From Geobacteraceae bacterium (GTDB taxonomy: Bacteria; Desulfobacterota; Desulfuromonadia; Geobacterales; Geobacteraceae), in NCBI GenBank assembly GCA_024281055.1, contig JAMXLF010000033.1:1-64000 (forward strand): a stretch of 64,000 bases of DNA. Reading direction: 5' to 3'. Under the pieces are notes generated by a model. The model ran no database searches. It saw nothing but the letters and a program-made list of their open reading frames with translations, and was not told where the DNA came from. Both the position numbers and the translations under genes were made by a program. Of the stretch, positions 1 to 64,000 are shown in pieces (within the stretch, counting starts at the first letter, position 1; the number at the start of each line of letters is the position of its first letter).

Positions 1-146
1 ATGCTGCCATTGATCATGTTGCGCATCTTGGTCCGATAAAGTGCCTGTCCCTTCCCCGGCTTGGCGAAGTCGAAGGCGATGACGACGTAGGGATCGCCGT
101 CGAGGGTGATTTTCAACCCTTTTTTCAAGTCTGCAGAGGTGTACAT
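1..146 (-). CDS. efp: Elongation factor P, N-terminal part (runs off the window)
   Basis: The reverse strand from 146 to 1 encodes 48 residues beginning MYTSADLKKGLKITLDGDPY and continuing to a KPGKGQA segment, the loop that carries the functional lysine (K32 here) of elongation factor P. EF-P binds ribosomes stalled at polyproline stretches and promotes peptide bond formation. The start at 146 follows an AAAGGA-type ribosome site. The gene is complete at its 5' end and continues beyond base 1. No modification gene is visible here, so the modification state of K32 cannot be judged. Confidence 0.93.
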   Translation of the reverse strand, partial: MYTSADLKKGLKITLDGDPYVVIAFDFAKPGKGQALYRTKMRNMINGS

Positions 147-313
147 AAGTCTTTTCCTTTTGCAAATGAATTTTGGCAGTCTAAAAATGTAACCCAATTG
201 TCTCGTTTTGTTAAGTAAAAAATGAATAGCCGCTTCAAATCGCGGGGAGACTCTTCGAGAGCCGGCTTCTCTGAAGGGTGTATTCGTAGATTATGTTATG
301 ATAATAAAATATA

Positions 314-341
314 TTGACAAGGGGAAATGAAGAAATATAGG
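314..341 (+). promoter_or_regulatory. Candidate sigma-70-type promoter
   Basis: TTGACA (314-319) and TATAGG (336-341) are separated by 16 bases, about 40 bases upstream of the receiver gene at 380. The -35 element is perfect and the -10 matches 4 of 6. It lies in the AT-rich divergent gap between efp and the receiver gene. No operator is obvious. Confidence 0.45.
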
Positions 342-379
342 ATTGGGGCAATTTTAAAACGATGTTACGGAGTGTAGCG

Positions 380-1030
380 ATGGAAAAGATTTTAGTCATC
401 GATGACAGCAAGATTACCCAGATGCTAGTGGCTGAGATTCTTGCCGGTAACTATGAACTTGATTTCCGGGCTGATGGGAAATCGGGTATTAGCGCAGCTC
501 AAAGCAACACTCCCGACCTTATCCTTTTGGATATCGCCTTGCCCGACATGGTTGGATATGAAGTATGCAGGATGCTCAAGAGAGAGGAAAGTACCAGAGA
601 GATACCGATAATTTTCATAACCTCAAAGGACTCCGAACTGGAGCGGGTGAAGGGATTCGAGGCGGGCGCCGAGGATTATGTAGTAAAGCCATTTTATCTG
701 GAGGAACTCCTTGCACGGGTCAAAGTACACCTGGCATTCCGCAGGGCAAAAATTCAAGCCGTTGAACTTGAACGACTTACACTGTTCAAGGAAATGGCAG
801 TTGCGCTCAGCCACGAGATAAATAATCCGCTCACTACAATCTATGCTTACCTCCATGTCCTTCAGCGGGAGATGTCGAATGCGGAAGGGTGCGTCAAGGA
901 CAGTCTGCACGGAATTCAGGAAGAGCTCGGTAAAATTCGTGAAATTACCGCTAAACTGGCCCAGGCGTCAAAAGTATCAAAAACTTGCTACAGCAAGGAT
1001 GTTACGATGATCGACCTCCACAATCTTTGA
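380..1030 (+). CDS. Response regulator receiver with a C-terminal histidine-kinase dimerisation domain, no ATPase domain
   Basis: This 216-residue protein has a CheY-like receiver (about residues 1-120; acidic pair D8/D9, phospho-acceptor D51, lysine in the VVKPF motif). A HisKA-like helical hairpin follows, with an intact H-box ALSHEINNPL (His145). It ends where an HATPase domain would normally begin. The start at 380 is preferred over the ATG at 362 because GGAG (369-372) lies 7 bases upstream of it. A receiver plus phosphorylatable DHp without a catalytic domain could act as a phosphotransfer intermediate or be phosphorylated in trans by the kinases that follow. That role is inference. It could also be a truncated hybrid kinase, although no HATPase remnant is visible downstream. 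Confidence 0.85.
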   Translation: MEKILVIDDSKITQMLVAEILAGNYELDFRADGKSGISAAQSNTPDLILLDIALPDMVGYEVCRMLKREESTREIPIIFITSKDSELERVKGFEAGAEDYVVKPFYLEELLARVKVHLAFRRAKIQAVELERLTLFKEMAVALSHEINNPLTTIYAYLHVLQREMSNAEGCVKDSLHGIQEELGKIREITAKLAQASKVSKTCYSKDVTMIDLHNL

Positions 1031-1475
1031 GTCCTTTCCCCCGTCCGTTCGCGGACGTTATGCTGTCTCATGTCTCGGAATTCACGTACCACATCCGATA
1101 TTTTACGGCATAATAGTTCACAGTTCTGTTTTTAAGAACATCCTATTTCTATTTCTACTATGTGAAATAATTGTTCATCTTCATATGATAGAGCATATGT
1201 GACAAAATTAATTACAATATATAATAATAAATTTCTAAAAAACGTTGATGATTGAAGCGCTAATGCGTATATTATATGTAATTCTTTAGCAGTTTTGTAA
1301 CCGAAACTATACACATTTTACTACAGAATATACGTAATTAGTTGTTTTTCGATAAACTACCCGCCGCAAACCGCGGGAAAACAACTCTGAGATTCAAAAT
1401 TTTATCATCATTACTGGAATGTTATGCAATTGTTTTTGCTGACAAATTACCCTGTTCCTTGCTGGAGTTTTTAAA
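1031..1475. other. 445-bp AT-rich intergenic region
   Basis: No convincing gene. Just after the stop at 1030 there is a perfect 6-bp hairpin, CGTCCG (1042-1047) / CGGACG (1052-1057) with a TTCG loop. No T-run follows, so it is a weak terminator candidate. The right part contains the larger inverted repeat described at 1340-1386 and the ribosome site GGAG (1464-1467) for the gene at 1476. Confidence 0.6.
1340..1386 (+). promoter_or_regulatory. Structured leader element upstream of the PAS kinase gene
   Basis: AGTTGTTTT (1340-1348) pairs perfectly with AAAACAACT (1378-1386). Nested inside, CCCGC (1360-1364) pairs with GCGGG (1373-1377) around the loop CGCAAACC, leaving an 11-base bulge on the left arm. 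This could form a two-part stem in the 5' leader about 90 bases before the start at 1476. It matches no riboswitch core that I recognise. It may be a leader structure or a chance inverted repeat. Confidence 0.3.
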
Positions 1476-2555
1476 ATGCCAGGCAGGGTTTCCAAGGATA
1501 TCACATCAAAGTCTTCGGCACACGAAATCTCGCCGGTTAAGTATTTCATCAGTGTTATCGCTGCCCTTCTGATTATTGAAACCCTTGTAATGGTTGTGAT
1601 TCATCGGTTCCTGCCTCCGCAACCACTGATGGTCGAAGCATTCATAGACAGCTTCCTGCTGGCATTCGTGCTTTTCCCTTTTCTGTACGTTTTTGTCTTT
1701 AGTCCTCTCCTCCATATAATTACAGAGCAGAAACTGACCGAAGCAAGATTGCGCGCATCAGAGTTGGAGCTTTGCGAATCGAGTCAGAAACTCAGAATAC
1801 TTTTTCAGGCGGCACCGGTTGCCATTTTTGTCCTCGATAGAGCGGCACATGTGACGATGTGGAATGGAGCCGCAGAGCGAATATTCGGCTGGACGGCAGA
1901 GGAGATTATTGGTAAACACTATCCCTTGATGCCACCCCATGCTGGAGAAGAATTTGCGGCCAGTTTCCAGAAATTATTGGCAGGCGAAACTCTTCCTTGC
2001 CAAGAAGTGCAACGACTCAGAAAAGACGGCTCTATGGTTGACGTTAGCCTCTACTTGTCACCGCTATTCAACGCTCAAGATAAAGTATACGCCACGTTGG
2101 GCATCGCGATGGATATCAGTTCCCGCAAGGAAGCGGAGGTTGCTCTTGTCGAAACTAAGGAGAAATACCGTCGTCTCGTTGACTTCTCTCCCTATGGCAT
2201 AGCCATTCATGACGGCGAACGCTTTTTGTTCTCGAATGATGCTTGCGCTGCTATGCTGGGGGGCGAGACTCCGGATGATATTGTCGGTAGACCAGTTATG
2301 GATTTTGTGTATCCGGATGCACGGGAGGAAGGGGAAAAATATATTGAAGAGATTATCTCTCAAGGAAAGATATTTCCGAGACTCGAAACGAAATTTATTC
2401 GCATGGATGGGAAGGTCGTGGATGTTGAGATTGCGGCGATCCCGTTTACTCTCAAAAATAAGAGAGTCGTGCATCTGATTGCAACCGATATCAGTGACCG
2501 AAAACTGGCGGAGCAGCAACACAGGGTGTCCTGCTGGAAAAGGATGTTCTGGTAA
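1476..2555 (+). CDS. Membrane PAS-PAS sensor histidine kinase, N-terminal part (gene interrupted by a frameshift)
   Basis: This reading frame (359 residues) has two membrane segments near residues 20-45 and 55-80, then two PAS domains (about 100-220 and 230-345), each ending in a typical ISxRK / ISDRK linker. The last residues, after the QQHRV segment, are out of frame. The sequence continues in the -1 frame as LLEKDVLVKELHHRVKNN, a HisKA_2 phosphorylation box. Adding one C to the CC at 2530-2531 restores a continuous 560-residue kinase. GGAG at 1464-1467 supports the start. As written, this product senses but cannot autophosphorylate. A true mutation, a sequencing error or an assembly error are all possible. 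Confidence 0.8.
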   Translation: MPGRVSKDITSKSSAHEISPVKYFISVIAALLIIETLVMVVIHRFLPPQPLMVEAFIDSFLLAFVLFPFLYVFVFSPLLHIITEQKLTEARLRASELELCESSQKLRILFQAAPVAIFVLDRAAHVTMWNGAAERIFGWTAEEIIGKHYPLMPPHAGEEFAASFQKLLAGETLPCQEVQRLRKDGSMVDVSLYLSPLFNAQDKVYATLGIAMDISSRKEAEVALVETKEKYRRLVDFSPYGIAIHDGERFLFSNDACAAMLGGETPDDIVGRPVMDFVYPDAREEGEKYIEEIISQGKIFPRLETKFIRMDGKVVDVEIAAIPFTLKNKRVVHLIATDISDRKLAEQQHRVSCWKRMFW

Positions 2556-3157
2556 AGGAACTCCATCACCGAGTCAAGAACAATCTGCAGGTTGTATATT
2601 CGCTGCTTGCTCTTCAGTCCCGCTACCTGCGGGACGAGCGGGACGTCGAGATATTTATCGAGAGCCAGAACCGGATACGGACTATGGCAATGATTCATGA
2701 GGAGCTGTGTCGCTCGGAAAACCTTGCACAGATTGACTTTGCTGTGTATATAAAAAGGCTTTCTGCCTTTTTGTTCGAATTTTATGGTGCAAACATGCAT
2801 TCCATTGTGCTTCAGATCACAGCTAGCAATGTCATGCTCGACATCGACACGGCGGTTCCCTGTGGTTTGATTATCAATGAGTTAGTGTGCAATTCTCTCA
2901 AGCACGCCTTCTCGGATGGCAAGTCTGATAGCGGGAAAGTGAGTATCGAGTTGTCCAAGGAATTTGATAGGTTGGTTTTGCGCCTGAGCGATAATGGCAT
3001 AGGATTGCCTGAGGAACTTGATGTTTCGAACGCCACTACTCTCGGGCTCAGGTTGGTGAAAATTCTGGCAAACCAAATGGGTGCTTCTATCGACATTCGC
3101 AGGGAAATGGGGACTCAGTTTGTCTTTTTATTCAATCCAGTAACTGACGGGAAATAG
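2531..3157 (+). pseudogene. C-terminal HisKA_2/HATPase half of the frameshifted PAS kinase
   Basis: The -1 frame relative to the upstream part is open from about 2498 and encodes the catalytic half of the kinase. It has a HisKA_2 box (LHHRVKNNLQVV) followed by an HWE/HisKA_2-type ATPase domain with N-box-like NELVCNSLKHAF and a G-box DNGIGLPE. There is no ribosome site at the homologous junction. The first internal ATG in this frame (2684) lies after the phosphorylatable histidine, so it would yield only the ATPase domain. The next gene starts 8 bases after the stop, which keeps the operon layout intact. This is the second half of one gene, not an independent one. Confidence 0.75.
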
Positions 3158-3165
3158 GCCGGAAA

Positions 3166-4989
3166 ATGATCAAAGAACGTATCCTGGTAGTTGAAGACGA
3201 AAGCATCGTGACGGAACTTTTGCAAGAGTTCCTGAAGAATCTCGGCTACGAAATTGCCGGAGTGACCGGCTACGGCGAAGATGCGGTTGTGCTCGCCGCA
3301 GAAAAAAGTCCGGATTTGGTCCTGATGGACATCAAATTGCGGGGTGAGATGAGTGGGGTTGAAGCTGCCAAACTTATCCGAGACAGGCTTGACATTCCTA
3401 TTATTTACCTTACCGCATATGCTGATGACGATACGGTTCAGCGTGCTAAGCTCACCGCTCCTTTTGGGTATATTCAGAAGCCATTCAAGGGGGGGGAGGT
3501 CCGCTCAGCGATTGAAATCGCCCTTTACCGTTCCCGGATGGAAAGGACATTGAAGGAGAGAGAACGTTCATACAGGGTTCTGGCTGAAAATCTCCCTGGC
3601 ATTGTCTATCGGTTATATCTGCAGGGGAATAGGCAGATTCAGTTCTTTAACAATATGGTTGCACAAATGACTGGCTACGAGACTGAAGATGTATCTTCAG
3701 GGGAACTCTGTTCACTTGAACCTCTGATTCTTCCGGAGGATAGAACGACTACGTGTGCTTTGATACGGACGGCTGTTGCGGCAGACACTCCCTTCGAGGT
3801 TGAGTACCGTATCCGGCACAGAGATGGTGGCATCAGGTATTTTCTCGAACGCAGCAAGCCCATTCGCGGTGAAAACAACCTGCCTTCTCAAATAGAAGGT
3901 GTTATTCTTGATATATCAGAGCGTAAACGTGTGGAAGAAGAGCTGAAACAAGCATGTGAAAAGCTCGGTGAGCGGAAGTCCTTTATCGAATCCATCGTAA
4001 CCAGCATCCAGAGCGGTATTATCGTAGCTGATCTCAATCTGAATATATCTCTGACAAATCCCTATGTGGCAAATCTGTGCAACAAGTCTCCCGATGAGCT
4101 TGTCGGCCTCAACCTGAGGGATATCTGTCCGGAGATGAGTGAAAGATTGAACGCTGGTTTTGACTCAAAGGAATTGCAGGTTCATTTCTTCACCAATGCA
4201 CTGACTGTTGGATACACACGGTTTGACTTGCAGGGACCGGATGGCACTGCCGCTGGTCACATCATAGCACTGAAAGACTTGACCGAAATTGTTGAAATAC
4301 GCAGGGAAATGCGCACAAAAGAGCGGCTGGCAACGATGGGCGAAGTTGTAGCCCGGGTGGCCCATGAGATGCGCAACCCGCTTTTCGCCATCACCGCAGT
4401 TGCTCAGATACTGGGAATGGAGCTTGAGTTGACCCCACAGCAGAAGGAGCTCATGAACTCTTTGCTGGCTGAAGGACGGCGTCTGAATCACCTCGTTGAA
4501 GAGTTGCTTGATTGCTCCAAGGAATTGAGGCTAAAGAAAAAGGCGTTCGATCTTGTCAAAATTATCAGCGAATCAATCCGGGTTAACGATTCCCACATTG
4601 CCAGCAAGGAAATCTTGATCAATAAAACCCTTCCGGATATGGAAAACCTGATCGAGGCTGATCCAGAGCGAATCGAACAAGTTCTTATTAATCTATTGCA
4701 GAATGCCATCGATGCCTCCCCATCAGGTGGGATAATCGACTTGATAGTTAAGGAAGGAAACGGTGAGATTACGATAGAGATAGCTGATAACGGCCCGGGT
4801 ATCCCTGAAGAATTGCTAGAGAAGATCTTTGAGGTCTTTTATACAACCAAGAAGCGTGGTACGGGCCTTGGGCTCCCCATTAGCAAGAAAATAATCGAAG
4901 CCCATGGCGGCTCTCTTATCATGAAGAACAATCAGGCTGGAGGTGCAACTTCTCTTGTCGTGCTTCCCGTCAACACCGGTGATAAATGA
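3166..4989 (+). CDS. Hybrid sensor histidine kinase: receiver-PAS-PAS-HisKA-HATPase
   Basis: This 607-residue cytoplasmic protein starts with a receiver (phospho-acceptor D55 in LVLMDIKL). A PAS/PAC unit follows (about 135-255, FxYRIRHRDG-like segment), then a second PAS-like domain (about 270-375), a HisKA domain with H-box VAHEMRNPL (His400) and an HATPase domain with NAIDASPSGG, DNGPGIPEE and TGLGLPI boxes. No membrane segment is present. The stop overlaps the start of the NtrC-type regulator by 4 bases (ATGA), so the two are translationally coupled and almost certainly form a kinase/regulator pair. The N-terminal receiver suggests it takes input from another kinase, possibly the split one upstream. 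Confidence 0.9.
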   Translation: MIKERILVVEDESIVTELLQEFLKNLGYEIAGVTGYGEDAVVLAAEKSPDLVLMDIKLRGEMSGVEAAKLIRDRLDIPIIYLTAYADDDTVQRAKLTAPFGYIQKPFKGGEVRSAIEIALYRSRMERTLKERERSYRVLAENLPGIVYRLYLQGNRQIQFFNNMVAQMTGYETEDVSSGELCSLEPLILPEDRTTTCALIRTAVAADTPFEVEYRIRHRDGGIRYFLERSKPIRGENNLPSQIEGVILDISERKRVEEELKQACEKLGERKSFIESIVTSIQSGIIVADLNLNISLTNPYVANLCNKSPDELVGLNLRDICPEMSERLNAGFDSKELQVHFFTNALTVGYTRFDLQGPDGTAAGHIIALKDLTEIVEIRREMRTKERLATMGEVVARVAHEMRNPLFAITAVAQILGMELELTPQQKELMNSLLAEGRRLNHLVEELLDCSKELRLKKKAFDLVKIISESIRVNDSHIASKEILINKTLPDMENLIEADPERIEQVLINLLQNAIDASPSGGIIDLIVKEGNGEITIEIADNGPGIPEELLEKIFEVFYTTKKRGTGLGLPISKKIIEAHGGSLIMKNNQAGGATSLVVLPVNTGDK

Positions 4990-6347
4990 AAGCGCTCATC
5001 ATAGACGATGAACCCGGCATTAGGCTTGCTCTCGGACATTTCATGCTCGGAAGGGGGTATGAAATTCTTGAAGCGTCGAGTGGCTCTGCAGGGCTCGCTC
5101 TGGCACGAACCGAGTTGCCCGATATTGTGTTTCTCGACAGGAAACTTCCCGACATGGATGGCGAAGCCCTGCTGCATCCCCTCACGTCGCCGGAGATCGG
5201 AGCGAGTGTTGTAATCATGACCGCTTATGTAGAGCTTGACGAGGCTGTCCAGGCAATGAAAAACGGCGCGGAATATTATTTCCCGAAACCGCTTGATCTG
5301 GAGCATATTTCGGTCATTCTGGAACGGCTTGAAGAAAAACTGAAACTGAAAAATGAGATCGGCCACTTCAGAAGACTAAGTGAATTGGACGGAGAAGATG
5401 TCATTGTAGGAGATTCACCACACATCATAAGAATTCAGAGGTTAGTTTCTCTTCTGGCAAAAAATATCACTACGCCGGTATTGATTCTTGGGGAATCCGG
5501 CTGTGGCAAGGAAATGGTGGCTAAGTCAATTCACAAACAGAGTGATTGCAAAGGCCCTATGGTGGAAATCAATTGTGCGTCCCTTTCCGAGAGCCTTCTC
5601 GAGTCGGAGCTTTTTGGCCATGAGAAAGGCGCTTTTACTGACGCTAAAAAGACCAAGACAGGTCTGTTCGAAGTTGCACAAAACGGCACTGTTTTCCTTG
5701 ACGAAATCGCGGAAATGCCCTTACCCATTCAGGCGAAGCTATTGAAAGTGCTCGACTCCCGTACGTTCAGACGAGTGGGCGGCATAGCCGATCTCAAGAC
5801 CAACGCCCGTTTCATGGCCGCAACCAACAAAGATATTGCTGCTCTGGTTAGAAACGGTCTTTTCCGTGAAGACCTCTTTTACCGATTGAATGTGTTGCCT
5901 ATAACAGTCCCTCCCCTACGGGAAAGGGGGAGGGATGTCATCATGCTGGCCGAATTTTTTGTTAAGCGTCTTGGCGAGAGTATGGGTAAGGTGGGAATGA
6001 AGATTTCTTCGGAAGTGTTGGAGCAACTCCAACACTTCCGCTGGCCGGGAAATGTGCGAGAATTGAAAAATATAATAGAACGGATGCTTATCCTGGCGCC
6101 AGCAGGAGAGATACTCCGCGAACATCTGCCGTCAGAAATCAGGCGTGGTGCGTCATCTGTCAAGGACTGGCCTGATCCGGCGGACCTCCGATCCTTAAGG
6201 CAGGTTGAAGAAGAGTATATCGTTCATGTCCTGAAAATGACAGGTAATAACCATTCCCACGCTGCCGTGCGGTTGGGGATTAGCCGTTCGACCCTCCTCG
6301 CTCGATTGAAAATAATGAAATCAGGTGGATCAAATTCGGACATGTAG
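4986..6347 (+). CDS. NtrC-family sigma-54-dependent response regulator
   Basis: The 453-residue protein has a receiver (D51), an AAA+ sigma-54 activation domain with Walker A GESGCGKE (169-176), a Walker B region ending in FLDEIAEMP, the RWPGNVRELKN segment, and a C-terminal Fis-type helix-turn-helix (HAAVRLGISRSTLLARLK). The sigma-54 contact loop reads GAFTDA (215-220) rather than the usual GAFTGA, a variant carried by a subset of the family. It is coupled by an ATGA overlap to the hybrid kinase. A -24/-12 promoter lies about 235 bases after its stop and is a plausible target. The signal is unknown. Confidence 0.93.
   Translation: MKALIIDDEPGIRLALGHFMLGRGYEILEASSGSAGLALARTELPDIVFLDRKLPDMDGEALLHPLTSPEIGASVVIMTAYVELDEAVQAMKNGAEYYFPKPLDLEHISVILERLEEKLKLKNEIGHFRRLSELDGEDVIVGDSPHIIRIQRLVSLLAKNITTPVLILGESGCGKEMVAKSIHKQSDCKGPMVEINCASLSESLLESELFGHEKGAFTDAKKTKTGLFEVAQNGTVFLDEIAEMPLPIQAKLLKVLDSRTFRRVGGIADLKTNARFMAATNKDIAALVRNGLFREDLFYRLNVLPITVPPLRERGRDVIMLAEFFVKRLGESMGKVGMKISSEVLEQLQHFRWPGNVRELKNIIERMLILAPAGEILREHLPSEIRRGASSVKDWPDPADLRSLRQVEEEYIVHVLKMTGNNHSHAAVRLGISRSTLLARLKIMKSGGSNSDM
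6010..6040 (+). repeat. Perfect 14-bp inverted repeat inside the NtrC-type gene
   Basis: Bases 6010-6023 (CGGAAGTGTTGGAG) and 6027-6040 (CTCCAACACTTCCG) are exact reverse complements around a CAA loop. In RNA this would form a very stable hairpin. It sits in frame, encoding the SEVLEQLQHFRW segment next to the conserved PGNVREL motif. There is no T-run after it, so an intrinsic terminator is unlikely. Confidence 0.8.
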
Positions 6348-6639
6348 TGTTTTCGTACATTATTTTTAATACGACTCTTTCTTAAACGATTTTTCCTTTA
6401 TTGATGCCCGCCTGCATCTGGTCGAGTGAATTCGATCAGTTCCCCGCAATCCAAATCCCTGTTGTCCGCAATTGAAAACAGTGTCCTGATTCCGTACACC
6501 GATATATGCTCCGGCAAACGTGTATCTATCTAACATGCTGTAAAACAAACATAAATGCTTGCTGTCACCGTTATGGGTCAATGGCACATTGTGTGCTATA
6601 TGATTAAAGGTTGTAAAGAATATGTTTTCTGGAGGAACA
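6348..6639. other. Intergenic gap with a sigma-54 promoter at its right end
   Basis: Between the NtrC-type regulator and the small receiver gene there are 292 bases without a credible gene. The only clear signals are the -24/-12 element at 6582-6597 and the GGAGG ribosome site at 6631-6635. Confidence 0.6.
6582..6597 (+). promoter_or_regulatory. Sigma-54 (-24/-12) promoter
   Basis: TGGCACATTGTGTGCT has the GG and GC dinucleotides exactly 12 bases apart, as in the TGGCAC-N5-TTGC consensus; the -12 box is GTGC instead of TTGC. It lies 42 bases before the start at 6640, giving a short leader with a strong GGAGG site. The neighbouring NtrC-type activator makes it a likely target, perhaps also driving the chemotaxis operon by read-through. 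Confidence 0.7.
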
Positions 6640-7044
6640 ATGAATACCAAGCCTATGAAAAAAATTATGATTGTGGATGATGAACCCTCAATACTATTGG
6701 GTCTATCCTACGCGCTCAAGACTGAGGGAGTAGAGGTTATCACCTGTAATGAGATCGAACAGGCTGAAGAGGCTTTGGAGAATACACGCTTCGATCTGGT
6801 GATAGCCGACATCAGGATGTCAGGCATCAGTGGTATCGAAGGGCTGGAACTCTTGAGCTACATCAAGAAACGCTATTCGACTGAAGTGATAATCATGACG
6901 GGTTACGGTTCCGATGAAATAGAGGCTGAGGCCTACCGACGCGGAGCGCTCTGTTACTTCAACAAGCCGGTCGATATCGAGGAGCTCATGAATCATGTGG
7001 CGGCAATTGGTATTCCGGTAAAAGAGCGTGCTTCTTCCAAATGA
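6640..7044 (+). CDS. Single-domain response regulator
   Basis: This 134-residue protein is a stand-alone receiver: acidic residues D13/D14, phospho-acceptor D57 (DLVIADIRM), threonine in the IIMTGYG segment and lysine in the CYFNKPVD motif. There is no output domain. The ATG at 6640 is chosen over 6622 because GGAGG (6631-6635) is ideally placed for it. It follows a sigma-54 promoter and precedes cheY by 29 bases. The MTGYG pattern resembles the receivers of NtrC-type regulators more than CheY, so it may be a phosphate sink or relay for the kinases upstream rather than a motor-binding protein. Confidence 0.9.
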   Translation: MNTKPMKKIMIVDDEPSILLGLSYALKTEGVEVITCNEIEQAEEALENTRFDLVIADIRMSGISGIEGLELLSYIKKRYSTEVIIMTGYGSDEIEAEAYRRGALCYFNKPVDIEELMNHVAAIGIPVKERASSK

Positions 7045-7073
7045 GTTGACAATAACCATCATGTGAGGTCGAT

Positions 7074-7457
7074 ATGCTGAGAAAAATTCTTGTGGTAGAC
7101 GATTCCGCCCTGATTCACCAAATGTACCGTCTGGTCATGAGCCGTTACAAATGCGAGATAGTTGATGCAATGAACGGCCAAGAGGCACTCGACCTGTTGG
7201 CATTGCAGAATGACGTGCAACTCATCCTCCTCGACATCAATATGCCGGTAATGAACGGTGTGCAGTTTCTGGAAAAGGCCTCGGCTCTCGGAATCACCAG
7301 AAGCATTCCGGTTGTCATTATCAGTACCGAGGGGAAAGAAGAAGACACCATCAGAGGGTTGAAGCTGGGAGCGAAAGGTTATCTCAAAAAGCCGTTCAAT
7401 CCTTCTGATCTTCACGACCTTATTGACAAGATTATTCCGGCCGCATGCGCTGCATGA
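7074..7457 (+). CDS. cheY: CheY-like chemotaxis response regulator
   Basis: This 127-residue receiver has D9/D10, phospho-acceptor D54, the ST switch pair in VIISTEG (S84/T85) and K106 in YLKKPF. The pattern LLDINMPVMNG is typical of CheY proteins encoded beside CheA. The GTGAGG stretch just upstream of the start serves as ribosome site. It is first in a long operon with cheA 21 bases downstream and is the likely phosphate acceptor of that kinase. Whether it controls flagella, pili or another output cannot be told from the sequence. Confidence 0.92.
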   Translation: MLRKILVVDDSALIHQMYRLVMSRYKCEIVDAMNGQEALDLLALQNDVQLILLDINMPVMNGVQFLEKASALGITRSIPVVIISTEGKEEDTIRGLKLGAKGYLKKPFNPSDLHDLIDKIIPAACAA

Positions 7458-7478
7458 TGTGCGACAACGAGGTATCAA

Positions 7479-9146
7479 TTGGCTGACAACATGGATATGT
7501 CGAGTTTGTTTGCGGAGTTTCTCGACGACGCGACAGGGCATCTTGATGCGGCGGAAACCTCGCTCATAGAATTGGAGAGGTGCAGTGGCGAGGGAATATC
7601 CGGTGAAGGTTATGTAACACTTCTTCTCGGTAACCTCCATACCTTGAAGGGTAACTCGGGGATGATGGGGTTTACTCCCCTCCAGCAATATCTCCACAAG
7701 CTGGAATCTGTGCTGAAGCTTGTGGCCGATGGCACGGTCCCTTTTAACGCTATTGTCATCGAAACTTTTTATGGCGCTGTCAATGTATTGCGCGATGCGT
7801 TGCGAAAGCTCGCAGAAAATCCTGCGGTATCTCTCGATTTCACCGACGAGTTGATGATGCTGGAGTGCATCATCTCCGGTGTGGCTGGCGATACGGCTGG
7901 TGTTATACAGAAAAGAGAAAAGAAAGAAGATTTCGGTTACATAACCCAAAAATCGAGCACTTTGAAGGTCAATTTTGAAAAGCTGGACGAACTGCTGAAT
8001 CTTGTTGGCGAATTGGTTATTCACCGGACCACCCTCCTTTCCCTCGAAACGAAACTCAAGGATGCCGTCGCCGAAAGGACCTTGATCGAAGCGTTCAATG
8101 AGGCGAGCCAGTTGATAGGGAAGAGCGCTGCTGAACTCCGGGAATCCATCATGAAAGTGCGGATGCTCCCGATCAAGGTGGTTTTCCAGAGGTTCAACCG
8201 CTTGGTACGCGACCTGTCCTGCCGTCATGACAAAGAGATCAGGCTTGTATTCGAAGGGGAAGAGACGGAGTTGGATAAAACTGTTATAGACGAAATCGGC
8301 GAGCCCCTCCTGCATCTGATACGAAATGCAGTAGACCATGGGTTCGAGAGCCCCGCCGAACGGCAAAAGCTGGGTAAACCCCCGGTTGGCACACTCATTT
8401 TGAGAGCGTGTCACGAAAGTAACCATATAGTCGTTTCTGTGGAGGATGACGGCCGGGGCATGTCCGCCAGCCATATCAGGGCATCGGCCGTCGAAAAAGG
8501 TCTGCTCGACAGCCAGGAGGCAGAAGCCCTGAGCGAGCAGGAGTGCTTCCACCTGGTCTTTCTGCCAGGTTTTTCCACGAGCAGCGAGATCACTGAGACG
8601 TCCGGACGCGGTATCGGGCTCGATGTGGTCAAGAAAATCGTCACTTCCTTTAATGGGATCATAGAAATCAACAGTACACCCGGTATCGGGACCCGCTTCA
8701 TCATCAAACTGCCATTGACCCTGGCTATTATCCAAGCACTCATGGTTGAGGTTGCCGGTGAAATATTCGCCATCCCTCTCTCCGGGGTCCTGGAAAGCAT
8801 CAAGATAGGCGCCTCTGAGATCCATGAGGTGGCAGCCGGCGAAATGATCAGGCTCAGAGACCGGCTTTTGCCCATCTTCAGGTTGGACCGCTGCTTCGGT
8901 TTGCGAAATGATAACGTCAATGAGACGGAGTACGTCGTTGTCGTTGGCAGCGGTGAAAAGCGGGGAGGTCTCGTGGTACACCGCCTGATCGGCCAGCAGG
9001 AGGTTGTGATCAAGGCGCTGGATGATTATCTCGGTGAATTGAAAGGAGTCTCCGGCGGAACGGTGCTTGGTGATGGAAGAATATCTCTCATCCTCGATAT
9101 CCAGGCACTTATCGGGAGCGGAAGGGGAACGGGGAGCAACGCGTGA
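7479..9146 (+). CDS. cheA: Chemotaxis histidine kinase CheA
   Basis: CheA (555 residues) autophosphorylates in response to receptor arrays and passes phosphate to CheY and CheB. Domains in order: Hpt/P1 with the phospho-acceptor His54 (HTLKGNSG), no recognisable P2, P3 dimerisation (about 165-240, NLVGELVIHR), P4 ATPase (HLIRNAVDHGFE, DDGRGM, SGRGIGLDVV) and a C-terminal CheW-like P5. The TTG at 7479 is taken as start because GAGG (7469-7472) is 6 bases before it, whereas the ATG at 7491 is too far away. The missing P2 is common in CheA of alternative chemotaxis systems. It is cytoplasmic, at receptor clusters. Confidence 0.95.
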   Translation: MADNMDMSSLFAEFLDDATGHLDAAETSLIELERCSGEGISGEGYVTLLLGNLHTLKGNSGMMGFTPLQQYLHKLESVLKLVADGTVPFNAIVIETFYGAVNVLRDALRKLAENPAVSLDFTDELMMLECIISGVAGDTAGVIQKREKKEDFGYITQKSSTLKVNFEKLDELLNLVGELVIHRTTLLSLETKLKDAVAERTLIEAFNEASQLIGKSAAELRESIMKVRMLPIKVVFQRFNRLVRDLSCRHDKEIRLVFEGEETELDKTVIDEIGEPLLHLIRNAVDHGFESPAERQKLGKPPVGTLILRACHESNHIVVSVEDDGRGMSASHIRASAVEKGLLDSQEAEALSEQECFHLVFLPGFSTSSEITETSGRGIGLDVVKKIVTSFNGIIEINSTPGIGTRFIIKLPLTLAIIQALMVEVAGEIFAIPLSGVLESIKIGASEIHEVAAGEMIRLRDRLLPIFRLDRCFGLRNDNVNETEYVVVVGSGEKRGGLVVHRLIGQQEVVIKALDDYLGELKGVSGGTVLGDGRISLILDIQALIGSGRGTGSNA

Positions 9147-9229
9147 ACATGAATGCCAGCAAGTAGTATGTCTGTGTCACATTGAGAAGGAACGTGAAAG
9201 AGCACTAAATTGGAAAGGGAGGTAATGGC

Positions 9230-11539
9230 ATGAGGTGGCGTAATCTTCGATTGTGGCAAAAGATTGCCTTAGGCATGGGTGGCGTGCTGCTGCTCCTCCT
9301 CATCACCAGTCTGTGGACGATCAGCGGCCTTACCGATGTGGTCAAGGACGGTCAGCAGGTGATCACCGGTAACAGTATCAGAGGCGAACTGCTGCAACGG
9401 GAAGTCGATCACCTGAACTGGTTGAAGAACGTGAGTGTTTTTCTGCTCGATGACAATGTTACAGAGTTGTCTGTGGAGCTGGATCACACTCAGTGTGGTT
9501 TTGGGAAATGGTTCTACGGTGAAGGGCGCAAGCACGCCGAGGCGGTTATTCCCGCTTTGAAGGAGCCACTGGCCGCGATCGAGGAACCACACCGCAAGCT
9601 CCATGAATCCGCTGCCGCCATCAAGAAGGTGTACCACAAATCCTTAAACGGCACCGAAGGGCGCAAGGAAGCTGAGCAAATCTTTTCGCAGCAAACCCAA
9701 CCCAGCCTCAAGAAGATTCAGGATAAACTCTTGGAGATGAATGACATAACCAAGAGGGACATTCTGTCCGAGGCCGGGATGTTGAAACGGGCGATGCGCA
9801 CCCGTGTGGTCACCGTCGTTATCAGCATAGTGGCGATTTTGCTGGGTATCATCGGCTGTTGGTTGATTACCCGGTCGATAACCCGTCCTATCCTGAAGGG
9901 TGTCGAATTTGCCAAGGCCGTCGCCGCTGGTGACCTGACACAAACCCTCAACGTTGAGGCAAAGGATGAAGTGGGCTCGCTTGCCGATGCCATGAACAGA
10001 ATGGCGGTGAACTTGCGAGAAATGGTCGGCAATATCCGGAATGCCTCAACGCAGCTCGTTTCAACTGCAGAAGAGATATCCTCCGGTTCTGCACAACTCG
10101 CCAAGGCAGGCAACGAGCAGGTTTCCGCATCATCGGAGACCTCATCCACCATGGTACGAATGTCTTCTTCCATCCAAACGGTGGCAGAAAGTTCCGAATC
10201 CCTGGCAAACACAACCAATGAGATATCCTGTTCCGTTGAAGAGCTTGGGGCAAGCAGCGATCAGGTTGCCAAAAGTGCGGAAGCGATGGCATCGTCTGTT
10301 TCCGAAACGTCAGCGACTATTGAACAGATGACCGTATCAATCGAAAGAGTGGCGAAGAATGCCGATGACCTTGGTTCTTCCGTGTCGGAAACTTCGTCGA
10401 CAATCGAACAGATGACCGTCTCGATAGAGCAGGTGGCAAACAACGCACAAGAACTAACGAAAATCGTCGATGAATCTGCTGCCACCATCGAACAGTTGGC
10501 CATCTCGATCAAGAAAGTGGCAGGGAATGTGGAAGATGCGGACGCTGTGGCGAAAGCTGCCGCCGAAGAGGGAACCACAGGTGTCCGTGCGGGCCGTGAT
10601 GCAGTGGCGGCAATGGTCAGGGTGTCTGATGTCATAGACAAGACAACCTCGTCCATTCTCAATCTCGACAGGCGCTCTGAAGAAATCGGCAACATCGTCA
10701 AAGTGATCAACGAGATTGCCGACCAGACGAACCTCCTCGCTCTCAATGCCGCAATTGAAGCGGCTCGGGCAGGGGAGGCCGGGCGGGGTTTCGCAGTGGT
10801 TGCCGAAGAGGTGAGAAAGCTGGCTGAGCGGAGCGTTACCGCTACCAAAGAGATCGCGCAGGTCATCAAACAGGTCCAGACAGACACTGCCGAGGCGGTA
10901 AAATATGGCGAGGTTGCTTCCAAGGAGGCAGCAAAATCCATGGACCTCAGCGGAACCGCCGGTAAAGCGCTGGACAACATCGTGGCCAGCATGGACAGGA
11001 CGAGCAAAGTGATGTCCGACATTGCCGCTATGACGGCAGAGCAAGCCAGCGCCTCGAACCAGGTAATCAAAGCGGTAGAACGCATGAGCGGGGCTACTGC
11101 GGTTGTTGCCAATGCTGCACAGGAGCAGGCGTCGGGTGGTCGCCAGATAAGGATAGCGATTGAACGGATGAATCATATCACCCAGGAGGTAACTGGCGCT
11201 TCCAAGGAACAGGCGATGGGAAGCAAGCAAATACGTATTGCCGTTGAAAACATGAATACTGTTACCAGTCAGGTCATGCTGGCTACAAAAGAGCAGGCCT
11301 TGTCTTCCCGCCAGATTGTCGGGGCCGTGGCCGGTATGAATTCCATGACCCGCTCCGTGGCAGATGCCGCAGCAGAGCAGAAGAAAGGGAGCGAGAAGGT
11401 GGGATGGTCGGTTGATAACATAAGCGCGCTTGCCCGGAACAATATGTCATCAGTAGAGCTTCTCGACAAATCGGCCCAGAACCTGTCCCGCCAGGCAGAA
11501 AACCTTAACGCGCTGGTGGCGCAGTTCGTAGTTCAATAG
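9230..11539 (+). CDS. Methyl-accepting chemotaxis protein with a CZB-type sensor region
   Basis: This is a 769-residue receptor. A membrane helix at about 10-30 is followed by an extracytoplasmic region with CZB-like zinc ligands: [16 protein letters not shown] and PHRKLH supply the H-C-H-H set. A second membrane helix (about 185-210), a HAMP domain and a long signalling coiled coil follow, with the hairpin tip [20 protein letters not shown]. Both arms are extended by tandem 28-residue units. A strong GGGAGG site precedes the ATG at 9230. Adjacent cheA and cheW are its partners. CZB domains are usually cytoplasmic, so placement between the two membrane helices is unusual. Candidate signals are zinc or redox/chlorine stress, by family analogy only. 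Confidence 0.92.
10127..10546 (+). repeat. Five 84-bp (28-residue) coiled-coil units, descending arm of the first receptor
   Basis: Five in-frame units of 28 residues (four heptads) follow one another, with a recurring pattern like [20 protein letters not shown]. Units 3 and 4 are almost identical. They lengthen the N-terminal arm of the signalling hairpin. Confidence 0.75.
11135..11386 (+). repeat. Three 84-bp (28-residue) coiled-coil units, ascending arm of the first receptor
   Basis: Three 28-residue units beginning [26 protein letters not shown] and [13 protein letters not shown] mirror the repeats of the descending arm, keeping the antiparallel hairpin in register. Confidence 0.75.
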
Positions 11540-11630
11540 AGGTATGCGAGTGGCAATTGCTCGCAGGAAATCGAGAATTATTGCCTGTAACGAGCATCGA
11601 GAAACGAAATCCGCATGATGTGAGGACGAT

Positions 11631-12185
11631 ATGATGAATGAAACGAGTGAGATAGTGCTCCCTGAATCCGGCCTGGCGGAGGATATCCTGGCCCGGTATG
11701 TCGAGAAGACACAACATGAGTTGGATAAAACCAGAGTGAGCGCAGTCGAGGATGATCGGCAGTCTATGTTTCATCTTGTCACTTTTTATCTGGGCAGCGA
11801 AGAGTATGGCGTAGAGATTGGAAGTGTCCAGGAGATAATCCGAGCCACCGATATTACCCCGGTTCCCGGTGCACAGTCGCACATAAGGGGGGTAATCAAT
11901 CTCCGGGGGAAAATCATTCCCGTGGTCGATTTGCGCAAACGTTTTGCGCTCCATTCGATCGATGCCAGTACTGCTCAGCGCATCATCGTTGTCGAGCTTG
12001 GGGAGAAACGCATTGGTATGCTCGTCGACAGTGTTTCCCAAGTCATCAAGATCCCTTCGGGTGTCGTCGAAGAAATGCCGGATGAGGCAACGTCTTTGGA
12101 TGAAAACTACATCAAGGGAGTCGGCAAGCTCGATAGCAGACTGGTCATCATACTGGATTTGAATCGATCGCTCCTTCTGACGTGA
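11631..12185 (+). CDS. cheW: CheW coupling protein
   Basis: This 184-residue protein has a non-conserved 45-residue N-terminal tail and then a full CheW fold: FHLVTFYLGSEEYGVEIGSV, IIRATDITPVPGA, IRGVINLRGKIIPVVDLRKRF and LVDSVSQVIKI are diagnostic segments. CheW bridges receptors and CheA P5. Two ATG codons (11631 and 11634) follow GAGG at 11622-11625; either could be used. It lies between two receptors in the chemotaxis operon. Confidence 0.95.
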   Translation: MMNETSEIVLPESGLAEDILARYVEKTQHELDKTRVSAVEDDRQSMFHLVTFYLGSEEYGVEIGSVQEIIRATDITPVPGAQSHIRGVINLRGKIIPVVDLRKRFALHSIDASTAQRIIVVELGEKRIGMLVDSVSQVIKIPSGVVEEMPDEATSLDENYIKGVGKLDSRLVIILDLNRSLLLT

Positions 12186-12269
12186 CCAGCATCGGCGATC
12201 TCACAGTAAGTGATTGATTTCTGAAACGACGCCATTTTGTCATTTCAAACCAAGGAGGAGATAAATACC

Positions 12270-12635
12270 ATGTCAGACGCCAGTGAAATAAACAAAGCGA
12301 TCAAGGCCCATTCTATGTGGAAGGTCCGCCTAAAAGATGCGGTCGATACCGGTAAGAGCGAATTCACGCCGTCCCTGGTAAAGGATAATCACGTATGTGA
12401 GTTCGGCAAATGGCTTGCCGGTCTCCCCCCATCGGAAAAGGCCAAGGAGGACTACAAGCGTATTCAGCCACTTCACGAAAAGTTTCATGCGGAGGCAGCC
12501 AACGTGTTGCAGCTGGCCATCGGCGGCCAACGGGAGAAGGCGCACGTAGCTCTGACCGATATCCGGAGTGACTTTGTCTATGTCTCGGCGCAGTTGATCA
12601 ATGCATTAGCGGAGTGGAAGCAGAGAAGCTCCTGA
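12270..12635 (+). CDS. Stand-alone CZB (chemoreceptor zinc-binding) domain protein
   Basis: This 121-residue cytoplasmic protein consists of one CZB domain. The four expected zinc ligands are visible: H14 (KAHSMWK), C43 (HVCEFGKWL), H69 and H73 (PLHEKFH). The start at 12270 follows AAGGAGGAG; the upstream in-frame ATG at 12237 has no such site. It sits between cheW and the second receptor, so it probably works with this array as a soluble zinc or redox sensor or buffer. The CZB-type receptor upstream carries the same ligand set, which supports a shared signal. Function is inferred from family only. Confidence 0.85.
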   Translation: MSDASEINKAIKAHSMWKVRLKDAVDTGKSEFTPSLVKDNHVCEFGKWLAGLPPSEKAKEDYKRIQPLHEKFHAEAANVLQLAIGGQREKAHVALTDIRSDFVYVSAQLINALAEWKQRSS

Positions 12636-12720
12636 TGATCGAGGGTGAGAACCAGCGGTGACATGTGCTGAATTGGTTCCGGATGAGTAGTGACGACAAC
12701 TTTGAAAATGGAGTTGATAA

Positions 12721-15354
12721 ATGGACAAGAGAAATTTTTTTAAAGGCCTGCAAGGCAAGTTGCTCACATTCTTTCTCCTGATGGCACTCATCCCGCTGGT
12801 CATCGTGTCGACCATTGCCTATCAGAAAGCGAAAGGGAGCCTCCAGACATTCGGTAATGAGATGCTCAACGATACCACCCACGCTGTTATGGGCAAGATC
12901 GACGTACTCGTCGGGGACCGGTACGATGACATCAAGGCGTGGTCGGAGCTGGACCTTATCAGAGAGGCGTTCAAAACAAATAACTTCGCGCCTGCGAACC
13001 ATATGTTACAGAATATGCAAAAGCAATACGACATGTATAAGGAGATTCTTCTCTTTGACACGGCCGGAAACTGTGTCGGCGCAAGCGATTTGTCAGTTTT
13101 CAGCAATCCGAATTTCGACAGGAACCAAGCGAGTCAAGAATGGTTCAAAGCAGCCATGGGCGGACAGGTTTATGTCCATGACGTCTCCTTCTCTAAGAGC
13201 ATCAATGACGTTGTCATCGGCTTTTCCGCCCCGGTCAAGGATGAAAAGGGCAGTATCATCGGTCTGATCGGTTCCCGGATACGGTGGAGCCAAATCGAGA
13301 AAATAGCTTTGGATGAAGGAAAGACGGGGGAGACCGGCTATACCTACCTCATTAACAAAGGTGGGATTGTCATCGCTCACCCGAAGAAAGAAATGGTTTT
13401 TAAGCTGGATTTGACAAAGGAAACGAACAAAGAACTCTCCGAAATAGGCGTAAAGATGACGAAGGGGGAGGAAGGGGTCGGCCACTATACCTATGATGGT
13501 ATTCCCAAGCTGGTATCGTACTCTCCTTCCAAGGGATACGGCGGGTTCAAAGGGGTCGGCTGGAGCTGCGCCTCGACAATACCTGAGAGTGAATTGTACG
13601 CCTCTGTCCGCAGCCTGCGGAACATCGTTGTCGTCGTCATCCTGATTGCCGCTTTCGCGATTGCCGTCCTTGCAATTTTTATAGCCCGCTCGATCGCCAA
13701 CCCGATGGTCAAGGGGGCCGCCTTTGCCCAGGCGGTGGCGGCCGGCGATCTGACGGGGCAAATCGAAGTGAAGAGCCGGGATGAGGTGGGGGACCTGGCA
13801 AATGCCCTGAACAGCATGGTGATCGGGCTCCGGGAGATAGTCGGCCGGATCAAGGGAACCTCGTCGCAGATGGCGTCAGCGGCGGACGAGATTTCGGCCG
13901 GTTCGACGCAGCTCACCAGGGCAGCTCACTCCCAGGCGTCGGCGACCGAGGAGACCTCGAGCACCATGGTGCAGATGGCGGTCTCCATCCAGACCGTGGC
14001 GAACAACGCCGATGCCCTGGCCTCCAACGTGGACGAGGTTTCCTCCTCCATCCAGGAGCTGGGGGCCTCCAGCGAGCAGGTGGCGAAGAGCTCCGAAGTG
14101 ATGGCCGCCTCGGTCGTCGAGACCTCGGCCACCATCGAGCAGATGACCGTCTCCATCGACCGGGTGGCCCAGAATACCGAAGAGCTCGCTTCGTCGGTCA
14201 CCGAGACCTCCTCCACCGTCGAGCAGATGACCGTCTCCATCGAACAGGTGGCGGGTAACTCCCAGGAACTGCAGCAGGTGGTGAACGAGACCGCATCCAT
14301 TGTCGAGGAAATGGCGGTTTCCATCCGCCAGGTGGCGAAGAACGTGGCCGAAGCCGATGGTGTTGCCAAGACGGCGGCCAAGGAGGGCTACGCGGGGCAG
14401 CAGGCGGTCCAGGAGGCACTGGCGGCCATGCAGCGGGTGGCCGAGGTCATCGAGAAGACGGCAGCCTCCATCGTCAATCTGGGCAAGCGCTCCGAAGAGA
14501 TCGGCACCATCGTTAACGTGATCAACGAGATCGCTGACCAGACGAACCTTTTGGCCCTGAATGCGGCCATTGAAGCGGCACGGGCTGGTGAAGCGGGACG
14601 AGGCTTCGCGGTTGTGGCCGAAGAAGTGCGAAAGCTTGCCGAGCGCAGCGTGGGGGCGACCAAGGAGATCGCCCAGGTGATCAGGCAGGTCCAGGCCGAC
14701 ACCGACGATTCCGTAAAATATGGCGAGCTGGCTTCCCGCGAAGCCCGGGCTTCCATGGATCTCTCGGCGACCGCGGGCAACGCCCTTGCCAACATCGTGA
14801 GTAGCATCGAGCAGACGAGCAACCTCATGACCGAGATCACCGCCATGGCCGGGGAACAGGCGAGCGCTTCCGACCAGGTGATCAGGGCAGTGGAGAAGAT
14901 GAGTCAGAGCACGGCCATCGTCGCCAATGCGGCACGGGAACAGGCGCTGGGGGGACGGCAGATCCGGATCGCGGTGGAGCGAATGAACGGCATTACCCAG
15001 GAGGTGACGGGGGCCACGCGGGAACAGGCCCAGGGGAGCAGGCAGATCCGGATCGCGGTGGAGAGCATGAACCACATCACACAGCAGGTGAACATCGCCA
15101 CGCGGGAACAGGCGCTGTCGGCACGGCAGATTGTCGCTGCAGTGAGCGATATGAACACCATGACCCAGACGGTGGCCAACGCCACGGCGGAACAGAAGAA
15201 GGGTGGAGAGATGGTGGTATCGGCGATGGAGAACATCAGTGATCTCACCCGGGAAAATCTCAGCTCGGTTGAACAACTTGCCAACTCCGCCGAGAGCCTG
15301 TCGCAGCAGGCGGTCGACCTGGCAGACCTTGTTGCCCAGTTCAGGGTCAATTAA
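12721..15354 (+). CDS. Methyl-accepting chemotaxis protein with dCache-type periplasmic sensor
   Basis: This 877-residue receptor has a membrane helix at about 13-37, then an extracytoplasmic dCache-like domain of about 260 residues ([20 protein letters not shown] and [19 protein letters not shown] are typical Cache segments). A second membrane helix (about 300-322), HAMP, and a long signalling coiled coil with tip [20 protein letters not shown] follow. The coiled coil closely resembles that of the first receptor, with the same 28-residue repeats on both arms. dCache domains usually bind small organic ligands such as amino acids or organic acids; the ligand here is unknown. No CheR-docking pentapeptide is seen at the C-terminus. 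Confidence 0.93.
13942..14361 (+). repeat. Five 84-bp coiled-coil units, descending arm of the second receptor
   Basis: Five 28-residue units beginning [48 protein letters not shown] and [12 protein letters not shown] follow without gaps. The arrangement matches that in the first receptor unit for unit. Confidence 0.75.
14950..15201 (+). repeat. Three 84-bp coiled-coil units, ascending arm of the second receptor
   Basis: Three 28-residue units beginning [26 protein letters not shown] and [13 protein letters not shown]. They pair with the extra units of the descending arm. Confidence 0.75.
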
Positions 15355-15427
15355 GAGTGGCGGTACCAAGAGTTTCGGAGATTGATTTACGAACCTCTTG
15401 ATCCACTGCTGGGAAGTTTCGGAGCGA

Positions 15428-16330
15428 ATGCAGAAAATGATCGATACAATCGCGCAGTACATTTATAACCGTAGCATGCTGAGTTTTACCGGCCACAAGA
15501 AGGCGGTTCTCAGGCAACGTCTTGAGGAGCGCATGACCTCCCTAGAGCTGCCGAATCTTGCCGCCTACTGGGACTATATGCGGCAGAACTCGCACGAGGA
15601 GCCAATGCTTTTCGATCTGCTCACAACCAATGAAACATTCTTCTTTCGCAACGGCAAACAGTTTGATTATTTACGGCAGACGATTGTTCCTTTTATTGAA
15701 GAAGAAAGGGGGCGGGAAGTGATTCGCTCCTGGGGACAGGAGCGGCCGGTATCATCTCAGTCAATTATGAAATTGCGGATTCTCTGTGCAGGTTGTTCGA
15801 CCGGTGAGGAGCCGTATTCCGTGGCGATGACTTTGCTTGACGCGCTTCGATATCCAAAAGCCTGGGATATAGAGATCCTTGCGGGGGATATTAGTGAAAG
15901 TTGCATTACTTTCGCTGCGGCAGGATACTATGAAAATACGCGACTCAAGGGAATGCCTCATAGCTGTGCTGGTAAGTATATGCGTAGAACCGCTGATGGG
16001 GCAACTGTGCAGGATGAGGTAAAAAGGCTCGTCAGATTCTGTCGACTCAATCTCGGAAACATCATCAATGGCGAGCCATTCCCGGGTTTTCCTCCAGATT
16101 TTGCCGGGTTTGACATTATTTTCTGCAGAAATGTCATGATATATTTTTCGGTCGAGGCGCAGCAGCAATTGGTGGATACGTTGTCCCGGTCGCTGTTGCC
16201 GGGCGGTTTCTTGTTCACCGGCGATGCCGAACCGCTCCACCTGTATGATCACAAACTTGAAGCGGTTCGCGAGGCGGGGTGTCTCATCTACAGGAATGCG
16301 GAGACGAGAAAAGATGTCCTATCAGTCTGA
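15428..16330 (+). CDS. cheR: CheR-type receptor methyltransferase (first of two)
   Basis: This enzyme of about 300 residues transfers methyl groups from S-adenosylmethionine to receptor glutamates. Visible motifs are the N-terminal helical domain, LTTNETFFFRN, the SAM-binding CAGCSTGEEPYSVAM and FDIIFCRNVMIYF. The start is uncertain. The ATG at 15428 is only 3 bases after GGAG (15421-15424), the ATG at 15437 is 12 bases after it, and an in-frame TTG at 15398 has no clear site. The gene lies between the dCache receptor and the HEAT-repeat gene, whose start overlaps its end by 17 bases. Confidence 0.9.
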   Translation: MQKMIDTIAQYIYNRSMLSFTGHKKAVLRQRLEERMTSLELPNLAAYWDYMRQNSHEEPMLFDLLTTNETFFFRNGKQFDYLRQTIVPFIEEERGREVIRSWGQERPVSSQSIMKLRILCAGCSTGEEPYSVAMTLLDALRYPKAWDIEILAGDISESCITFAAAGYYENTRLKGMPHSCAGKYMRRTADGATVQDEVKRLVRFCRLNLGNIINGEPFPGFPPDFAGFDIIFCRNVMIYFSVEAQQQLVDTLSRSLLPGGFLFTGDAEPLHLYDHKLEAVREAGCLIYRNAETRKDVLSV

Positions 16331-18677
16331 CGGGGTTACAATCAGCAGAAGTGAATTGGCAGGTAAATCGGTAGATGATTTGCTGCTTCTGATCGGCGAC
16401 GAAGAGCAGGGCTGCAAATCGGAAGCCATGGACAAGGTCGTGGGAATGGGACTGGAAATTGTTTATCCGACCCTCGACAAGGCGATACGAAACGATGGGA
16501 ACGCCGATGTACGAAACGGAGCCATGGAAGTGCTGGTCAAGTTCGGCGCCAGGGCGATTCCCAAACTGATTCGACTGCTTCGAGACAAGAACGAGGAGGT
16601 ACGGAATTTTTCGACGGTCATGCTCGGTGACATCGGGAGCCGTGAGGCGGTCGGTCCACTCATCAAGGCTTTGCAGGATACAGACGCTAACGTCAGGCAT
16701 GGGGCTGCCGAGGCCCTCGGAAAAATCGGCGACAGGGCGGCATTGCTGCCGCTTCTTGATTTGCTCAAGGAGGACTTCTGGCAACAGTACCCGGCAATCG
16801 TTGCAATGGGCGAGATGAGGGATGATCGTGCAATTCCGCATCTTTTGCAGCTTTTGACCAACGAGATGCTAATTGAGCCTATCATAGATGCTTTCGGTAA
16901 AATCGGCGATCCGCGGTCTCTTTTACCACTTCTTGACATAATCGGCGAACCCTCGGCCGCTCATTCTGCTGCAGCAACACGTGCTGTCGTCGCAATACAG
17001 AAGGGTCTGAACGACGGTTTCAGATACAAAAACTGTCTCATAGATTACGGGCAGAGTATTCCCCTGGCAAACCTCATCAGCCAGCAGGGGATAGCAAACC
17101 TGAAGGGATTGCTGCGCCATGAAACGGACAAGGAAACGGTCGTTGCCGCGATTACGCTCCTTGGTTGGCGGGGTGATAGCACTGTTCTGCCGGATTTTTT
17201 CGCTCTGTTGGAGCACGCAGACTATATGGAGGCGATCGAAAGTGCGATTCTGTCAATCGGTAGACCTGTCTCCCGTGTTCTGGTTGATGTGCTTTCCCAT
17301 CCTTCGATTATGGTAAGGATTGCTGCACTCCGGACGCTTCGTTGGATGGGCGGAATTGACGACAATAAACTTTTGTTGCCGCTTTTAGCGGATGAAGACG
17401 AGAAGGTCCATCTTGAGGTGCTTGAATCGTTGAAAGGAGTGACTGACGACTCTTTTCTGCCGTCTCTTGACCGGCTCTTGAAAGAAGGTTCGGACGCCGT
17501 CAAGACCAAGGTCCTTGAAGTCAAAAGCCGTTATCCTTTCAGTAAGACACAAGAGACGCTGGTCAGCTTGCTGGCCGCTAAAGAGGTTGAAAATCGCAAA
17601 TACGGGGCTCTTTTTTTCGGGTTGATGAGTGAAGGCAGTGGTGAACTCCTGACGCCGCTTTTCAAGGATTTATCGGACGAAGTGCGGTGCGAAGCCGTGA
17701 AGGCGGCCGGACGACGGAAATTGACCGACGTCTTGCCACAGCTTCGCGTAGCTTTGTCTGATGGTGCTCTCATTGTCAGGGAGGAGGCTGTTTATGCCTT
17801 GGCAGAATTCGGCACTCTGGTTCCCCTGGACGACATCCTGAAGCGGCTCGGCAAGGATTCGGAACAGCTTGATTACGCGCTCATCAAAGCAGCTGGCCGA
17901 ATCGGTTCAATTGAGGCTGGACCTTTTCTCGTTGCATACCTGAAAAGTGGATCAGTCCCGCGGGGGCTTGAATTTGCCATTATCGAAACACTCGGTACCC
18001 TGGGAGTCAAGTCAGAGTCCGAACGTTCAGTAGTGGCTGGTTATTTGAGCCATGACGACCCGGATATCCGACGCTTGGCAGTGATGACACTGGAACGGAT
18101 TACGGGCTTTGATGCCTTGCCTGTCTTGCTTGAAGCTTGCAACGATCTCCACTGGAGTGTTAGGATAGCCGCTTTGCAGGCTTTGGGAAAAATCGGTAGC
18201 GACAAAATAATCCCTCCTCTACTGAAAGCACTCGCTGACCAGGATAGTATGGTCAGAAAAAATGCCATTCTTGTCCTCGGTGATTTGCGCAATGTTCGTA
18301 CAATCCCCAATTTGATCCGACAGTTGACCGACCTGGAAATGAGCAAGTATGCGTTCGAAGCTTTGTTGAAATTCGGCCGTACTGGATTGCCCTGGTTGCA
18401 CAGAGCATTGAAAGGAAGTTATTCCACCGAGGTTCGGGAAAGGGTTGTTGATCTGATCGGAAAAATTGGCGACAGCAAAAGTGTCGAGCCTTTACTCGAG
18501 ATGGTCGAAGATTCGAGCCCGACGATCAGGCTTGCAGCCATTGATTCACTTGTTTTCTGTTTCAATAGCGTACCCTTGAAAATATTGTCACGGCTCAAGA
18601 AATTCGATACCAACGAAGAGGTCAAAAACAAGGCGGAGCTGGCTTTAAAGACCCTGACCATGGAGAAGTTTTTTTAA
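16314..18677 (+). CDS. Long HEAT-repeat (PBS-lyase-like) protein in the chemotaxis operon
   Basis: This 787-residue protein is built almost entirely of HEAT-like helical repeats of about 30 residues. Examples are AIPKLIRLLRDKNEEVRNFS, AVGPLIKALQDTDANVRHGA and IIPPLLKALADQDSMVRKNA. There is no enzymatic motif, membrane segment or signal peptide, so a large superhelical scaffold is expected. The ATG at 16314 is chosen because longer starts run deep into cheR. It is wedged between two cheR genes with overlaps at both ends (TAATG with the next), which ties it to receptor adaptation. A scaffold that brings methyltransferases to the array is my inference. Confidence 0.8.
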   Translation: MSYQSDGVTISRSELAGKSVDDLLLLIGDEEQGCKSEAMDKVVGMGLEIVYPTLDKAIRNDGNADVRNGAMEVLVKFGARAIPKLIRLLRDKNEEVRNFSTVMLGDIGSREAVGPLIKALQDTDANVRHGAAEALGKIGDRAALLPLLDLLKEDFWQQYPAIVAMGEMRDDRAIPHLLQLLTNEMLIEPIIDAFGKIGDPRSLLPLLDIIGEPSAAHSAAATRAVVAIQKGLNDGFRYKNCLIDYGQSIPLANLISQQGIANLKGLLRHETDKETVVAAITLLGWRGDSTVLPDFFALLEHADYMEAIESAILSIGRPVSRVLVDVLSHPSIMVRIAALRTLRWMGGIDDNKLLLPLLADEDEKVHLEVLESLKGVTDDSFLPSLDRLLKEGSDAVKTKVLEVKSRYPFSKTQETLVSLLAAKEVENRKYGALFFGLMSEGSGELLTPLFKDLSDEVRCEAVKAAGRRKLTDVLPQLRVALSDGALIVREEAVYALAEFGTLVPLDDILKRLGKDSEQLDYALIKAAGRIGSIEAGPFLVAYLKSGSVPRGLEFAIIETLGTLGVKSESERSVVAGYLSHDDPDIRRLAVMTLERITGFDALPVLLEACNDLHWSVRIAALQALGKIGSDKIIPPLLKALADQDSMVRKNAILVLGDLRNVRTIPNLIRQLTDLEMSKYAFEALLKFGRTGLPWLHRALKGSYSTEVRERVVDLIGKIGDSKSVEPLLEMVEDSSPTIRLAAIDSLVFCFNSVPLKILSRLKKFDTNEEVKNKAELALKTLTMEKFF

Positions 18678-19537
18678 TGAACATCTCCGCAAAGCCGGTA
18701 ATGAAGCCTGAGGACTTCAGGCTCATCAAAGAATTCATTGCTGAAACGTTCGGGTTGGTGCTGGATGAAGCCAAGGAAAATTATCTGGCCTTAAAGCTTC
18801 TTCCTCGCATTGAAGAACTGAGATTGTCGACATTTGCCGAGTATTATTCATATCTCAAGTTTTCTCCCCATAGCGCAGAAGAACATCTAAAATTCATATC
18901 TCTCATCACCAACAATGAAACCTACTTTTTCAGGGAAGAAGCGCAACTGAAGGTTTTTGCCGAGACAATCCTTCCTGCCCTTAAAGAGAGGAAACTCAAA
19001 GCCGGGAATCGAACGATAAAAATTGTTTCCGCCGGCTGTTCAAGCGGTGAAGAAGTCTATACCCTGGCCATGCTCATTCTTGAGTCTGGGAGTTTTTTGT
19101 GGGACTGGGATGTAAAGATTATCGGCATTGACGTTGATCCGCAAACAATAGAGAAAGCGAAGGCCGGCGTATATTCGGGAAGAGCCTTTCAGTCGACAGC
19201 GGTTTACTACAAGGAGCGATATTTTAGTAAAAGTGAGCATGGGCTGCAGGTTCGGGACATTCTACGCAAACTGACGAGCTTCACTCAAGGAAACCTTCTC
19301 TGCTTTGATAGAACCCTTGCCGAACAAGACATCGATATAATTTTTTGTCGAAATGTTATGATTTATTTCAATGATGATACGATCAAACGGATCGTGGAAA
19401 GTTTTGAAAGAATCCTTGCAAAGGATGGTTTTCTTTTCCTCGGGCACTCCGAGTCGCTATCCAGAATTTCTCCCCACTATCTTCCCCTCCGATTTACAGG
19501 GACGATAGTTTACCGGTTGAAAGAGAGAAACGGGTGA
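18677..19537 (+). CDS. cheR: CheR-type receptor methyltransferase (second)
   Basis: This 286-residue protein has CheR motifs: LITNNETYFFREEAQL, SAGCSSGEEVYTLAMLI for SAM binding and DIIFCRNVMIYFNDDT. It diverges clearly from the first CheR of the operon, so it is not a recent tandem duplication. Its ATG shares a base with the stop of the HEAT-repeat gene. A gap of 4 bases separates it from the CheB start. The two enzymes may serve the two different receptors, or one may act in a non-receptor role. Confidence 0.92.
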   Translation: MNISAKPVMKPEDFRLIKEFIAETFGLVLDEAKENYLALKLLPRIEELRLSTFAEYYSYLKFSPHSAEEHLKFISLITNNETYFFREEAQLKVFAETILPALKERKLKAGNRTIKIVSAGCSSGEEVYTLAMLILESGSFLWDWDVKIIGIDVDPQTIEKAKAGVYSGRAFQSTAVYYKERYFSKSEHGLQVRDILRKLTSFTQGNLLCFDRTLAEQDIDIIFCRNVMIYFNDDTIKRIVESFERILAKDGFLFLGHSESLSRISPHYLPLRFTGTIVYRLKERNG

Positions 19538-19541
19538 TGTG

Positions 19542-20591
19542 ATGTCGCAGGATCACAGGCAAATCAGGGTACTTGTCGTCGACGATTCGGCATTCATTCG
19601 TCGAGCGGTCATCAAGATGTTCGAGACCAACCCGGATATTCGGGTCATTGATGTGGCATCAGATGGGGAGATGGCCGTCAGTCTTGTTAAGAAGCTGCGG
19701 CCGGATGTGGTTACCCTCGATATCAAGATGCCTGTCATGGACGGGCTGGCTGCACTCGCGAGGATAATGAAAGAATGCCCCACGCCGGTTGTCATGCTTA
19801 GTTCGCTTACCGAGAAAGGGGGGGAAAACACCTTAAAGGCTCTGGAGTTGGGGGCAGTGGATTTCATTGACAAAACTTCAACCGGCGGCCCCATGGACCT
19901 TTCAGGGTTGGTGCGTGAACTGACCACGAAAATCCTCATAGCAGCCCGGGTAGATATGCTCAAGTTGCAGCATGAGGCCGTGGCAAGCCCAGCGAATGCC
20001 ATGCCGCAGAAGTGTGCCACGGAAAAGGGGACCGAACTGGTGCTCCTGGGAACGTCTACCGGCGGTCCACCGGCCTTGCAGGCCGTTTTGAGCAAAATCC
20101 CGGCAGGATTTCCCTGTCCGATTCTTGTCGTTCAACACATGCCACCCGGGTTTACCGCTTCACTGGCAGAGAGGCTCAACAGGCTCTGCGCCATACCCGT
20201 TAAGGAGGCTGAGGATGGGGAAGAGGTTGAAGCGAGCCATGTCTATCTGGCTCCTGCTGGCTGGCATATGAAATTAAAACGATGTGGCAGCAAGCTTCGC
20301 ATTTTACTGGATACCCTACCCGCTGAAGCTTTACATCGTCCTTCGGTCGATACGTTGTTCGAATCGGCTGCTGACTTGGGAAGTAACTGTCTTGCGGTGG
20401 TCCTGACCGGAATGGGCAAGGACGGTTCTGAAGGTGCCAAGGCTATAAAGAGGTCTGGCGGCAGAGTGATCGTCGAAGCCGAAGAAACATCGATCGTATT
20501 CGGCATGCCCAAGGCCGTAATGGAATCAGTCAGCGTGGACGGAGAAGTGCCGCTGTATGATGTAGCTGAAACTATCTTGAAAATGCTCTGA
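19542..20591 (+). CDS. cheB: CheB protein-glutamate methylesterase/deamidase
   Basis: CheB (349 residues) removes methyl groups from receptors when phosphorylated by CheA. The receiver covers about 1-125 (D14/D15, phospho-acceptor D60, VTLDIKMPVMDGL), then a linker and the esterase domain with the catalytic serine in GTSTGGPPAL, the histidine in VQHMPPGFTASL and the aspartate in LTGMGKDGSEGA. The start is the ATG at 19542; an in-frame GTG at 19539 precedes it. It closes the chemotaxis operon and converges on infA. Confidence 0.95.
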   Translation: MSQDHRQIRVLVVDDSAFIRRAVIKMFETNPDIRVIDVASDGEMAVSLVKKLRPDVVTLDIKMPVMDGLAALARIMKECPTPVVMLSSLTEKGGENTLKALELGAVDFIDKTSTGGPMDLSGLVRELTTKILIAARVDMLKLQHEAVASPANAMPQKCATEKGTELVLLGTSTGGPPALQAVLSKIPAGFPCPILVVQHMPPGFTASLAERLNRLCAIPVKEAEDGEEVEASHVYLAPAGWHMKLKRCGSKLRILLDTLPAEALHRPSVDTLFESAADLGSNCLAVVLTGMGKDGSEGAKAIKRSGGRVIVEAEETSIVFGMPKAVMESVSVDGEVPLYDVAETILKML

Positions 20592-20708
20592 AAGGCCCGA
20601 CAAACATTGGGAATCGTTCGGTAGGGCGTCGAAGGCTTTCTGTGGAAACGATTGTGACTTATGTAAATGAAAAGTTAGCTTCCGTTAGGACGGCTTGCAT
20701 TGGTGGGG

Positions 20709-20927
20709 TTATTTGGCACGATAGGTGATACGTCCCCTGGAAAGATCATATGGGGAGAGTTCTACGGTCACCTTGTCCCCCGGGAGTATCTTGATAAAAT
20801 ATTTTCTCATCTTCCCGGAAATGTGTGCCAGCACAATGTGGTCATTGTCGAGTTTTACCCTGAACATCGCATTCGGGAGCGGCTCTACAACAGTTCCTTC
20901 AACCTCTATGGCTTCTTCCTTGCTCAT
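20709..20927 (-). CDS. infA: Translation initiation factor IF-1
   Basis: This 72-residue protein has the S1-like OB fold of IF-1: [59 protein letters not shown] and the C-terminal TYRAK. It occupies the ribosomal A site during initiation. GAGGAG lies just upstream of the start on the minus strand. It stands alone here, convergent with cheB and divergent from the aldehyde dehydrogenase gene, not in a ribosomal protein operon. That is common for infA paralogues in deltaproteobacterial genomes. Confidence 0.97.
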
Positions 20928-21109
20928 CTAACATCACTCCTCGTACCTGATTGTCTTTCTGGTCTTTTCTAAACTTAATCACTTTACAAGCATTTAAGGA
21001 AAATTGCAAGCCGTGAATTTGCGAGCACCGCAATTACACCAAGCCCGCGTTGCATTGGCCGGGTGCTCTGGTAACATTAAAAAGAACACCGGCGAAGGGG
21101 GGACCGTTC

Positions 21110-22618
21110 ATGGATGTCAGGAATTTCATCGATGGCAGGTGGCTCGATGCACAAGATGGTAAGCGTTTTAACAGTCTTAATCCTGCTGATACGCGCCAAG
21201 TAGTTGCATCAGCCCCTCTTTCCGGCCCTGCAGACGTGAGTCAGGCAGTCGCGGCAGCGCGAAAGGCTTTTCCTGTATGGAAACTTCTGCCTGCGCCGCG
21301 CCGCGGAGAAATCCTTTTCAAGGCGGGCGACTTGCTTTTGCGGGAAAAAGCCCGTCTGGGGGAACTCGTTACCCGAGAAATGGGAAAGGTACTGGCGGAA
21401 GGGCTGGGGGACGTACAGGAAGCCATCGACATGGCGTTTTACATGGCCGGCGAGGGCCGGAGGATGCAGGGAGAAACGGTTCCTTCCGAACTACCCGACA
21501 AGGATTGCAAGAGTGTTCGGGAGGCTCTCGGGGTTGTCGGCCTCATAACGCCCTGGAACTTTCCCATGGCGATTCCGGCCTGGAAACTGTTCCCTGCTCT
21601 AGTCTGCGGCAATACCGTTGTGCTGAAGCCTTCTTCCGATACCCCGGCCTGTGCGGCGGCTTTGGTAGCTTTTCTGGAGAAAGCTGGGATTCCTCCCGGG
21701 GTGGTCAACTTGGTCCACGGGCGAGGGGAGGTTGTGGGGGAGGCGCTCGCCACACACCCTGGGATAGACGCGGTATCCTTCACAGGCTCATGCGCAGCTG
21801 GAGAACAGCTGGAGGAACTCCTGGGAAAGTTGCACCGTCCCCTTGCCACTGAAATGGGAGGGAAGAATGCCATTATCATCATGGATGATGCAGACCTTAA
21901 CCTTGCCCTCGAGGGCGTTCTCTGGGGAGCATTTGGTACCAGCGGCCAGCGGTGTACTGCATCCAGCCGGCTTATCATTCATGAAAAGGTTTATGCCAAT
22001 TTCATTGCCATGCTGGGCAAGGCGGCGGCCGAGTTCAGGCTCGGTGACGGCTTGAAGCAAGATACCGATGTTGGTCCCATCATCAATGCCCAGCAGATGG
22101 AAAAGGTGCTGAAATACATAGAGATAGGCACTGCCGAAGGGGCTCGATTGGTTACGGGCGGCAGCCAAGTCACGGCAGGTGATTGCGGTTTCGGTCATTT
22201 CATCAAACCGACTGTCTTTGCGGATGTCGACCCATCCATGCGCATTGCCCGGGAAGAAATTTTCGGGCCGGTTGTTTCCGTCATGAAATGCTCTCGCCTC
22301 AAGGAGGCGATAGATATCGTCAACAGTGTTCCGTTCGGCCTCTCGTCTGCCATCTACAGTCGTGATGTGAATGCTACGGCCCGGGCAGAGAAGGAACTGC
22401 AGACCGGCATAGTTTATGTCAACGCCTCAACCATCGGTGCGGAAATTCATTTGCCGTTCGGCGGCTGGAAACATTCCGGCTCAGGACACCCCGAGGCTGG
22501 CGGAAGAGGGGGGGCAGTGGATTTTTACAGTAGAGTCAAAGTCATTTACCGCGACTTCAGCGGCCGGTTGCAGCGGGCACAGATCGACAAGCAGTCTCCA
22601 TCAGGGATATTGTCATGA
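21110..22618 (+). CDS. NAD(P)-dependent aldehyde dehydrogenase
   Basis: This 502-residue ALDH-superfamily enzyme oxidises an aldehyde to a carboxylate. Visible are the cofactor-site segment ITPWNFPMAIPAWKLFPAL, the NAD-fold SFTGSCAAG, the general-base glutamate in ATEMGGKNAI, the catalytic cysteine in GTSGQRCTAS and the REEIFGPVVSV motif. The ATG at 21110 follows a GGGGGG-rich site; an ATG at 21050 would add 20 poorly conserved residues. Its stop overlaps the start of the aminotransferase by 4 bases. A semialdehyde made by the aminotransferase is a natural substrate guess; the exact compound is not determined. Confidence 0.9.
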   Translation: MDVRNFIDGRWLDAQDGKRFNSLNPADTRQVVASAPLSGPADVSQAVAAARKAFPVWKLLPAPRRGEILFKAGDLLLREKARLGELVTREMGKVLAEGLGDVQEAIDMAFYMAGEGRRMQGETVPSELPDKDCKSVREALGVVGLITPWNFPMAIPAWKLFPALVCGNTVVLKPSSDTPACAAALVAFLEKAGIPPGVVNLVHGRGEVVGEALATHPGIDAVSFTGSCAAGEQLEELLGKLHRPLATEMGGKNAIIIMDDADLNLALEGVLWGAFGTSGQRCTASSRLIIHEKVYANFIAMLGKAAAEFRLGDGLKQDTDVGPIINAQQMEKVLKYIEIGTAEGARLVTGGSQVTAGDCGFGHFIKPTVFADVDPSMRIAREEIFGPVVSVMKCSRLKEAIDIVNSVPFGLSSAIYSRDVNATARAEKELQTGIVYVNASTIGAEIHLPFGGWKHSGSGHPEAGGRGGAVDFYSRVKVIYRDFSGRLQRAQIDKQSPSGILS

Positions 22619-23901
22619 CGAAATCAGAGTCGGTCGTGAGGAGAGGAGGTAACGTTTTTACCCCGGCGCTCCATCTCTATTATCCGCTTGCCATCGCCGC
22701 GGGACGTGGGGTCCGGGTGGAATCCGTGGAGGGAAAGACGTACCTCGACTTTTCCTCGGGACTGGCGGTCCTGAATCTGGGGCATAATCATCTGCGAGTC
22801 ATTGAGGCAGCACGCGCCCAGATGGAAAATCTGGTCCATACCGGGGGAATCTACTATAGCGATACCGTGGTAAAGGCGGCAGAGAAGCTCGTCAGTGTGA
22901 CCCCTGCAGGACTTGACATGGTTTTTTTCAGCAATTCCGGTGCAGAAGCGGTGGAGGGTGCGTTGAAGCTCGCCCGCTACGTCACTGGCCGCCAGGGGAT
23001 CATATCATTTACGGGTGGATTCCATGGGCGGACCCTGGGGGCGGTGTCGGTAACGACCAGTTCAGCCAGGTACCGGAAAAGATATCTCCCGTTGCTCCCT
23101 TCGGTCTACCAGGTCCCCTATCCCTCGTGTTTCCGCTGTCCCTTTCAGCAGGCACAGAGTCGCTGCGACCAGCTTTGTCTCGATTACCTGCGGGACTTTC
23201 TGGAAAGGGTAATTTACCCGGAAGAAGTGGCGGCAATGATCATCGAGCCCGTAATGGGCGAGGGGGGATACGTCCCGGCGCCACCGGATTTTCTCCGGGA
23301 ACTCAGGACACTCTGCACCCAACATGGGATACAGCTTATATTTGACGAGGTCCAGTCGGGAATGGGGCGGACCGGGCAGTGGTTTGCCGCACAGCACTAT
23401 GAGGTTTCGCCCGACATCTTAACGGTTGCCAAGGGGATCGCTTCGGGGTTCCCTTTGTCAGCAGTGGTCGCCGGGAAAAATTTGATGTCGCGATGGGAGC
23501 CGGGGGCGCACGGAACAACATTCGGCGGCAACCCTGTATCTTGCGCAGCATCGGTTGCCACCATAGCGGTAATTGAAGAGGAAGGCTTGCTGCCGAAGGT
23601 CAGAGCGGCCGGTAAAACGGTCCTTTCCCGGTTGCGGGCGATTGCTGCCGAGTGTCCCGTAATCGGGGATGTGCGTGGTTTCGGCTTCATGATCGGCATA
23701 GAATTCGTTGACAATACAGGTGCGCCTGATGGTGCGGCCTGCCAGAGAGTACTGGATTTTTGTCTTCAGAACGGACTGGTTCTTATCGAGTGCGGGCCGA
23801 AGCGAAATGTCGTGCGTTTTGTGCCGCCGCTGATTGTCTCCGATACGGATCTGGACTGCGCATTGTCGATCTTCGGGGACGGGGTGCGGTCTCTCCGATG
23901 A
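22615..23901 (+). CDS. Class III (omega/4-aminobutyrate-type) aminotransferase
   Basis: This 428-residue PLP enzyme shows YFSNSGAEAVEGALKLAR (phosphate-binding loop; FFSNSGAEA in the sequence), the aspartate in FDEVQSGMGRTG and the Schiff-base lysine in AKGIASGFPLSA. An insertion with four cysteines (SCFRCPFQQAQSRCDQLC) matches a subgroup of 4-aminobutyrate/ornithine-type aminotransferases. It is coupled by ATGA overlaps to the aldehyde dehydrogenase before it and the GTPase-like gene after it. Aminotransferase plus dehydrogenase suggests amine or omega-amino acid catabolism, for example of 4-aminobutyrate or lysine-derived compounds. Substrate not determined. Confidence 0.9.
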   Translation: MTKSESVVRRGGNVFTPALHLYYPLAIAAGRGVRVESVEGKTYLDFSSGLAVLNLGHNHLRVIEAARAQMENLVHTGGIYYSDTVVKAAEKLVSVTPAGLDMVFFSNSGAEAVEGALKLARYVTGRQGIISFTGGFHGRTLGAVSVTTSSARYRKRYLPLLPSVYQVPYPSCFRCPFQQAQSRCDQLCLDYLRDFLERVIYPEEVAAMIIEPVMGEGGYVPAPPDFLRELRTLCTQHGIQLIFDEVQSGMGRTGQWFAAQHYEVSPDILTVAKGIASGFPLSAVVAGKNLMSRWEPGAHGTTFGGNPVSCAASVATIAVIEEEGLLPKVRAAGKTVLSRLRAIAAECPVIGDVRGFGFMIGIEFVDNTGAPDGAACQRVLDFCLQNGLVLIECGPKRNVVRFVPPLIVSDTDLDCALSIFGDGVRSLR

Positions 23902-25232
23902 AGCGACGCAACGTTATTATCATGGGAGCTGCCGGACGTGACTTCCATAACTTCAATGTCTGCTTCCGCCGCAATGCTGACGTTCGGGTCGTTGCCTTCA
24001 CTGCTGCGCAAATCCCATTTATCGCCAATCGCCGCTATCCATCGCTTCTTGCCGGCCGTTTCTACCCCCGCGGCATTCCTATTTATCCGGAAGCGATGCT
24101 TGATGAACTGCTCCGCACCCGGCGTATCCATCAAGTCGTCTTTGCCTACAGCGACATCTCTTATGCGGAGCTGATGCACAGGGCCTCCCTCGTGCTCGCG
24201 GCAGGAGCCGACTTCAGTCTCATCGGCCCCGTATCCACCATGTTGAAATGCGCCAGGCCTGTCATTTCCGTATGCGCCGTGCGCACCGGTTGCGGCAAAA
24301 GCGAGGTAACCCGCTATCTCTGTGGAATTCTAAGCGCAGAGGGACTAACGCCGATCGTTGTCCGTCACCCCATGCCCTATGGCGACCTTGCCTCGCAGGC
24401 CGTGGAACGTTTTGCTCAGCTTGAGGATCTCGAACGGTACCGGTGCACCATAGAAGAACGGGAAGAGTTCGAACCCCTCCTGAGGCAGGGGATCGTGGTC
24501 TATGCCGGGGTCGATTACGAACGGATCCGCCGCCGGGCAGAGCGAGAGGGCGATATTATCATCTGGGACGGTGGCAACAACGATTTCCCCTTTTTTCGCC
24601 CCGACCTGGAGATCACGGTGGCCGATCCGCTCAGGGTGGGGGACGAAACCGGCTATTTCCCCGGCGAGGTCAACCTGCGCCGGGCGGTGATCGTGATCAT
24701 CAACAAGGTCAACGTCGCGAGCAAAGACCAAATCGATGCTTTGAAGCAATCGATAACGGCGGTCAATGCCGCGGCGGATGTTATCGAGACAGCCTCCGAT
24801 ATTACCGTAACCGACCCTGACTGTATCGCCGGGAAACGGGTCCTCGTTGTGGAGGACGGCCCCACCGTGACGCACGGCAATATGCCCGGTGGCGCTGCGC
24901 TTGCTGCCGCCCGGAAATTCGGGGCCGGAGAAATAATCGATCCCCGTCCCTATGCCATCGGCTCTATTGCCGGGGTTTACCATACGTATTCGCACCTGGG
25001 GCCGGTCCTTCCGGCCATGGGGTATCAACCGGACCAAATTCGGGAACTGCAGCATACCATCGAATCCACTCCTTGCGACGTGGTCCTTTCCGCAACACCG
25101 GCAGATCTGTCCCGCCTGATGTCACTCACGAAAAAACTGGACAGGGTTTTCTACGGCATAGCCGAGCGGCCGGGATCCCCTCTGAAAGAGCAGATTCTCT
25201 CGTTTCTTGCCAGGCTCCATCGCGGATCCTAA
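23898..25232 (+). CDS. Cyclic 2,3-diphosphoglycerate synthetase-like P-loop protein
   Basis: This 444-residue protein resembles archaeal cyclic 2,3-diphosphoglycerate synthetase. It has an N-terminal nucleotide-binding-like region (NVIIMGAAGRDFHNFN), then a P-loop domain with VRTGCGKSEVTRYL, the WDGGNNDFPFF segment, NKVN and a C-terminal HTYSHLGPVLPAMGY block. The archaeal enzyme cyclises 2,3-bisphosphoglycerate with ATP; bacterial members have no settled function. The start at 23898 overlaps the aminotransferase stop by 4 bases; longer starts lie inside that gene. Clustering with an aminotransferase and an aldehyde dehydrogenase argues against simple thermoadaptation and for a different ligase-like reaction. 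Confidence 0.8.
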   Translation: MKRRNVIIMGAAGRDFHNFNVCFRRNADVRVVAFTAAQIPFIANRRYPSLLAGRFYPRGIPIYPEAMLDELLRTRRIHQVVFAYSDISYAELMHRASLVLAAGADFSLIGPVSTMLKCARPVISVCAVRTGCGKSEVTRYLCGILSAEGLTPIVVRHPMPYGDLASQAVERFAQLEDLERYRCTIEEREEFEPLLRQGIVVYAGVDYERIRRRAEREGDIIIWDGGNNDFPFFRPDLEITVADPLRVGDETGYFPGEVNLRRAVIVIINKVNVASKDQIDALKQSITAVNAAADVIETASDITVTDPDCIAGKRVLVVEDGPTVTHGNMPGGAALAAARKFGAGEIIDPRPYAIGSIAGVYHTYSHLGPVLPAMGYQPDQIRELQHTIESTPCDVVLSATPADLSRLMSLTKKLDRVFYGIAERPGSPLKEQILSFLARLHRGS

Positions 25233-25284
25233 CTCTTTCAGAAAAGCCTTTACAAGACAGGACACGACATATTAAATTGGTAAT

Positions 25285-25698
25285 ATGTCAAATAAAACAA
25301 CGACCGTTGAGAACCCGATCAGGGAGATCCCCCTGGACAATGGACTGACGTTCCGTTTTTATGACTTTACCCGTCGCTACTACGGCGATTTTTTTCTGGT
25401 AAAGCTGGAAGTCCGTTGCCAGGTGCCTCTCCGTAGAGAATACTTTGAGAGCGCCGAGGCGTTTGATGCAGCCAGAGCGCTTTTTGGGGAGACTTTCCTC
25501 TTCCGACGCACCCTGGAAAGAATGGGAGTCCCCGCTGCCGAAGTGGGTCGCGTCGTTGAAGGCCTTATGGCAAACTTCGAGGAACATGCATTGGCCTACC
25601 TTGCTTCGCCATCGTTTTCCGCAAGGCTCGTCGCGTCCCAATTGAGCAAGACCAAGCGCTTACAATCCCGATCTATCCCCTCTCGTGGCGTCTTGTAG
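25285..25698 (+). CDS. Small uncharacterised protein
   Basis: This 137-residue cytoplasmic protein is unknown to me. It has a hydrophobic/aromatic centre (GLTFRFYDFTRRYYGDFFLVKLEV) followed by helices rich in charged residues. No signal peptide, cysteine cluster or enzyme motif is visible. Its stop abuts the start of the RNA methyltransferase gene (no gap), so it is co-transcribed and translationally coupled with it. The start ATG at 25285 has only a weak GGTAAT upstream. It may be a helper of the methyltransferase or simply share the operon. Confidence 0.7.
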   Translation: MSNKTTTVENPIREIPLDNGLTFRFYDFTRRYYGDFFLVKLEVRCQVPLRREYFESAEAFDAARALFGETFLFRRTLERMGVPAAEVGRVVEGLMANFEEHALAYLASPSFSARLVASQLSKTKRLQSRSIPSRGVL

Positions 25699-27054
25699 AT
25701 GGCTGAAATGCAAGTCTCGATCGAAAAGATGGTCTTCGGGGGAGCGGGCTTTGGCCGTGCCGGGGGGAAAGCCTGCTTTGTCCCGTACACTGCGCCGGGT
25801 GATGAAGCTACCATCCGGGTGGTGAAAGACAAACGCTCGTATTTTGAGGGGGAAACGGTTAATCTGGTCACCACATCCTCCCTGAGGACGATGCCATGTT
25901 GTCCGATATTTGGTCGCTGCGGCGGGTGCAACTGGCAGCACCTCACCTATGACGAACAGCTTTCCCAAAAAGAGGAGATATTCGCTGAGTTTCTCCGGCG
26001 AGCCGGCCGAATCGGTCGCGAACGTATCGCTCCCATCGTAGCAGCGCCCGAGCCCTACGGTTATCGGTCCAGGGTCCAGCTCAAGGTGCGATCCGTTGCC
26101 GGTGAGGTGCATATCGGCTTCTATCGCACAGGTTCCCATTTTGTCGTTGATGTGCCCGACCGCTGTGCCATTGCCTGCCCTGCCATCAACGAGCTCTTTA
26201 GCGGTCTGCGCTCCGCCCTGGCGATGTGTCCCGAAAAGGACAAGGTTCCACAGATCGATGTGGCCACCGGCGATGATGCTACCTCCATTCTGACGTTCCA
26301 CTACATCGGTGACAAGTTGGAGGATTTTCGGGCATTTCTGCAGGAAGCTGTTACCTTGCTCCCTTCGGCCGGGGGAATACTCCTGCAGCAGGGAAGGAAG
26401 ACGACCCTGGAGAAGGTGACAGGGGCGGGAAGTCTTTCCTACCGGGTTCCAGCCGATTACTTTCCCGGCGTGGCCGAAACCGTGCTGTCCTTCAGGGGAG
26501 GTGGGTTCTCTCAGGTTAATTATCGCCAAAACCTGGCACTGCTTGCAATCGTCCACCGGCTAGCCGGGTTTACCGGCAAGGAGAGGGTACTGGACCTTTT
26601 TTGCGGTAACGGCAATTTCGCAGTTCCCTTGGCACGCTACGCCGCCGATGTCATCGGAATCGAGGCGTATGAGCCGTCGATTATGGATGCTGTGGGCAAC
26701 GCCCGGGCGAATGGAGTGACCAATGCCGCCTTTAAGTCGATTGATGCCGCTGAAGGGGTGGGGCAATTGGTTGCTGCCGGAGAACGGTTCGACCTGGTGC
26801 TGCTTGATCCGCCAAGAACAGGGGCTGCGGAGGTGGTGCGCCGCATCCATCTTCTCAAACCTCGATCGATAATCTACGTTTCCTGTGATCCTGCCACCCT
26901 CGCCAGAGATATCGGGGTGCTGCAAAGATCCGGGTACGAGGTTGTCATGAGCTGTCCGGTCGACATGTTTCCCCAGACATACCATATCGAAAGTGTGACG
27001 CTTCTTGAGCCAACCGGTGCGGACAGCACCGAATGCCCAATTACCGGAGGATAA
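25699..27054 (+). CDS. rlmD: 23S rRNA (uracil-C5)-methyltransferase, RumA/RlmD type
   Basis: The 451-residue protein has an N-terminal TRAM-like domain (EKMVFGGAGFGR, GDEATIRVVKDKRSYFEG), then an iron-sulfur cluster motif (CPIFGRCGGCNWQHL plus an upstream cysteine) and a SAM-dependent RumA/TrmA catalytic domain: VLDLFCGNGNFAVPLA, LLDPPRTGA and the catalytic cysteine in YVSCDPATLARD. It makes 5-methyluridine in 23S rRNA, but whether it modifies one or two positions (RlmD or RlmCD) is not predictable here. GTG/ATG ambiguity is absent: ATG 25699 follows the preceding stop directly. Confidence 0.92.
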   Translation: MAEMQVSIEKMVFGGAGFGRAGGKACFVPYTAPGDEATIRVVKDKRSYFEGETVNLVTTSSLRTMPCCPIFGRCGGCNWQHLTYDEQLSQKEEIFAEFLRRAGRIGRERIAPIVAAPEPYGYRSRVQLKVRSVAGEVHIGFYRTGSHFVVDVPDRCAIACPAINELFSGLRSALAMCPEKDKVPQIDVATGDDATSILTFHYIGDKLEDFRAFLQEAVTLLPSAGGILLQQGRKTTLEKVTGAGSLSYRVPADYFPGVAETVLSFRGGGFSQVNYRQNLALLAIVHRLAGFTGKERVLDLFCGNGNFAVPLARYAADVIGIEAYEPSIMDAVGNARANGVTNAAFKSIDAAEGVGQLVAAGERFDLVLLDPPRTGAAEVVRRIHLLKPRSIIYVSCDPATLARDIGVLQRSGYEVVMSCPVDMFPQTYHIESVTLLEPTGADSTECPITGG

Positions 27055-27058
27055 GTCG

Positions 27059-28081
27059 ATGCTGTTCAAGAAGTTCTTCAATAGGGATTATCGCTATTAC
27101 CGGGAAAAAGGGGAACAGCATCTTGCGCAGCAGCGGTATGCCGACGCCAGACTCGCGTTTCAGGAATCCCTGCAAAAATTACCCGAGGTCACCGAAAATA
27201 TCACATCTGAGAAGCGAGAGATCGAGGAGAAGCTGGCTAAAGCAGGGGATGGACTCGGGCTTTTGAATCTGTCGGAAGCGGAGCATGCGTTACGCCGGGG
27301 TGAATATGAAAAGGCGCGGGAGTATATCCATCTCGCGTTAGAGCTGGCAGAAGACGTAACTATTCGGGAAAAGGCTGAAGCATTTCTGAAAAACGCCGGA
27401 GCTGACAGTTCACGATCCACGACAGTCGTCGCAGAAAACAAGTGTGCGGGATGTGCTGGCACCGTGGACGTATCCACGGGAAATGCACATGTTAGCGATG
27501 ATAAGTTACCACCCGAAGACAGGTTCGAACTCCTGATCCAGACCCTTCCTCAAGACCTGGTTGAGCGATATGCAGGTTTGGGAGAGAAATTTGCATACGC
27601 GTATCTGCTGGCGCATGACGGTGAAGTGGATGCTGCCCGTGAAATATTCGAGGAAATGCTGGCACAAGGGGAGAGCGACCTTCTTCACTACGAATTGTCG
27701 GTAATTGCATACAGGAACGGTGATGTCGCGGAATGCGAAAGGCATCTGTGTCGTGCCCTTGAGCTTTGCGACAGGAACTCCCTGTGCTATCTGGCTCTGG
27801 TGCACCTGCTGATAGATACCCACCGCACTGCCGAGGCGGTTCCCCTTCTCCATTGCATGCTGGATAAAGGGGCAGCGTCTGACCAGGCCACTTTCTTACT
27901 CGGTGAGGTGCATGCGCTCCTCGATGATAATGAGCAGGCGATGGATTGGTTTTCCCGTTCCCTTTCTTTTCCGAGTTATGCGAAGGCCGCCGCGGAAAGG
28001 CTCATCCCACTCCTGGAGACTTGCGGGCGACGTGAGGATGCTGCATATTTATTCAAGCGCTATCTAAAGGGATGCTGCTGA
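27059..28081 (+). CDS. TPR-repeat protein with a CxxC motif
   Basis: This 340-residue soluble protein is built of tetratricopeptide-like helical pairs. N-terminal repeats (HLAQQRYADARLAFQESLQK, LRRGEYEKAREYIHLALEL) are followed by a linker with ENKCAGCAG (CxxC) and C-terminal repeats (AAREIFEEMLAQGESD, NEQAMDWFSRSLSF). No signal peptide is seen. GGAGG at 27046-27050 supports the ATG at 27059. It follows the RNA methyltransferase by 4 bases. TPR arrays mediate protein contacts; the CxxC could bind a metal. The partner is unknown. Confidence 0.8.
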   Translation: MLFKKFFNRDYRYYREKGEQHLAQQRYADARLAFQESLQKLPEVTENITSEKREIEEKLAKAGDGLGLLNLSEAEHALRRGEYEKAREYIHLALELAEDVTIREKAEAFLKNAGADSSRSTTVVAENKCAGCAGTVDVSTGNAHVSDDKLPPEDRFELLIQTLPQDLVERYAGLGEKFAYAYLLAHDGEVDAAREIFEEMLAQGESDLLHYELSVIAYRNGDVAECERHLCRALELCDRNSLCYLALVHLLIDTHRTAEAVPLLHCMLDKGAASDQATFLLGEVHALLDDNEQAMDWFSRSLSFPSYAKAAAERLIPLLETCGRREDAAYLFKRYLKGCC

Positions 28082-28167
28082 CCGATTGGCCCCCTAAATC
28101 GCCATTGCGCATCTGGTCGCAACCTTAGTGCTTCATACTGTTCGATTCAATTAATGGAGGGCACGCA

Positions 28168-28443
28168 ATGAACAAATCTGAATTGATCGATGCGCTGGCT
28201 GCGCAAAAAGGCATTTCTTTTAAAAAGGCAGAGGAAATTATCAATACTGTCTTCGATGCGATGACAACATCCTTGATTTCAGGAGAACGAATTGAAATAA
28301 GGGGGTTTGGCAGCTTTGTCATCAAGGAATACAAGGCGTATACCGGGCGAAATCCCAAGACTGGCGAGTCCATTAGTGTAAAGCCGAAAAAGCTCCCATT
28401 TTTCAAAGTAGGTAAGGAACTAAAAGAGAGGGTGTCCCTTTAG
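28168..28443 (+). CDS. HU/IHF-family DNA-binding protein
   Basis: This 91-residue histone-like protein has the full HU/IHF fold: helices MNKSELIDALAAQKGI and EIINTVFDAMTTSL, the beta-arm start RIEIRGFGSFVIKEY and the DNA-contacting segment TGRNPKTGE. It bends DNA as a dimer. The proline-bearing NPKTGE tip and the IEIRGFGSF signature fit integration host factor-type subunits as well as HU, so the subtype is left open. GGAGGG precedes the ATG. It is monocistronic, with a long gap downstream. Confidence 0.95.
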   Translation: MNKSELIDALAAQKGISFKKAEEIINTVFDAMTTSLISGERIEIRGFGSFVIKEYKAYTGRNPKTGESISVKPKKLPFFKVGKELKERVSL

Positions 28444-28932
28444 CATCATGCGATAACTTTCTCTACTCTGCCGGAGGAAGGACCGAATAGCATTCTGTTG
28501 AATCCTGTTCTGTGCTGATTATCTATACCAGCCTGGACAGGTTTTTTTTTGTTACAGGACTCATGACAATTACTATTACGGCACGAACCTGGGGTGCATG
28601 ATGGGCGAGAGTTTGTTTTACGCAGCAAAATTCAAATGTAATGCAAAGGTGTGTATCAAGATAAACAATCAGTGATTGTCGCTCCTATTAATATTGACTT
28701 TCAAGGTTGGTTAATGATATGTTTCAGGCCGCAAATGGTGCATATCGCTAGTGTATCTCTGCATGTTACAAGGAATATGCTTTCTTCTGCCAAGCCTGCT
28801 AGTCAATAAATTTATTAATTGTTAATTAGCACTTACAAATCATGCTATTATTACGTCGTTTATCAGCTGTAATTTCTGTTAACTTGCTGTTAGCAGCTTG
28901 AATCGGCTGGGTCGGGGGCAGAAAGCTCTTCC
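28444..28932. other. 489-bp intergenic region before the lipid cluster
   Basis: No gene is supported. A run of nine to ten T (28542-28550) follows a weak inverted repeat CCTGT (28504-28508) / ACAGG (28537-28541) and may terminate the HU/IHF transcript. The rest is very AT-rich. Just before the next gene, CTGTTAAC (28876-28883) and CTGTTAGC (28887-28894) form a direct repeat with an 11-base period, and TATTAT near 28850 could be a -10 box. These may be the control region of the HemN-like gene. Confidence 0.45.
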
Positions 28933-30321
28933 ATGAAACGAACAGAAATCCTAGCAACAATCAGAAGTGAATTGTTCTATGGCGCTTCCAATTACACAAA
29001 AAGCCAACCTGATCTTTTTGTTCCTCATCGCTTTCAAATAGTTGCCCCGTCACGGGTCGGCGCTTTCCTTGAAACGGTAAAGGAAAGTATAACAGAAGAA
29101 GAAATATTGTTATACGTTCATCTGCCTTTTTGCTTTTCTGAGTGCCTATTCTGTAATTCATTTCCCCATCATGTTGATAAACAGGTGCAGCAGAACTACT
29201 TGGAGCACCTCGTCAAAGAGATAGACCTCTTTTCCGCTCATGGCGTATTTGACGGGAAGAAGGCCAAGTGCATTTACTTTGGTGGGGGGACTCCGACATC
29301 ATTTCCCGATGAAGATATTAAGCGTATAATTGACAAAATAACTTCATGCATAGATTTGACAGAGAATTGCAATATTACGTCAGAAGCACATCCGGCAACG
29401 CTTGACAACAAAAAAAGGATAGTCGAGCTGTCTAAGATCGGTCTCAAACGGATCAGCATCGGTTGTCAAACTTTCGATCCCGATGTTCTCTCTCTTTGCA
29501 ACAGATACAATACTGCATCCCAAGTAAAACGGATCGTTCATACTGTTCAGGATGCGGGCCTGGCCATAAATATTGACATGATGACAGGGCTCCCCGGTCA
29601 GACAATTGCCAGCGTTAGAAACGACCTCGATATTCTGGAAGGAGTGAAACCGAACGCGATAGAGTATATCAGGCACGAAATTGTCAACCCGCTTGTTGTC
29701 GAGCTTTATCGGGAACGACCAGATTTGGTGGTTCAAGACAACGCCCTCTTTGAAATGGTACTCCTTACACAGGAATGGATGGAAAAATTCGGTTATGAAC
29801 AAAATGGTCGATACAGCAATGATACCCAGTGGGAATATCGTTACCACTGGCTTAAAGAAGTGCCGATCATCGCCTTCGGTTCCCGGACCAGATCGTACAC
29901 AAAGACTATCTGCTACGACAAACACGAAGACTTGGACACCTATTCGCGACTAATTGGAAAAGGGATTCCGCCGGTTGGCAGGTACATTCCCCTCACAATA
30001 AAGGAGCAGATGTACAGGTCTCTCATTTTGGGGCTGCAATTAAAGAGTGGAGTTGACATAAAACGGTTCTACAATAGTTACAACGATTACCCATCAAGAG
30101 TTTTTAACTCTTTATTATTGAAACTTGAGACATACGGATGTCTCGAGCATGATGATATTTCTCTTAAACTGACAAAGTATGGTGCTTACTTCGTCGAAGA
30201 TATCTGTGATAACATAATTGATACTGCTTTAAAAGAAGTATCTGGAGAACTTGTGCGTGCTCCACATTCAGAAGGCAGCAAATCATCAAGATTGAACAGC
30301 CTTGAATCAAGAGTTACTTAG
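28933..30321 (+). CDS. HemN/HemW-like radical SAM protein
   Basis: This 462-residue protein belongs to the coproporphyrinogen III oxidase-like radical SAM family. The cluster cysteines are C67, C71 and C74 in FCFSECLFC, followed by FGGGTPT, the SEAHPATL stretch, GLKRISIGCQTFDPDVL and NIDMMTGLPGQT, all typical of HemN/HemW relatives. A HemN_C-like helical region ends the protein. It lies 168 bases upstream of the fabG-led operon and is AT-richer than most genes there. Besides haem synthesis or haem insertion, relatives act as methylases, cyclopropanases and haem-degrading enzymes. Its position suggests acyl-chain modification, but that is inference. Confidence 0.82.
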   Translation: MKRTEILATIRSELFYGASNYTKSQPDLFVPHRFQIVAPSRVGAFLETVKESITEEEILLYVHLPFCFSECLFCNSFPHHVDKQVQQNYLEHLVKEIDLFSAHGVFDGKKAKCIYFGGGTPTSFPDEDIKRIIDKITSCIDLTENCNITSEAHPATLDNKKRIVELSKIGLKRISIGCQTFDPDVLSLCNRYNTASQVKRIVHTVQDAGLAINIDMMTGLPGQTIASVRNDLDILEGVKPNAIEYIRHEIVNPLVVELYRERPDLVVQDNALFEMVLLTQEWMEKFGYEQNGRYSNDTQWEYRYHWLKEVPIIAFGSRTRSYTKTICYDKHEDLDTYSRLIGKGIPPVGRYIPLTIKEQMYRSLILGLQLKSGVDIKRFYNSYNDYPSRVFNSLLLKLETYGCLEHDDISLKLTKYGAYFVEDICDNIIDTALKEVSGELVRAPHSEGSKSSRLNSLESRVT

Positions 30322-30402
30322 TAGGCCTGAATATTCTGTGATTCCAGTTAATTATCTCGCAATTCTGTCCCGACAGACCCAGATTTGGTTCACAGATTTG
30401 GC

Positions 30403-30431
30403 TTGACGGACGAAAAGCCGGGTGCTAAGCT
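30403..30431 (+). promoter_or_regulatory. Tentative promoter for the large lipid operon
   Basis: TTGACG (30403-30408) and TAAGCT (30426-30431) are 17 bases apart in the 167-base gap before fabG. A second possible -35, TTGACC (30445-30450), has TATTAG 17 bases later (30468-30473), but that would start transcription almost at the ribosome site. Both are weak; at least one promoter is expected here. Confidence 0.3.
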
Positions 30432-30488
30432 GACAAATCCATCTTTGACCCTACATTAGATGAAGTATATTAGTTGCGGTGATCGTTG

Positions 30489-31223
30489 ATGCAGGTGCAG
30501 ACTAGGAAAATTGCTTTGGTAATCGGTGGCAGTCGTGGGATTGGGCGTGCAATCGCGTTGAGGCTGGCGCGGTCCGGTTTTGACATCTGGTTGACGTACA
30601 AGGGAAATCACGAGGCGGCCCGGAGCGCGCAAGTTGATATTGAAGCTGCAGGAAGCTCCTGCGAGCTCATTCCTTTCGATGTCTCCAGTTTCGATGAGAC
30701 TGAGGCAGCCCTCGGCAGTCGTCTGGAATCAGTCACCCCTGAGGTGCTCGTCTACAATTCGGGGGTTGTCCGGGACAATCTCCTTATGTGGATGACCCGG
30801 GATGAATGGGATGCGGTTCTCTCTACGAACCTGGACGGTTTCTTCAATGTCACTCGTGCGGTCATCTTTTCAATGCTGAAGGCGAAACGTGGCCGTATTG
30901 TTGTGGTGTCTTCTACGTCTGGCCAGATCGGGCAGGCGGGCCAGGTGAATTACTCCGCTTCAAAGGCCGGCTTGATCGGAGCAGCAAAGGCATTGGCGCG
31001 GGAAGTCGGCAAAAAGAATATCTTCGTCAATGTGGTAGCCCCCGGCTTTATCGAAACTGAAATGACCTCTGACATTCCCAAGGAGCATGTACTTCCCCTG
31101 ATTCCGCTCAACCGCGTTGGCACAACTGAAGATGTTGCATCCGTCGTCAATTTTCTTTGTACAGAAGAACATATGTATATCCATGGACAGGTTATCGGGA
31201 TAAACGGTGGACTGGCGATGTAG
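30489..31223 (+). CDS. fabG: 3-oxoacyl-ACP reductase (FabG/ApeQ-like)
   Basis: This 244-residue short-chain dehydrogenase has the NADPH-binding GGSRGIGRAIALRLA, the NSG segment, the catalytic serine in VVSSTSGQIG and the Y-x3-K pair in NYSASKAGL. It reduces the beta-ketoacyl-ACP made by the ketosynthases of this operon. The ATG at 30489 is preceded by GGTGA. It is the first gene of the block ending at 61322. A ketoreductase of this type (ApeQ) is one of the core enzymes of aryl polyene clusters, with which the block shares many parts. Confidence 0.9.
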   Translation: MQVQTRKIALVIGGSRGIGRAIALRLARSGFDIWLTYKGNHEAARSAQVDIEAAGSSCELIPFDVSSFDETEAALGSRLESVTPEVLVYNSGVVRDNLLMWMTRDEWDAVLSTNLDGFFNVTRAVIFSMLKAKRGRIVVVSSTSGQIGQAGQVNYSASKAGLIGAAKALAREVGKKNIFVNVVAPGFIETEMTSDIPKEHVLPLIPLNRVGTTEDVASVVNFLCTEEHMYIHGQVIGINGGLAM

Positions 31224-31292
31224 CTTGTCTCGCAGGCGGAGCAGAAACCTGGATCAAAGATAAACTCTGTTTTTACGAAGTTGGCTGTCTAA

Positions 31293-32786
31293 ATGAAAAA
31301 GTATGATCACATCGTTGTGGGAAGTGGCATCAGTGGGTTGACGATGTCCCTGTTGCTCGCGATGAGCGGGCGCAAGATACTGCTGATCGAGAAAAGTCCG
31401 CGAATCGGCGGCTCCCTGTCGCGTTTCACGAGAATCGGCATTCCTTTCGAAACCGGGTTTCATTTCACGGGTGGATTGCAGGAGGGGGGGATACTCTCGG
31501 ACATCCTGGAATTCCTCGGTATGCGAGATGCCGTTGAGCCTATTTTCCTCTCAAGTCCCTCCGAAAACCAGTTTATTTTCGAGTCTGCCGGCAGAACGTT
31601 TGAGCACCCCAACGGAATCAAAAACGTTATAGAACAATTCAAAACGTATTTTCCCGACGATGCGCTCGCTGTCGACAGGTATTTTGAGATGGTCCAGTCG
31701 GTCTGCAACCGGACCCCCTCTCTCAACATTCGTGCAAATACGATCACTCTGCCGAACCTTGACGAGGATTATGTTTCGCTCGACGAAGTCCTGAGCGGCC
31801 TGACATCCAACAAACTTCTGCGCGGATTGCTGTCCGGATATGCCATGTGTTACGGGGTTCGCCCCAGTGAGATATCGTTCGCGAATCACAGTCGTATGGT
31901 TCTCAATTTCTATGAATCCATCGCTTTCGTCAAGGAGGGCGGTGATGCCTTCGTCAAGGCGTTCCAGGAAAAGTTTAAGGAATATGATGTAGATATCCGC
32001 TGCGGAACGTTTATGACGGAACTGGCGGACATCCGATCAAGCATAGTGAACCGCTTCGTTCTGAATACCGGCGAAGAAGTCTCGGCCGATTCATGCGTAT
32101 TCACGATTCATCCTCTGGACATACTGAAACTACTGCCGGAAAAGTACTACAGCAGGGCGTTTGCGAGCCGGGTGGAGGGGTTCGAGTCATCGATCGGATT
32201 TTTTTCAGTTTTTGGCATGCTTAAGGAGGGAAGTAGGGATCCTAATCCCGATGCGTCGATCATGTCGCTCTTTCCGGATGCCGATATCAATAAGCTGCTT
32301 GATCCTGCCTATGCAGGGACACCAGCCTTGGTCCTCATAAAGTCTCCGAACCAGGCTGGAAGGAAGGGACTCTGCATCCTTGAGCCCTCCTTTGTCGAAC
32401 ACGTCGCTGCTTGGAGAGATTCCTCCAGAGGGATGAGACCTCAGTCGTACCTCGACTATAAGAAAGCGCGCCTGGACGCCATCAGGGAGCACCTCTGCAG
32501 CGTGATCCCTGCATTTCACGACAGCCTGGAATTCAGTGACGCAGGGTCAATACTTACCTTCAAGGACTACTTGAACAGTCCTGATGGAAGTGCCTATGGT
32601 GTCAAGCAAAAACTGAGGCAATTCAATCTTATTGGAAAACTACCGCTGCATAACCTGTTTGCCGCGGGGCAGAGCGCTCTCCTGCCCGGCATTATCGGAG
32701 CCATGATGTCGTCTCTCATTGTGGGCCGCGCGGTGATAGGGAAAGAACATTACGGAAGTCTTTTGAATCGGTCGTTATGTCATTGA
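31293..32786 (+). CDS. CrtI-like FAD-dependent oxidoreductase/desaturase
   Basis: This 497-residue flavoprotein has an N-terminal dinucleotide-binding motif (HIVVGSGISGLTMSLLLA, ending in EKSPRIGGSLSRF) and a C-terminal FAD block (NLFAAGQSALLPGIIGAM). It resembles phytoene desaturases and retinol saturases: GIPFETGFHFTGGL is a typical early segment. Such enzymes remove or add hydrogens on conjugated polyenes, so it may tune unsaturation of the acyl chain. Its last 10 bases overlap the first ketosynthase. Carotenoid synthesis genes are not present, so a carotenoid substrate is unlikely. Confidence 0.88.
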   Translation: MKKYDHIVVGSGISGLTMSLLLAMSGRKILLIEKSPRIGGSLSRFTRIGIPFETGFHFTGGLQEGGILSDILEFLGMRDAVEPIFLSSPSENQFIFESAGRTFEHPNGIKNVIEQFKTYFPDDALAVDRYFEMVQSVCNRTPSLNIRANTITLPNLDEDYVSLDEVLSGLTSNKLLRGLLSGYAMCYGVRPSEISFANHSRMVLNFYESIAFVKEGGDAFVKAFQEKFKEYDVDIRCGTFMTELADIRSSIVNRFVLNTGEEVSADSCVFTIHPLDILKLLPEKYYSRAFASRVEGFESSIGFFSVFGMLKEGSRDPNPDASIMSLFPDADINKLLDPAYAGTPALVLIKSPNQAGRKGLCILEPSFVEHVAAWRDSSRGMRPQSYLDYKKARLDAIREHLCSVIPAFHDSLEFSDAGSILTFKDYLNSPDGSAYGVKQKLRQFNLIGKLPLHNLFAAGQSALLPGIIGAMMSSLIVGRAVIGKEHYGSLLNRSLCH

Positions 32787-34003
32787 AGCGTGCCGTCATA
32801 ACAGGGTTGGGCGTAGTTTCGCCATTCGGTAACGGCGTTGCCGCACTCATGGCAGGGATTGAGCAGGGGCGGAGCGCTGTCCGGCACATGGCCGGCTGGG
32901 AAGAGTACATCGGCCTCCAGAGCCTTGTTGGAGCTCCGGTTGACATGCAGGACGAAAAGCGCATTCCCCGACAAAAGCGTCGTTCCATGGGGCGAATGAG
33001 CATCTTTGCCGCTCAGGCTGCCGACGAAGCACTTGCCGATGCCGGCATTACTCTGGCCGATGAAGACCTTTGGCGGGTCGGGTGCGTGGTCGGATCCACA
33101 ATGGGGAGCGCCAAAAGCATCAACGATGCCTTCGAGATCATGCTCCCCAACAAGGACTTGAGCCATCTGAATTCGACCATGTTCTTCCAATGCATGTCGC
33201 ATACGGCAGCGGTGAATATGGCTCAGTATCTTGGCCTGAACGGAATGATCGTGGCACCTGCCGCAGCTTGCGCATCATCTCTCCATGCCATCGGAACCGC
33301 GTATGATCTGATCAGGCTCGGCAGACAAGATGTCCTTTTATGCGGAGGCGCTGAAGAGTTACACCCCACGGTGACAGGGTCTTTTGATATTCTCTTTGCG
33401 ACGTCGACTAAATACAATGACACTCCTTGGAAAACGCCGCGACCCTTCGATAAGGATCGTGACGGATTGGTCTGCGGCGAAGGCAGCGGGATCCTGGTTC
33501 TGGAAGAGTATGAGAGGGCTGTTGCACGAAATGCCAGGATTTACGCCGAAGTGGTAGGGTATAGTTCGACGGCAAACGGTTTTCACGTGAGCCAGTCGAA
33601 CAGAGAATCAATCGGCGTGTGCATGCGGCAGGCGTTGGGCGATGCCGGGTTGGAGACGCAAGAGATCGATTATATCAATGCCCATGCCACGGCAACACTT
33701 CAGGGCGACCAGGAAGAGGCTGAGGCTATCAGGGACATTTTCGGCGCATCGGTCCCCGTGAGCAGCCTGAAGGGATACATCGGCCATACCCTTGGCGCAT
33801 CAGGGGCGATCGAACTCGGGGCGACACTAAAGATGATGGAGCAGGACGTGATCTACCCGACCTTGAATCTTGAGACGGTCAGCCCGGACTGTGATGGCGT
33901 TTACCATGTCCTGCAGCAGATCAACAGACCCGTGAAGGCCGTGATGAAGAGCGGGTTTGCCTTCGGTGGCATTAACGCGGCACTGATCTGCAAAAAACTT
34001 TGA
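32777..34003 (+). CDS. Beta-ketoacyl-ACP synthase (FabF-type), first
   Basis: This 408-residue condensing enzyme has a complete active site: C165 in AAACASSLHAIG, a histidine in NAHATATLQGD and a second histidine in GYIGHTLGASGAIEL. The PFDKDRDGLVCGEG segment is also conserved. It elongates acyl-ACP with malonyl-ACP. It overlaps the CrtI-like gene by 10 bases and is followed after 33 bases by an ACP gene. Aryl polyene clusters have one stand-alone ketosynthase (ApeR) besides a ketosynthase/partner pair; this gene may fill that position. Confidence 0.92.
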   Translation: MSLKRAVITGLGVVSPFGNGVAALMAGIEQGRSAVRHMAGWEEYIGLQSLVGAPVDMQDEKRIPRQKRRSMGRMSIFAAQAADEALADAGITLADEDLWRVGCVVGSTMGSAKSINDAFEIMLPNKDLSHLNSTMFFQCMSHTAAVNMAQYLGLNGMIVAPAAACASSLHAIGTAYDLIRLGRQDVLLCGGAEELHPTVTGSFDILFATSTKYNDTPWKTPRPFDKDRDGLVCGEGSGILVLEEYERAVARNARIYAEVVGYSSTANGFHVSQSNRESIGVCMRQALGDAGLETQEIDYINAHATATLQGDQEEAEAIRDIFGASVPVSSLKGYIGHTLGASGAIELGATLKMMEQDVIYPTLNLETVSPDCDGVYHVLQQINRPVKAVMKSGFAFGGINAALICKKL

Positions 34004-34036
34004 ACCAGTTCCGAGATGTCCATCGGGGAGGAATAC

Positions 34037-34303
34037 ATGACTGAACAGGAGATCATCGACAAGACAAACCAGGTCTTCGAGGAATCCTTTGAAATTGAAA
34101 GAAAGCGACTGGTACCGGACGCACAGATATTTTCCGACCTGGGGCTTGACAGTCTCGACATCGTGGACTTGATCGTTGCATTGCAGAACAGTTTCGGTGT
34201 CAAGATAAGAAATGAGGAAAAGGTGCGAGAAATCCGTACGCTCCAGGACATCTATCACTTTATTTATGCCATCAAGAACGGAGAAGGCACATCGGACACA
34301 TAA
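34037..34303 (+). CDS. Acyl carrier protein, first
   Basis: This 88-residue ACP has the phosphopantetheine serine S39 in LGLDSLDIVDLI. The following helices (VALQNSFGVKI, LQDIYHFIYAI) match the ACP fold. GGAGG directly upstream selects the ATG at 34037 rather than 34016. It lies between a ketosynthase and a PlsC-like acyltransferase. It carries the growing chain, but which of the three ACPs is used for priming, elongation or tailoring is not visible. Confidence 0.93.
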   Translation: MTEQEIIDKTNQVFEESFEIERKRLVPDAQIFSDLGLDSLDIVDLIVALQNSFGVKIRNEEKVREIRTLQDIYHFIYAIKNGEGTSDT

Positions 34304-34305
34304 CG

Positions 34306-35055
34306 ATGTTGGAGCGTTTGAAGCTCTACCTTTTCAATCTTTATTTTTATACCATTTTTTTTGTGGTTTCCGCGTTTGTGATTACGGTGCTGACTCTCAG
34401 CGTTGCCTGCATGCGCCTTTTCCTCTCGCACCGCAGGACCATGAAACGGTTTCGTCGGGCCGTCGTCTGGTACGGACGAATTGTCATGGCCATTCCTTTC
34501 CCGTTTATCAGGGTTCACTATGAGGATCAGGGGGAGGGGGGGGGTGAACCTTACATATTCGTGTGCAACCATCGGTCCACAACTGATCCGTTTCTCATGG
34601 GAGTATTGCCTCACGAGTTTGTCCAGATCGTCAACATCTGGCCATTCCGGATTCCAGTCCTCGGGATATATGCGAGGTACTCAGGATACCTGAACATCAG
34701 GATGATGCCTCCTGAGCAATTCATGCGAAAGGCCTTGGAATTGCTTCATGATGGCGTCTCGATGGTTTTTTTTCCCGAAGGAACGCGCTCGACAAACGGT
34801 GAAATGGGCAGCTTTCACGGCGCGGCGTTTCGGGTAGCTCTCGAGTCCAAGGCCACCGTTGTCCCGTTCTGTATTTCCGGAAGCGACGATATCATGCCGA
34901 AGGGTTCGGCTCTTCTCCGGCCCGGAACAATCAGGATTCGCCGATTGTCGGCTATCCCCTGGGATGAATACAAAGACCTGACTGCATTCGCGTTCAAGAA
35001 CAGAGTATGGAAGATTATCGATCAAGAGCTGTCCGCCATGAAGAGCGGGGCATGA
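34306..35055 (+). CDS. PlsC-like 1-acylglycerol-phosphate-type acyltransferase
   Basis: This 249-residue membrane-associated acyltransferase has an N-terminal membrane helix (about 10-32), the HX4D motif NHRSTTDP and the FFPEGTRST motif, plus the later VVPFCISGSDDIMP block. The family moves acyl groups from ACP or CoA to lysophosphatidate or similar alcohols. Here it could attach the cluster product to a glycerol or glycan backbone. It follows the ACP by 2 bases and overlaps the adenylate-forming ligase (ATGA). Confidence 0.9.
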   Translation: MLERLKLYLFNLYFYTIFFVVSAFVITVLTLSVACMRLFLSHRRTMKRFRRAVVWYGRIVMAIPFPFIRVHYEDQGEGGGEPYIFVCNHRSTTDPFLMGVLPHEFVQIVNIWPFRIPVLGIYARYSGYLNIRMMPPEQFMRKALELLHDGVSMVFFPEGTRSTNGEMGSFHGAAFRVALESKATVVPFCISGSDDIMPKGSALLRPGTIRIRRLSAIPWDEYKDLTAFAFKNRVWKIIDQELSAMKSGA

Positions 35056-36356
35056 AGAGCTGTGGCTATCGGGGGGGATTGGAATTTTCACATCCCGATG
35101 AAATCCAAAGGGCTCAGGCAGAGTTGCTGCGGGAGCACGTTGCGTATACAGCGTCCAACTCCACCTATTACCGTAAGCTGCTCAGGGCACATGGAGTGGA
35201 TAGTGCCGGGATAACGCTCGACACGCTGCATGAAATCCCCATGACGGATAAAGCTGCCCTGGCCGAGCATAACGATGAATTTCTCGCCGTGCCCATGGCG
35301 CGGATCGTGGATATCGTCCTGTCGTCCGGAACTACGGGTAGCCCAACGAAAATGATGTACACAGGGAACGACCTGCAGCGGCTGGCATACAATGAGGAAA
35401 TTTCCTTTGCCGGTTGCGGGGTGACATCCGATGATATCGTGCTGCTCACCTGTACCATGGATCGATGTTTCATCGCCGGTCTGGCATATTTCTCCGGCGT
35501 GCAGAAGCTGGGAGCTGCAGCCGTCAGGAACGGTCTGAGCAGTGTGGAGAGTCATCTCGAGATCATCCAGCGGCTGAAGCCGACGGTTATCGTCGGTGTC
35601 CCGACCTTCTTGCTCAAACTCGGACAGTTCCTCAAATCCCGGGACATCGATCCTGAATCAACAGGTGTGAAGAAACTGGTCTGCATCGGCGAGCCGATCC
35701 GCGGCCGCGATCTTTCCCTGCTGAAGATTGGCGAAAACCTGCGGGATGTGTGGGGTGCCCACCTGTATTCCACCTATGCATCGTCAGAGACCATTACCAC
35801 CTTTTGTGAGTGTACCGCTCAACAGGGAGGCCATCTGCATCCCGATCTTGCCGTGGTGGAGATCGTAAACGATGCGGGAAAGGTACTTCCCCATGGCGAA
35901 GTGGGCGAAGTTGTGGTAACTCCCCTCGCAATCGAGGGGATGCCGCTGGTGAGGTTCAAGACGGGTGACATCAGTTTTCTCGTCGATGGGCCATGCACCT
36001 GCGGGAGGAATTCGCTCCGTCTCGGCCCGATCCTCGGGAGGAAAAAGCAGATGATCAAGTTGCGCGGCACCACGCTGTACCCGACTTCGATCTACGCAGT
36101 TCTCGATTCCTTCCCGGAAATCAGTGATTACTGCGTCAGCGCGTCGAGCGATTATGACCTCTCTGACGTGGTCAAGGTTTTCGTCACACTCAAGGATGGT
36201 TCCTGTTCTGCCCGGGCGATCATGGACAGGATGCAGGCCCAGCTCCGCGTGCAGCCTGAAGTTGAGATCGTAACGGAAGAGCAGATACGAAGCCAGGTAT
36301 GTCCCGGTAATGCCCGGAAACTAAACCGATTCGTCGACAAGAGAAAGAGCCTATGA
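35052..36356 (+). CDS. Adenylate-forming ligase, PaaK (phenylacetate-CoA ligase)-like
   Basis: This 434-residue protein has the ATP-binding loop SSGTTGSPTKMMYTG, STYASSETI, the VRFKTGDIS segment and the C-terminal GRKKQMIKLRGTTLYP block typical of phenylacetate-CoA ligase relatives. It should activate a carboxylic acid as an acyl-adenylate and load it onto CoA or an ACP. An aromatic acid is the family habit, so it may supply an aryl starter. No ammonia-lyase that would make such an acid is in the window. The start at 35052 overlaps the upstream stop by 4 bases; the ATG at 35007 lies inside that gene. Confidence 0.85.
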   Translation: MKSCGYRGGLEFSHPDEIQRAQAELLREHVAYTASNSTYYRKLLRAHGVDSAGITLDTLHEIPMTDKAALAEHNDEFLAVPMARIVDIVLSSGTTGSPTKMMYTGNDLQRLAYNEEISFAGCGVTSDDIVLLTCTMDRCFIAGLAYFSGVQKLGAAAVRNGLSSVESHLEIIQRLKPTVIVGVPTFLLKLGQFLKSRDIDPESTGVKKLVCIGEPIRGRDLSLLKIGENLRDVWGAHLYSTYASSETITTFCECTAQQGGHLHPDLAVVEIVNDAGKVLPHGEVGEVVVTPLAIEGMPLVRFKTGDISFLVDGPCTCGRNSLRLGPILGRKKQMIKLRGTTLYPTSIYAVLDSFPEISDYCVSASSDYDLSDVVKVFVTLKDGSCSARAIMDRMQAQLRVQPEVEIVTEEQIRSQVCPGNARKLNRFVDKRKSL

Positions 36357-37846
36357 AGACCTGTCAAAGTCGTATTTACGGTGCAGAATTCTCCCAGCAG
36401 GAGATCGTCGAGGCCGTCCGGGAAGGTCGGTTGCTGTCGATGGAAATCGAATTCAACCAGAGCTGCAATTTCCGCTGCATTTATTGCTACGCGTCGGACG
36501 CACCGAAAAGGCTCGCTGAGCTCACGAAGGAGGAGTTCTTCGACGTCATCGACCAGGCGAGGGAACTGGGGGCAAAAAAAATTATTATCCTCGGCGGAGA
36601 GCCGATGCTCTATGCGCATATCATCGAGATGATCCGCTACATCCGCACCTTGGGCATGGAGGTCGAGCTGTTTACGAACGGCACGAACATCACCCTGGAC
36701 ATGGCGAAGACGCTGTACGACAACGGCGTCAGGGTTGTCCTCAAAATAAACACCTTTGATGAGCGCCTCCAGGATACCCTTTCCGGTCGCAAAGGGGCGT
36801 ATGGTCAAATCCAGGAAGCCCTGACCAACCTGAAACTGGCCGGTTATCCGTCGCCCGACCATCCTCTGGGAGTGAGCTCCATCATCTGCCAGCAGAACAT
36901 CGACGAGCTGCCTCGCCTGTGGGAGTGGCTGCGTGACCAGGACATCCTTCCCTATTTCGAGATGATGACGCCACAGGGGGGAGCACGGAATCACAATATG
37001 CTCGAGCTGGATTCCAAGACCCTTGAGGATTTTTTCCGGCGCATAGCCGACATCGACAGGACCAAATACGGCCGCCACTGGGACCCGAAACCGCCGCTGG
37101 TTGGCGGGGAATGCCTGCGGCATCAGTTCTCCTGTGCCGTCAACTCCGAAGGCTTCGTGCAGTCCTGCGTCGGCATTACGATCCCGATCGGGAACGTTCG
37201 CCGGCAGCGGTTGAAGGACATCCTCCGCGACAGTGAAGTGGTGCAGGACCTCAAGAATTTCAAAGGAATGATCAAGGGGCCCTGCGGCGAGTGCGACAAA
37301 CTCAACGAGTGCTATGGTTGTCGCGGCACGGCCTTCCAGATGACCGGCGACTACCTGGCCTCGGACCCACTCTGCTGGCACAATCTCGAGCGGCGGGACG
37401 AGATCATGTTCCTTCCCGTGGATGCCGCCCTGGTCGTACCCCACAGGCCACCCATGCTCCTCATCGATCGGCTCCTCGAACTGAAGGAACGGGCGTCGGT
37501 CTCCGAAATGACAGTCCGGCAGGATATGGTATTTGTCGACGATACGGGTCGACTCGACGATGCCTGCTACCCTGAGATCATCTCCCAGGCCATTGCCGCG
37601 CAGGAAGGCTTCAGAAAACTCGGCAGCCGCAATCCTTTGCAGGAAGGGCTCCTGCTCGGCGTGAAGAACCTGGAGATTTTCGGCATCGCGTGCGTCGGCG
37701 ACACGCTGCGCATATCGGTTTATAAGGCTGCGAGATACGGTGATTTCGGAATCATAACCGGCGAAGTCTTCAAAGGCGATGAACTCGTTGCCCGCGGTCA
37801 AGTAAAAGTCTGGCAGAACGACGGTACAAGTAAGGAAGCAGCATGA
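36353..37846 (+). CDS. Fusion: SPASM-type radical SAM enzyme + hotdog 3-hydroxyacyl-ACP dehydratase
   Basis: This 497-residue protein joins two enzymes. Residues 1-355 form a radical SAM domain (C38/C42/C45 in CNFRCIYC, GGEPML, FTNGTNIT) with a SPASM-like extension full of cysteines (GGECLRHQFSC, SCVGITIPIGN, GPCGECDKLNECYGCRG, PLCWH). Residues from about 356 form a hotdog domain beginning VPHRPPMLLIDRLLEL, as in ApeP/COG4706-type dehydratases. The reading frame is continuous and overlaps both neighbours by 4 bases. A covalent link to a dehydratase implies that the radical chemistry acts on an ACP-bound chain. I know of no described enzyme with this layout. Confidence 0.88.
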   Translation: MKTCQSRIYGAEFSQQEIVEAVREGRLLSMEIEFNQSCNFRCIYCYASDAPKRLAELTKEEFFDVIDQARELGAKKIIILGGEPMLYAHIIEMIRYIRTLGMEVELFTNGTNITLDMAKTLYDNGVRVVLKINTFDERLQDTLSGRKGAYGQIQEALTNLKLAGYPSPDHPLGVSSIICQQNIDELPRLWEWLRDQDILPYFEMMTPQGGARNHNMLELDSKTLEDFFRRIADIDRTKYGRHWDPKPPLVGGECLRHQFSCAVNSEGFVQSCVGITIPIGNVRRQRLKDILRDSEVVQDLKNFKGMIKGPCGECDKLNECYGCRGTAFQMTGDYLASDPLCWHNLERRDEIMFLPVDAALVVPHRPPMLLIDRLLELKERASVSEMTVRQDMVFVDDTGRLDDACYPEIISQAIAAQEGFRKLGSRNPLQEGLLLGVKNLEIFGIACVGDTLRISVYKAARYGDFGIITGEVFKGDELVARGQVKVWQNDGTSKEAA

Positions 37847-38532
37847 TAATGTACTGGAGAATTGGCATGAGAGTTGTTTTTTCGATGATACTGTGCGTCA
37901 TAGTAGGCGCCGGTCTCGCCTTCGGGGCGGAAACCAGCAAAGGAGGGACACCTGGACAGGCCGACCTGCGCGAACTCCTCAATACCATTGGGAAAAGGGT
38001 TTCTGAGTTCAAGACCCTCAAGACCGACTTTACCCAGGAAAAAAAGATGGCGATGTTCAAGCAGAAGCTCGTCCTGAAAGGTCGGATATATCTCCAGAAA
38101 CCGAACAAGATCGCCTGGCATGTGGATTCGCCGCTCCGGTATTCAGTCCTGATCACCGACAAACTCATTCGTCAGTGGGACGAGGATACGAATCAGGTCC
38201 AGGAGATATCCCTGACTAAGAATCCGGTCTTCCAGAATGTGTTGGGTCAGCTGACGGTCTGGTTCTCCGGGGAATACGGATCGCTCCTCGATGGCAACAC
38301 GGTCCGGCTGGTAAAACGCGCCCCCCTGGTGATCGAATTCACCCCCCGGGAAAACAACCCCGCGAAAAAAGTCATCAAGAACATAACGCTGACGTTCCGT
38401 GATGACCAGAAGTATCTGCAGCAGATAAGGATTCAAGAGTTGAGCGGTGACGTAACCACCATCCACTTCATGAATACCCTCTTGAATGCCCCTCTCAATA
38501 GCAGCAGCTTTGAGGTAAAAGGGCGTGTTTGA
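37843..38532 (+). CDS. LolA-like outer-membrane lipoprotein/lipid carrier
   Basis: This 229-residue protein has a cleavable signal peptide (hydrophobic stretch VVFSMILCVIVGAGLAFG ending before AETS). A LolA fold follows: FKTLKTDFTQEKKM, GRIYLQKPNKIAWHV and ITLTFRDDQKYLQQIRI. LolA shuttles hydrophobic cargo across the periplasm. In aryl polyene clusters a LolA-like protein lies beside an MMPL exporter, exactly as here. The start at 37843 overlaps the upstream stop (ATGA); an internal ATG at 37867 is also possible. It probably carries the lipid product to the outer membrane. Confidence 0.87.
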   Translation: MIMYWRIGMRVVFSMILCVIVGAGLAFGAETSKGGTPGQADLRELLNTIGKRVSEFKTLKTDFTQEKKMAMFKQKLVLKGRIYLQKPNKIAWHVDSPLRYSVLITDKLIRQWDEDTNQVQEISLTKNPVFQNVLGQLTVWFSGEYGSLLDGNTVRLVKRAPLVIEFTPRENNPAKKVIKNITLTFRDDQKYLQQIRIQELSGDVTTIHFMNTLLNAPLNSSSFEVKGRV

Positions 38533-40915
38533 CAAGTATTTCCCCCGGCTTTACACCTTTGTCTTTCAGCACAGGAAATGGGTCCTTGGGTTAGTACTCT
38601 TGGCAACCGTGGTGGCCGGAGCCGGTCTCTGTGCTACCCGCTACAACGGTAACCTGGACCTGATGCTGCCGCCGGATAAGGACATCACCCGGAGCATGGA
38701 CTTCCTGCGGGATTCGAGCCTTTCGGACAAGGTGATTATTTCCCTGACGCTGACGGATCCTGCCAGGACCAAGAAAGATCTCTTTGCGGCCGTCGACCAG
38801 TTGGCGGCGTCGCTCAAGCCGCCCCTCTTTACGAAAACGATCGCCGGCTTTTCCGTGGCGAATGTCATGGAAGAATTTTCGGTGCTCCAGTATGCTCCGC
38901 AGGTTCTGGGTGAGGAGGATCTTGCCTCCCTGGACAGCCAGATCAACCCGGAGACAGTCTCGCGGAAAATACGCGGCATCTACCTGCAGTCGCTCCGCCC
39001 CGAGAGCATTTTCATGTCGTCCCTGTCCCGGAGCGACCCGCTCGGGATCAAGATGCTCATCCTGAACAAACTGCGGGCTCTGCCGGCATCCATGGGCTAT
39101 GGCGTCAACATTGAGGATGGGCATTTCATAAGCCGCGACGGCCGTCACGCCATGATGATCGTTCAGACGCCGGTCCCGATGATGGACAGCCAGCGCTGCA
39201 AGGAGCTTGCAACGGCGCTGCAGGACAAGATCAAGGGCCTGCCGGCGTTCGTCACGGCAGATGTCATTAGCGGCCACCTCCACACGGCAAGCAATGAGCG
39301 GGTCATCAAGCGCGATATCGAAGTTGCCTCGATCATTGCCTCGATTGCCTTTCTCCTCCTCTTCGTCGTCCTGTTTCGTGACCCCCGTGTCCTGTTCGTC
39401 TTTATCATCCCACTCATCGCCGTCGTCTGGGCGATCCACATCGCTGCGGCCTTCGAAGGAAGACTGTCATACCTGGTCATCGGTTTCGGGACCTCGATCG
39501 CCGGCATCTCCATCGATTACGGGCTCCTCGTTTACATCGCGATGAAACGCGGCGCCGACACCGCACAGATGGTGAAGCTCGCCAAGCTGGTCACCATCGA
39601 CGCCGCCACGACGATGTTCAGTTTCTTCGTTCTCTACTTCTCCCTCATTCAGGGCTATCACCAACTGGCGCTATTCTCCATCCTCTGCGTGTTTCTTTGC
39701 CTGTTGATGTCGCTCTTTGTCCTTCCTCTGACCCTTTCGTGGAAGCAATACCCTCTGGTTCCCGCTCCTACCCTCGGGGACCGGATGCGGGAGTTCCGTT
39801 GGCCCGCAAAACTGAGCATCGGCGTCTGGGTCGTCCTGACAGCCGTTGCCCTGTACCTCTCCCTGTCGGTCACTTTTGACAGCGACGTGAAGAAACTCGA
39901 CGGCAGCGAACCCGGGATACTCCAGGCAGAGGAAAGGTTTCGTGAGGTCTGGGGCGGAAAGAGCAACCAGGCCGTCTTCGTGGTAACGGGGAAAAGCCTC
40001 GAAGAGGCCATGGAAAAGAATGACCGGGTATGCCGCGAAGTATCCAGGGTCATCACCAACGGAGATTTTACCAGCCTTGCCCAGTTCTGGCCCTCGGAGA
40101 GACAGCGCGCGGAGAACTGTGCGAGATGGGACCGTTTCTGGAAGGAGGGAAGGGCGGACAAGCTCAAAGGGTTGATCGGTGCGTCTTCGGCAGCATACCC
40201 CTTCTCGGATCAGGCATTTGCACCCTTTTTCGACGGGCTCTACACGCACAGGATCGACGCCGCCAACCCTGACGGGATGATCGCACAACTGCAGGAACGG
40301 TTTGTATTGCACAAAAACGGCGAATACCGTATCTTATCTTATTTCCCGGATGAACAGCATTATGTGGATGCCCTGTCCGGAGTGACCCGTACGTATTCCG
40401 GCACGTTCATCGTCTCGGGAAAGGCGATCTCCGCATCCCTGGCCGCCTTTACCGCAAAGGAAATCCGCCTGCTCGCGCCACTGGCTGTCCTGTTCAACGT
40501 GGTTCTCTGCTGGTTGTTTTTCAGAAACTGGAAAGAGGCCCTCATCGCCCTCGTGCCGCTCGTTACCGGCATGGTCTGGTTCGTCGGCATCATGGCGCTG
40601 TTCAGGATTCCGCTCAACATCGTCAACATCGTTGCCGCCATCGTCACGAGCGGGGTCATCGTCGACTACGGCCTGGGGATGACCTACGAATACCGTTACA
40701 ACCTGCGGATCGGCACGGTCATCGCTGTGACGCTCTCCGCCGCGACCAACGTGATCGGCTCAGGGGCGCTGCTGTTTGCCAATTATCCGGCATTGTACTC
40801 GACCGGTCTCGCCATGGTCATCTGCATGGCGAGCGGCTACCTTTCCTCCGTGATCGTGATCCCCTCGCTCTGCAGCATCCTGGGCACATCACGGCAGAAA
40901 ACGGTGCAAGAATGA
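38525..40915 (+). CDS. MMPL/RND-type predicted lipid exporter
   Basis: This 796-residue inner-membrane protein has about 12 membrane helices in two halves: one at about 20-38, a periplasmic loop, five to six helices (about 260-410), a second loop and six helices (about 635-785). Segments like GFGTSIAGISIDYGLLVY and TSGVIVDYGLGMTYEYRY match the exporter family found in aryl polyene clusters. It starts with GTG at 38525, preceded by GAGG at good distance and overlapping lolA by 8 bases. It should extract the product from the inner membrane and hand it to the LolA-like carrier. Confidence 0.9.
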   Translation: MFDKYFPRLYTFVFQHRKWVLGLVLLATVVAGAGLCATRYNGNLDLMLPPDKDITRSMDFLRDSSLSDKVIISLTLTDPARTKKDLFAAVDQLAASLKPPLFTKTIAGFSVANVMEEFSVLQYAPQVLGEEDLASLDSQINPETVSRKIRGIYLQSLRPESIFMSSLSRSDPLGIKMLILNKLRALPASMGYGVNIEDGHFISRDGRHAMMIVQTPVPMMDSQRCKELATALQDKIKGLPAFVTADVISGHLHTASNERVIKRDIEVASIIASIAFLLLFVVLFRDPRVLFVFIIPLIAVVWAIHIAAAFEGRLSYLVIGFGTSIAGISIDYGLLVYIAMKRGADTAQMVKLAKLVTIDAATTMFSFFVLYFSLIQGYHQLALFSILCVFLCLLMSLFVLPLTLSWKQYPLVPAPTLGDRMREFRWPAKLSIGVWVVLTAVALYLSLSVTFDSDVKKLDGSEPGILQAEERFREVWGGKSNQAVFVVTGKSLEEAMEKNDRVCREVSRVITNGDFTSLAQFWPSERQRAENCARWDRFWKEGRADKLKGLIGASSAAYPFSDQAFAPFFDGLYTHRIDAANPDGMIAQLQERFVLHKNGEYRILSYFPDEQHYVDALSGVTRTYSGTFIVSGKAISASLAAFTAKEIRLLAPLAVLFNVVLCWLFFRNWKEALIALVPLVTGMVWFVGIMALFRIPLNIVNIVAAIVTSGVIVDYGLGMTYEYRYNLRIGTVIAVTLSAATNVIGSGALLFANYPALYSTGLAMVICMASGYLSSVIVIPSLCSILGTSRQKTVQE

Positions 40916-41577
40916 AACGGCTTATCGTCCTCTTCCTGGGGGTTTTCCTCGCGGTCGGGTGCGCGCGGGTTCCTTTCCAGGAAACTACGCTTGTCCCCCT
41001 GGAATCCGTCGATCCGTCCAGCGTTGTGGAGAGTTTCAAGGCGGGCTTGCCGGCAAATTTTCAGGTGCTCAACTCGGTCGTTTTCGAATATAATTGGCGC
41101 AAATTCCTGGGCTTGGGCAACGTTGACGTCGACAGGCAGGAGAACCGGTTCAGAGTCGTCTGCCTGAACCCCATGGGAGTGAAGCTGTTCGAGCTGTCTG
41201 GCGACCGGAACGCCATCGTTACCGACTACGCGCTCGATGCGCTCATGAAGTACGGCGATCTGCCGACCGCGGTCGGCAACGACATCCGGCGCATCTACTT
41301 TGACGTGGTTCCTTCCGCGTCCGCACAGGTCTCGAAGGGGAAATACACGATTTCCTTTCGGCAGCCTGACGGTGCCGGGTACATGGAGTATGTGTTCGCC
41401 GGGAAAGACCGCGACCTCATCGAAAAGAGCTACTACGAGGACGACGACCTCGTCTGGCGGGTATCCTATTATGAATACCGGGAGCAGAATGGAAAACGTT
41501 ACCCGCAGGGCATTGTTCTCGTGAATTATCAGTACGGATACCAATTGACGGTACGGCAAAAGGAATTGTATTCTTGA
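40912..41577 (+). CDS. DUF3261-type lipoprotein of the export module
   Basis: This 221-residue protein starts with a lipoprotein signal peptide (MKRLIVLFLGVFLAVGC; lipobox LAVGC with Cys17). The rest is a LolB-like beta fold: FEYNWRKFLGLGNVDVDRQ, RFRVVCLNPMGVKLFELSG. It follows the exporter with a 4-base overlap. Aryl polyene clusters contain a similar lipoprotein, thought to receive cargo at the outer membrane. Aspartate is absent at +2 (A18), consistent with outer-membrane sorting. Confidence 0.82.
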   Translation: MKRLIVLFLGVFLAVGCARVPFQETTLVPLESVDPSSVVESFKAGLPANFQVLNSVVFEYNWRKFLGLGNVDVDRQENRFRVVCLNPMGVKLFELSGDRNAIVTDYALDALMKYGDLPTAVGNDIRRIYFDVVPSASAQVSKGKYTISFRQPDGAGYMEYVFAGKDRDLIEKSYYEDDDLVWRVSYYEYREQNGKRYPQGIVLVNYQYGYQLTVRQKELYS

Positions 41578-41963
41578 AAAAAATAAAGAATGAAATCGAA
41601 CGTCTCCTTACCGGGGCGACCCATGCGGATCGAACCATGACCGCACGTTTCACCTTCCCGCAGGATTTCATCGGTTTTCAGGGACATTTTCCCGACAAAA
41701 AGATCCTGGCGGGCGCATGTCAGATCCAGTGCATTCTCTCGACGATCGCGCACGCGAAGAACCAGCCGGTTGCCCTGCGGGAGGTCGTCCTGGCGAAGTA
41801 CTACGCGCCCGTTTTTCCCGATGAAGACGTGATCTGCGCCGTCAAGGAAGTTGCGGACGATGGAGGCGAACTTACTGTCAAGGCCTATCTCCTGAAAGGC
41901 GATGCAAAGGTCACTGATGCGAAACTTCGGGTTTCCCTTGCGGCTGATCTCGGAAAGCAATGA
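41574..41963 (+). CDS. FabZ/ApeI-like hotdog dehydratase
   Basis: This 129-residue single hotdog domain carries the FabZ-type active-site stretch FQGHFPDKKILAGACQIQ, where the histidine of GHFP and the helix after it form the 3-hydroxyacyl-ACP dehydratase centre. The start is a TTG that overlaps the preceding stop by 4 bases; no better in-frame ATG exists before the fold. Together with the dehydratase half of the 36353 fusion it gives the pathway two dehydratases, as in aryl polyene clusters (ApeI and ApeP), suggesting conjugated double-bond formation. Confidence 0.8.
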   Translation: MKKIKNEIERLLTGATHADRTMTARFTFPQDFIGFQGHFPDKKILAGACQIQCILSTIAHAKNQPVALREVVLAKYYAPVFPDEDVICAVKEVADDGGELTVKAYLLKGDAKVTDAKLRVSLAADLGKQ

Positions 41964-42454
41964 CATCCATTAAGTCGCGAAGAGGCAAAGTCTATTTTGA
42001 GGTACCGCAGGATGCGCCGGATCCTGTCGTCGTCGAAGTGACCCGACACGTCCGATTCAGCGAGACTGACGCCATGGCGGTCATGTGGCATGGGCGGTAT
42101 CCGCTCTTGTTTGAAGAGGCGTCCGAAGTGCTGGGCAGGCGCTGCGGGCTTTCCTACGAGGATTATCGCGCGGCCGGACTCTATGCCCCCATCGTCGAGC
42201 TCCATATCGACTATTACCAGTCGCTCTTTCTCGATGAATGGATTACCATCCGGGCTGCACTCAACTGGCATGACGGCGCACGGCTTAACACAGACTTTCG
42301 CGTGACCAAGGAGGATGGCAGCCTGGCCACGAGCGGTTATACCGTCCAGCTGTTCACTGATGCCAGGACCGGTCAGCCCTGCATCGTTTCGCCCGAGCTT
42401 TTCGAACGGTGCCGCAACAGATGGCGGGCAGGAGAGTTCCGGTGTCTTCCGTGA
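41960..42454 (+). CDS. Acyl-CoA/ACP thioesterase (4-hydroxybenzoyl-CoA thioesterase family)
   Basis: This 164-residue hotdog protein has the family motif RFSETDAMAVMWHGRY, with the catalytic aspartate replaced in context by the DAMAVMWHG stretch, and ELHIDYYQSLFLDEWITI later. It hydrolyses acyl thioesters, either releasing the product or removing faulty chains. Aryl polyene clusters contain a thioesterase of this family (ApeK). It overlaps the dehydratase before it by 4 bases and the ketosynthase after it by 13. Confidence 0.85.
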   Translation: MTSIKSRRGKVYFEVPQDAPDPVVVEVTRHVRFSETDAMAVMWHGRYPLLFEEASEVLGRRCGLSYEDYRAAGLYAPIVELHIDYYQSLFLDEWITIRAALNWHDGARLNTDFRVTKEDGSLATSGYTVQLFTDARTGQPCIVSPELFERCRNRWRAGEFRCLP

Positions 42455-43572
42455 AAGCTGTCGTCGTTGCCGCAGATATCATGACGGCTTACGGGAATGG
42501 TCTCGACTCATGCTGGGAAGGCCTTCTGGCCAACCGGACGGCTGTTGCGCGCCTGGCCAGGTTCGAGACCGGAGCTTTTCACTCCGACTACGGAGCGACG
42601 ATTCCGGGACTCGACTACCATTGCAATACCTCGCTGGCCATGCAGATGCTGGTGCAGCTGTTTGACCGGAGCAAGGAAGTTTTCCCCGCCGATGCGCGCC
42701 TTCTCCTTGCGACGACTAAGGGGGAGATCGACCTGTTGGAGAAAAGCATCATCACGGGAGCTGGTGACGCTGCGGAGAGTTCTCTGGACCATCTCCTGGG
42801 GAAGGTTGCCAACATTACCGGCGCACGGGGTGGCGGCATGGTGCTCTCGGCTGCCTGTACATCTTCGACTGCGGCGGCAGCGCGGGCAGCAGCGATGATC
42901 CGGAACGGGACCGCGGACTGCGTGCTCGTCGTGGCCTGCGACAGTGTGACGGAATTCATTTATTCAGGTTTTTCCTCCCTCATGGCACTGGACAAAGTGC
43001 CCGCCCGTCCCTTCGATAAGCACAGGGCCGGTCTCAGCGTGGGGGAAGCCGCGGCCTTTGCCCTCATCATGAGCGAAGAGCGCGCCAGGCGGGAAGAACG
43101 GACGATTCTCGGGGAAGTGGCCGGCTGGGGGATGAGCGACGATGCCAACCACATGACCGGGCCGTCGCGGGCAAGCGAGGGACTGATCCTCGCCATAGAC
43201 AAAGCCCTCCGTTCTGCGGAAGCCGAGCCGCAGCAGCTGGGATTCATTTCGGCCCATGGCACCGGAACCGTGTATAACGATGCCATGGAGATGTTGGCGT
43301 TCCGCTCAGTAGTGGGAGACCGGAAGCTGCCGGTCTATTCCATCAAGGGAGGGATCGGCCATACGATGGGAGCCGCCGGCCTGGTCGAGATGATCGTTGC
43401 CCTGCGGGCACTGCGCGTGAACAACGTGCCGCCCACGGTGAACATGGTCGAAGTCGATGATGACGCGCAGGGGTGGGTTGCTAATCGCAGTCAGGACGTT
43501 GACCGAAATGCGCTGGCGCTCTTGACGAGCGCCGGCTTCAGTGGCGTGAATGCAGCCCTGGTCCTGGCGTGA
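42442..43572 (+). CDS. Beta-ketoacyl-ACP synthase, second (paired with a partner)
   Basis: This 376-residue condensing enzyme has a complete triad: C139 in SAACTSSTAAAARA, histidine in SAHGTGTVYND and histidine in GGIGHTMGAAGLVEM. PFDKHRAGLSVGEA is conserved. The GTG at 42442 is chosen because GGAGAG (42431-42436) lies 5 bases upstream; ATGs at 42409/42421 are alternatives. One base separates its stop from the truncated ketosynthase-like gene, so the two probably form a heterodimer like the ApeO/ApeC pair. Confidence 0.9.
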   Translation: MSSVKAVVVAADIMTAYGNGLDSCWEGLLANRTAVARLARFETGAFHSDYGATIPGLDYHCNTSLAMQMLVQLFDRSKEVFPADARLLLATTKGEIDLLEKSIITGAGDAAESSLDHLLGKVANITGARGGGMVLSAACTSSTAAAARAAAMIRNGTADCVLVVACDSVTEFIYSGFSSLMALDKVPARPFDKHRAGLSVGEAAAFALIMSEERARREERTILGEVAGWGMSDDANHMTGPSRASEGLILAIDKALRSAEAEPQQLGFISAHGTGTVYNDAMEMLAFRSVVGDRKLPVYSIKGGIGHTMGAAGLVEMIVALRALRVNNVPPTVNMVEVDDDAQGWVANRSQDVDRNALALLTSAGFSGVNAALVLA

Positions 43573-43573
43573 A

Positions 43574-44242
43574 ATGGGTTCCCCGATGATTTCCGTACAT
43601 GGCATAGGGTGGATAACGGCGAGTGGATACGGCACCATCGGAAGCGGGGTGTGTCAGCGCCTGGCAGCTGGCGAGGAAATGTCCTCCCTCTCGCGACGGT
43701 CGATCTTTTCCTACCCGTTCAAGAATTTCGGACGGCTTGACGCGGTATCGCGGATGACCACCTATGCTGTGGCGCTTTCCCTGCGGGATGCGGGCATTGA
43801 GTATGCGCCGACCCGCAAGCAGGATATCGGTATTATCGGCACGAGCAGCGAGGGTTCTCTCGCCTCGGATATCGCCTATTTCAGGGATTATGTCGACAAC
43901 GGCCGCACGCTGTCGCGGGGAAACCTGTTCATCTATACGCTGCCATCCAGCCCCCTCGGCGAAACCGCGATCCATTTCGGGCTCGTCGGTCCTCTGCTCT
44001 ATGTGGCGGGAGAGAAACAATCGCTTGCAGCGATCATGGACATTGCTGCCGATATCTTAATGGCTCCCGAGACGTACGGGATGCTGATAGGGCAGGCTGG
44101 CGAAGAAGAGGCCCTCTATCTTGTCCTTGCCCCGGGACAGGAAAGTCGCGCATTGTGCAATTTTGCAGAGGCGCGATCAATCGTGGCATCGGGGCGGGAC
44201 ATCGCCGGCATGGTCGATGAATTTTCACAATTGAAGAAATAG
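43574..44242 (+). CDS. Short ketosynthase-like partner (ketoacyl-synt_2 / chain-length-factor-like)
   Basis: This protein of about 222 residues corresponds to only the N-terminal half of a ketosynthase: VHGIGWITASGYGTIGSG, RMTTYAVALSLRDAG, IGIIGTSSEGSLASD and LPSSPLGETAIHFGLVG. The segment that would hold the catalytic cysteine is SPLGETAIHFGLVGPLLYV without a cysteine, and the histidine-bearing C-terminal half is missing. Small proteins like this accompany ketosynthases in aryl polyene clusters and are thought to shape chain length. The ATG at 43586 is an alternative start. It is probably structural, not catalytic. Confidence 0.78.
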   Translation: MGSPMISVHGIGWITASGYGTIGSGVCQRLAAGEEMSSLSRRSIFSYPFKNFGRLDAVSRMTTYAVALSLRDAGIEYAPTRKQDIGIIGTSSEGSLASDIAYFRDYVDNGRTLSRGNLFIYTLPSSPLGETAIHFGLVGPLLYVAGEKQSLAAIMDIAADILMAPETYGMLIGQAGEEEALYLVLAPGQESRALCNFAEARSIVASGRDIAGMVDEFSQLKK

Positions 44243-44254
44243 GAAGGGCTTGGC

Positions 44255-45526
44255 GTGAAGATAAAACTTATCTACCCCAGATGGCCGAAGCTGGAGCGGC
44301 AGACGGAATTCAACCTGCCGCCCCATGGCCCGGTCTGTTTTGCGGCGACGGTGCCGGATGACGTTGAGCTTTCCTTTACCGACGAACATGTCGAGGAGAT
44401 CAATTTCGACGAAAAGGTCGACCTGGTGGCCATTTCCTGCATGCTCACCTGCCAGATTCCACGGGGATGGGAAATCGCCGCCCATTATCGGGCGCAGGGC
44501 ATACCCGTTATTTTCGGCGGCATCGGGACGATGCTTCATGCCGAAGAAACCATGCAGCACGCCGATTCGGTGTTTCTCGGCGAGGCCGAAGGCCGTTTCG
44601 GCCAGGTCCTCACCGATTTCAGAAATAACAGCCTGAAGAAACTATATGACTACCAGATGAATTTCCCGGATATCGAGATGGTCGGCCCGGCCCGGCGGGA
44701 CATTCTGAAGCGCGATCTCTACAACTACCGTGGCGTGCAGATGGTGGATCTCGTCCATGCTTCGCGCGGGTGCCGGTTCAACTGTTTTCCGTGCTGCACC
44801 CCGTTTCTCGGCGGACGAGAATTCAGGCCCCGTCCCATCGACGACGTTCTCCGGGAACTGGAGACCATCGACAACAACCGCCTGTTCTTCGTGGACAATT
44901 CCATGTCCCAGAACGACCAGTGGGAAAAGGATCTGTTCCGGGCGTTGATCCCCCTCAAAAAGAAATGGATCTGCCACCCTATCAAGGACGACGACGAGAT
45001 CCTGGACCTGGCAGCGGAAGCCGGCTGCTGGTACGTCTACCAGGCCATCTTCGACACCTCCGATCATATCCGCAGGCGCGTCAAACGGCTGCAGGAGCGC
45101 GGCATCGGCGTCGAGGGCACGATCATCCTCGGCACCGACGCCCAGGACGAGGATGACATCAAGCGACTGGTCGATTTTCTAATGGAGATAAACCTCGACC
45201 TGGCGGAGTTCACGATTCTCACCCCCTTTCCCCATACGCCGATCCGCGAGACACTGGCGCAGGAGGGACGGATCCTCACCAACGACTGGCGCAGGTACAC
45301 CGGCGGCGATGTCGTGTTCCAGCCGGCAAAAATGACCGCGGCGAAGCTCCAGGAGCTCTACTATTACGCCTGGGACACCTTCTACGGCGACTGCAGCCAG
45401 AACCTGAAGATGGCAAAACTGTTCCTCAAGGTTATGGAGAAGGAAAAGGCCGACGGGACATACCGCCATGCCAGTCCCAAGCGGGGCAGGTGGAACAGGA
45501 ACAACGACGGGGAGCGCACCGAATGA
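44255..45526 (+). CDS. B12-binding-type radical SAM enzyme, first
   Basis: This 423-residue protein has an N-terminal Rossmann-like cobalamin-binding-type domain (VDLVAISCMLTCQIPRGWE, PVIFGGIGTMLHAEE, SVFLGEAEGRF). The radical SAM domain follows, with C173/C177/C180 in RGCRFNCFPC, FFVDNSMSQND and a typical late block LAEFTILTPFPHTPIRETL. Members methylate unreactive carbons, cyclise or rearrange substrates. GTG at 44255 follows AGGAAGGG. It is directly coupled to a second B12-type enzyme, so the two may act in sequence on one acyl or glycan substrate. Cobalamin dependence is by family, not proven. Confidence 0.87.
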   Translation: MKIKLIYPRWPKLERQTEFNLPPHGPVCFAATVPDDVELSFTDEHVEEINFDEKVDLVAISCMLTCQIPRGWEIAAHYRAQGIPVIFGGIGTMLHAEETMQHADSVFLGEAEGRFGQVLTDFRNNSLKKLYDYQMNFPDIEMVGPARRDILKRDLYNYRGVQMVDLVHASRGCRFNCFPCCTPFLGGREFRPRPIDDVLRELETIDNNRLFFVDNSMSQNDQWEKDLFRALIPLKKKWICHPIKDDDEILDLAAEAGCWYVYQAIFDTSDHIRRRVKRLQERGIGVEGTIILGTDAQDEDDIKRLVDFLMEINLDLAEFTILTPFPHTPIRETLAQEGRILTNDWRRYTGGDVVFQPAKMTAAKLQELYYYAWDTFYGDCSQNLKMAKLFLKVMEKEKADGTYRHASPKRGRWNRNNDGERTE

Positions 45527-46893
45527 AGGTTCTGCTGATATCGGCCAACGTGACCCTCTCGCCGTATCCCATCTATCCCATCGGCATGAGCATGGTCGCG
45601 GCAGCTCTCACGACTGCCGGCCATACGGTTAGGCAGGCGGACTTTCTGATGCTTGACTGCTCTCTCGATGCGATCGCCCGCGAGGTGGAGGAGTTCGGAC
45701 CGGACCTGGTCGGGATATCGGTACGAAACATCGATAATGTCAACCTGATGAACGAGAAGTACTATATCCAGAACGTCAGGAACATCGTGGACAAGGTAAG
45801 GGAGATCACCGACGTCAAGGTGATGCTCGGCGGCGCCGGCTTTTCGCTTATTCCCGAGCACATCCTGAAGGAGACCGGCGCAGACTACGGCATCATCGGC
45901 GAAGGCGAAGTGCTGGCGGTGGAATTCGTGAACAATGCCGCGAAGGGGATTTACCCCCCGGAAGCCCTCATCGGCCCTGCTGTCCGGATCTCCGGCGAGC
46001 AGATAGGTACGGCGCTCTATGACGAACGCCTCATCGAATTCTACCTCCACAGCGGCAACATCGCTTCGATTCAGACGAAACGCGGCTGTGCCTACAAATG
46101 CGTCTACTGTACCTATCCTCTGCTCGAAGGCACGGAGCTGCGCAAGCGAGACCCCCGGGAGGTGGTCGACGACATCGAGCTGCTGCGCGGCAAGCACGGG
46201 ACCAAGTACATTTTTTTCGTCGATTCCGTCTTCAATGACGACGAGGGGGCCTATCTCGATGTGGTCGACGAGATGCTGCGCAGAGGAATCTCTATCCCTT
46301 GGTCGGGCTTCATCAAGCCGGGAGGCTTGACCGATGAGATCGTCGAGCGCATGAAGAAGACCGGGTTCGCGTCAGCCGAGGTGGGCGCCGACGCGGCCTG
46401 CGACACGACGCTGGCAAAGCTGGGGAAGAATTTCTCCTTCAGCGATATCGTGGATTGCAACGACTTGCTGGTGCGCCACGGCATCGCCACGTCGCACTTT
46501 TTCATGTTCGGCGGTCCGGGCGAGACCGAGGCGACGGTGCACGAGGGGATCCGCAATATATTGGGGCTGCAGCAGTGTGTGGTCTTTATTTTCATGGGCA
46601 TCCGCATCCTCCCCCAGACACCGCTCGCTCGGCTCGCGCTAAAGGAAAATCTCATCTCTGCGGATGATGGGATGCTGAAGCCCGTCTATTACGTTTCTCC
46701 GTCTGTGGACAAAGCCTGGCTGGAGGAGACGCTGACAAATGCATTTGAAGGGGTCCGCCACTGCCTGTTTCCACCCGATGCTATGGATTCCAGCCTCCAG
46801 GTGCTCCACAAGCTCGGCTACACCGGGCCGATGTGGGATCTCCTCCTTTCCGGAAGAAAATCGCGGGAGAGGAACAGGCATGCCGCAGGGTAA
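45523..46893 (+). CDS. B12-binding-type radical SAM enzyme, second
   Basis: This 456-residue protein has a B12-binding-type domain (LLISANVTLSPYPIYPIGMS, VKVMLGGAGFSLIPEHIL, YGIIGEGE) and a radical SAM domain (C189/C193/C196 in RGCAYKCVYC, FFVDSVFNDDEGAY, MFGGPGETEATV). The start at 45523 overlaps the first enzyme by 4 bases. Similar proteins occur in bacterial lipid gene clusters with ketosynthases. It differs strongly from its neighbour, so it is not a recent duplicate. The reaction is not predictable from motifs. Confidence 0.87.
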   Translation: MKVLLISANVTLSPYPIYPIGMSMVAAALTTAGHTVRQADFLMLDCSLDAIAREVEEFGPDLVGISVRNIDNVNLMNEKYYIQNVRNIVDKVREITDVKVMLGGAGFSLIPEHILKETGADYGIIGEGEVLAVEFVNNAAKGIYPPEALIGPAVRISGEQIGTALYDERLIEFYLHSGNIASIQTKRGCAYKCVYCTYPLLEGTELRKRDPREVVDDIELLRGKHGTKYIFFVDSVFNDDEGAYLDVVDEMLRRGISIPWSGFIKPGGLTDEIVERMKKTGFASAEVGADAACDTTLAKLGKNFSFSDIVDCNDLLVRHGIATSHFFMFGGPGETEATVHEGIRNILGLQQCVVFIFMGIRILPQTPLARLALKENLISADDGMLKPVYYVSPSVDKAWLEETLTNAFEGVRHCLFPPDAMDSSLQVLHKLGYTGPMWDLLLSGRKSRERNRHAAG

Positions 46894-48079
46894 TCATTTC
46901 TCCAAGGAATCCGTCTGGTGTGCGGTGCCGGTATTCAACAACCGGGATACCGTGCAGCAGGTGGTGGCCGAGTGCAGGGAGATCCTTCCGAACGTCGTGG
47001 TAGTCGACGACGGCAGCACTGACGCCGATATAGCGGGCTTACTTTCCGGTCTCGACGTGGTCGTGCTGCGCCATGAGCAGAACCGCGGCAAGGGTGAGGC
47101 GCTCCTGACGGCGTCGCGGTATATCGAAGGCCAGAATGGCGCCTACATGATCACGATCGATGCCGACGGGCAGCACCGTCCCCGGGACATCGTGAAATTC
47201 CTGTCGCACCTGCGGGAGGATACGCCCACCATCGTCATTGGCTGCAGGGATTTCAACACCCCCAATGTTCCCAAGTCCAGCCGTTTCGGCCGGTCCTTTG
47301 CCAATTTCTGGCTGCTGGTTGAGGCCGGCAAGGTGATCGCCGACTGTCAGAGCGGTTTCCGTGCCTATCCGGTTCGGCATCTCAATCGGCTCACCTTCAA
47401 GGGGGCGCACTACGATTTCGAGGCCGAAGTGCTGGCCAAGGCTGCCTGGGCAGGTCTTGAGCTTACCTCGGTCGATATCGACGTCATTTATCCGAAGCCC
47501 GAAGAGCGCGTGTCGAGCTTCAAACCGTTTCTTGACAACCTGCGGCTGACGCGCATCCACTCGATGCTTGTGGGCAGGCGCATGCTGCCGCTCAAGCACC
47601 GCAAACTCGTGGTCGCGCCCAAGAGCTTCGACCTATCGTTGCTGCGGCATCCGGGTAAGGTTCTGCGGATGCTTCTCCAGGAAAGCGCGACCCCCGAGGG
47701 GCTGGCGCTTTCGGCAGCTGTCGGCATGTTCCTGGCGGTGCTGCCGCTGTTGTTCGCGCATTCGATCGTCATCCTGTACGTATCGCTGCGCCTCAACCTG
47801 AACAAGATCGTGACGCTGAACGTCCAGCACCTGGCGATGCCGCCGTTCATGCCGGCTCTGTGCATCGAGGTGGGCTATTACCTCAGGCATGGCCGCTGGT
47901 TGACCGACCTCTCCTATGGGACCATCTTCCAGCAGTTTTCGTCGCGTCTGTATGAATGGTTCATCGGTTCCCTGTTTGTCGCCCCGGCCGCGGCGGCACT
48001 CGTCGGCCTTGCGATGTACGCGGGCGCCGCGGCGATCAAAAAGGTCAGGTGCGCTCATGTCTCCAAAGAAGGATGTTGA
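46880..48079 (+). CDS. Family 2 glycosyltransferase with C-terminal DUF2062 membrane domain
   Basis: This 399-residue protein combines a GT2 domain (CAVPVFNNRDTVQQVV, VVDDGSTDADIA, ITIDADGQHRPRDI, DCQSGFRAYPV) with a C-terminal membrane region of about three helices resembling DUF2062 (ALSAAVGMFLAVLPLLFAHS). It probably transfers a sugar from an activated donor to a lipid at the inner membrane. The start at 46880 follows GGAGAGGA; the frame upstream is a shadow. In aryl polyene clusters a glycosyltransferase/acyltransferase fusion fills this place; here the acyltransferase is the separate, overlapping next gene. Confidence 0.88.
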   Translation: MPQGNHFSKESVWCAVPVFNNRDTVQQVVAECREILPNVVVVDDGSTDADIAGLLSGLDVVVLRHEQNRGKGEALLTASRYIEGQNGAYMITIDADGQHRPRDIVKFLSHLREDTPTIVIGCRDFNTPNVPKSSRFGRSFANFWLLVEAGKVIADCQSGFRAYPVRHLNRLTFKGAHYDFEAEVLAKAAWAGLELTSVDIDVIYPKPEERVSSFKPFLDNLRLTRIHSMLVGRRMLPLKHRKLVVAPKSFDLSLLRHPGKVLRMLLQESATPEGLALSAAVGMFLAVLPLLFAHSIVILYVSLRLNLNKIVTLNVQHLAMPPFMPALCIEVGYYLRHGRWLTDLSYGTIFQQFSSRLYEWFIGSLFVAPAAAALVGLAMYAGAAAIKKVRCAHVSKEGC

Positions 48080-48959
48080 GCGCAAGCGTGGCAACCGGCT
48101 CGGCATCTGGTTTTTTCGAGTCTCAGTCAGGGTGTTCGGGCTGGGGGGGGCCTATGGGCTCCTCTATTTCGTCTGCCTCTACTACCTGATCATCGACCGC
48201 GCGCTTGTCGATGAGTCGCTGGCCTTTGTCCGGAGGCGCTTTCCCGGGCACGGCTCTGTGCGGCTGTTGTTTGACGTCTACCTCCTCTTCGTAAGCCAGG
48301 GGAAGTGTCTCATCGATCGGTATGCGGTGGCTGCGGGATATGATGATATCGCCATCGAGATCAAGGGCTTCGACAAGTTACGGCAGCTCCTCGCCGAGCA
48401 GGACAAAGGCTTTATTCTGCTGACAGCCCACGTGGGCAACTGGCAGTTGGCCATGACGGCGCTCAGGAAATTCGGGAGAACCGTCCACCTGATGATGCGC
48501 CCGGAGGACAACAAGGCGGTCAAAAATACTCTGAACCTCGATAGCGGGGGCGAAGGGGTCAGGATCATTTTTACCGACGACCCGCTAGGCAGTGTTATCG
48601 AGGCGATGAAGGCGCTGGACCAGGGAAGTCTCGTTTCGATCATGGGCGACCGGGCTTATGGCTTCAGCGCCACCGAGGTGCCCTTTCTTGGGGGTGACGT
48701 CCGGTTTCCCTACGGTGCGTTCAGTATCGCCGCCGCAGCACGGTGTCACGTGGTCGTTTTTCTCTCCGCGAAGGTCGGCACGAAGAAATACATCGTCGAT
48801 GTATCCCATGTCATACCGGCGCCGGCCGGCGGGCGCGGCACGCGGGACGCGGAGATGCGGACGGCCCTCCGGGAGTTCGCACGTATTCTGGAAGAGTATG
48901 TCATGAACTACCCTTTCCAATGGTTCGTATTCCGTGATATATGGAAATCAAATGATTGA
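48057..48959 (+). CDS. LpxL/HtrB-type lipid acyltransferase
   Basis: This 300-residue inner-membrane protein has an N-terminal membrane helix (about 25-48) and the lipid A acyltransferase fold. Visible are FILLTAHVGNWQLAM (the HX4 motif region), RPEDNKAV, IIFTDDP and GSLVSIMGDRAYGFS. The C-terminus ends with PFQWFVFRDIW, typical of this family. It overlaps the GT2 gene by 23 bases. It likely acylates the sugar added by that enzyme, or uses the ACP-bound product as donor. It is too divergent to be a lipid A housekeeping enzyme with certainty. Confidence 0.87.
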   Translation: MSPKKDVERKRGNRLGIWFFRVSVRVFGLGGAYGLLYFVCLYYLIIDRALVDESLAFVRRRFPGHGSVRLLFDVYLLFVSQGKCLIDRYAVAAGYDDIAIEIKGFDKLRQLLAEQDKGFILLTAHVGNWQLAMTALRKFGRTVHLMMRPEDNKAVKNTLNLDSGGEGVRIIFTDDPLGSVIEAMKALDQGSLVSIMGDRAYGFSATEVPFLGGDVRFPYGAFSIAAAARCHVVVFLSAKVGTKKYIVDVSHVIPAPAGGRGTRDAEMRTALREFARILEEYVMNYPFQWFVFRDIWKSND

Positions 48960-48989
48960 CGGATTGTCAGCATGATAAAGGAGAGAATA

Positions 48990-49274
48990 ATGGAGAACAG
49001 GGAACAGGAACTGCAGAAGATACGCAAGGAGCTCAAGGAGATAATCGTGCGGGATCTTGCCCTCGAGGACATCACGGTCGAAGACATCAAGGACGACGAG
49101 GTTCTGTTCGGTGAAGGGCTCGGCCTGGATTCCCTCGATGCCGTCGAGATCGTCGTTCTCCTGCAGCGAAATTTCGGCCTCGAAGTGAAAAACATGGAAC
49201 AGGGACGCGAGATTTTCTATTCCATCGACACCATTGCGAACTTCATCTATGACAGCAAGCACCCGGCTGTATGA
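48990..49274 (+). CDS. Acyl carrier protein, second
   Basis: This 94-residue ACP carries the phosphopantetheine serine S48 in LGLDSLDAVEIVVLL. It has a charged N-terminal extension of about 20 residues. AAGGAGAG immediately before the ATG at 48990 decides the start over 48972. Its stop overlaps the start of the deacetylase-like lipoprotein. It is probably the carrier used by the acyltransferase just upstream or by the ketosynthase pair downstream. Confidence 0.93.
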   Translation: MENREQELQKIRKELKEIIVRDLALEDITVEDIKDDEVLFGEGLGLDSLDAVEIVVLLQRNFGLEVKNMEQGREIFYSIDTIANFIYDSKHPAV

Positions 49275-50284
49275 CGGGTGGGTTTAAGGTTACGTTGCGA
49301 TGGATGATGCTGGTGGCAACGGGGCTTCTCCTCGTGTCCTGCGCCGGAGCAGAGCCCCGTCCGACGACCACTGTCTCCCACCCTGCGATCCCCCTGGTCA
49401 CGTTCGTCTTTGACGACGGAAACGACACGGATTATCTGGTTGGGAAAGAAATCTTTGCCGAAAGGGGAGAGGTAGCCTGTTCGGCCATTACGACCGACTG
49501 GCTCAACACGAAGGACCATCTGACCACTGCCCAGGCCAGGGCCCTGCAGGCTGCTGGGTGGGAGATCATGAGTCACACCGTTTCCCATCCGAACCTGAGA
49601 TCGCAGACGCGGGCCGAGGTCGACCACGAACTGTCGCGCTCGAAAGAGGTGCTCGAGGGGCTAGGGCTCAACGCCACGAATCTCGTGTATCCCTACAACA
49701 AGAACGACGAGATGGTCCGGGAGGTTGCCAGCAAGTACTATCGCTCCGGCAGGGGGGGGGCCAACGCGTTCAACACGGGGGCGACCGACCCCTATTTCCT
49801 GAAGTCGTTCACAATAAAGCATGATCTGGCCCTGATGAAGGCGCAGATTGACCGCGCGTACGCCGACAAATCCTGGCTGGTCCTCTACCAGCATGAGATA
49901 GACGTCAAGGTAAGGCTGACCCACAGGGAGGGAACCTTTGTCCGGGGCGAAACGCTCAGACTCAGCCCGTCCGGGACCGAAGCCCGGTATGTTACCCGAC
50001 TCTGGTGCCCGATTTACGGATATGCCTACTATTTCGTTCCTTTGACCGGAACGCCGCAGCCGGGGGACACCATTACCGGGGCGACGAGTGGCGCGACTGC
50101 ACGCATCGGTCGCATCGTCTACAACGAGCGCGCGCAGCTTGCGGAGATGATCGATTACATCCACCGGAACTATCCGGATATGCGCATCGTGACAACCGAA
50201 CAGGGCCTTGACCTGCTCGGTTTTCCTCGCCAGCGTCACCCTGATAAAAAAATAGAGACCGGCAAGGCCAGCGGTGCCTTGTAG
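49271..50284 (+). CDS. Polysaccharide deacetylase-like (NodB-type) lipoprotein
   Basis: This 337-residue protein has a lipoprotein signal (MMLVATGLLLVSCAG) and a NodB-type carbohydrate esterase 4 fold: VTFVFDDGNDTDY supplies the metal-binding aspartates and SHTVSHPNL the H-x3-H pair. The C-terminal third (about 215-290) is a beta-rich insert, after which a catalytic-like histidine region is weak. It would remove acetyl groups from an N-acetylated sugar in the periplasm, so the lipid product may be glycosylated with an amino sugar. The start overlaps the ACP stop by 4 bases. Confidence 0.82.
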   Translation: MTGGFKVTLRWMMLVATGLLLVSCAGAEPRPTTTVSHPAIPLVTFVFDDGNDTDYLVGKEIFAERGEVACSAITTDWLNTKDHLTTAQARALQAAGWEIMSHTVSHPNLRSQTRAEVDHELSRSKEVLEGLGLNATNLVYPYNKNDEMVREVASKYYRSGRGGANAFNTGATDPYFLKSFTIKHDLALMKAQIDRAYADKSWLVLYQHEIDVKVRLTHREGTFVRGETLRLSPSGTEARYVTRLWCPIYGYAYYFVPLTGTPQPGDTITGATSGATARIGRIVYNERAQLAEMIDYIHRNYPDMRIVTTEQGLDLLGFPRQRHPDKKIETGKASGAL

Positions 50285-50300
50285 CGGCTTACCCGACTAG

Positions 50301-51479
50301 ATGAAAGAAACCAAAATACTCATAACAGGACTGGGTGCCGTCTCTGCCGCGGGCACCGGCCTTGCGGAGACGCTTGCAACGTTCGAGAATCGCAAACGGA
50401 ATGCGGACACCGTCTCGCTCTTTGCCACGGCTTTGACGAATCCGGTCTTCCAGGTGCAGGGGATCCCGTCCGAGTATCATCTGGACGGTCGCAGGACCCT
50501 CAGCCTGGCACTGATGGCGGTCGATCAGGCGCTCGACGATGCCGGTCTCTCGGACCTTTCGACTTTTCGCGTCGGGGTCTGCATGGGGACGACGGTGGCG
50601 AGCCAGCTGAACGACCTGGAGTTCTACCGTTCCTACCGGGAGCGGGGCACCGCACCGATGACCTCGGTGGACCGCTTTCTCAAGGGGAACCTCGCGGAAT
50701 ATATTGCCCGCAGGATAAACGCGCGCGGCCCGGCGCTCACGGTTGTCAACGCCTGCTCTTCCGGCACCGATGCCCTTGGTATCGGCCTGTCGTGGCTCAA
50801 GGGAGATCTGTGCGACATCGTGATCGCCGGCGGAGCCGACGAGCTGAACCATGTCCCCTACTGCGGTTTCGCCTCCCTCGGCATCATGAACCCGGCCCTC
50901 TGCGCGCCCTTTGACCGCAACCGGAAGGGGCTCAACCTAGGTGAGGGCGCCGGGGTCCTCGTCATCGAGAAGGAAGCCGTGGCGCGACAGCGGGGAAAGG
51001 CCGAAGACCTCTTTCTCGCCGGCTACGGCTCGATGGGCGATGCCTATCATCTCACCGCGCCCAGCCCGGACGGGGTAGGGCTCAAGGCGTCGCTGCGCGC
51101 GGCCCTCGACGAAGCTGGTATAGCGCCGGAGGATGTGAGCTTTGTCAATGCCCACGGGACCGGGACGCTCGACAACGACCTGGTGGAAGGGAAGGTCCTG
51201 GCTGAAACCTTCGGCCCGCATCTCAACATGCTCTCGACCAAGGGCTTTACCGGGCATACACTCGGAGCCGCCGGCGGGCTCGAAGCTGTGTTCACCGCCG
51301 CGGGACTCAGGGAGGGATGGATCCCGGCCAGCGCCGGTTTCGAGAACCGGGACGAGGCGATCCCCCTCGCTCCGGTCAGGGAAAAGACCACTGTCACGGG
51401 CCGTTACGCCATATCGACGTCGCTCGCCTTCGGGGGAAACAATGCGGCCATCGTAATCGGCCGGGAGGTGGGCCGATGA
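50301..51479 (+). CDS. Beta-ketoacyl-ACP synthase, third
   Basis: This 392-residue condensing enzyme has a complete triad: C152 in VVNACSSGTDALGIG, histidine in NAHGTGTLDND and histidine in GFTGHTLGAAGGLEAV. PFDRNRKGLNLGEGAG is conserved. It overlaps the degenerate ketosynthase gene after it by 4 bases, giving a second ketosynthase/partner pair in the operon. Two such pairs with a third stand-alone enzyme suggest two chains, or two elongation stages, are made. Confidence 0.92.
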   Translation: MKETKILITGLGAVSAAGTGLAETLATFENRKRNADTVSLFATALTNPVFQVQGIPSEYHLDGRRTLSLALMAVDQALDDAGLSDLSTFRVGVCMGTTVASQLNDLEFYRSYRERGTAPMTSVDRFLKGNLAEYIARRINARGPALTVVNACSSGTDALGIGLSWLKGDLCDIVIAGGADELNHVPYCGFASLGIMNPALCAPFDRNRKGLNLGEGAGVLVIEKEAVARQRGKAEDLFLAGYGSMGDAYHLTAPSPDGVGLKASLRAALDEAGIAPEDVSFVNAHGTGTLDNDLVEGKVLAETFGPHLNMLSTKGFTGHTLGAAGGLEAVFTAAGLREGWIPASAGFENRDEAIPLAPVREKTTVTGRYAISTSLAFGGNNAAIVIGREVGR

Positions 51480-52513
51480 ACGTACTCGGCATCGGCACCA
51501 TTTTTTCGCGTGGTCTGGGTATCGCCGCATGGGAAGAAGCCCTGCGCACCGGCTGGCAGAAGCCGGCCGATACCGGGTACCTGGTGAATCTCGATACCGT
51601 TGCCGACCGGACGCTTCTCAAGAAGATCCGGCGCGCTGACAAGCTGAGCAAGATGGCCGTTCTCGCCGCCGCGGACGCTCTCGCCGACAGCGGGATAGGG
51701 GAGGGGGTGCGGAAAAGCCTCGGCATCATTCTCGCCACTGCCTTCGGCGCCCACGTGATCACCTTCTCGTTTCTTGACGACGTCCTGGACTACGGAGAGG
51801 CCAATGTCTCGCCGACCACGTTTTCCAACTCGGTCCATAACGCCGCCGCTTCCTACGTTTCTTCGGCGCTGGACATCCAGGGACCGACCCTGACGGTGAC
51901 GCAATTCCGGTTTTCCTTCCAGGCGGCACTCCAGTTGGCGAAATGCTGGCTTGAGCAGGGGCGTTGCGATTATCTCCTCGTCGGGGCGGTTGATCAATAC
52001 GGCGATGTGCTTGGTTACGTCTCTGATCAGAAACTCACTACGGCGCAAGACGGAGTGATCCGACCGTTTACCTTCACCCCGACCTGTCAGGTGCCGGGCG
52101 AAGGGGCCGTGTTCTTTCTCATGGGGAACGAGCCTGCCGGGAATGGCTATTGTGTCGTCGAAGCCGTCCATGTGAACGGCGATCCGGACCAGGATAAACG
52201 GGTAGACGTCAACATCATCGATGCCGATGGGATGCTTCCGGACGAGTCTGTCTATCGCGCTTCCCTGGCGCCGGGCATCCCCGTGGCGGCGTATGCCCCG
52301 TTGTACGGCAGCATGATGACCGGGAGCGCTTTCAACCTTGCCGCTGCCGCCCTAATGCTGAAGCATCAAACCCATTACGCCACGCCCGTACAGGACAACC
52401 CCCACGGCCTGCTCCTTGTGCGGGAAACCCGGCCTGCCGACATCCGGTCGGTCCGTTGTATCAGCTGTAACTGCCACGGAGAGAAGGCCGTCATGTACAT
52501 GGGTAAGCTGTAA
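51476..52513 (+). CDS. Ketosynthase-like protein without active-site cysteine (chain-length-factor-like)
   Basis: This 345-residue protein is a ketosynthase fold in which the nucleophile region reads TLTVTQFRFSFQAALQLA. The cysteine position aligns with arginine, and the C-terminal histidine motifs are replaced by APLYGSMMTGSAFNLAAAA. FSNSVHNAAASYVSSAL and VPGEGAVFFLM preserve the fold. It pairs with the complete enzyme just upstream (ATGA overlap), like chain-length factors of type II polyketide systems. The start at 51476 is inside the overlap; longer starts are shadows. It should be catalytically dead as a condensing enzyme. Confidence 0.83.
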   Translation: MNVLGIGTIFSRGLGIAAWEEALRTGWQKPADTGYLVNLDTVADRTLLKKIRRADKLSKMAVLAAADALADSGIGEGVRKSLGIILATAFGAHVITFSFLDDVLDYGEANVSPTTFSNSVHNAAASYVSSALDIQGPTLTVTQFRFSFQAALQLAKCWLEQGRCDYLLVGAVDQYGDVLGYVSDQKLTTAQDGVIRPFTFTPTCQVPGEGAVFFLMGNEPAGNGYCVVEAVHVNGDPDQDKRVDVNIIDADGMLPDESVYRASLAPGIPVAAYAPLYGSMMTGSAFNLAAAALMLKHQTHYATPVQDNPHGLLLVRETRPADIRSVRCISCNCHGEKAVMYMGKL

Positions 52514-52564
52514 GGGCGGCGTTGATACTGATAACGTCGAATCTCAAGAAAGTAACCTGATTTT

Positions 52565-53788
52565 ATGCGCCGCAAGAAATACTTTTTGGCACCCGGCAAT
52601 AATTCGCTCTCTCACATCGTCAAATGTCTTGCGATCAGCGAAGCGCTCACGGCGCGGGGCCACGAGGCTCTCGTTGCCGTCGGCAAAAAGCATGCGTCTT
52701 TTCTCCGTCATCAGGGGATCGAACACGTTGTCCTGCCCGATATCCAGGAAACCGACGAGTCCGGGTTCCCGTCCGTGGAGTGGTTCAGGCAGTCGGAGAA
52801 GATCGTTGCCTGCATGAAGGCGGAAATTGACATTTTGAAAACCTACCGACCGGACCGGGCGCTCGGCGTGTTCCGGTTCACGCTGAAAGGATCGGCGCAG
52901 ATCGCCGGGGTCCCCTTCGACTCCCTTGTCTGCGGCTGTATACTGCCCGATTCCGACCAGGTCCTCGGGTTTGCCGAGGGAGAGCCCGGAAGGGAGGCGC
53001 AGCGGATCATTCTTGACGGGTTTTTCCGCTATGCAGGGGCAAAGATCGAGGCGGCACAGACGTCGTTCGGTTTGCCGACATGCCATGGGGATATCCGGCA
53101 CGTGCTGAAGGGTGAGCGGACCTTTCTCTGGGACTTCCCGGAGTTCGCCCCGGTGCCGCAGAAGTCGGACATGTTCCATGTGGGACCCCTCGTCTGGAAC
53201 AACTGGCCAAGTGATGCGGTTGACCACGAAACGCTGGTCGTTAGCGACCGGCCGCTCGCCATCGTGGCATTCGGTACCTGTACCGTGTACCTCCCGTCCG
53301 CGAGAAGGCTCATCGGGGTTCTGGTCGACCTTGGATACCAGGTGCTGATTGCCGCAGGAGGACAGAGCGAATTTCTCGGCATCATGCCCGACGACCCGCG
53401 AGTCGACGCCTATACCTTCGTGTCGCTCCACGAAATTTTGCCCCATGCCGCGCTCCTGGTCACCCACGGGGGACAGATGACCGTATTCGAAGCCCTGCAG
53501 CACGAGGTTCCCGTGGTCGTAATGCCCTTTCAGCCCGAGCAGGCCCACAACGGCGTGTGTCTCGAACGCCTCGGGTGCGGCGTGCGGCTTGTTCCTCCCC
53601 AGCCGTTCCAGGGCAATCCCGGCATCTACATCGACGCCCTCGACCGGATGAGCGACGTGGAGATCGGTGACAAAATCAGCGCCCTGGTGCAAGACCCGAG
53701 TACGCACAGATGCCTGGCGGACGTGGCGAAGATCATTGCTCGCTACAGTGGGGCCGAAACAATTGCCGATCTGCTCGAGGAAGATTAG
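52565..53788 (+). CDS. UDP-glycosyltransferase-like protein (GT1/MGT type)
   Basis: This 407-residue GT-B-fold protein begins with FLAPGNNSLSHIVKCLAISEAL and carries a PSPG-like donor-binding motif (VTHGGQMTVFEALQHEVPVVV, then PFQPEQAHNG). It resembles macrolide and carotenoid glucosyltransferases. It probably glycosylates a hydroxyl on the cytoplasmic lipid intermediate. It is the second glycosyltransferase of the operon beside the GT2 protein. The ribosome site is weak (GAAAGTAA). It precedes the hydrolase-radical SAM fusion by 1 base. Confidence 0.87.
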   Translation: MRRKKYFLAPGNNSLSHIVKCLAISEALTARGHEALVAVGKKHASFLRHQGIEHVVLPDIQETDESGFPSVEWFRQSEKIVACMKAEIDILKTYRPDRALGVFRFTLKGSAQIAGVPFDSLVCGCILPDSDQVLGFAEGEPGREAQRIILDGFFRYAGAKIEAAQTSFGLPTCHGDIRHVLKGERTFLWDFPEFAPVPQKSDMFHVGPLVWNNWPSDAVDHETLVVSDRPLAIVAFGTCTVYLPSARRLIGVLVDLGYQVLIAAGGQSEFLGIMPDDPRVDAYTFVSLHEILPHAALLVTHGGQMTVFEALQHEVPVVVMPFQPEQAHNGVCLERLGCGVRLVPPQPFQGNPGIYIDALDRMSDVEIGDKISALVQDPSTHRCLADVAKIIARYSGAETIADLLEED

Positions 53789-53789
53789 C

Positions 53790-55553
53790 ATGCCGGTGGG
53801 CATCATTCTGGTGCATGGTTTTTCCGGGACTCCCGATGATTTCTTGCCACTGACAGAGAAACTGGTGGCGGTCCACGGTACCGAGGCTGTCTCGGCTCTC
53901 ACGCTCCCAGGTCACACGGTTGGGGAGTCCCCCTCCTTCGACCGGACGGCCTCCGTTGCGGCGATTGCCGAGGCCATCGGCAGATACCGGCGGGAAGGGC
54001 GGACCATTCTCCTCCTGGGACATTCCACCGGCGGCATCCTGGCACTGGCGACGCTCATGGAGCATCGCCTCGCTCCCGATCTGCTGATCCTCGCTTCGGT
54101 GCCGAAAAGGATCGATCTGGCGTACCTCGAGCGCTGGAACCGGCACCGCACGGGGAGAGAGGCTATCTCGTTTGCCTCTCTGGCACAGGCGATTTCCCTC
54201 GTCAACACGGTTGGCTCCCGACAAGTGAAGGGAGAGTTTCCTGTCGTCGTCATGCATGGCGCTGACGACGACCTGGTTCCGTGTACGGAGGCCTCTGGCT
54301 GGGCAGAAAACGGTTTCGAGCGCCGGGCACGCACCGTTATCGTTCCGTCGGCAGGCCATGACCTTTTTCGCGGGACAAACAGTGCGCTGGTGATTGGCCT
54401 GGTCATGGGCACGATTGCCGATCATCTCCGTGCGCTGACGGCCGAAGACACGAGCACGCTCGATGCGCTCGCATCCGTTGAGCCCGAGGCGACTCGTTTT
54501 CTCGCCCGCTCGCCGTCATCCGGGCAGCACATCGCCCGCTGTCCGAGCGGCCGAGCGGTCGCGGGGGAAAAGCCCTTGCTGGCGCCGAGCGTGGATACCG
54601 GGCCGGTCTTCGCTAATATCGAGATCACGACCCGCTGCAACCTGTCCTGTTCCCACTGCGCCCGTACCGGCGCAATAATGCAGGGGGAGGACATGGACAA
54701 AGGGACGTTCACCGCTGTTCTCGGCCTGCTCCCCCATGCCTACCGGATAACGCTGGTGGGCCTTGGGGAACCGCTCCTGCACCCGGACGTCGTCCATTTC
54801 GTAGCGGAAGCTTCTGCACAGGGGCGGAGAACCGGGCTCGTGACCAATGCCATGCTCCTGGACCCGGAACTTTCGCGCAAACTGATCGAGGCGGGACTTG
54901 ATTCCATCGCCTTCAGCATCGACGGCGCGACCAATGATATGGTGTCGGACATGCGTCCGGGGACTGACCTGAAACGGGTGATCGCGAACATCAAGGGCTT
55001 TGTAGAGGCGGCGAAATCTTCGCGCTCCTTATCGACCGCGGTTTTTTCCGCGGTGTCGGCGCGGAGCGTCCCCCACCTGGATGAGCTCATCGATCTCGTC
55101 GCCGGTCTCGGGGTGCACGTTCTGATGGTGAGCGATCTCAACTTCGGGAAGAACGTCAACCTGACGCTCTGGCAGAACTGGGACAAGGCAACGGCGGCAC
55201 AGGTGAAGGGAGGAGTAGCCCGCTCCTTCAAGAAGGGTCTACCCATCCTCTCCGTGCGCGGGCTCGAAGAGTTCGGCCTCTGGAAGCGGTACGGCAGTTA
55301 TCTCCTGGTCCCACCGGATCAGCTTGCCCGCCGCTCCGAGCGGCACACGTGGTGCTATTCCCCCTGGCAGACCGTGCCGGTCAGCGTACGGGGGGAGGTG
55401 ACTCTCTGCGACTGCCAGCCTGAGGTCGTCCTCGGCAGTCTCCTCGATCGGCCTCTCGCGGACATATGGAGCGGCCCTGCCATGGTCGAACACCGCAGTC
55501 GCATGCTGGGCGCCGATCCGCCCGAGGCGTGCCGGCTCTGCCCGCGGTTTTAA
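53790..55553 (+). CDS. Fusion: alpha/beta-hydrolase + SPASM-type radical SAM enzyme
   Basis: This 587-residue protein has an N-terminal alpha/beta-hydrolase (1 to about 215): HGFSGTPDDF oxyanion region, nucleophile Ser79 in GHSTGG, acid region MHGADDDLVP and base SAGHDLF. A linker follows, then a radical SAM domain from about 270 with C283/C287/C290 in CNLSCSHC, GLGEPLLH and FSIDGATND. A SPASM-like C-terminus holds CYSPWQTVPV, LCDCQPE and EACRLCPRF. The single ORF runs continuously through the junction. The hydrolase may release or transfer a thioester that the radical half has modified. I know of no described enzyme of this layout. Confidence 0.87.
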   Translation: MPVGIILVHGFSGTPDDFLPLTEKLVAVHGTEAVSALTLPGHTVGESPSFDRTASVAAIAEAIGRYRREGRTILLLGHSTGGILALATLMEHRLAPDLLILASVPKRIDLAYLERWNRHRTGREAISFASLAQAISLVNTVGSRQVKGEFPVVVMHGADDDLVPCTEASGWAENGFERRARTVIVPSAGHDLFRGTNSALVIGLVMGTIADHLRALTAEDTSTLDALASVEPEATRFLARSPSSGQHIARCPSGRAVAGEKPLLAPSVDTGPVFANIEITTRCNLSCSHCARTGAIMQGEDMDKGTFTAVLGLLPHAYRITLVGLGEPLLHPDVVHFVAEASAQGRRTGLVTNAMLLDPELSRKLIEAGLDSIAFSIDGATNDMVSDMRPGTDLKRVIANIKGFVEAAKSSRSLSTAVFSAVSARSVPHLDELIDLVAGLGVHVLMVSDLNFGKNVNLTLWQNWDKATAAQVKGGVARSFKKGLPILSVRGLEEFGLWKRYGSYLLVPPDQLARRSERHTWCYSPWQTVPVSVRGEVTLCDCQPEVVLGSLLDRPLADIWSGPAMVEHRSRMLGADPPEACRLCPRF

Positions 55554-55594
55554 CGAACGTACGTACCTTAATTTTAACGGAGGTTTCAACAGCC

Positions 55595-55837
55595 ATGACC
55601 GTCCAGGAGATTGAAAGCAAACTGATCCAGGTGATCTCGTCCATCACCAACCAGGACCCGGCGGCGATCACGCCGGACAAGCCGTTCCCCGACCTGGGGA
55701 TCGATTCCCTCGGGTTCGTGGAAATCCTCGTCTTCATCGAGAAGAATTTCAAGCTGCAGCTCATCTCGACCCCTCTGAACAAGCAGGATTTCGAGACGGT
55801 CCACAGCCTGGCGTCGTTCATCAGCAGAGAACTGTAA
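55595..55837 (+). CDS. Acyl carrier protein, third
   Basis: This 80-residue ACP has S38 in LGIDSLGFVEILVFI. It is the shortest and most canonical of the three. GGAGG about 11 bases upstream supports the ATG at 55595. It lies between the hydrolase-radical SAM fusion and the condensation-type acyltransferase (4 bases to its start). It is a good candidate to present acyl chains to that enzyme. Confidence 0.93.
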   Translation: MTVQEIESKLIQVISSITNQDPAAITPDKPFPDLGIDSLGFVEILVFIEKNFKLQLISTPLNKQDFETVHSLASFISREL

Positions 55838-55841
55838 GCGC

Positions 55842-57167
55842 ATGCTTCTGAACTACCTTTCAGTCAGGAACAAGTATTACCTCAACGGGTTTGACTGGGT
55901 GATGGGGGTGATCGATCTCATCATGCGGAAGACCACCTGTGCCGGAAACGCCTCCCAGGTGGTCTTCATGCTCGACACCCCTCCTGACGAGACTGCCTTC
56001 CGTGCCGCGCTGCAGCGATTTCTCGCGCTCTTCCCGGTCATCGGCGGGAGCGTGTCACGTCATTACACCCTCACCCCCTACTGGAAAATGCCGAAAGGAA
56101 ATGCTGCCCCGACGGTCCCACTGACCGTCACCCGCCTGGATGACGCAGCCGGACCGGACGGTCTCCTGGCCGCCGTTACCTACTCCGTCAACACTCCCTT
56201 CGGGAATGCCCACGAACACCTGGTGTTTCATCTGGTTTACGGACGCAACGAGCAGTGCCTGGCCATGACGTTCGATCATCGCCTCTTCGATGCCCGGGGG
56301 GCCGAATCCTTCATGAACCTTTTCCAGGAATTTCTGGCCGGGGGCGAAGACTCGCGGATCGCGGAGAACGTCCGTCTCACCCAAGGATTCGATCTCAGAC
56401 CATGGAAGCCCAAGTTCCTCGCCGGCCAAGCCGTGAACCGGAAGATGATCGCCCTTTCCCGGGAGACCATGCGGTCGCTCCCCATCAATCTTGGCGGGAA
56501 ACCGGGATTCAGGTACCGGATAGTCAGTTTCAGTCGGGAAGAGGCGGAGGGAATCTACACCAGGGCGTACGCCGAGGCCGGCTACCTCATGATCATGCCG
56601 TATCTCTTTGCCCGGGTGTTCCAGACTCTCCATGGGGTGTTCGAGCGGCGTGGGGTCCCCCACGGCGCCTACGTGGTCCCGGTTTCCACCGACCTGCGCC
56701 AGGCTAAGGACATCCGGGAGGAACTCTTCTTCAACCAGAACTCCATGTTCTTTTTCCAGGTTCAGCCCGGGGATGTTCCCGACCTGAAGCGGCTGATCGG
56801 AGTGATCAAGGAGCAGATGTACGAACAGGTCCAGTCCAAGTTTCCGCATAACCTCATGGCCGCCTCGTCGCTCACGCGGATCGTGCCGCTGCCGGTGCTG
56901 CGCCGCATATTCAATCTGCCGCTCCAGGGAAAGATCGCATCGTTCTGCTTCTCCCACGTGAGCAAGTGCTCGTACACCTCCCACGACCTCATGGGGTGCC
57001 GCATCGTGAACGTCTTTCACACGCCCCGCATGCCCGTACCGCCGGGGATCGGCATCTTCTTCAACTCCTTCGACGGCCGGCTGAATGCGACGATCTCCTG
57101 GCTGGACGGCACTTTCACCGATGCTGAGGTCGCCGCGATCGAGAGCGAACTGCGGTGCGGTCTCTGA
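55842..57167 (+). CDS. Condensation-domain-like acyltransferase (HxxxD)
   Basis: This 441-residue protein has the fold signs of condensation/wax-ester-synthase/PapA-type acyltransferases: an N-terminal half with FDHRLFDARGAESF (H146 and D150 of the HxxxD centre) and a C-terminal half with VVPVSTDLRQ, FFNQNSMFFFQV and GIGIFFNSFDGRLNATISW. Members make esters or amides from ACP- or CoA-bound acyl groups, without phosphopantetheine of their own. Directly after an ACP gene, it may esterify the finished chain to an alcohol, or couple two chains. Its stop overlaps the FAD oxidoreductase by 13 bases. Confidence 0.83.
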   Translation: MLLNYLSVRNKYYLNGFDWVMGVIDLIMRKTTCAGNASQVVFMLDTPPDETAFRAALQRFLALFPVIGGSVSRHYTLTPYWKMPKGNAAPTVPLTVTRLDDAAGPDGLLAAVTYSVNTPFGNAHEHLVFHLVYGRNEQCLAMTFDHRLFDARGAESFMNLFQEFLAGGEDSRIAENVRLTQGFDLRPWKPKFLAGQAVNRKMIALSRETMRSLPINLGGKPGFRYRIVSFSREEAEGIYTRAYAEAGYLMIMPYLFARVFQTLHGVFERRGVPHGAYVVPVSTDLRQAKDIREELFFNQNSMFFFQVQPGDVPDLKRLIGVIKEQMYEQVQSKFPHNLMAASSLTRIVPLPVLRRIFNLPLQGKIASFCFSHVSKCSYTSHDLMGCRIVNVFHTPRMPVPPGIGIFFNSFDGRLNATISWLDGTFTDAEVAAIESELRCGL

Positions 57168-58384
57168 AAGGTAATACACACACTGTGGTTGCCTGCGACG
57201 TGCTGGTCGTCGGAGGAGGAGTTACCGGTGTGGCAGCTGCTGTGGCTGCGGCCCGTACTGGCAACCGGGTTGTTTTGATCGAGAAGGAAATGGTCCTGGG
57301 GGGGACCGGGACCCGGGGGATGCTTCACACCATCTGCGGGCTCTACCTGAACGGCGACGCGGAGCCTGTGGAGACGCTGAACGAAGGCCTGTCGCGGGAG
57401 ATTGTCGCCGCCCTCAAGATACGTTCCCTGGAGTGCAAACCGGTGCGAATCGGCAAGGTTTTCGTCCTCCCGTATTCTGCAACCGATCTTCAGGATGTTC
57501 TTGGGACGTTATGCCAGAGCGAGCGGAATCTCACCATACTGTGCGATGCCACTGCCCTGCACTCGACCGCTACTGACGGACGCGTCACCACGGTGACCGC
57601 TGATCAAGCCGGTAAGATCCTCCAGATCCAGCCGCAGGTGGCGATCGACTGTACGGGAAACGGTGATCTCGCCTGCATGGCCGGTGCGGAGTTCGATCTT
57701 TCCCCGCCAGAGGAAATCCAGCTTGCCGGATGTATCGCACGGGTCCGGGGCATTCAGGAAACCGGCGATTCCTTGGCGCTCAAGGTTCCCTACGTGCTCG
57801 CCAGGCTTGTCGCGGAGGAGGAGCTCCCGCCCGAGTTTCGCTTCACGGCCTATGCCTCGGGAAGGACTCCCGGCGAAGGGTACCTCAAGTTCAATATGCC
57901 GGGAGAGGGCGGAGAGGAGTATGTCCTGAGAATGGCCGGGCGCGCCCTGAAGCTTCTGGCCGAACGATTGCCGGCATTCAGTAATGCCATAGTCGACGGG
58001 ACCTCCCAAAGGGTCTTCCCTCGGGAGGGGCGGCGGGTCCTCGGTGAGTATACGCTGACCGAAGATGACGTTCTCTCTGCGGCGAAGTTTCCCGATGGCG
58101 TGGTCAGGAACGCCTGGCCCATCGAACTGTGGGACCGGGAGCGTGGGGCTGTGTACCGTTACGTCCCAACGGGGGATTACTACGAGATCCCCTTCCGCTC
58201 TCTCACTGTAAAGGGTTTCGCGAATCTCTTCGTGGCCGGTAGGTGCATCTCGGTGAGTCATGAGGCCCATGGTTCGACGCGGGTCATGGGCACCTGTCTC
58301 GCCCTCGGTGAGCAGGCAGGCCGCGCTGCAGGTCGTTTTGTTGCGACGGGAAAATATACCGTTGCACCCGAAGAGAACAACTGA
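57155..58384 (+). CDS. FAD-dependent oxidoreductase (FAD_oxidored type)
   Basis: This 409-residue flavoprotein starts at GTG 57155. It has CDVLVVGGGVTGVAAAVAAA with EKEMVLGGTGTRGM, then a substrate domain, and the C-terminal GFANLFVAGRCISVSHEAHGS signature of FAD_oxidored proteins. Its reaction could be desaturation, reduction or epoxidation of the chain. It overlaps the acyltransferase, which suggests a late tailoring step. Unlike the CrtI-like gene at 31293 it lacks a phytoene-desaturase-type N-terminal block, so the two flavoproteins are distinct families. Confidence 0.82.
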   Translation: MRSLKGNTHTVVACDVLVVGGGVTGVAAAVAAARTGNRVVLIEKEMVLGGTGTRGMLHTICGLYLNGDAEPVETLNEGLSREIVAALKIRSLECKPVRIGKVFVLPYSATDLQDVLGTLCQSERNLTILCDATALHSTATDGRVTTVTADQAGKILQIQPQVAIDCTGNGDLACMAGAEFDLSPPEEIQLAGCIARVRGIQETGDSLALKVPYVLARLVAEEELPPEFRFTAYASGRTPGEGYLKFNMPGEGGEEYVLRMAGRALKLLAERLPAFSNAIVDGTSQRVFPREGRRVLGEYTLTEDDVLSAAKFPDGVVRNAWPIELWDRERGAVYRYVPTGDYYEIPFRSLTVKGFANLFVAGRCISVSHEAHGSTRVMGTCLALGEQAGRAAGRFVATGKYTVAPEENN

Positions 58385-58422
58385 GATCGTTTTCATACGA
58401 TCGTATTGCAAGGAGGGTCTGT

Positions 58423-59889
58423 ATGTCACAGGCCGCACAACAGAAAAAAGATAACCTGACCATTATGCTGATCAAGCCGCACTCGCACCTTCTGGTGGCC
58501 AAGTGCCTGCAGAGCTTTCTCCATCTGGAGCCGCTGGAGCTCGAGATTGTTGCCGGCGGCGTGCCGCGGGAACATACTGTGCTCATCTATGACATCGCAC
58601 TTGAGAAAGACCCGGTGGCCTTCTTCGAGGCGCGGGTCCGGGAGAAGAATCCCGACATCATCGGCTTTACCTGCTACAGCACCCAGGCGGCCATCGTGAA
58701 GGACCTGGCCCGCCGCGCGAAAGAGATCGCTCCGTCCGTCGTGACCGTAGCGGGTGGCATCCATCCGACGATCATTCCGGCCGATTTTGCCGGCTCCCCC
58801 CTCGACATTGTCGTGCGCGGGGAAGGGGGGACGGCATTTCGCGAGATCGTGAAGCGGTACAAGAGCGGCGAGCCCCTTGCCTCCGGCGATGCGATCCTCT
58901 CGGTAGCCGATCCGGACTTCGCGGCCAAGGCCGCGGCCAAGCCGCCTCTCTTTCCTCCGGTGGAGGAGATTCCCCGCCCCAGGCGGGACCTGGTGGACCG
59001 CTCCCGCTATTTCTCCGTCTGGACCTCGCCGGACGCAAACAACCGGCTCAAGACCATGTATCCCCGGATCGCCACCATCCGCACCTCCACGGGGTGCGCC
59101 TACGACTGCTCGTTCTGCGTGGTGCACCACATGATGAACGGCAAGTATCTGCAGCGAAGCCCCGAGGATGTGGTTGACGAAATCTCCCGGATCGAGGAGG
59201 AGTACATCTACTTCGTGGATGACGAAACCTTCCTGAATGCCGAGCGACTCACCGCCATCGCGAACCTACTCAAGGAGCGGGGGATCAGGAAGAAATACGT
59301 GAGCTGGGCCCGGGTCGACACCATCATCCGTCATCCCGAGCTCTTCAAGCTCTGGAAGGAGGTCGGTCTCCACATCGTCTACGTGGGGCTCGAGGCCATG
59401 GACGAGGGACGCCTCAACGACTACAACAAGCGGACCACGGTGGAGATGAACTGGAAGGCGATCAAGATCCTCCGCGACTGCGGCATTCTTCTCCACGCTT
59501 CCCTCATGGTCGATCCCGGCTTCTCGGTGGAGGACTTCCGCCGGCTCGAACAGGTGATCATCGACCTCATCCCGGCGGAGGTCTCCTTCACGGTCTTCTC
59601 GCCATCGCCCGGCACCCCGCTCTGGCACCAGTACAAGGACGACTTCATCCTCGACCCGTACCTTTACTACGACTGCATGCACAGCGTGCTCCCGACGAAG
59701 CTCGACCGGAAGCTCTTCTATGCCCATTTTGCTCGGCTCTACACCATCGGCTGGCGCAACAATCCGCTGCGCCTCAACAAGGTCAAGGTCCCGTTCCGGG
59801 AGATTTTCAGGAGCATCGCCATGGGGACAAAGTACATCCTCGCCATGCGGAATATCTACAAGAATTACCCGCCGCAGACGAAGCAATGA
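58423..59889 (+). CDS. B12-binding-type radical SAM enzyme, third
   Basis: This 488-residue protein has an N-terminal B12-type domain (VLIYDIALEKDP, IIGFTCYSTQAAIVKDLA, VTVAGGIHPTIIPADF, IVVRGEGG) and a radical SAM domain with C225/C229/C232 in GCAYDCSFC, YFVDDETFLNAERL and SLMVDPGFSVEDF. The C-terminus (about 400-488) adds helices. AAGGAGG directly precedes the ATG. Relatives include methyltransferases such as hopanoid C2/C3 methylases and B12-dependent cyclases. The strong ribosome site and late position suggest a tailoring step. Confidence 0.87.
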   Translation: MSQAAQQKKDNLTIMLIKPHSHLLVAKCLQSFLHLEPLELEIVAGGVPREHTVLIYDIALEKDPVAFFEARVREKNPDIIGFTCYSTQAAIVKDLARRAKEIAPSVVTVAGGIHPTIIPADFAGSPLDIVVRGEGGTAFREIVKRYKSGEPLASGDAILSVADPDFAAKAAAKPPLFPPVEEIPRPRRDLVDRSRYFSVWTSPDANNRLKTMYPRIATIRTSTGCAYDCSFCVVHHMMNGKYLQRSPEDVVDEISRIEEEYIYFVDDETFLNAERLTAIANLLKERGIRKKYVSWARVDTIIRHPELFKLWKEVGLHIVYVGLEAMDEGRLNDYNKRTTVEMNWKAIKILRDCGILLHASLMVDPGFSVEDFRRLEQVIIDLIPAEVSFTVFSPSPGTPLWHQYKDDFILDPYLYYDCMHSVLPTKLDRKLFYAHFARLYTIGWRNNPLRLNKVKVPFREIFRSIAMGTKYILAMRNIYKNYPPQTKQ

Positions 59890-61322
59890 ACATATTCTCG
59901 GCCATCAAACAGGAAACAGCGGCGCTTGCCCACCGGACCGCGGTAATTGAGGGAGAGAAGCGGCTGAGTTACGGGGAGTTGCTCCGTGCCGCGGAGCTGG
60001 TGGCGGGATCGTTGGAAGCGAAGGGAGTGGGGCCGCTGCACCGCGTCGGCCTCCTCTGCGACGACAGCATCGATTACATCGTCGCGAGCCTGGCCATCCT
60101 CTCTCTTTCGGCCGCGATCGTCCCGATCTCTCCGGAACAGTCCCCGGAAGAGGTCGACACGGTCATTGACCGGATCGACGTCGATTTCCTCATGGCGGAG
60201 CCGCGGCTGCGTGACGAGTCGTATTGCGAGCCGCTGCAGACCGACGGCTTCGTAGCAAAGGCATTCGTCATCGGGAAGAGGGCGGTCAGCGAACAGCCGA
60301 ACGAAGAGTATTTCCGGTGCAACCCCGCTTTCATCCGGTTCAGCTCAGGGACGACCGGGACAAGCAAGGGGGTGGTCCTGTCTCATGAGGCGATCCTCGC
60401 CCGGACCGACGCGGCGGACCGGGGGCTGCAAATCACCCAGGAGGATACCGTCCTCTGGGTGCTGTCCATGAGCTACCATTTCGTGGTCACGATCCTCCTC
60501 TTCCTGCGCCGCGGGGCGACGATCGTTCTCTGCGGCCACCGCTTCCCCGAATCACTCATCGACGGGATTCTGAACCACCGGGGCACCTTCATCTATGCAT
60601 CTCCTTTCCATTACAGCCTTCTGTCGCGCACCGATGCCCTGCCGGCCGATGCCCTTAACCATGTCCGCCTTGCGGTCTCGACCGCCATGAAACTCCCGGA
60701 GGCGGTGGCCGAGGAGTTCTGCGCCCGTTTCAGCTTCGAGCTGAGCGAGGCTTACGGCATCATCGAGGTGGGGCTCCCTTTCGTCCGGCTCGCCGGGGGA
60801 AAGGAGAAGCTGGGGTCGGTCGGCAGGGCGCTCCCCGACTTCGAGATCCGTCTCGACAACAGGGATGCGGACGGGGTGGGGGAGATCCTGGTAAGGGGGA
60901 AGGGGATACTCGACGCCTATTATTCCCCCTGGCAAGGGCGGGAGGGAATCCTCACGGACGGCTGGTTTGCAACGGGCGATCTCGGGAGGATCGATGCGGA
61001 CGGATTTCTCTCCATCGTCGGCAGGGAAAAGGACGTGATCAATTTCGTGGGGATGAAGGTCTTTGCCCAGGAAGTGGAGGCCGTCATCAACCGCCATCCA
61101 CTTGTCCAGGAATCCCTGGTGTACGGGGTGCCGCATCCCCGGTACGGCGAGTTACCCACGGCGAAGATCGTGCTTCGGGTGGGCGCTGCTCACGATGCCG
61201 TGGTTGACGAGCTGCGCCGTTTCTGCTACCAGCGCCTGGCACAGTACAAGGTGCCGAAGGAGTTTCAATTCGTTGACCACCTGTCGAAAACCGCCAGCGG
61301 GAAAATAAGACGGCAGCGCTAA
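59886..61322 (+). CDS. Acyl-CoA/ACP synthetase (AMP-forming), second ligase
   Basis: This 478-residue ANL-superfamily enzyme has the phosphate-binding SSGTTGTSKGVVLS, SEAYGIIEVGLP, ATGDLGRIDADGFLSIVGRE and the catalytic-lysine block KTASGKIRRQ at the C-terminus. It activates a carboxylic acid, probably a fatty or aromatic acid, for transfer to CoA or an ACP. It is about 50 residues shorter than usual CoA synthetases, with a trimmed N-terminus. It closes the operon: a strong hairpin begins 14 bases after its stop. It overlaps the preceding gene by 4 bases. Confidence 0.9.
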   Translation: MNIFSAIKQETAALAHRTAVIEGEKRLSYGELLRAAELVAGSLEAKGVGPLHRVGLLCDDSIDYIVASLAILSLSAAIVPISPEQSPEEVDTVIDRIDVDFLMAEPRLRDESYCEPLQTDGFVAKAFVIGKRAVSEQPNEEYFRCNPAFIRFSSGTTGTSKGVVLSHEAILARTDAADRGLQITQEDTVLWVLSMSYHFVVTILLFLRRGATIVLCGHRFPESLIDGILNHRGTFIYASPFHYSLLSRTDALPADALNHVRLAVSTAMKLPEAVAEEFCARFSFELSEAYGIIEVGLPFVRLAGGKEKLGSVGRALPDFEIRLDNRDADGVGEILVRGKGILDAYYSPWQGREGILTDGWFATGDLGRIDADGFLSIVGREKDVINFVGMKVFAQEVEAVINRHPLVQESLVYGVPHPRYGELPTAKIVLRVGAAHDAVVDELRRFCYQRLAQYKVPKEFQFVDHLSKTASGKIRRQR

Positions 61323-61335
61323 CGTTCAATGAAAA

Positions 61336-61382
61336 ACGGCCCTCCTGAAGGATGACATGAAAGTCTCCTTTTGGAGGGCCGT
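61336..61382 (+). terminator. Strong hairpin terminator of the lipid operon
   Basis: ACGGCCCTCC (61336-61345) pairs perfectly with GGAGGGCCGT (61373-61382). Inside the loop AAGGATGAC and GTCTCCTT form a second, bulged stem. A short T-rich stretch (ATGTTTTC) follows. It starts 14 bases after the last stop and lies before the convergent gene at 61412, so it could stop transcription in both directions. Confidence 0.8.
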
Positions 61383-61411
61383 ATGTTTTCGCCCGGATTG
61401 TTGTCGGAACG

Positions 61412-62026
61412 TCAATGTTTGTTGATGTATTTCGTCAGGTCTCCGGCGGCCTCCTCCGCAGCTGATTCGATCGCGACACCGCGGCGCGCAAAATGCCGGA
61501 ACTTGGCAACGGTCCTGTTGTTAGCGTCGACCAGGAGCACCTCGATCCCGATGCCTGCCTGCATCTGGTGTCCGCCCACAAACGGTATCCAGGCCTTGCC
61601 CGGACTGTAATCCTGGGTTTCGAAAACGCAGAGCTCGGCTGTCAGTGTTCCTTTGCTCCCTTTGCTCTCCCTGTCGTCAAAAGCACTCTTGAAGGTCGCT
61701 TTCACCGCCTCCACCAGCGACTTGCTGTGAGTGCCCGATTTGTTTTCCACCTTTCCAAGTCTTATGTTGTACTGAGCCAGATTTTGCGCTGCATTTGACG
61801 AGACCCAGTCAATGTTGTCTCCCTTGACCATATCCGAATAATCTTTGATATTCCCCTTGTGGAATTCCTTGTCCTTGTATTCGTCGCTGTCGACGAAGCG
61901 GTCTGAAGAACAAAGCCCGGTCATGGGTGACAACAGAACCATCAGTAGCAAGAGACAGAGGCAACGGCAGATTGCCATGTACCGCTTGTTGTGTGTGGAC
62001 CTCATTTTCGAGCCATGCGTTTTCAT
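61412..62026 (-). CDS. Secreted protein of unknown function (DUF4410-like)
   Basis: This 204-residue protein has a basic start and a long hydrophobic signal sequence (LCLLLLMVLLSPMTGLC; a lipobox-like TGLC is possible). The mature part has IRLGKVENKSGTHSKSLVEA, LTAELCVFETQDYSPGKA and IGIEVLLVDANNRTVAKFRH, a pattern like DUF4410 outer-membrane-associated proteins. A GGGAGGG site precedes the ATG on the minus strand. Its role is unknown. It converges on the lipid operon, so it is regulated separately. Confidence 0.75.
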   Translation of the reverse strand: MKTHGSKMRSTHNKRYMAICRCLCLLLLMVLLSPMTGLCSSDRFVDSDEYKDKEFHKGNIKDYSDMVKGDNIDWVSSNAAQNLAQYNIRLGKVENKSGTHSKSLVEAVKATFKSAFDDRESKGSKGTLTAELCVFETQDYSPGKAWIPFVGGHQMQAGIGIEVLLVDANNRTVAKFRHFARRGVAIESAAEEAAGDLTKYINKH

Positions 62027-62233
62027 AGTTTTTCCCTCCCTCGTTGATTGTGTTGCTCAATAAAATTTTCCACCTGCATTTACAAACGGTGATCGATAAT
62101 CTATGATGCTTATGGTCAATGTCATGTAAATGGCCCAGATGATAAACACTTTACAAGCACCTGTCAAGAAAGGGATTGACGGTCTTGCCGGGTATTCAGG
62201 GAAAATATTATGACGCTACAGAGGTTGTCATTC

Positions 62234-62926
62234 ATGAGGATTCCTGCTGCAAAGCTCTTTCTTGCAGGAGTTCTATTTCTCGCCGGATGTGCAACGGTGC
62301 CAAAGCCGCGGGAATTCATCCTTCCGGGGAAAGAGCTGGAAACCATCCAGTCTTCCGTCTCCATAACCGCCAGGACCGGAGAGAAGAGCACAGGCGGCCG
62401 GGGCTACCTGGTGTATCAGCGTCCCGACCTGTTTCACCTGGTACTTCTTTCTCCTTTCGGGCAGACCGTGTTCGAGGTCTTCATGAATGGCGACCGTATC
62501 ACCTGTCTCGTCCCGTCCAAAGATACCGCGTATACCGGCCTTGTATCCGAGCTTCCGGACGGCAATCCCCTGAAGAACTGGGGACTCATGCGCTGGGCAA
62601 CGGAGCGCCCTCCAGGCGAAGGGCCCAAGCCCGGGGTCCGCAAATGCACAGGACCAGACGGACGTCCCGAACTGGTTACCTACGACAAGCAGGGACTGGT
62701 TACTCAAAAGGAAAACGAATGGGGTGAGCGGGTCGTCTATGGCGACTACGAGGCCGTGAACGGCGTGGCGCTTCCCAAGACCGTGGAACTTGACGACCAG
62801 CGCGGGGACACAATTCGGATCATGTTCGACGAACCGGAGGTCAACCAGTCAGTTGACGCGGCTACCTTTGTCCCCTCCTTGAAGGGGATAACCGTCCTCC
62901 CTCTGACAGCGTTCCAGGGGCTGTGA
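62234..62926 (+). CDS. LolB-like outer-membrane lipoprotein
   Basis: This 230-residue protein has a lipoprotein signal (MRIPAAKLFLAGVLFLAGC, cysteine 19) and a LolB/LolA-like beta fold: VSITARTGEKSTGGRGYLVY, FHLVLLSPFGQTVFEV and GDYEAVNGVALPKTVEL. The ATG at 62234 follows GAGG (62221-62224) by 9 bases; 62210 is an alternative. LolB-type proteins insert lipidated cargo in the outer membrane. Together with the LolA-like and DUF3261 proteins it may complete export of the cluster product, but it is outside the terminator and may be a general Lol component. Confidence 0.75.
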   Translation: MRIPAAKLFLAGVLFLAGCATVPKPREFILPGKELETIQSSVSITARTGEKSTGGRGYLVYQRPDLFHLVLLSPFGQTVFEVFMNGDRITCLVPSKDTAYTGLVSELPDGNPLKNWGLMRWATERPPGEGPKPGVRKCTGPDGRPELVTYDKQGLVTQKENEWGERVVYGDYEAVNGVALPKTVELDDQRGDTIRIMFDEPEVNQSVDAATFVPSLKGITVLPLTAFQGL

Positions 62927-62940
62927 ACATAAACCATCAT

Positions 62941-63558
62941 CTAGCGGAAGAACGAAACCCCGATGAGAAACTTGCTGGAATTGAGGGCTTCGTTGGGTTG
63001 GGCGATATTGGCGTTGGAGACGTGATGATAGCGGTATTCGGCCAGGAGCGCCGTGTCCTTGCGCAGGAGGTACTGGATGCCGGTCCCCCCCTGGTAGTTG
63101 AAATCGAGACGACTCCCCATCTTCGGAAGCCCCAGGTCGACGTAGAGGACGCCGCCGCCGCCGAAGACGTAGGGAAAGAGCTGACGCCGGGCGAGGGCGG
63201 TGAACTTGTAACTCCCCAGAAGATAAGCGCCGGTCATGATCCGGCCGTCGTGGTCCACCGCCACGTGGAGCGGAAGCTCCACAAAGACCTCGTGGCGCCC
63301 CTGGTACCAGGAACCTTTACCCAATTCGTCCGACAGGAACCGGCCGAAGCGGAGGATGGCGTCGAAGGTCTGCACCTGGTTGTCGGTGGAGCCGATTCCC
63401 TCATGGGTGATGCCGTACCCGGTGAGAAAGGCGAATTCTCCGATGGCGGTGGCCACTGGTTGAGGCTCCGCGTCTGCACCGCGGGTGGGGGAAGGGGCGG
63501 CGAAGGCTAAAATCGCTGCGCCGAGAAAAACCGCTAAGATGCGGGTAAGGTAGGCCAC
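62941..63558 (-). CDS. PagL-type lipid A 3-O-deacylase
   Basis: This 205-residue protein (GTG start at 63558) has a signal peptide (LTRILAVFLGAAILAFA) and an outer-membrane beta-barrel. The C-terminal EYRYHHVSNANIAQPNEALN contains the histidine-serine active-site pattern (HxSN) of PagL, and the chain ends in FFR. It removes the 3-O acyl chain from lipid A. The in-frame ATG at 63666 would add 36 charged residues before the signal peptide and is unlikely. An AGAAGGG site lies upstream of the GTG. The gene is convergent with the LolB-like gene. Confidence 0.85.
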   Translation of the reverse strand: MAYLTRILAVFLGAAILAFAAPSPTRGADAEPQPVATAIGEFAFLTGYGITHEGIGSTDNQVQTFDAILRFGRFLSDELGKGSWYQGRHEVFVELPLHVAVDHDGRIMTGAYLLGSYKFTALARRQLFPYVFGGGGVLYVDLGLPKMGSRLDFNYQGGTGIQYLLRKDTALLAEYRYHHVSNANIAQPNEALNSSKFLIGVSFFR

Positions 63559-63780
63559 AATCCCTTCTCTTTCTTGATCTTGTCGATCAGCCGCTGCTTC
63601 AGATCGCACTATAGCTTTTTTGCCGCGAATGTCAAGGCGGAATGCAGAATGCCTCCCGCAGGACAAATGCTCTCAATGCCGGAAACCGCGGATTATCTTT
63701 TTCGACTGACTACTGAAACCGCTTGCCTGTTGAGCAATATTTCGCTAATCTGAGGCAGGTACGTATGAAGGGTGAAAGCG

Positions 63781-64000
63781 ATGGCAGGATTCACCAAAAG
63801 AATGTGTTCGGGCACTGCCAAACAGTTCGGCAATGCAGCGCGGTACGGGCTTTTCCGGAGAAACCGGCGTGTCATGACAGGTTGCGGTGTCCTGGTAGTT
63901 GCTCTCATGGTATCGCTTCCCCTGCACAGCTGGGGACGGACGGCACCGCGTCTCTCGCCCCTGCCGCGGGACGCCGTCGTCCTGGCGTTCGGCGACAGCC
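63781..64000 (+). CDS. SGNH/GDSL-type esterase, N-terminal part (runs off the window)
   Basis: The open frame from 63781 has a basic start, a hydrophobic segment (CGVLVVALMVSLPL) and, just before the window edge, VVLAFGDS, block I of the GDSL/SGNH hydrolases with the serine nucleophile. That points to an arylesterase/lysophospholipase L1 (TesA-like) enzyme, exported or membrane-anchored. The ATG at 63874 is an alternative start that would leave a shorter signal sequence. The rest of the gene is beyond base 64000. Confidence 0.7.
   Translation, partial: MAGFTKRMCSGTAKQFGNAARYGLFRRNRRVMTGCGVLVVALMVSLPLHSWGRTAPRLSPLPRDAVVLAFGDS

Follow-up and report, generated by a model that had tools for sequence, protein, structure and literature searches.

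Within the window, by which we mean the whole stretch of 64,000 nucleotides analysed here, a single gene encodes, in one frame, a serine hydrolase and a radical SAM enzyme that ends in a Twitch tail. As judged from sequence, the predicted catalytic residues of both domains are conserved among homologues, the gene is coupled to and co-occurs with a glycosyltransferase (GT) gene, and the pair is associated with gene clusters of the ladderane or aryl polyene type. The joined form recurs in distantly related bacteria, nearly always behind the same GT, which suggests that the GT and the fusion protein probably decorate an unusual outer-membrane lipid.

Features of the window, with positions counted from its first nucleotide (res., residues of the fusion protein)
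Feature	Position	Strand	Remarks
Lipid cluster	28933..62926	+	extent of the genes examined rather than mapped boundaries
B12-radical SAM protein, TIGR04072 (rSAM_ladder_B12)	45490..46893	+	623 bits, cut-off 360
GT1/macrolide-type glycosyltransferase, 407 aa	52565..53788	+	stop 1 base before fusion ATG
Esterase-Twitch radical SAM fusion gene	53790..55553	+	587 aa; full-length homologues known
Alpha/beta-hydrolase domain, res. 1-216	53790..54437	+	Abhydrolase_6, fold, predicted triad in 16/16
Hydrolase triad codons (putative)	Ser79 54024-54026, Asp160 54267-54269, His190 54357-54359	+	
Helical linker, res. 217-262	54438..54575	+	P232 kept in 16/16, F237 and H247 in 15/16 aligned
Radical SAM core, res. 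263-407	54576..55010	+	CNLSCSHC, with C283 (54636-54638), C287, C290
Twitch (half-SPASM) domain	55353..55550	+	C522-X12-G-X4-C540-X-C542 ... C581-X2-C584; PF13186
Acyl carrier protein (ACP)	55595..55837	+	PF00550, 41.2 bits

The first-pass annotation had described a hydrolase and a radical SAM domain joined in one frame, and the reading frame, Pfam matches and homologues all bear this out. The open reading frame runs unbroken from its ATG to the stop codon at 55551-55553. A longer version with a GTG start at 53667, present in the raw list of reading frames, was rejected because several homologues share M1 and the preceding gene extends as far as 53788. The domain order is serine hydrolase, helical linker, radical SAM core and one-cluster Twitch tail, and Pfam matches exceed their cut-offs for Abhydrolase_6 (residues 5-193, 51.1 bits, cut-off 26.3), Radical_SAM (PF04055, residues 277-407, 69.4 bits, cut-off 29.5) and SPASM (PF13186, residues 522-585, 40.6 bits, cut-off 21.5). 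An AlphaFold2 model of the fusion, built with 15 family members as input, has a mean pLDDT of 90.2 and a pTM of 0.91. This pTM, together with a homologue that matches over its full length (E 9.5e-160) and comes from a different genus in the same family, places the fusion beyond chance, and a frame accident or annotation overlap as its source is ruled out by the reading frame, the homologues and the model.

In the hydrolase half, Ser79 lies within GHSTGG (residues 77-82) as first annotated, and the acid and histidine expected further on are Asp160 and His190. By fold, nucleophile elbow and Ser-Asp-His triad, whose catalytic roles are putative and assigned by alignment, this half is a member of the alpha/beta-hydrolase superfamily. 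With Z scores of about 24-25 (2.1-2.9 A over about 205 residues), esterase D, Est30 and monoacylglycerol lipases are its best fold matches. Esterase D, Est30 and bacterial monoacylglycerol lipase share the fold and the triad with it at 14-24% identity, whereas the radical SAM partner domain is a feature of the fusion described here. The hydrolase half scores 24.2 bits against the thioesterase family PF00975, below the cut-off of 26.4.

The radical SAM motif was correctly placed at C283/C287/C290. This CX3CX2C motif is present in 15 of the 16 aligned proteins (it is lost in L062) and, together with PF04055 above cut-off, assigns the second half to the radical SAM superfamily. The tail had been called SPASM-like, which holds for the PF13186 match but not for a complete SPASM domain. 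In the available part of PMC6231123, SPASM is defined by seven cysteines, CX9-15GX4C-gap-CX2CX5CX3C-gap-C, and Twitch is its one-cluster version. The tail reads CX12GX4CXC...CX2C and ends in CPRF, so that it contains SPASM cysteines one to four of seven and one additional cysteine. The Twitch motif CX9-15GX4C-gap-CX2C occurs in 16/16 aligned proteins, which have five or six cysteines in their last 120 residues; five of these are conserved and the window's protein ends at CX2CPRF, outside the SPASM subclass in spite of the PF13186 score. Set against the published definition, this pattern leads us to assign the tail to Twitch rather than to full SPASM, and it fits a domain with one predicted auxiliary cluster.

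Residues 270-587 match BlsE (Z 24.9, 3.2 A, 282 residues), SkfB (24.7), DesII (23.1) and SuiB (22.9) in fold; as Z differences below 1 were treated as ties, BlsE ties with the peptide enzyme SkfB. BlsE, BtrN and DesII are among the nearest solved structures, and GDGT-MAS, a lipid-chain enzyme, is also a PDB match. BtrN and DesII act on sugars or an aminocyclitol. Among the best 25 of 51 NCBIfam matches of the radical SAM half, the nearest families are the putative metalloenzyme maturases TIGR04311 and TIGR04317, at 111.8 bits (cut-off 400) and 102.1 bits (cut-off 380), respectively; the BlsE family TIGR04466 scores 43.9 bits against a cut-off of 400. Sequence networks are said not to predict function in the SPASM/Twitch subfamily in the part of PMC6231123 available.

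The architecture search that the first-pass annotation had suggested shows that the fusion recurs in other genomes, with 17 intact loci, one per genome and the window included (L052-L058 each, L060, L061, L062, L063, L068, L075, L076, L077 and L085). Two peptide patterns, both within the radical SAM half, were run against a collection of 84,980 species genomes and gave 16 loci, of which 14 belong to the fusion family and two have the radical SAM part only (L066, L067). In 13 of the 14 family loci, hydrolase sequence continues in frame into radical SAM sequence; among these, L059 is cut by a contig end and contains the hydrolase from residue 125 on, and L064 is joined up to a frame break. The sole exception, L065, is broken and has no visible hydrolase. 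Homologues consistently encoded as two unlinked genes with no link to ACP clusters, named beforehand as the outcome that would count against the first-pass annotation, were not found by these radical SAM-half patterns. L059, L064 and L065 were left out of the intact set, and duplicates were not counted (L033 and L079 on the L056 contig, L009 and L029 within L068, L034 for L075, L035 for L077, and L081, L084, L088 and other short loci at places already counted). Both broken loci lie in MAGs (L064:4044-6075 and L065:7181-8071); in each, a GT fragment precedes a fusion that is frame-broken in L064 and partly missing in L065, reflecting either decay or assembly error.

The record titles of the carriers name Desulfobacteraceae, Desulfobacterales, deltaproteobacteria, Nitrospirota/Nitrospirae, Phycisphaera, Planctomycetota, Rhodocyclaceae, Propionivibrio, a gammaproteobacterium and Myxococcota, and the majority are MAGs. 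Among the carriers, Propionivibrio soli SG131 (L063) has the title of a strain and not of a MAG, which may allow a gene test there. Closer to the window, the search covered 57 related genomes in addition to its own; one of the 57, G004, has a full-length homologue with 45% identity. A query of hydrolase plus linker against 395 genomes of the phylum matched four at E <1e-30, including the window's, and gave weak matches only (E 7.5e-7 to 1e-3) in 46 further genomes. These fusion counts are lower bounds, since the hydrolase query overlooked the diverged fusion of G336, whose hydrolase Pfam detects at 29.1 bits (cut-off 26.3). This deeply diverged GT and hydrolase-radical SAM pair (L076:7897-10694, G336:C25) lies beside LolA, DUF3261 and MMPL genes and a TIGR04072-like gene, and suggests that the architecture is older than hydrolase sequence similarity alone reveals.

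Conservation was assessed on a 16-row alignment of every intact locus except L085. Ser79, Asp160 and His190 are kept in all 16 proteins, the most diverged member included, as are C287, C290 and the five tail cysteines (C522, C540, C542, C581, C584), and every protein ends in CPRF or CPRY; C283, and with it the complete set of three radical SAM cysteines, is kept in 15, with Gly in L062. Both active sites therefore look constrained. Mean identity is 0.37 for the hydrolase half versus 0.47 for the radical SAM half. Four radical SAM proteins that stand alone in related genomes and align over the whole radical SAM half at 26-27% identity (L011, L012, L013, L022) were considered as split versions and rejected, since the 1.5 kb around them is free of hydrolase and GT matches. 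The same distance around the stand-alone radical SAM matches of the window's own genome (L002, L003, L005) contains neither a hydrolase nor a GT match.

The fusion had been placed between a glycosyltransferase and an ACP gene, and both neighbors are as described. The upstream gene belongs with the GT1 natural-product glycosyltransferases (EryCIII-like_C 35.6 bits, cut-off 31.7; UDPGT 31.8 bits, cut-off 19.5), and its relatives in the PDB include oleandomycin glycosyltransferase, YjiC and CalG, whose acceptors are small molecules. A GT lies directly upstream of the fusion in 16 of the 17 intact loci. Reading in-frame starts by eye at 15 junctions, we found an overlap of the two genes at nine and a gap of 1-2 bases at six; the gap is 2 bases in L085. 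Five of the 395 phylum genomes contain a GT match at E<=1e-20, each adjoining a fusion; four are those picked up by the hydrolase query, and the fifth is G336, where a GT of 28% identity is followed by the diverged fusion. In the phyla of G449 (titled Nitrospirota) and G453 (titled Gammaproteobacteria), GT matches occur in 2/198 genomes, both with the fusion and G449 included, and in 1/249 genomes, namely G453. In the phylum of G450 (titled Phycisphaera), 2/199 genomes match, one of them G450. The GT relative of G532 in this phylum (74.8 bits, E 9.2e-21) lies in an 18-kb stretch without a hydrolase or radical SAM match, and was treated as a generic GT despite its passing E-value. Distances among GT, hydrolase and radical SAM sequences agree (Mantel r 0.86-0.91 over 15 pairs, 0.76-0.85 without L076), as expected of a long-standing unit, and shared species history gives the same agreement. 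The only intact locus with no GT match, L062 (10001-11863), is also the only aligned member without C283; in this single case loss of the partner and loss of radical chemistry may go together.

The lipid cluster around the pair encodes KS/CLF, ACPs, a FlxY-like ligase, a desaturase-like flavoprotein, LolA, an MMPL exporter, DUF3261, a DUF2062 GT2, an LpxL-type acyltransferase, a polysaccharide deacetylase, LolB and several radical SAM proteins. A linked TIGR04072 gene marks it as ladderane-type, and the cluster mixes ladderane-type features with an aryl-polyene export set. The pair sits among ladderane- or aryl-polyene-type genes in 11 of 17 intact loci (window, L052, L053, L054, L056, L057, L060, L061, L075, L076, L085). 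In the other six (L055, L058, L062, L063, L068, L077) no window-like KS or ACP gene occurs within the stretch read; the weaker matches among them are one LpxL-type and one radical SAM gene (L062), another radical SAM gene (L077) and SDR genes (L055, L068). The genomes of these six loci carry a marker elsewhere: TIGR04072 scores 608 bits in G447, 551 in G450 and 684 in G004, barely passes 360 in G132 (369.9) and G454 (364.4), and DUF3261 is present instead in G455. In G004, a single contig, the pair (L068:12273-15240) lies about 2.1 Mb from the lipid cluster (L087), and thus the two genes may act unlinked to it.

TIGR04072 above cut-off or DUF3261 was found in all 16 genomes with intact loci covered by this check; in the seventeenth, G711 (L085), the pair sits among window-like genes. 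TIGR04072 passes in 14 of 18 genomes, the exceptions being G452, G453 and G455 (DUF3261 present) and G456, the genome of the broken L064, where the best score is 223 bits and DUF3261 has no match. DUF3261 was rejected as a general marker, being present in only 6/18 genomes. Across the phylum, TIGR04072 passes in 84/395 genomes, five of which have the fusion. Leaving out the window's genome, it passes in 4/4 fusion genomes versus 83/394 overall (p 0.002), and at >=560 bits, a level chosen after the scores were known, in 3/4 versus 21/394 (p 0.0005); these p values are guides, as the genomes are not independent.

Each part of this system is of a known kind, and no named family was found for the fusion with its coupled glycosyltransferase. 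Pfam names the separate domains only, and no NCBIfam family passes its cut-off among the best 25 of 45 matches of the fusion or the best 25 of 51 of the radical SAM half. A literature search, with most subscription journals outside its scope, returned no description of a serine hydrolase-Twitch radical SAM fusion with a coupled GT. A DUF726 alpha/beta-hydrolase occurs with a radical SAM domain in one protein family of Trichinella, according to the part of PMC11878206 available, but it is eukaryotic, of another hydrolase family and with other extra domains. The ladderane-type clusters of Rattray et al. 2009, in the available part of PMC2649909, contain radical SAM genes including a B12-binding type, a phytoene-desaturase-like flavoprotein, and phenylacetyl-CoA-ligase-like, divergent KS and polysaccharide-deacetylase-like genes, kinds that the window's cluster shares; the words 'hydrolase' and 'fusion' are absent from that text. 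The same source describes a syntenic cluster in Desulfotalea psychrophila, in which ladderanes were nevertheless undetected. The E. coli aryl polyene cluster resembles the window in its ACPs, KS, ligase, thioesterase, LolA, RND/MMPL exporter, DUF3261 and acyltransferases, whereas the ape gene list in the part of PMC8253772 available names neither a radical SAM protein nor such a fusion, both of which the window has.

We propose, with somewhat less than even confidence, that the fusion is a bifunctional tailoring enzyme forming one glycolipid module with the upstream GT, a reading suggested by the constant GT partner, its natural-product relatives and the ester-cleaving fold. The GT1 enzyme would attach a sugar to a polyene or ladderane-type lipid made by the KS/ACP system, or to its precursor, and the serine hydrolase would then cleave an ester on that glycolipid. 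The Twitch radical SAM domain would generate a 5'-deoxyadenosyl radical and abstract hydrogen from the exposed glycoside, which it might oxidise, decarboxylate or rearrange, with the auxiliary Fe-S cluster taking up an electron. Action on the sugar is favored by the structural nearness of BlsE, BtrN and DesII and by the place of BlsE (cytosylglucuronate decarboxylase) after a glycosyltransferase. In the available part of PMC3715490, CGA synthase of the blasticidin S pathway, the nearest functional precedent for such a module, makes from UDP-glucuronic acid the glycoside that is the substrate of BlsE; the solved BlsE chain has no hydrolase domain, unlike the fusion. BtrN, a Twitch dehydrogenase with one auxiliary cluster in the part of PMC6231123 available, likewise has no hydrolase, and the tail of the fusion has an extra conserved cysteine (CXC). 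Still more tentative is the complete order of glycosylation, deacylation and radical change of the sugar, which would place a radical-modified sugar on ladderane- or aryl-polyene-type outer-membrane lipids in several phyla. Against the glycolipid reading we count the maturase families ranking ahead of the BlsE profile, the tie of BlsE and SkfB, which leaves sugar and peptide enzymes unseparated, the missing GT match in L062, the two barely passing TIGR04072 scores and the frequency with which TIGR04072 passes in the phylum anyway; the window's polysaccharide deacetylase could also act on a sugar.

Several other readings bear on the same evidence. The radical SAM domain might instead alter the acyl chain or an aryl head group, by dehydrogenation or C-C bond formation, with the hydrolase freeing or proofreading a lipid ester and the GT capping the product. 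GDGT-MAS among the PDB matches is consistent with this, as is the O-methyltransferase-like gene that follows the fusion in L061 and L063, since an O-methyltransferase is expected near an aromatic head group. Chain action has also been proposed for radical SAM genes of ladderane-type clusters (PMC2649909, available part). The partner conserved above all others is nevertheless the GT, and the six loci without KS or ACP in the stretch read and the distance of the pair from the cluster in G004 fit late tailoring better, so that we regard action on the chain as unlikely. That the two domains have no common substrate, the fusion merely fixing their stoichiometry or location and the hydrolase having its own role, agrees with the lower conservation of the hydrolase half, but the domains are fused in 17/17 intact loci with the triad kept in 16/16 aligned proteins, and this appears distinctly unlikely.

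The first-pass annotation had suggested that an acyl-ACP might be radically modified, with this step coupled to hydrolysis of its thioester or to cyclising release. In its favor, the fusion is real and conserved, both active sites are retained and KS/ACP lipid clusters are the setting, and the adjoining ACP, the KS and further ACP gene in the cluster and the weak PF00975 match would suit the rest. However, the gene that follows encodes an ACP in just 2/17 intact loci (window and L052), while the GT is the constant neighbor; the fold is nearest to carboxylesterases and monoacylglycerol lipases, PF00975 stays under its cut-off, and release or transfer could fall to other enzymes of the cluster, namely a 4HBT thioesterase (41960) and an LpxL-type acyltransferase (47916). 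ACP-linked release is therefore not upheld, and we consider it improbable, slightly more so than separate roles for the two domains. Least probable, and very doubtful, is a peptide or metalloenzyme maturase, whose radical SAM half would act on a protein or cofactor, with the lipid setting of secondary importance; the best profile matches and the nearness of SkfB and SuiB in fold point this way, against which stand profile scores far under cut-off, the association with lipid clusters and a GT of small-molecule type. With glycolipid tailoring as the preferred reading, the fusion would give a way of approaching the head group of lipids of the ladderane and aryl polyene type, and the GT-fusion gene pair would serve as a marker in the search for producers.

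Other genes of the cluster are also of interest. At least six radical SAM-domain genes lie in 28933-59889 (28933, 36353, 44255, 45490, 53790, 58423). The last of these (58423-59889) encodes a B12-radical SAM protein whose best match is the hopanoid C-3 methylase HpnR at 228 bits (cut-off 650); it is not HpnR, and is perhaps a lipid methylase. The protein encoded at 55842-57167 has no Pfam match at E 0.001 and a predicted model that was set aside as too poor (mean pLDDT 50.5), and contains, by eye, an HxxxDxxG motif that we take to resemble that of condensation-type acyltransferases. A weak ketosynthase match at 43550-44242 (18.3 bits, cut-off 20.8) may represent a degenerate chain-length factor next to the KS gene at 42409. 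The acyl-CoA ligase at 35007-36356 closely resembles flexirubin FlxY, with 469 bits against a cut-off of 520, which hints at an aryl starter unit.
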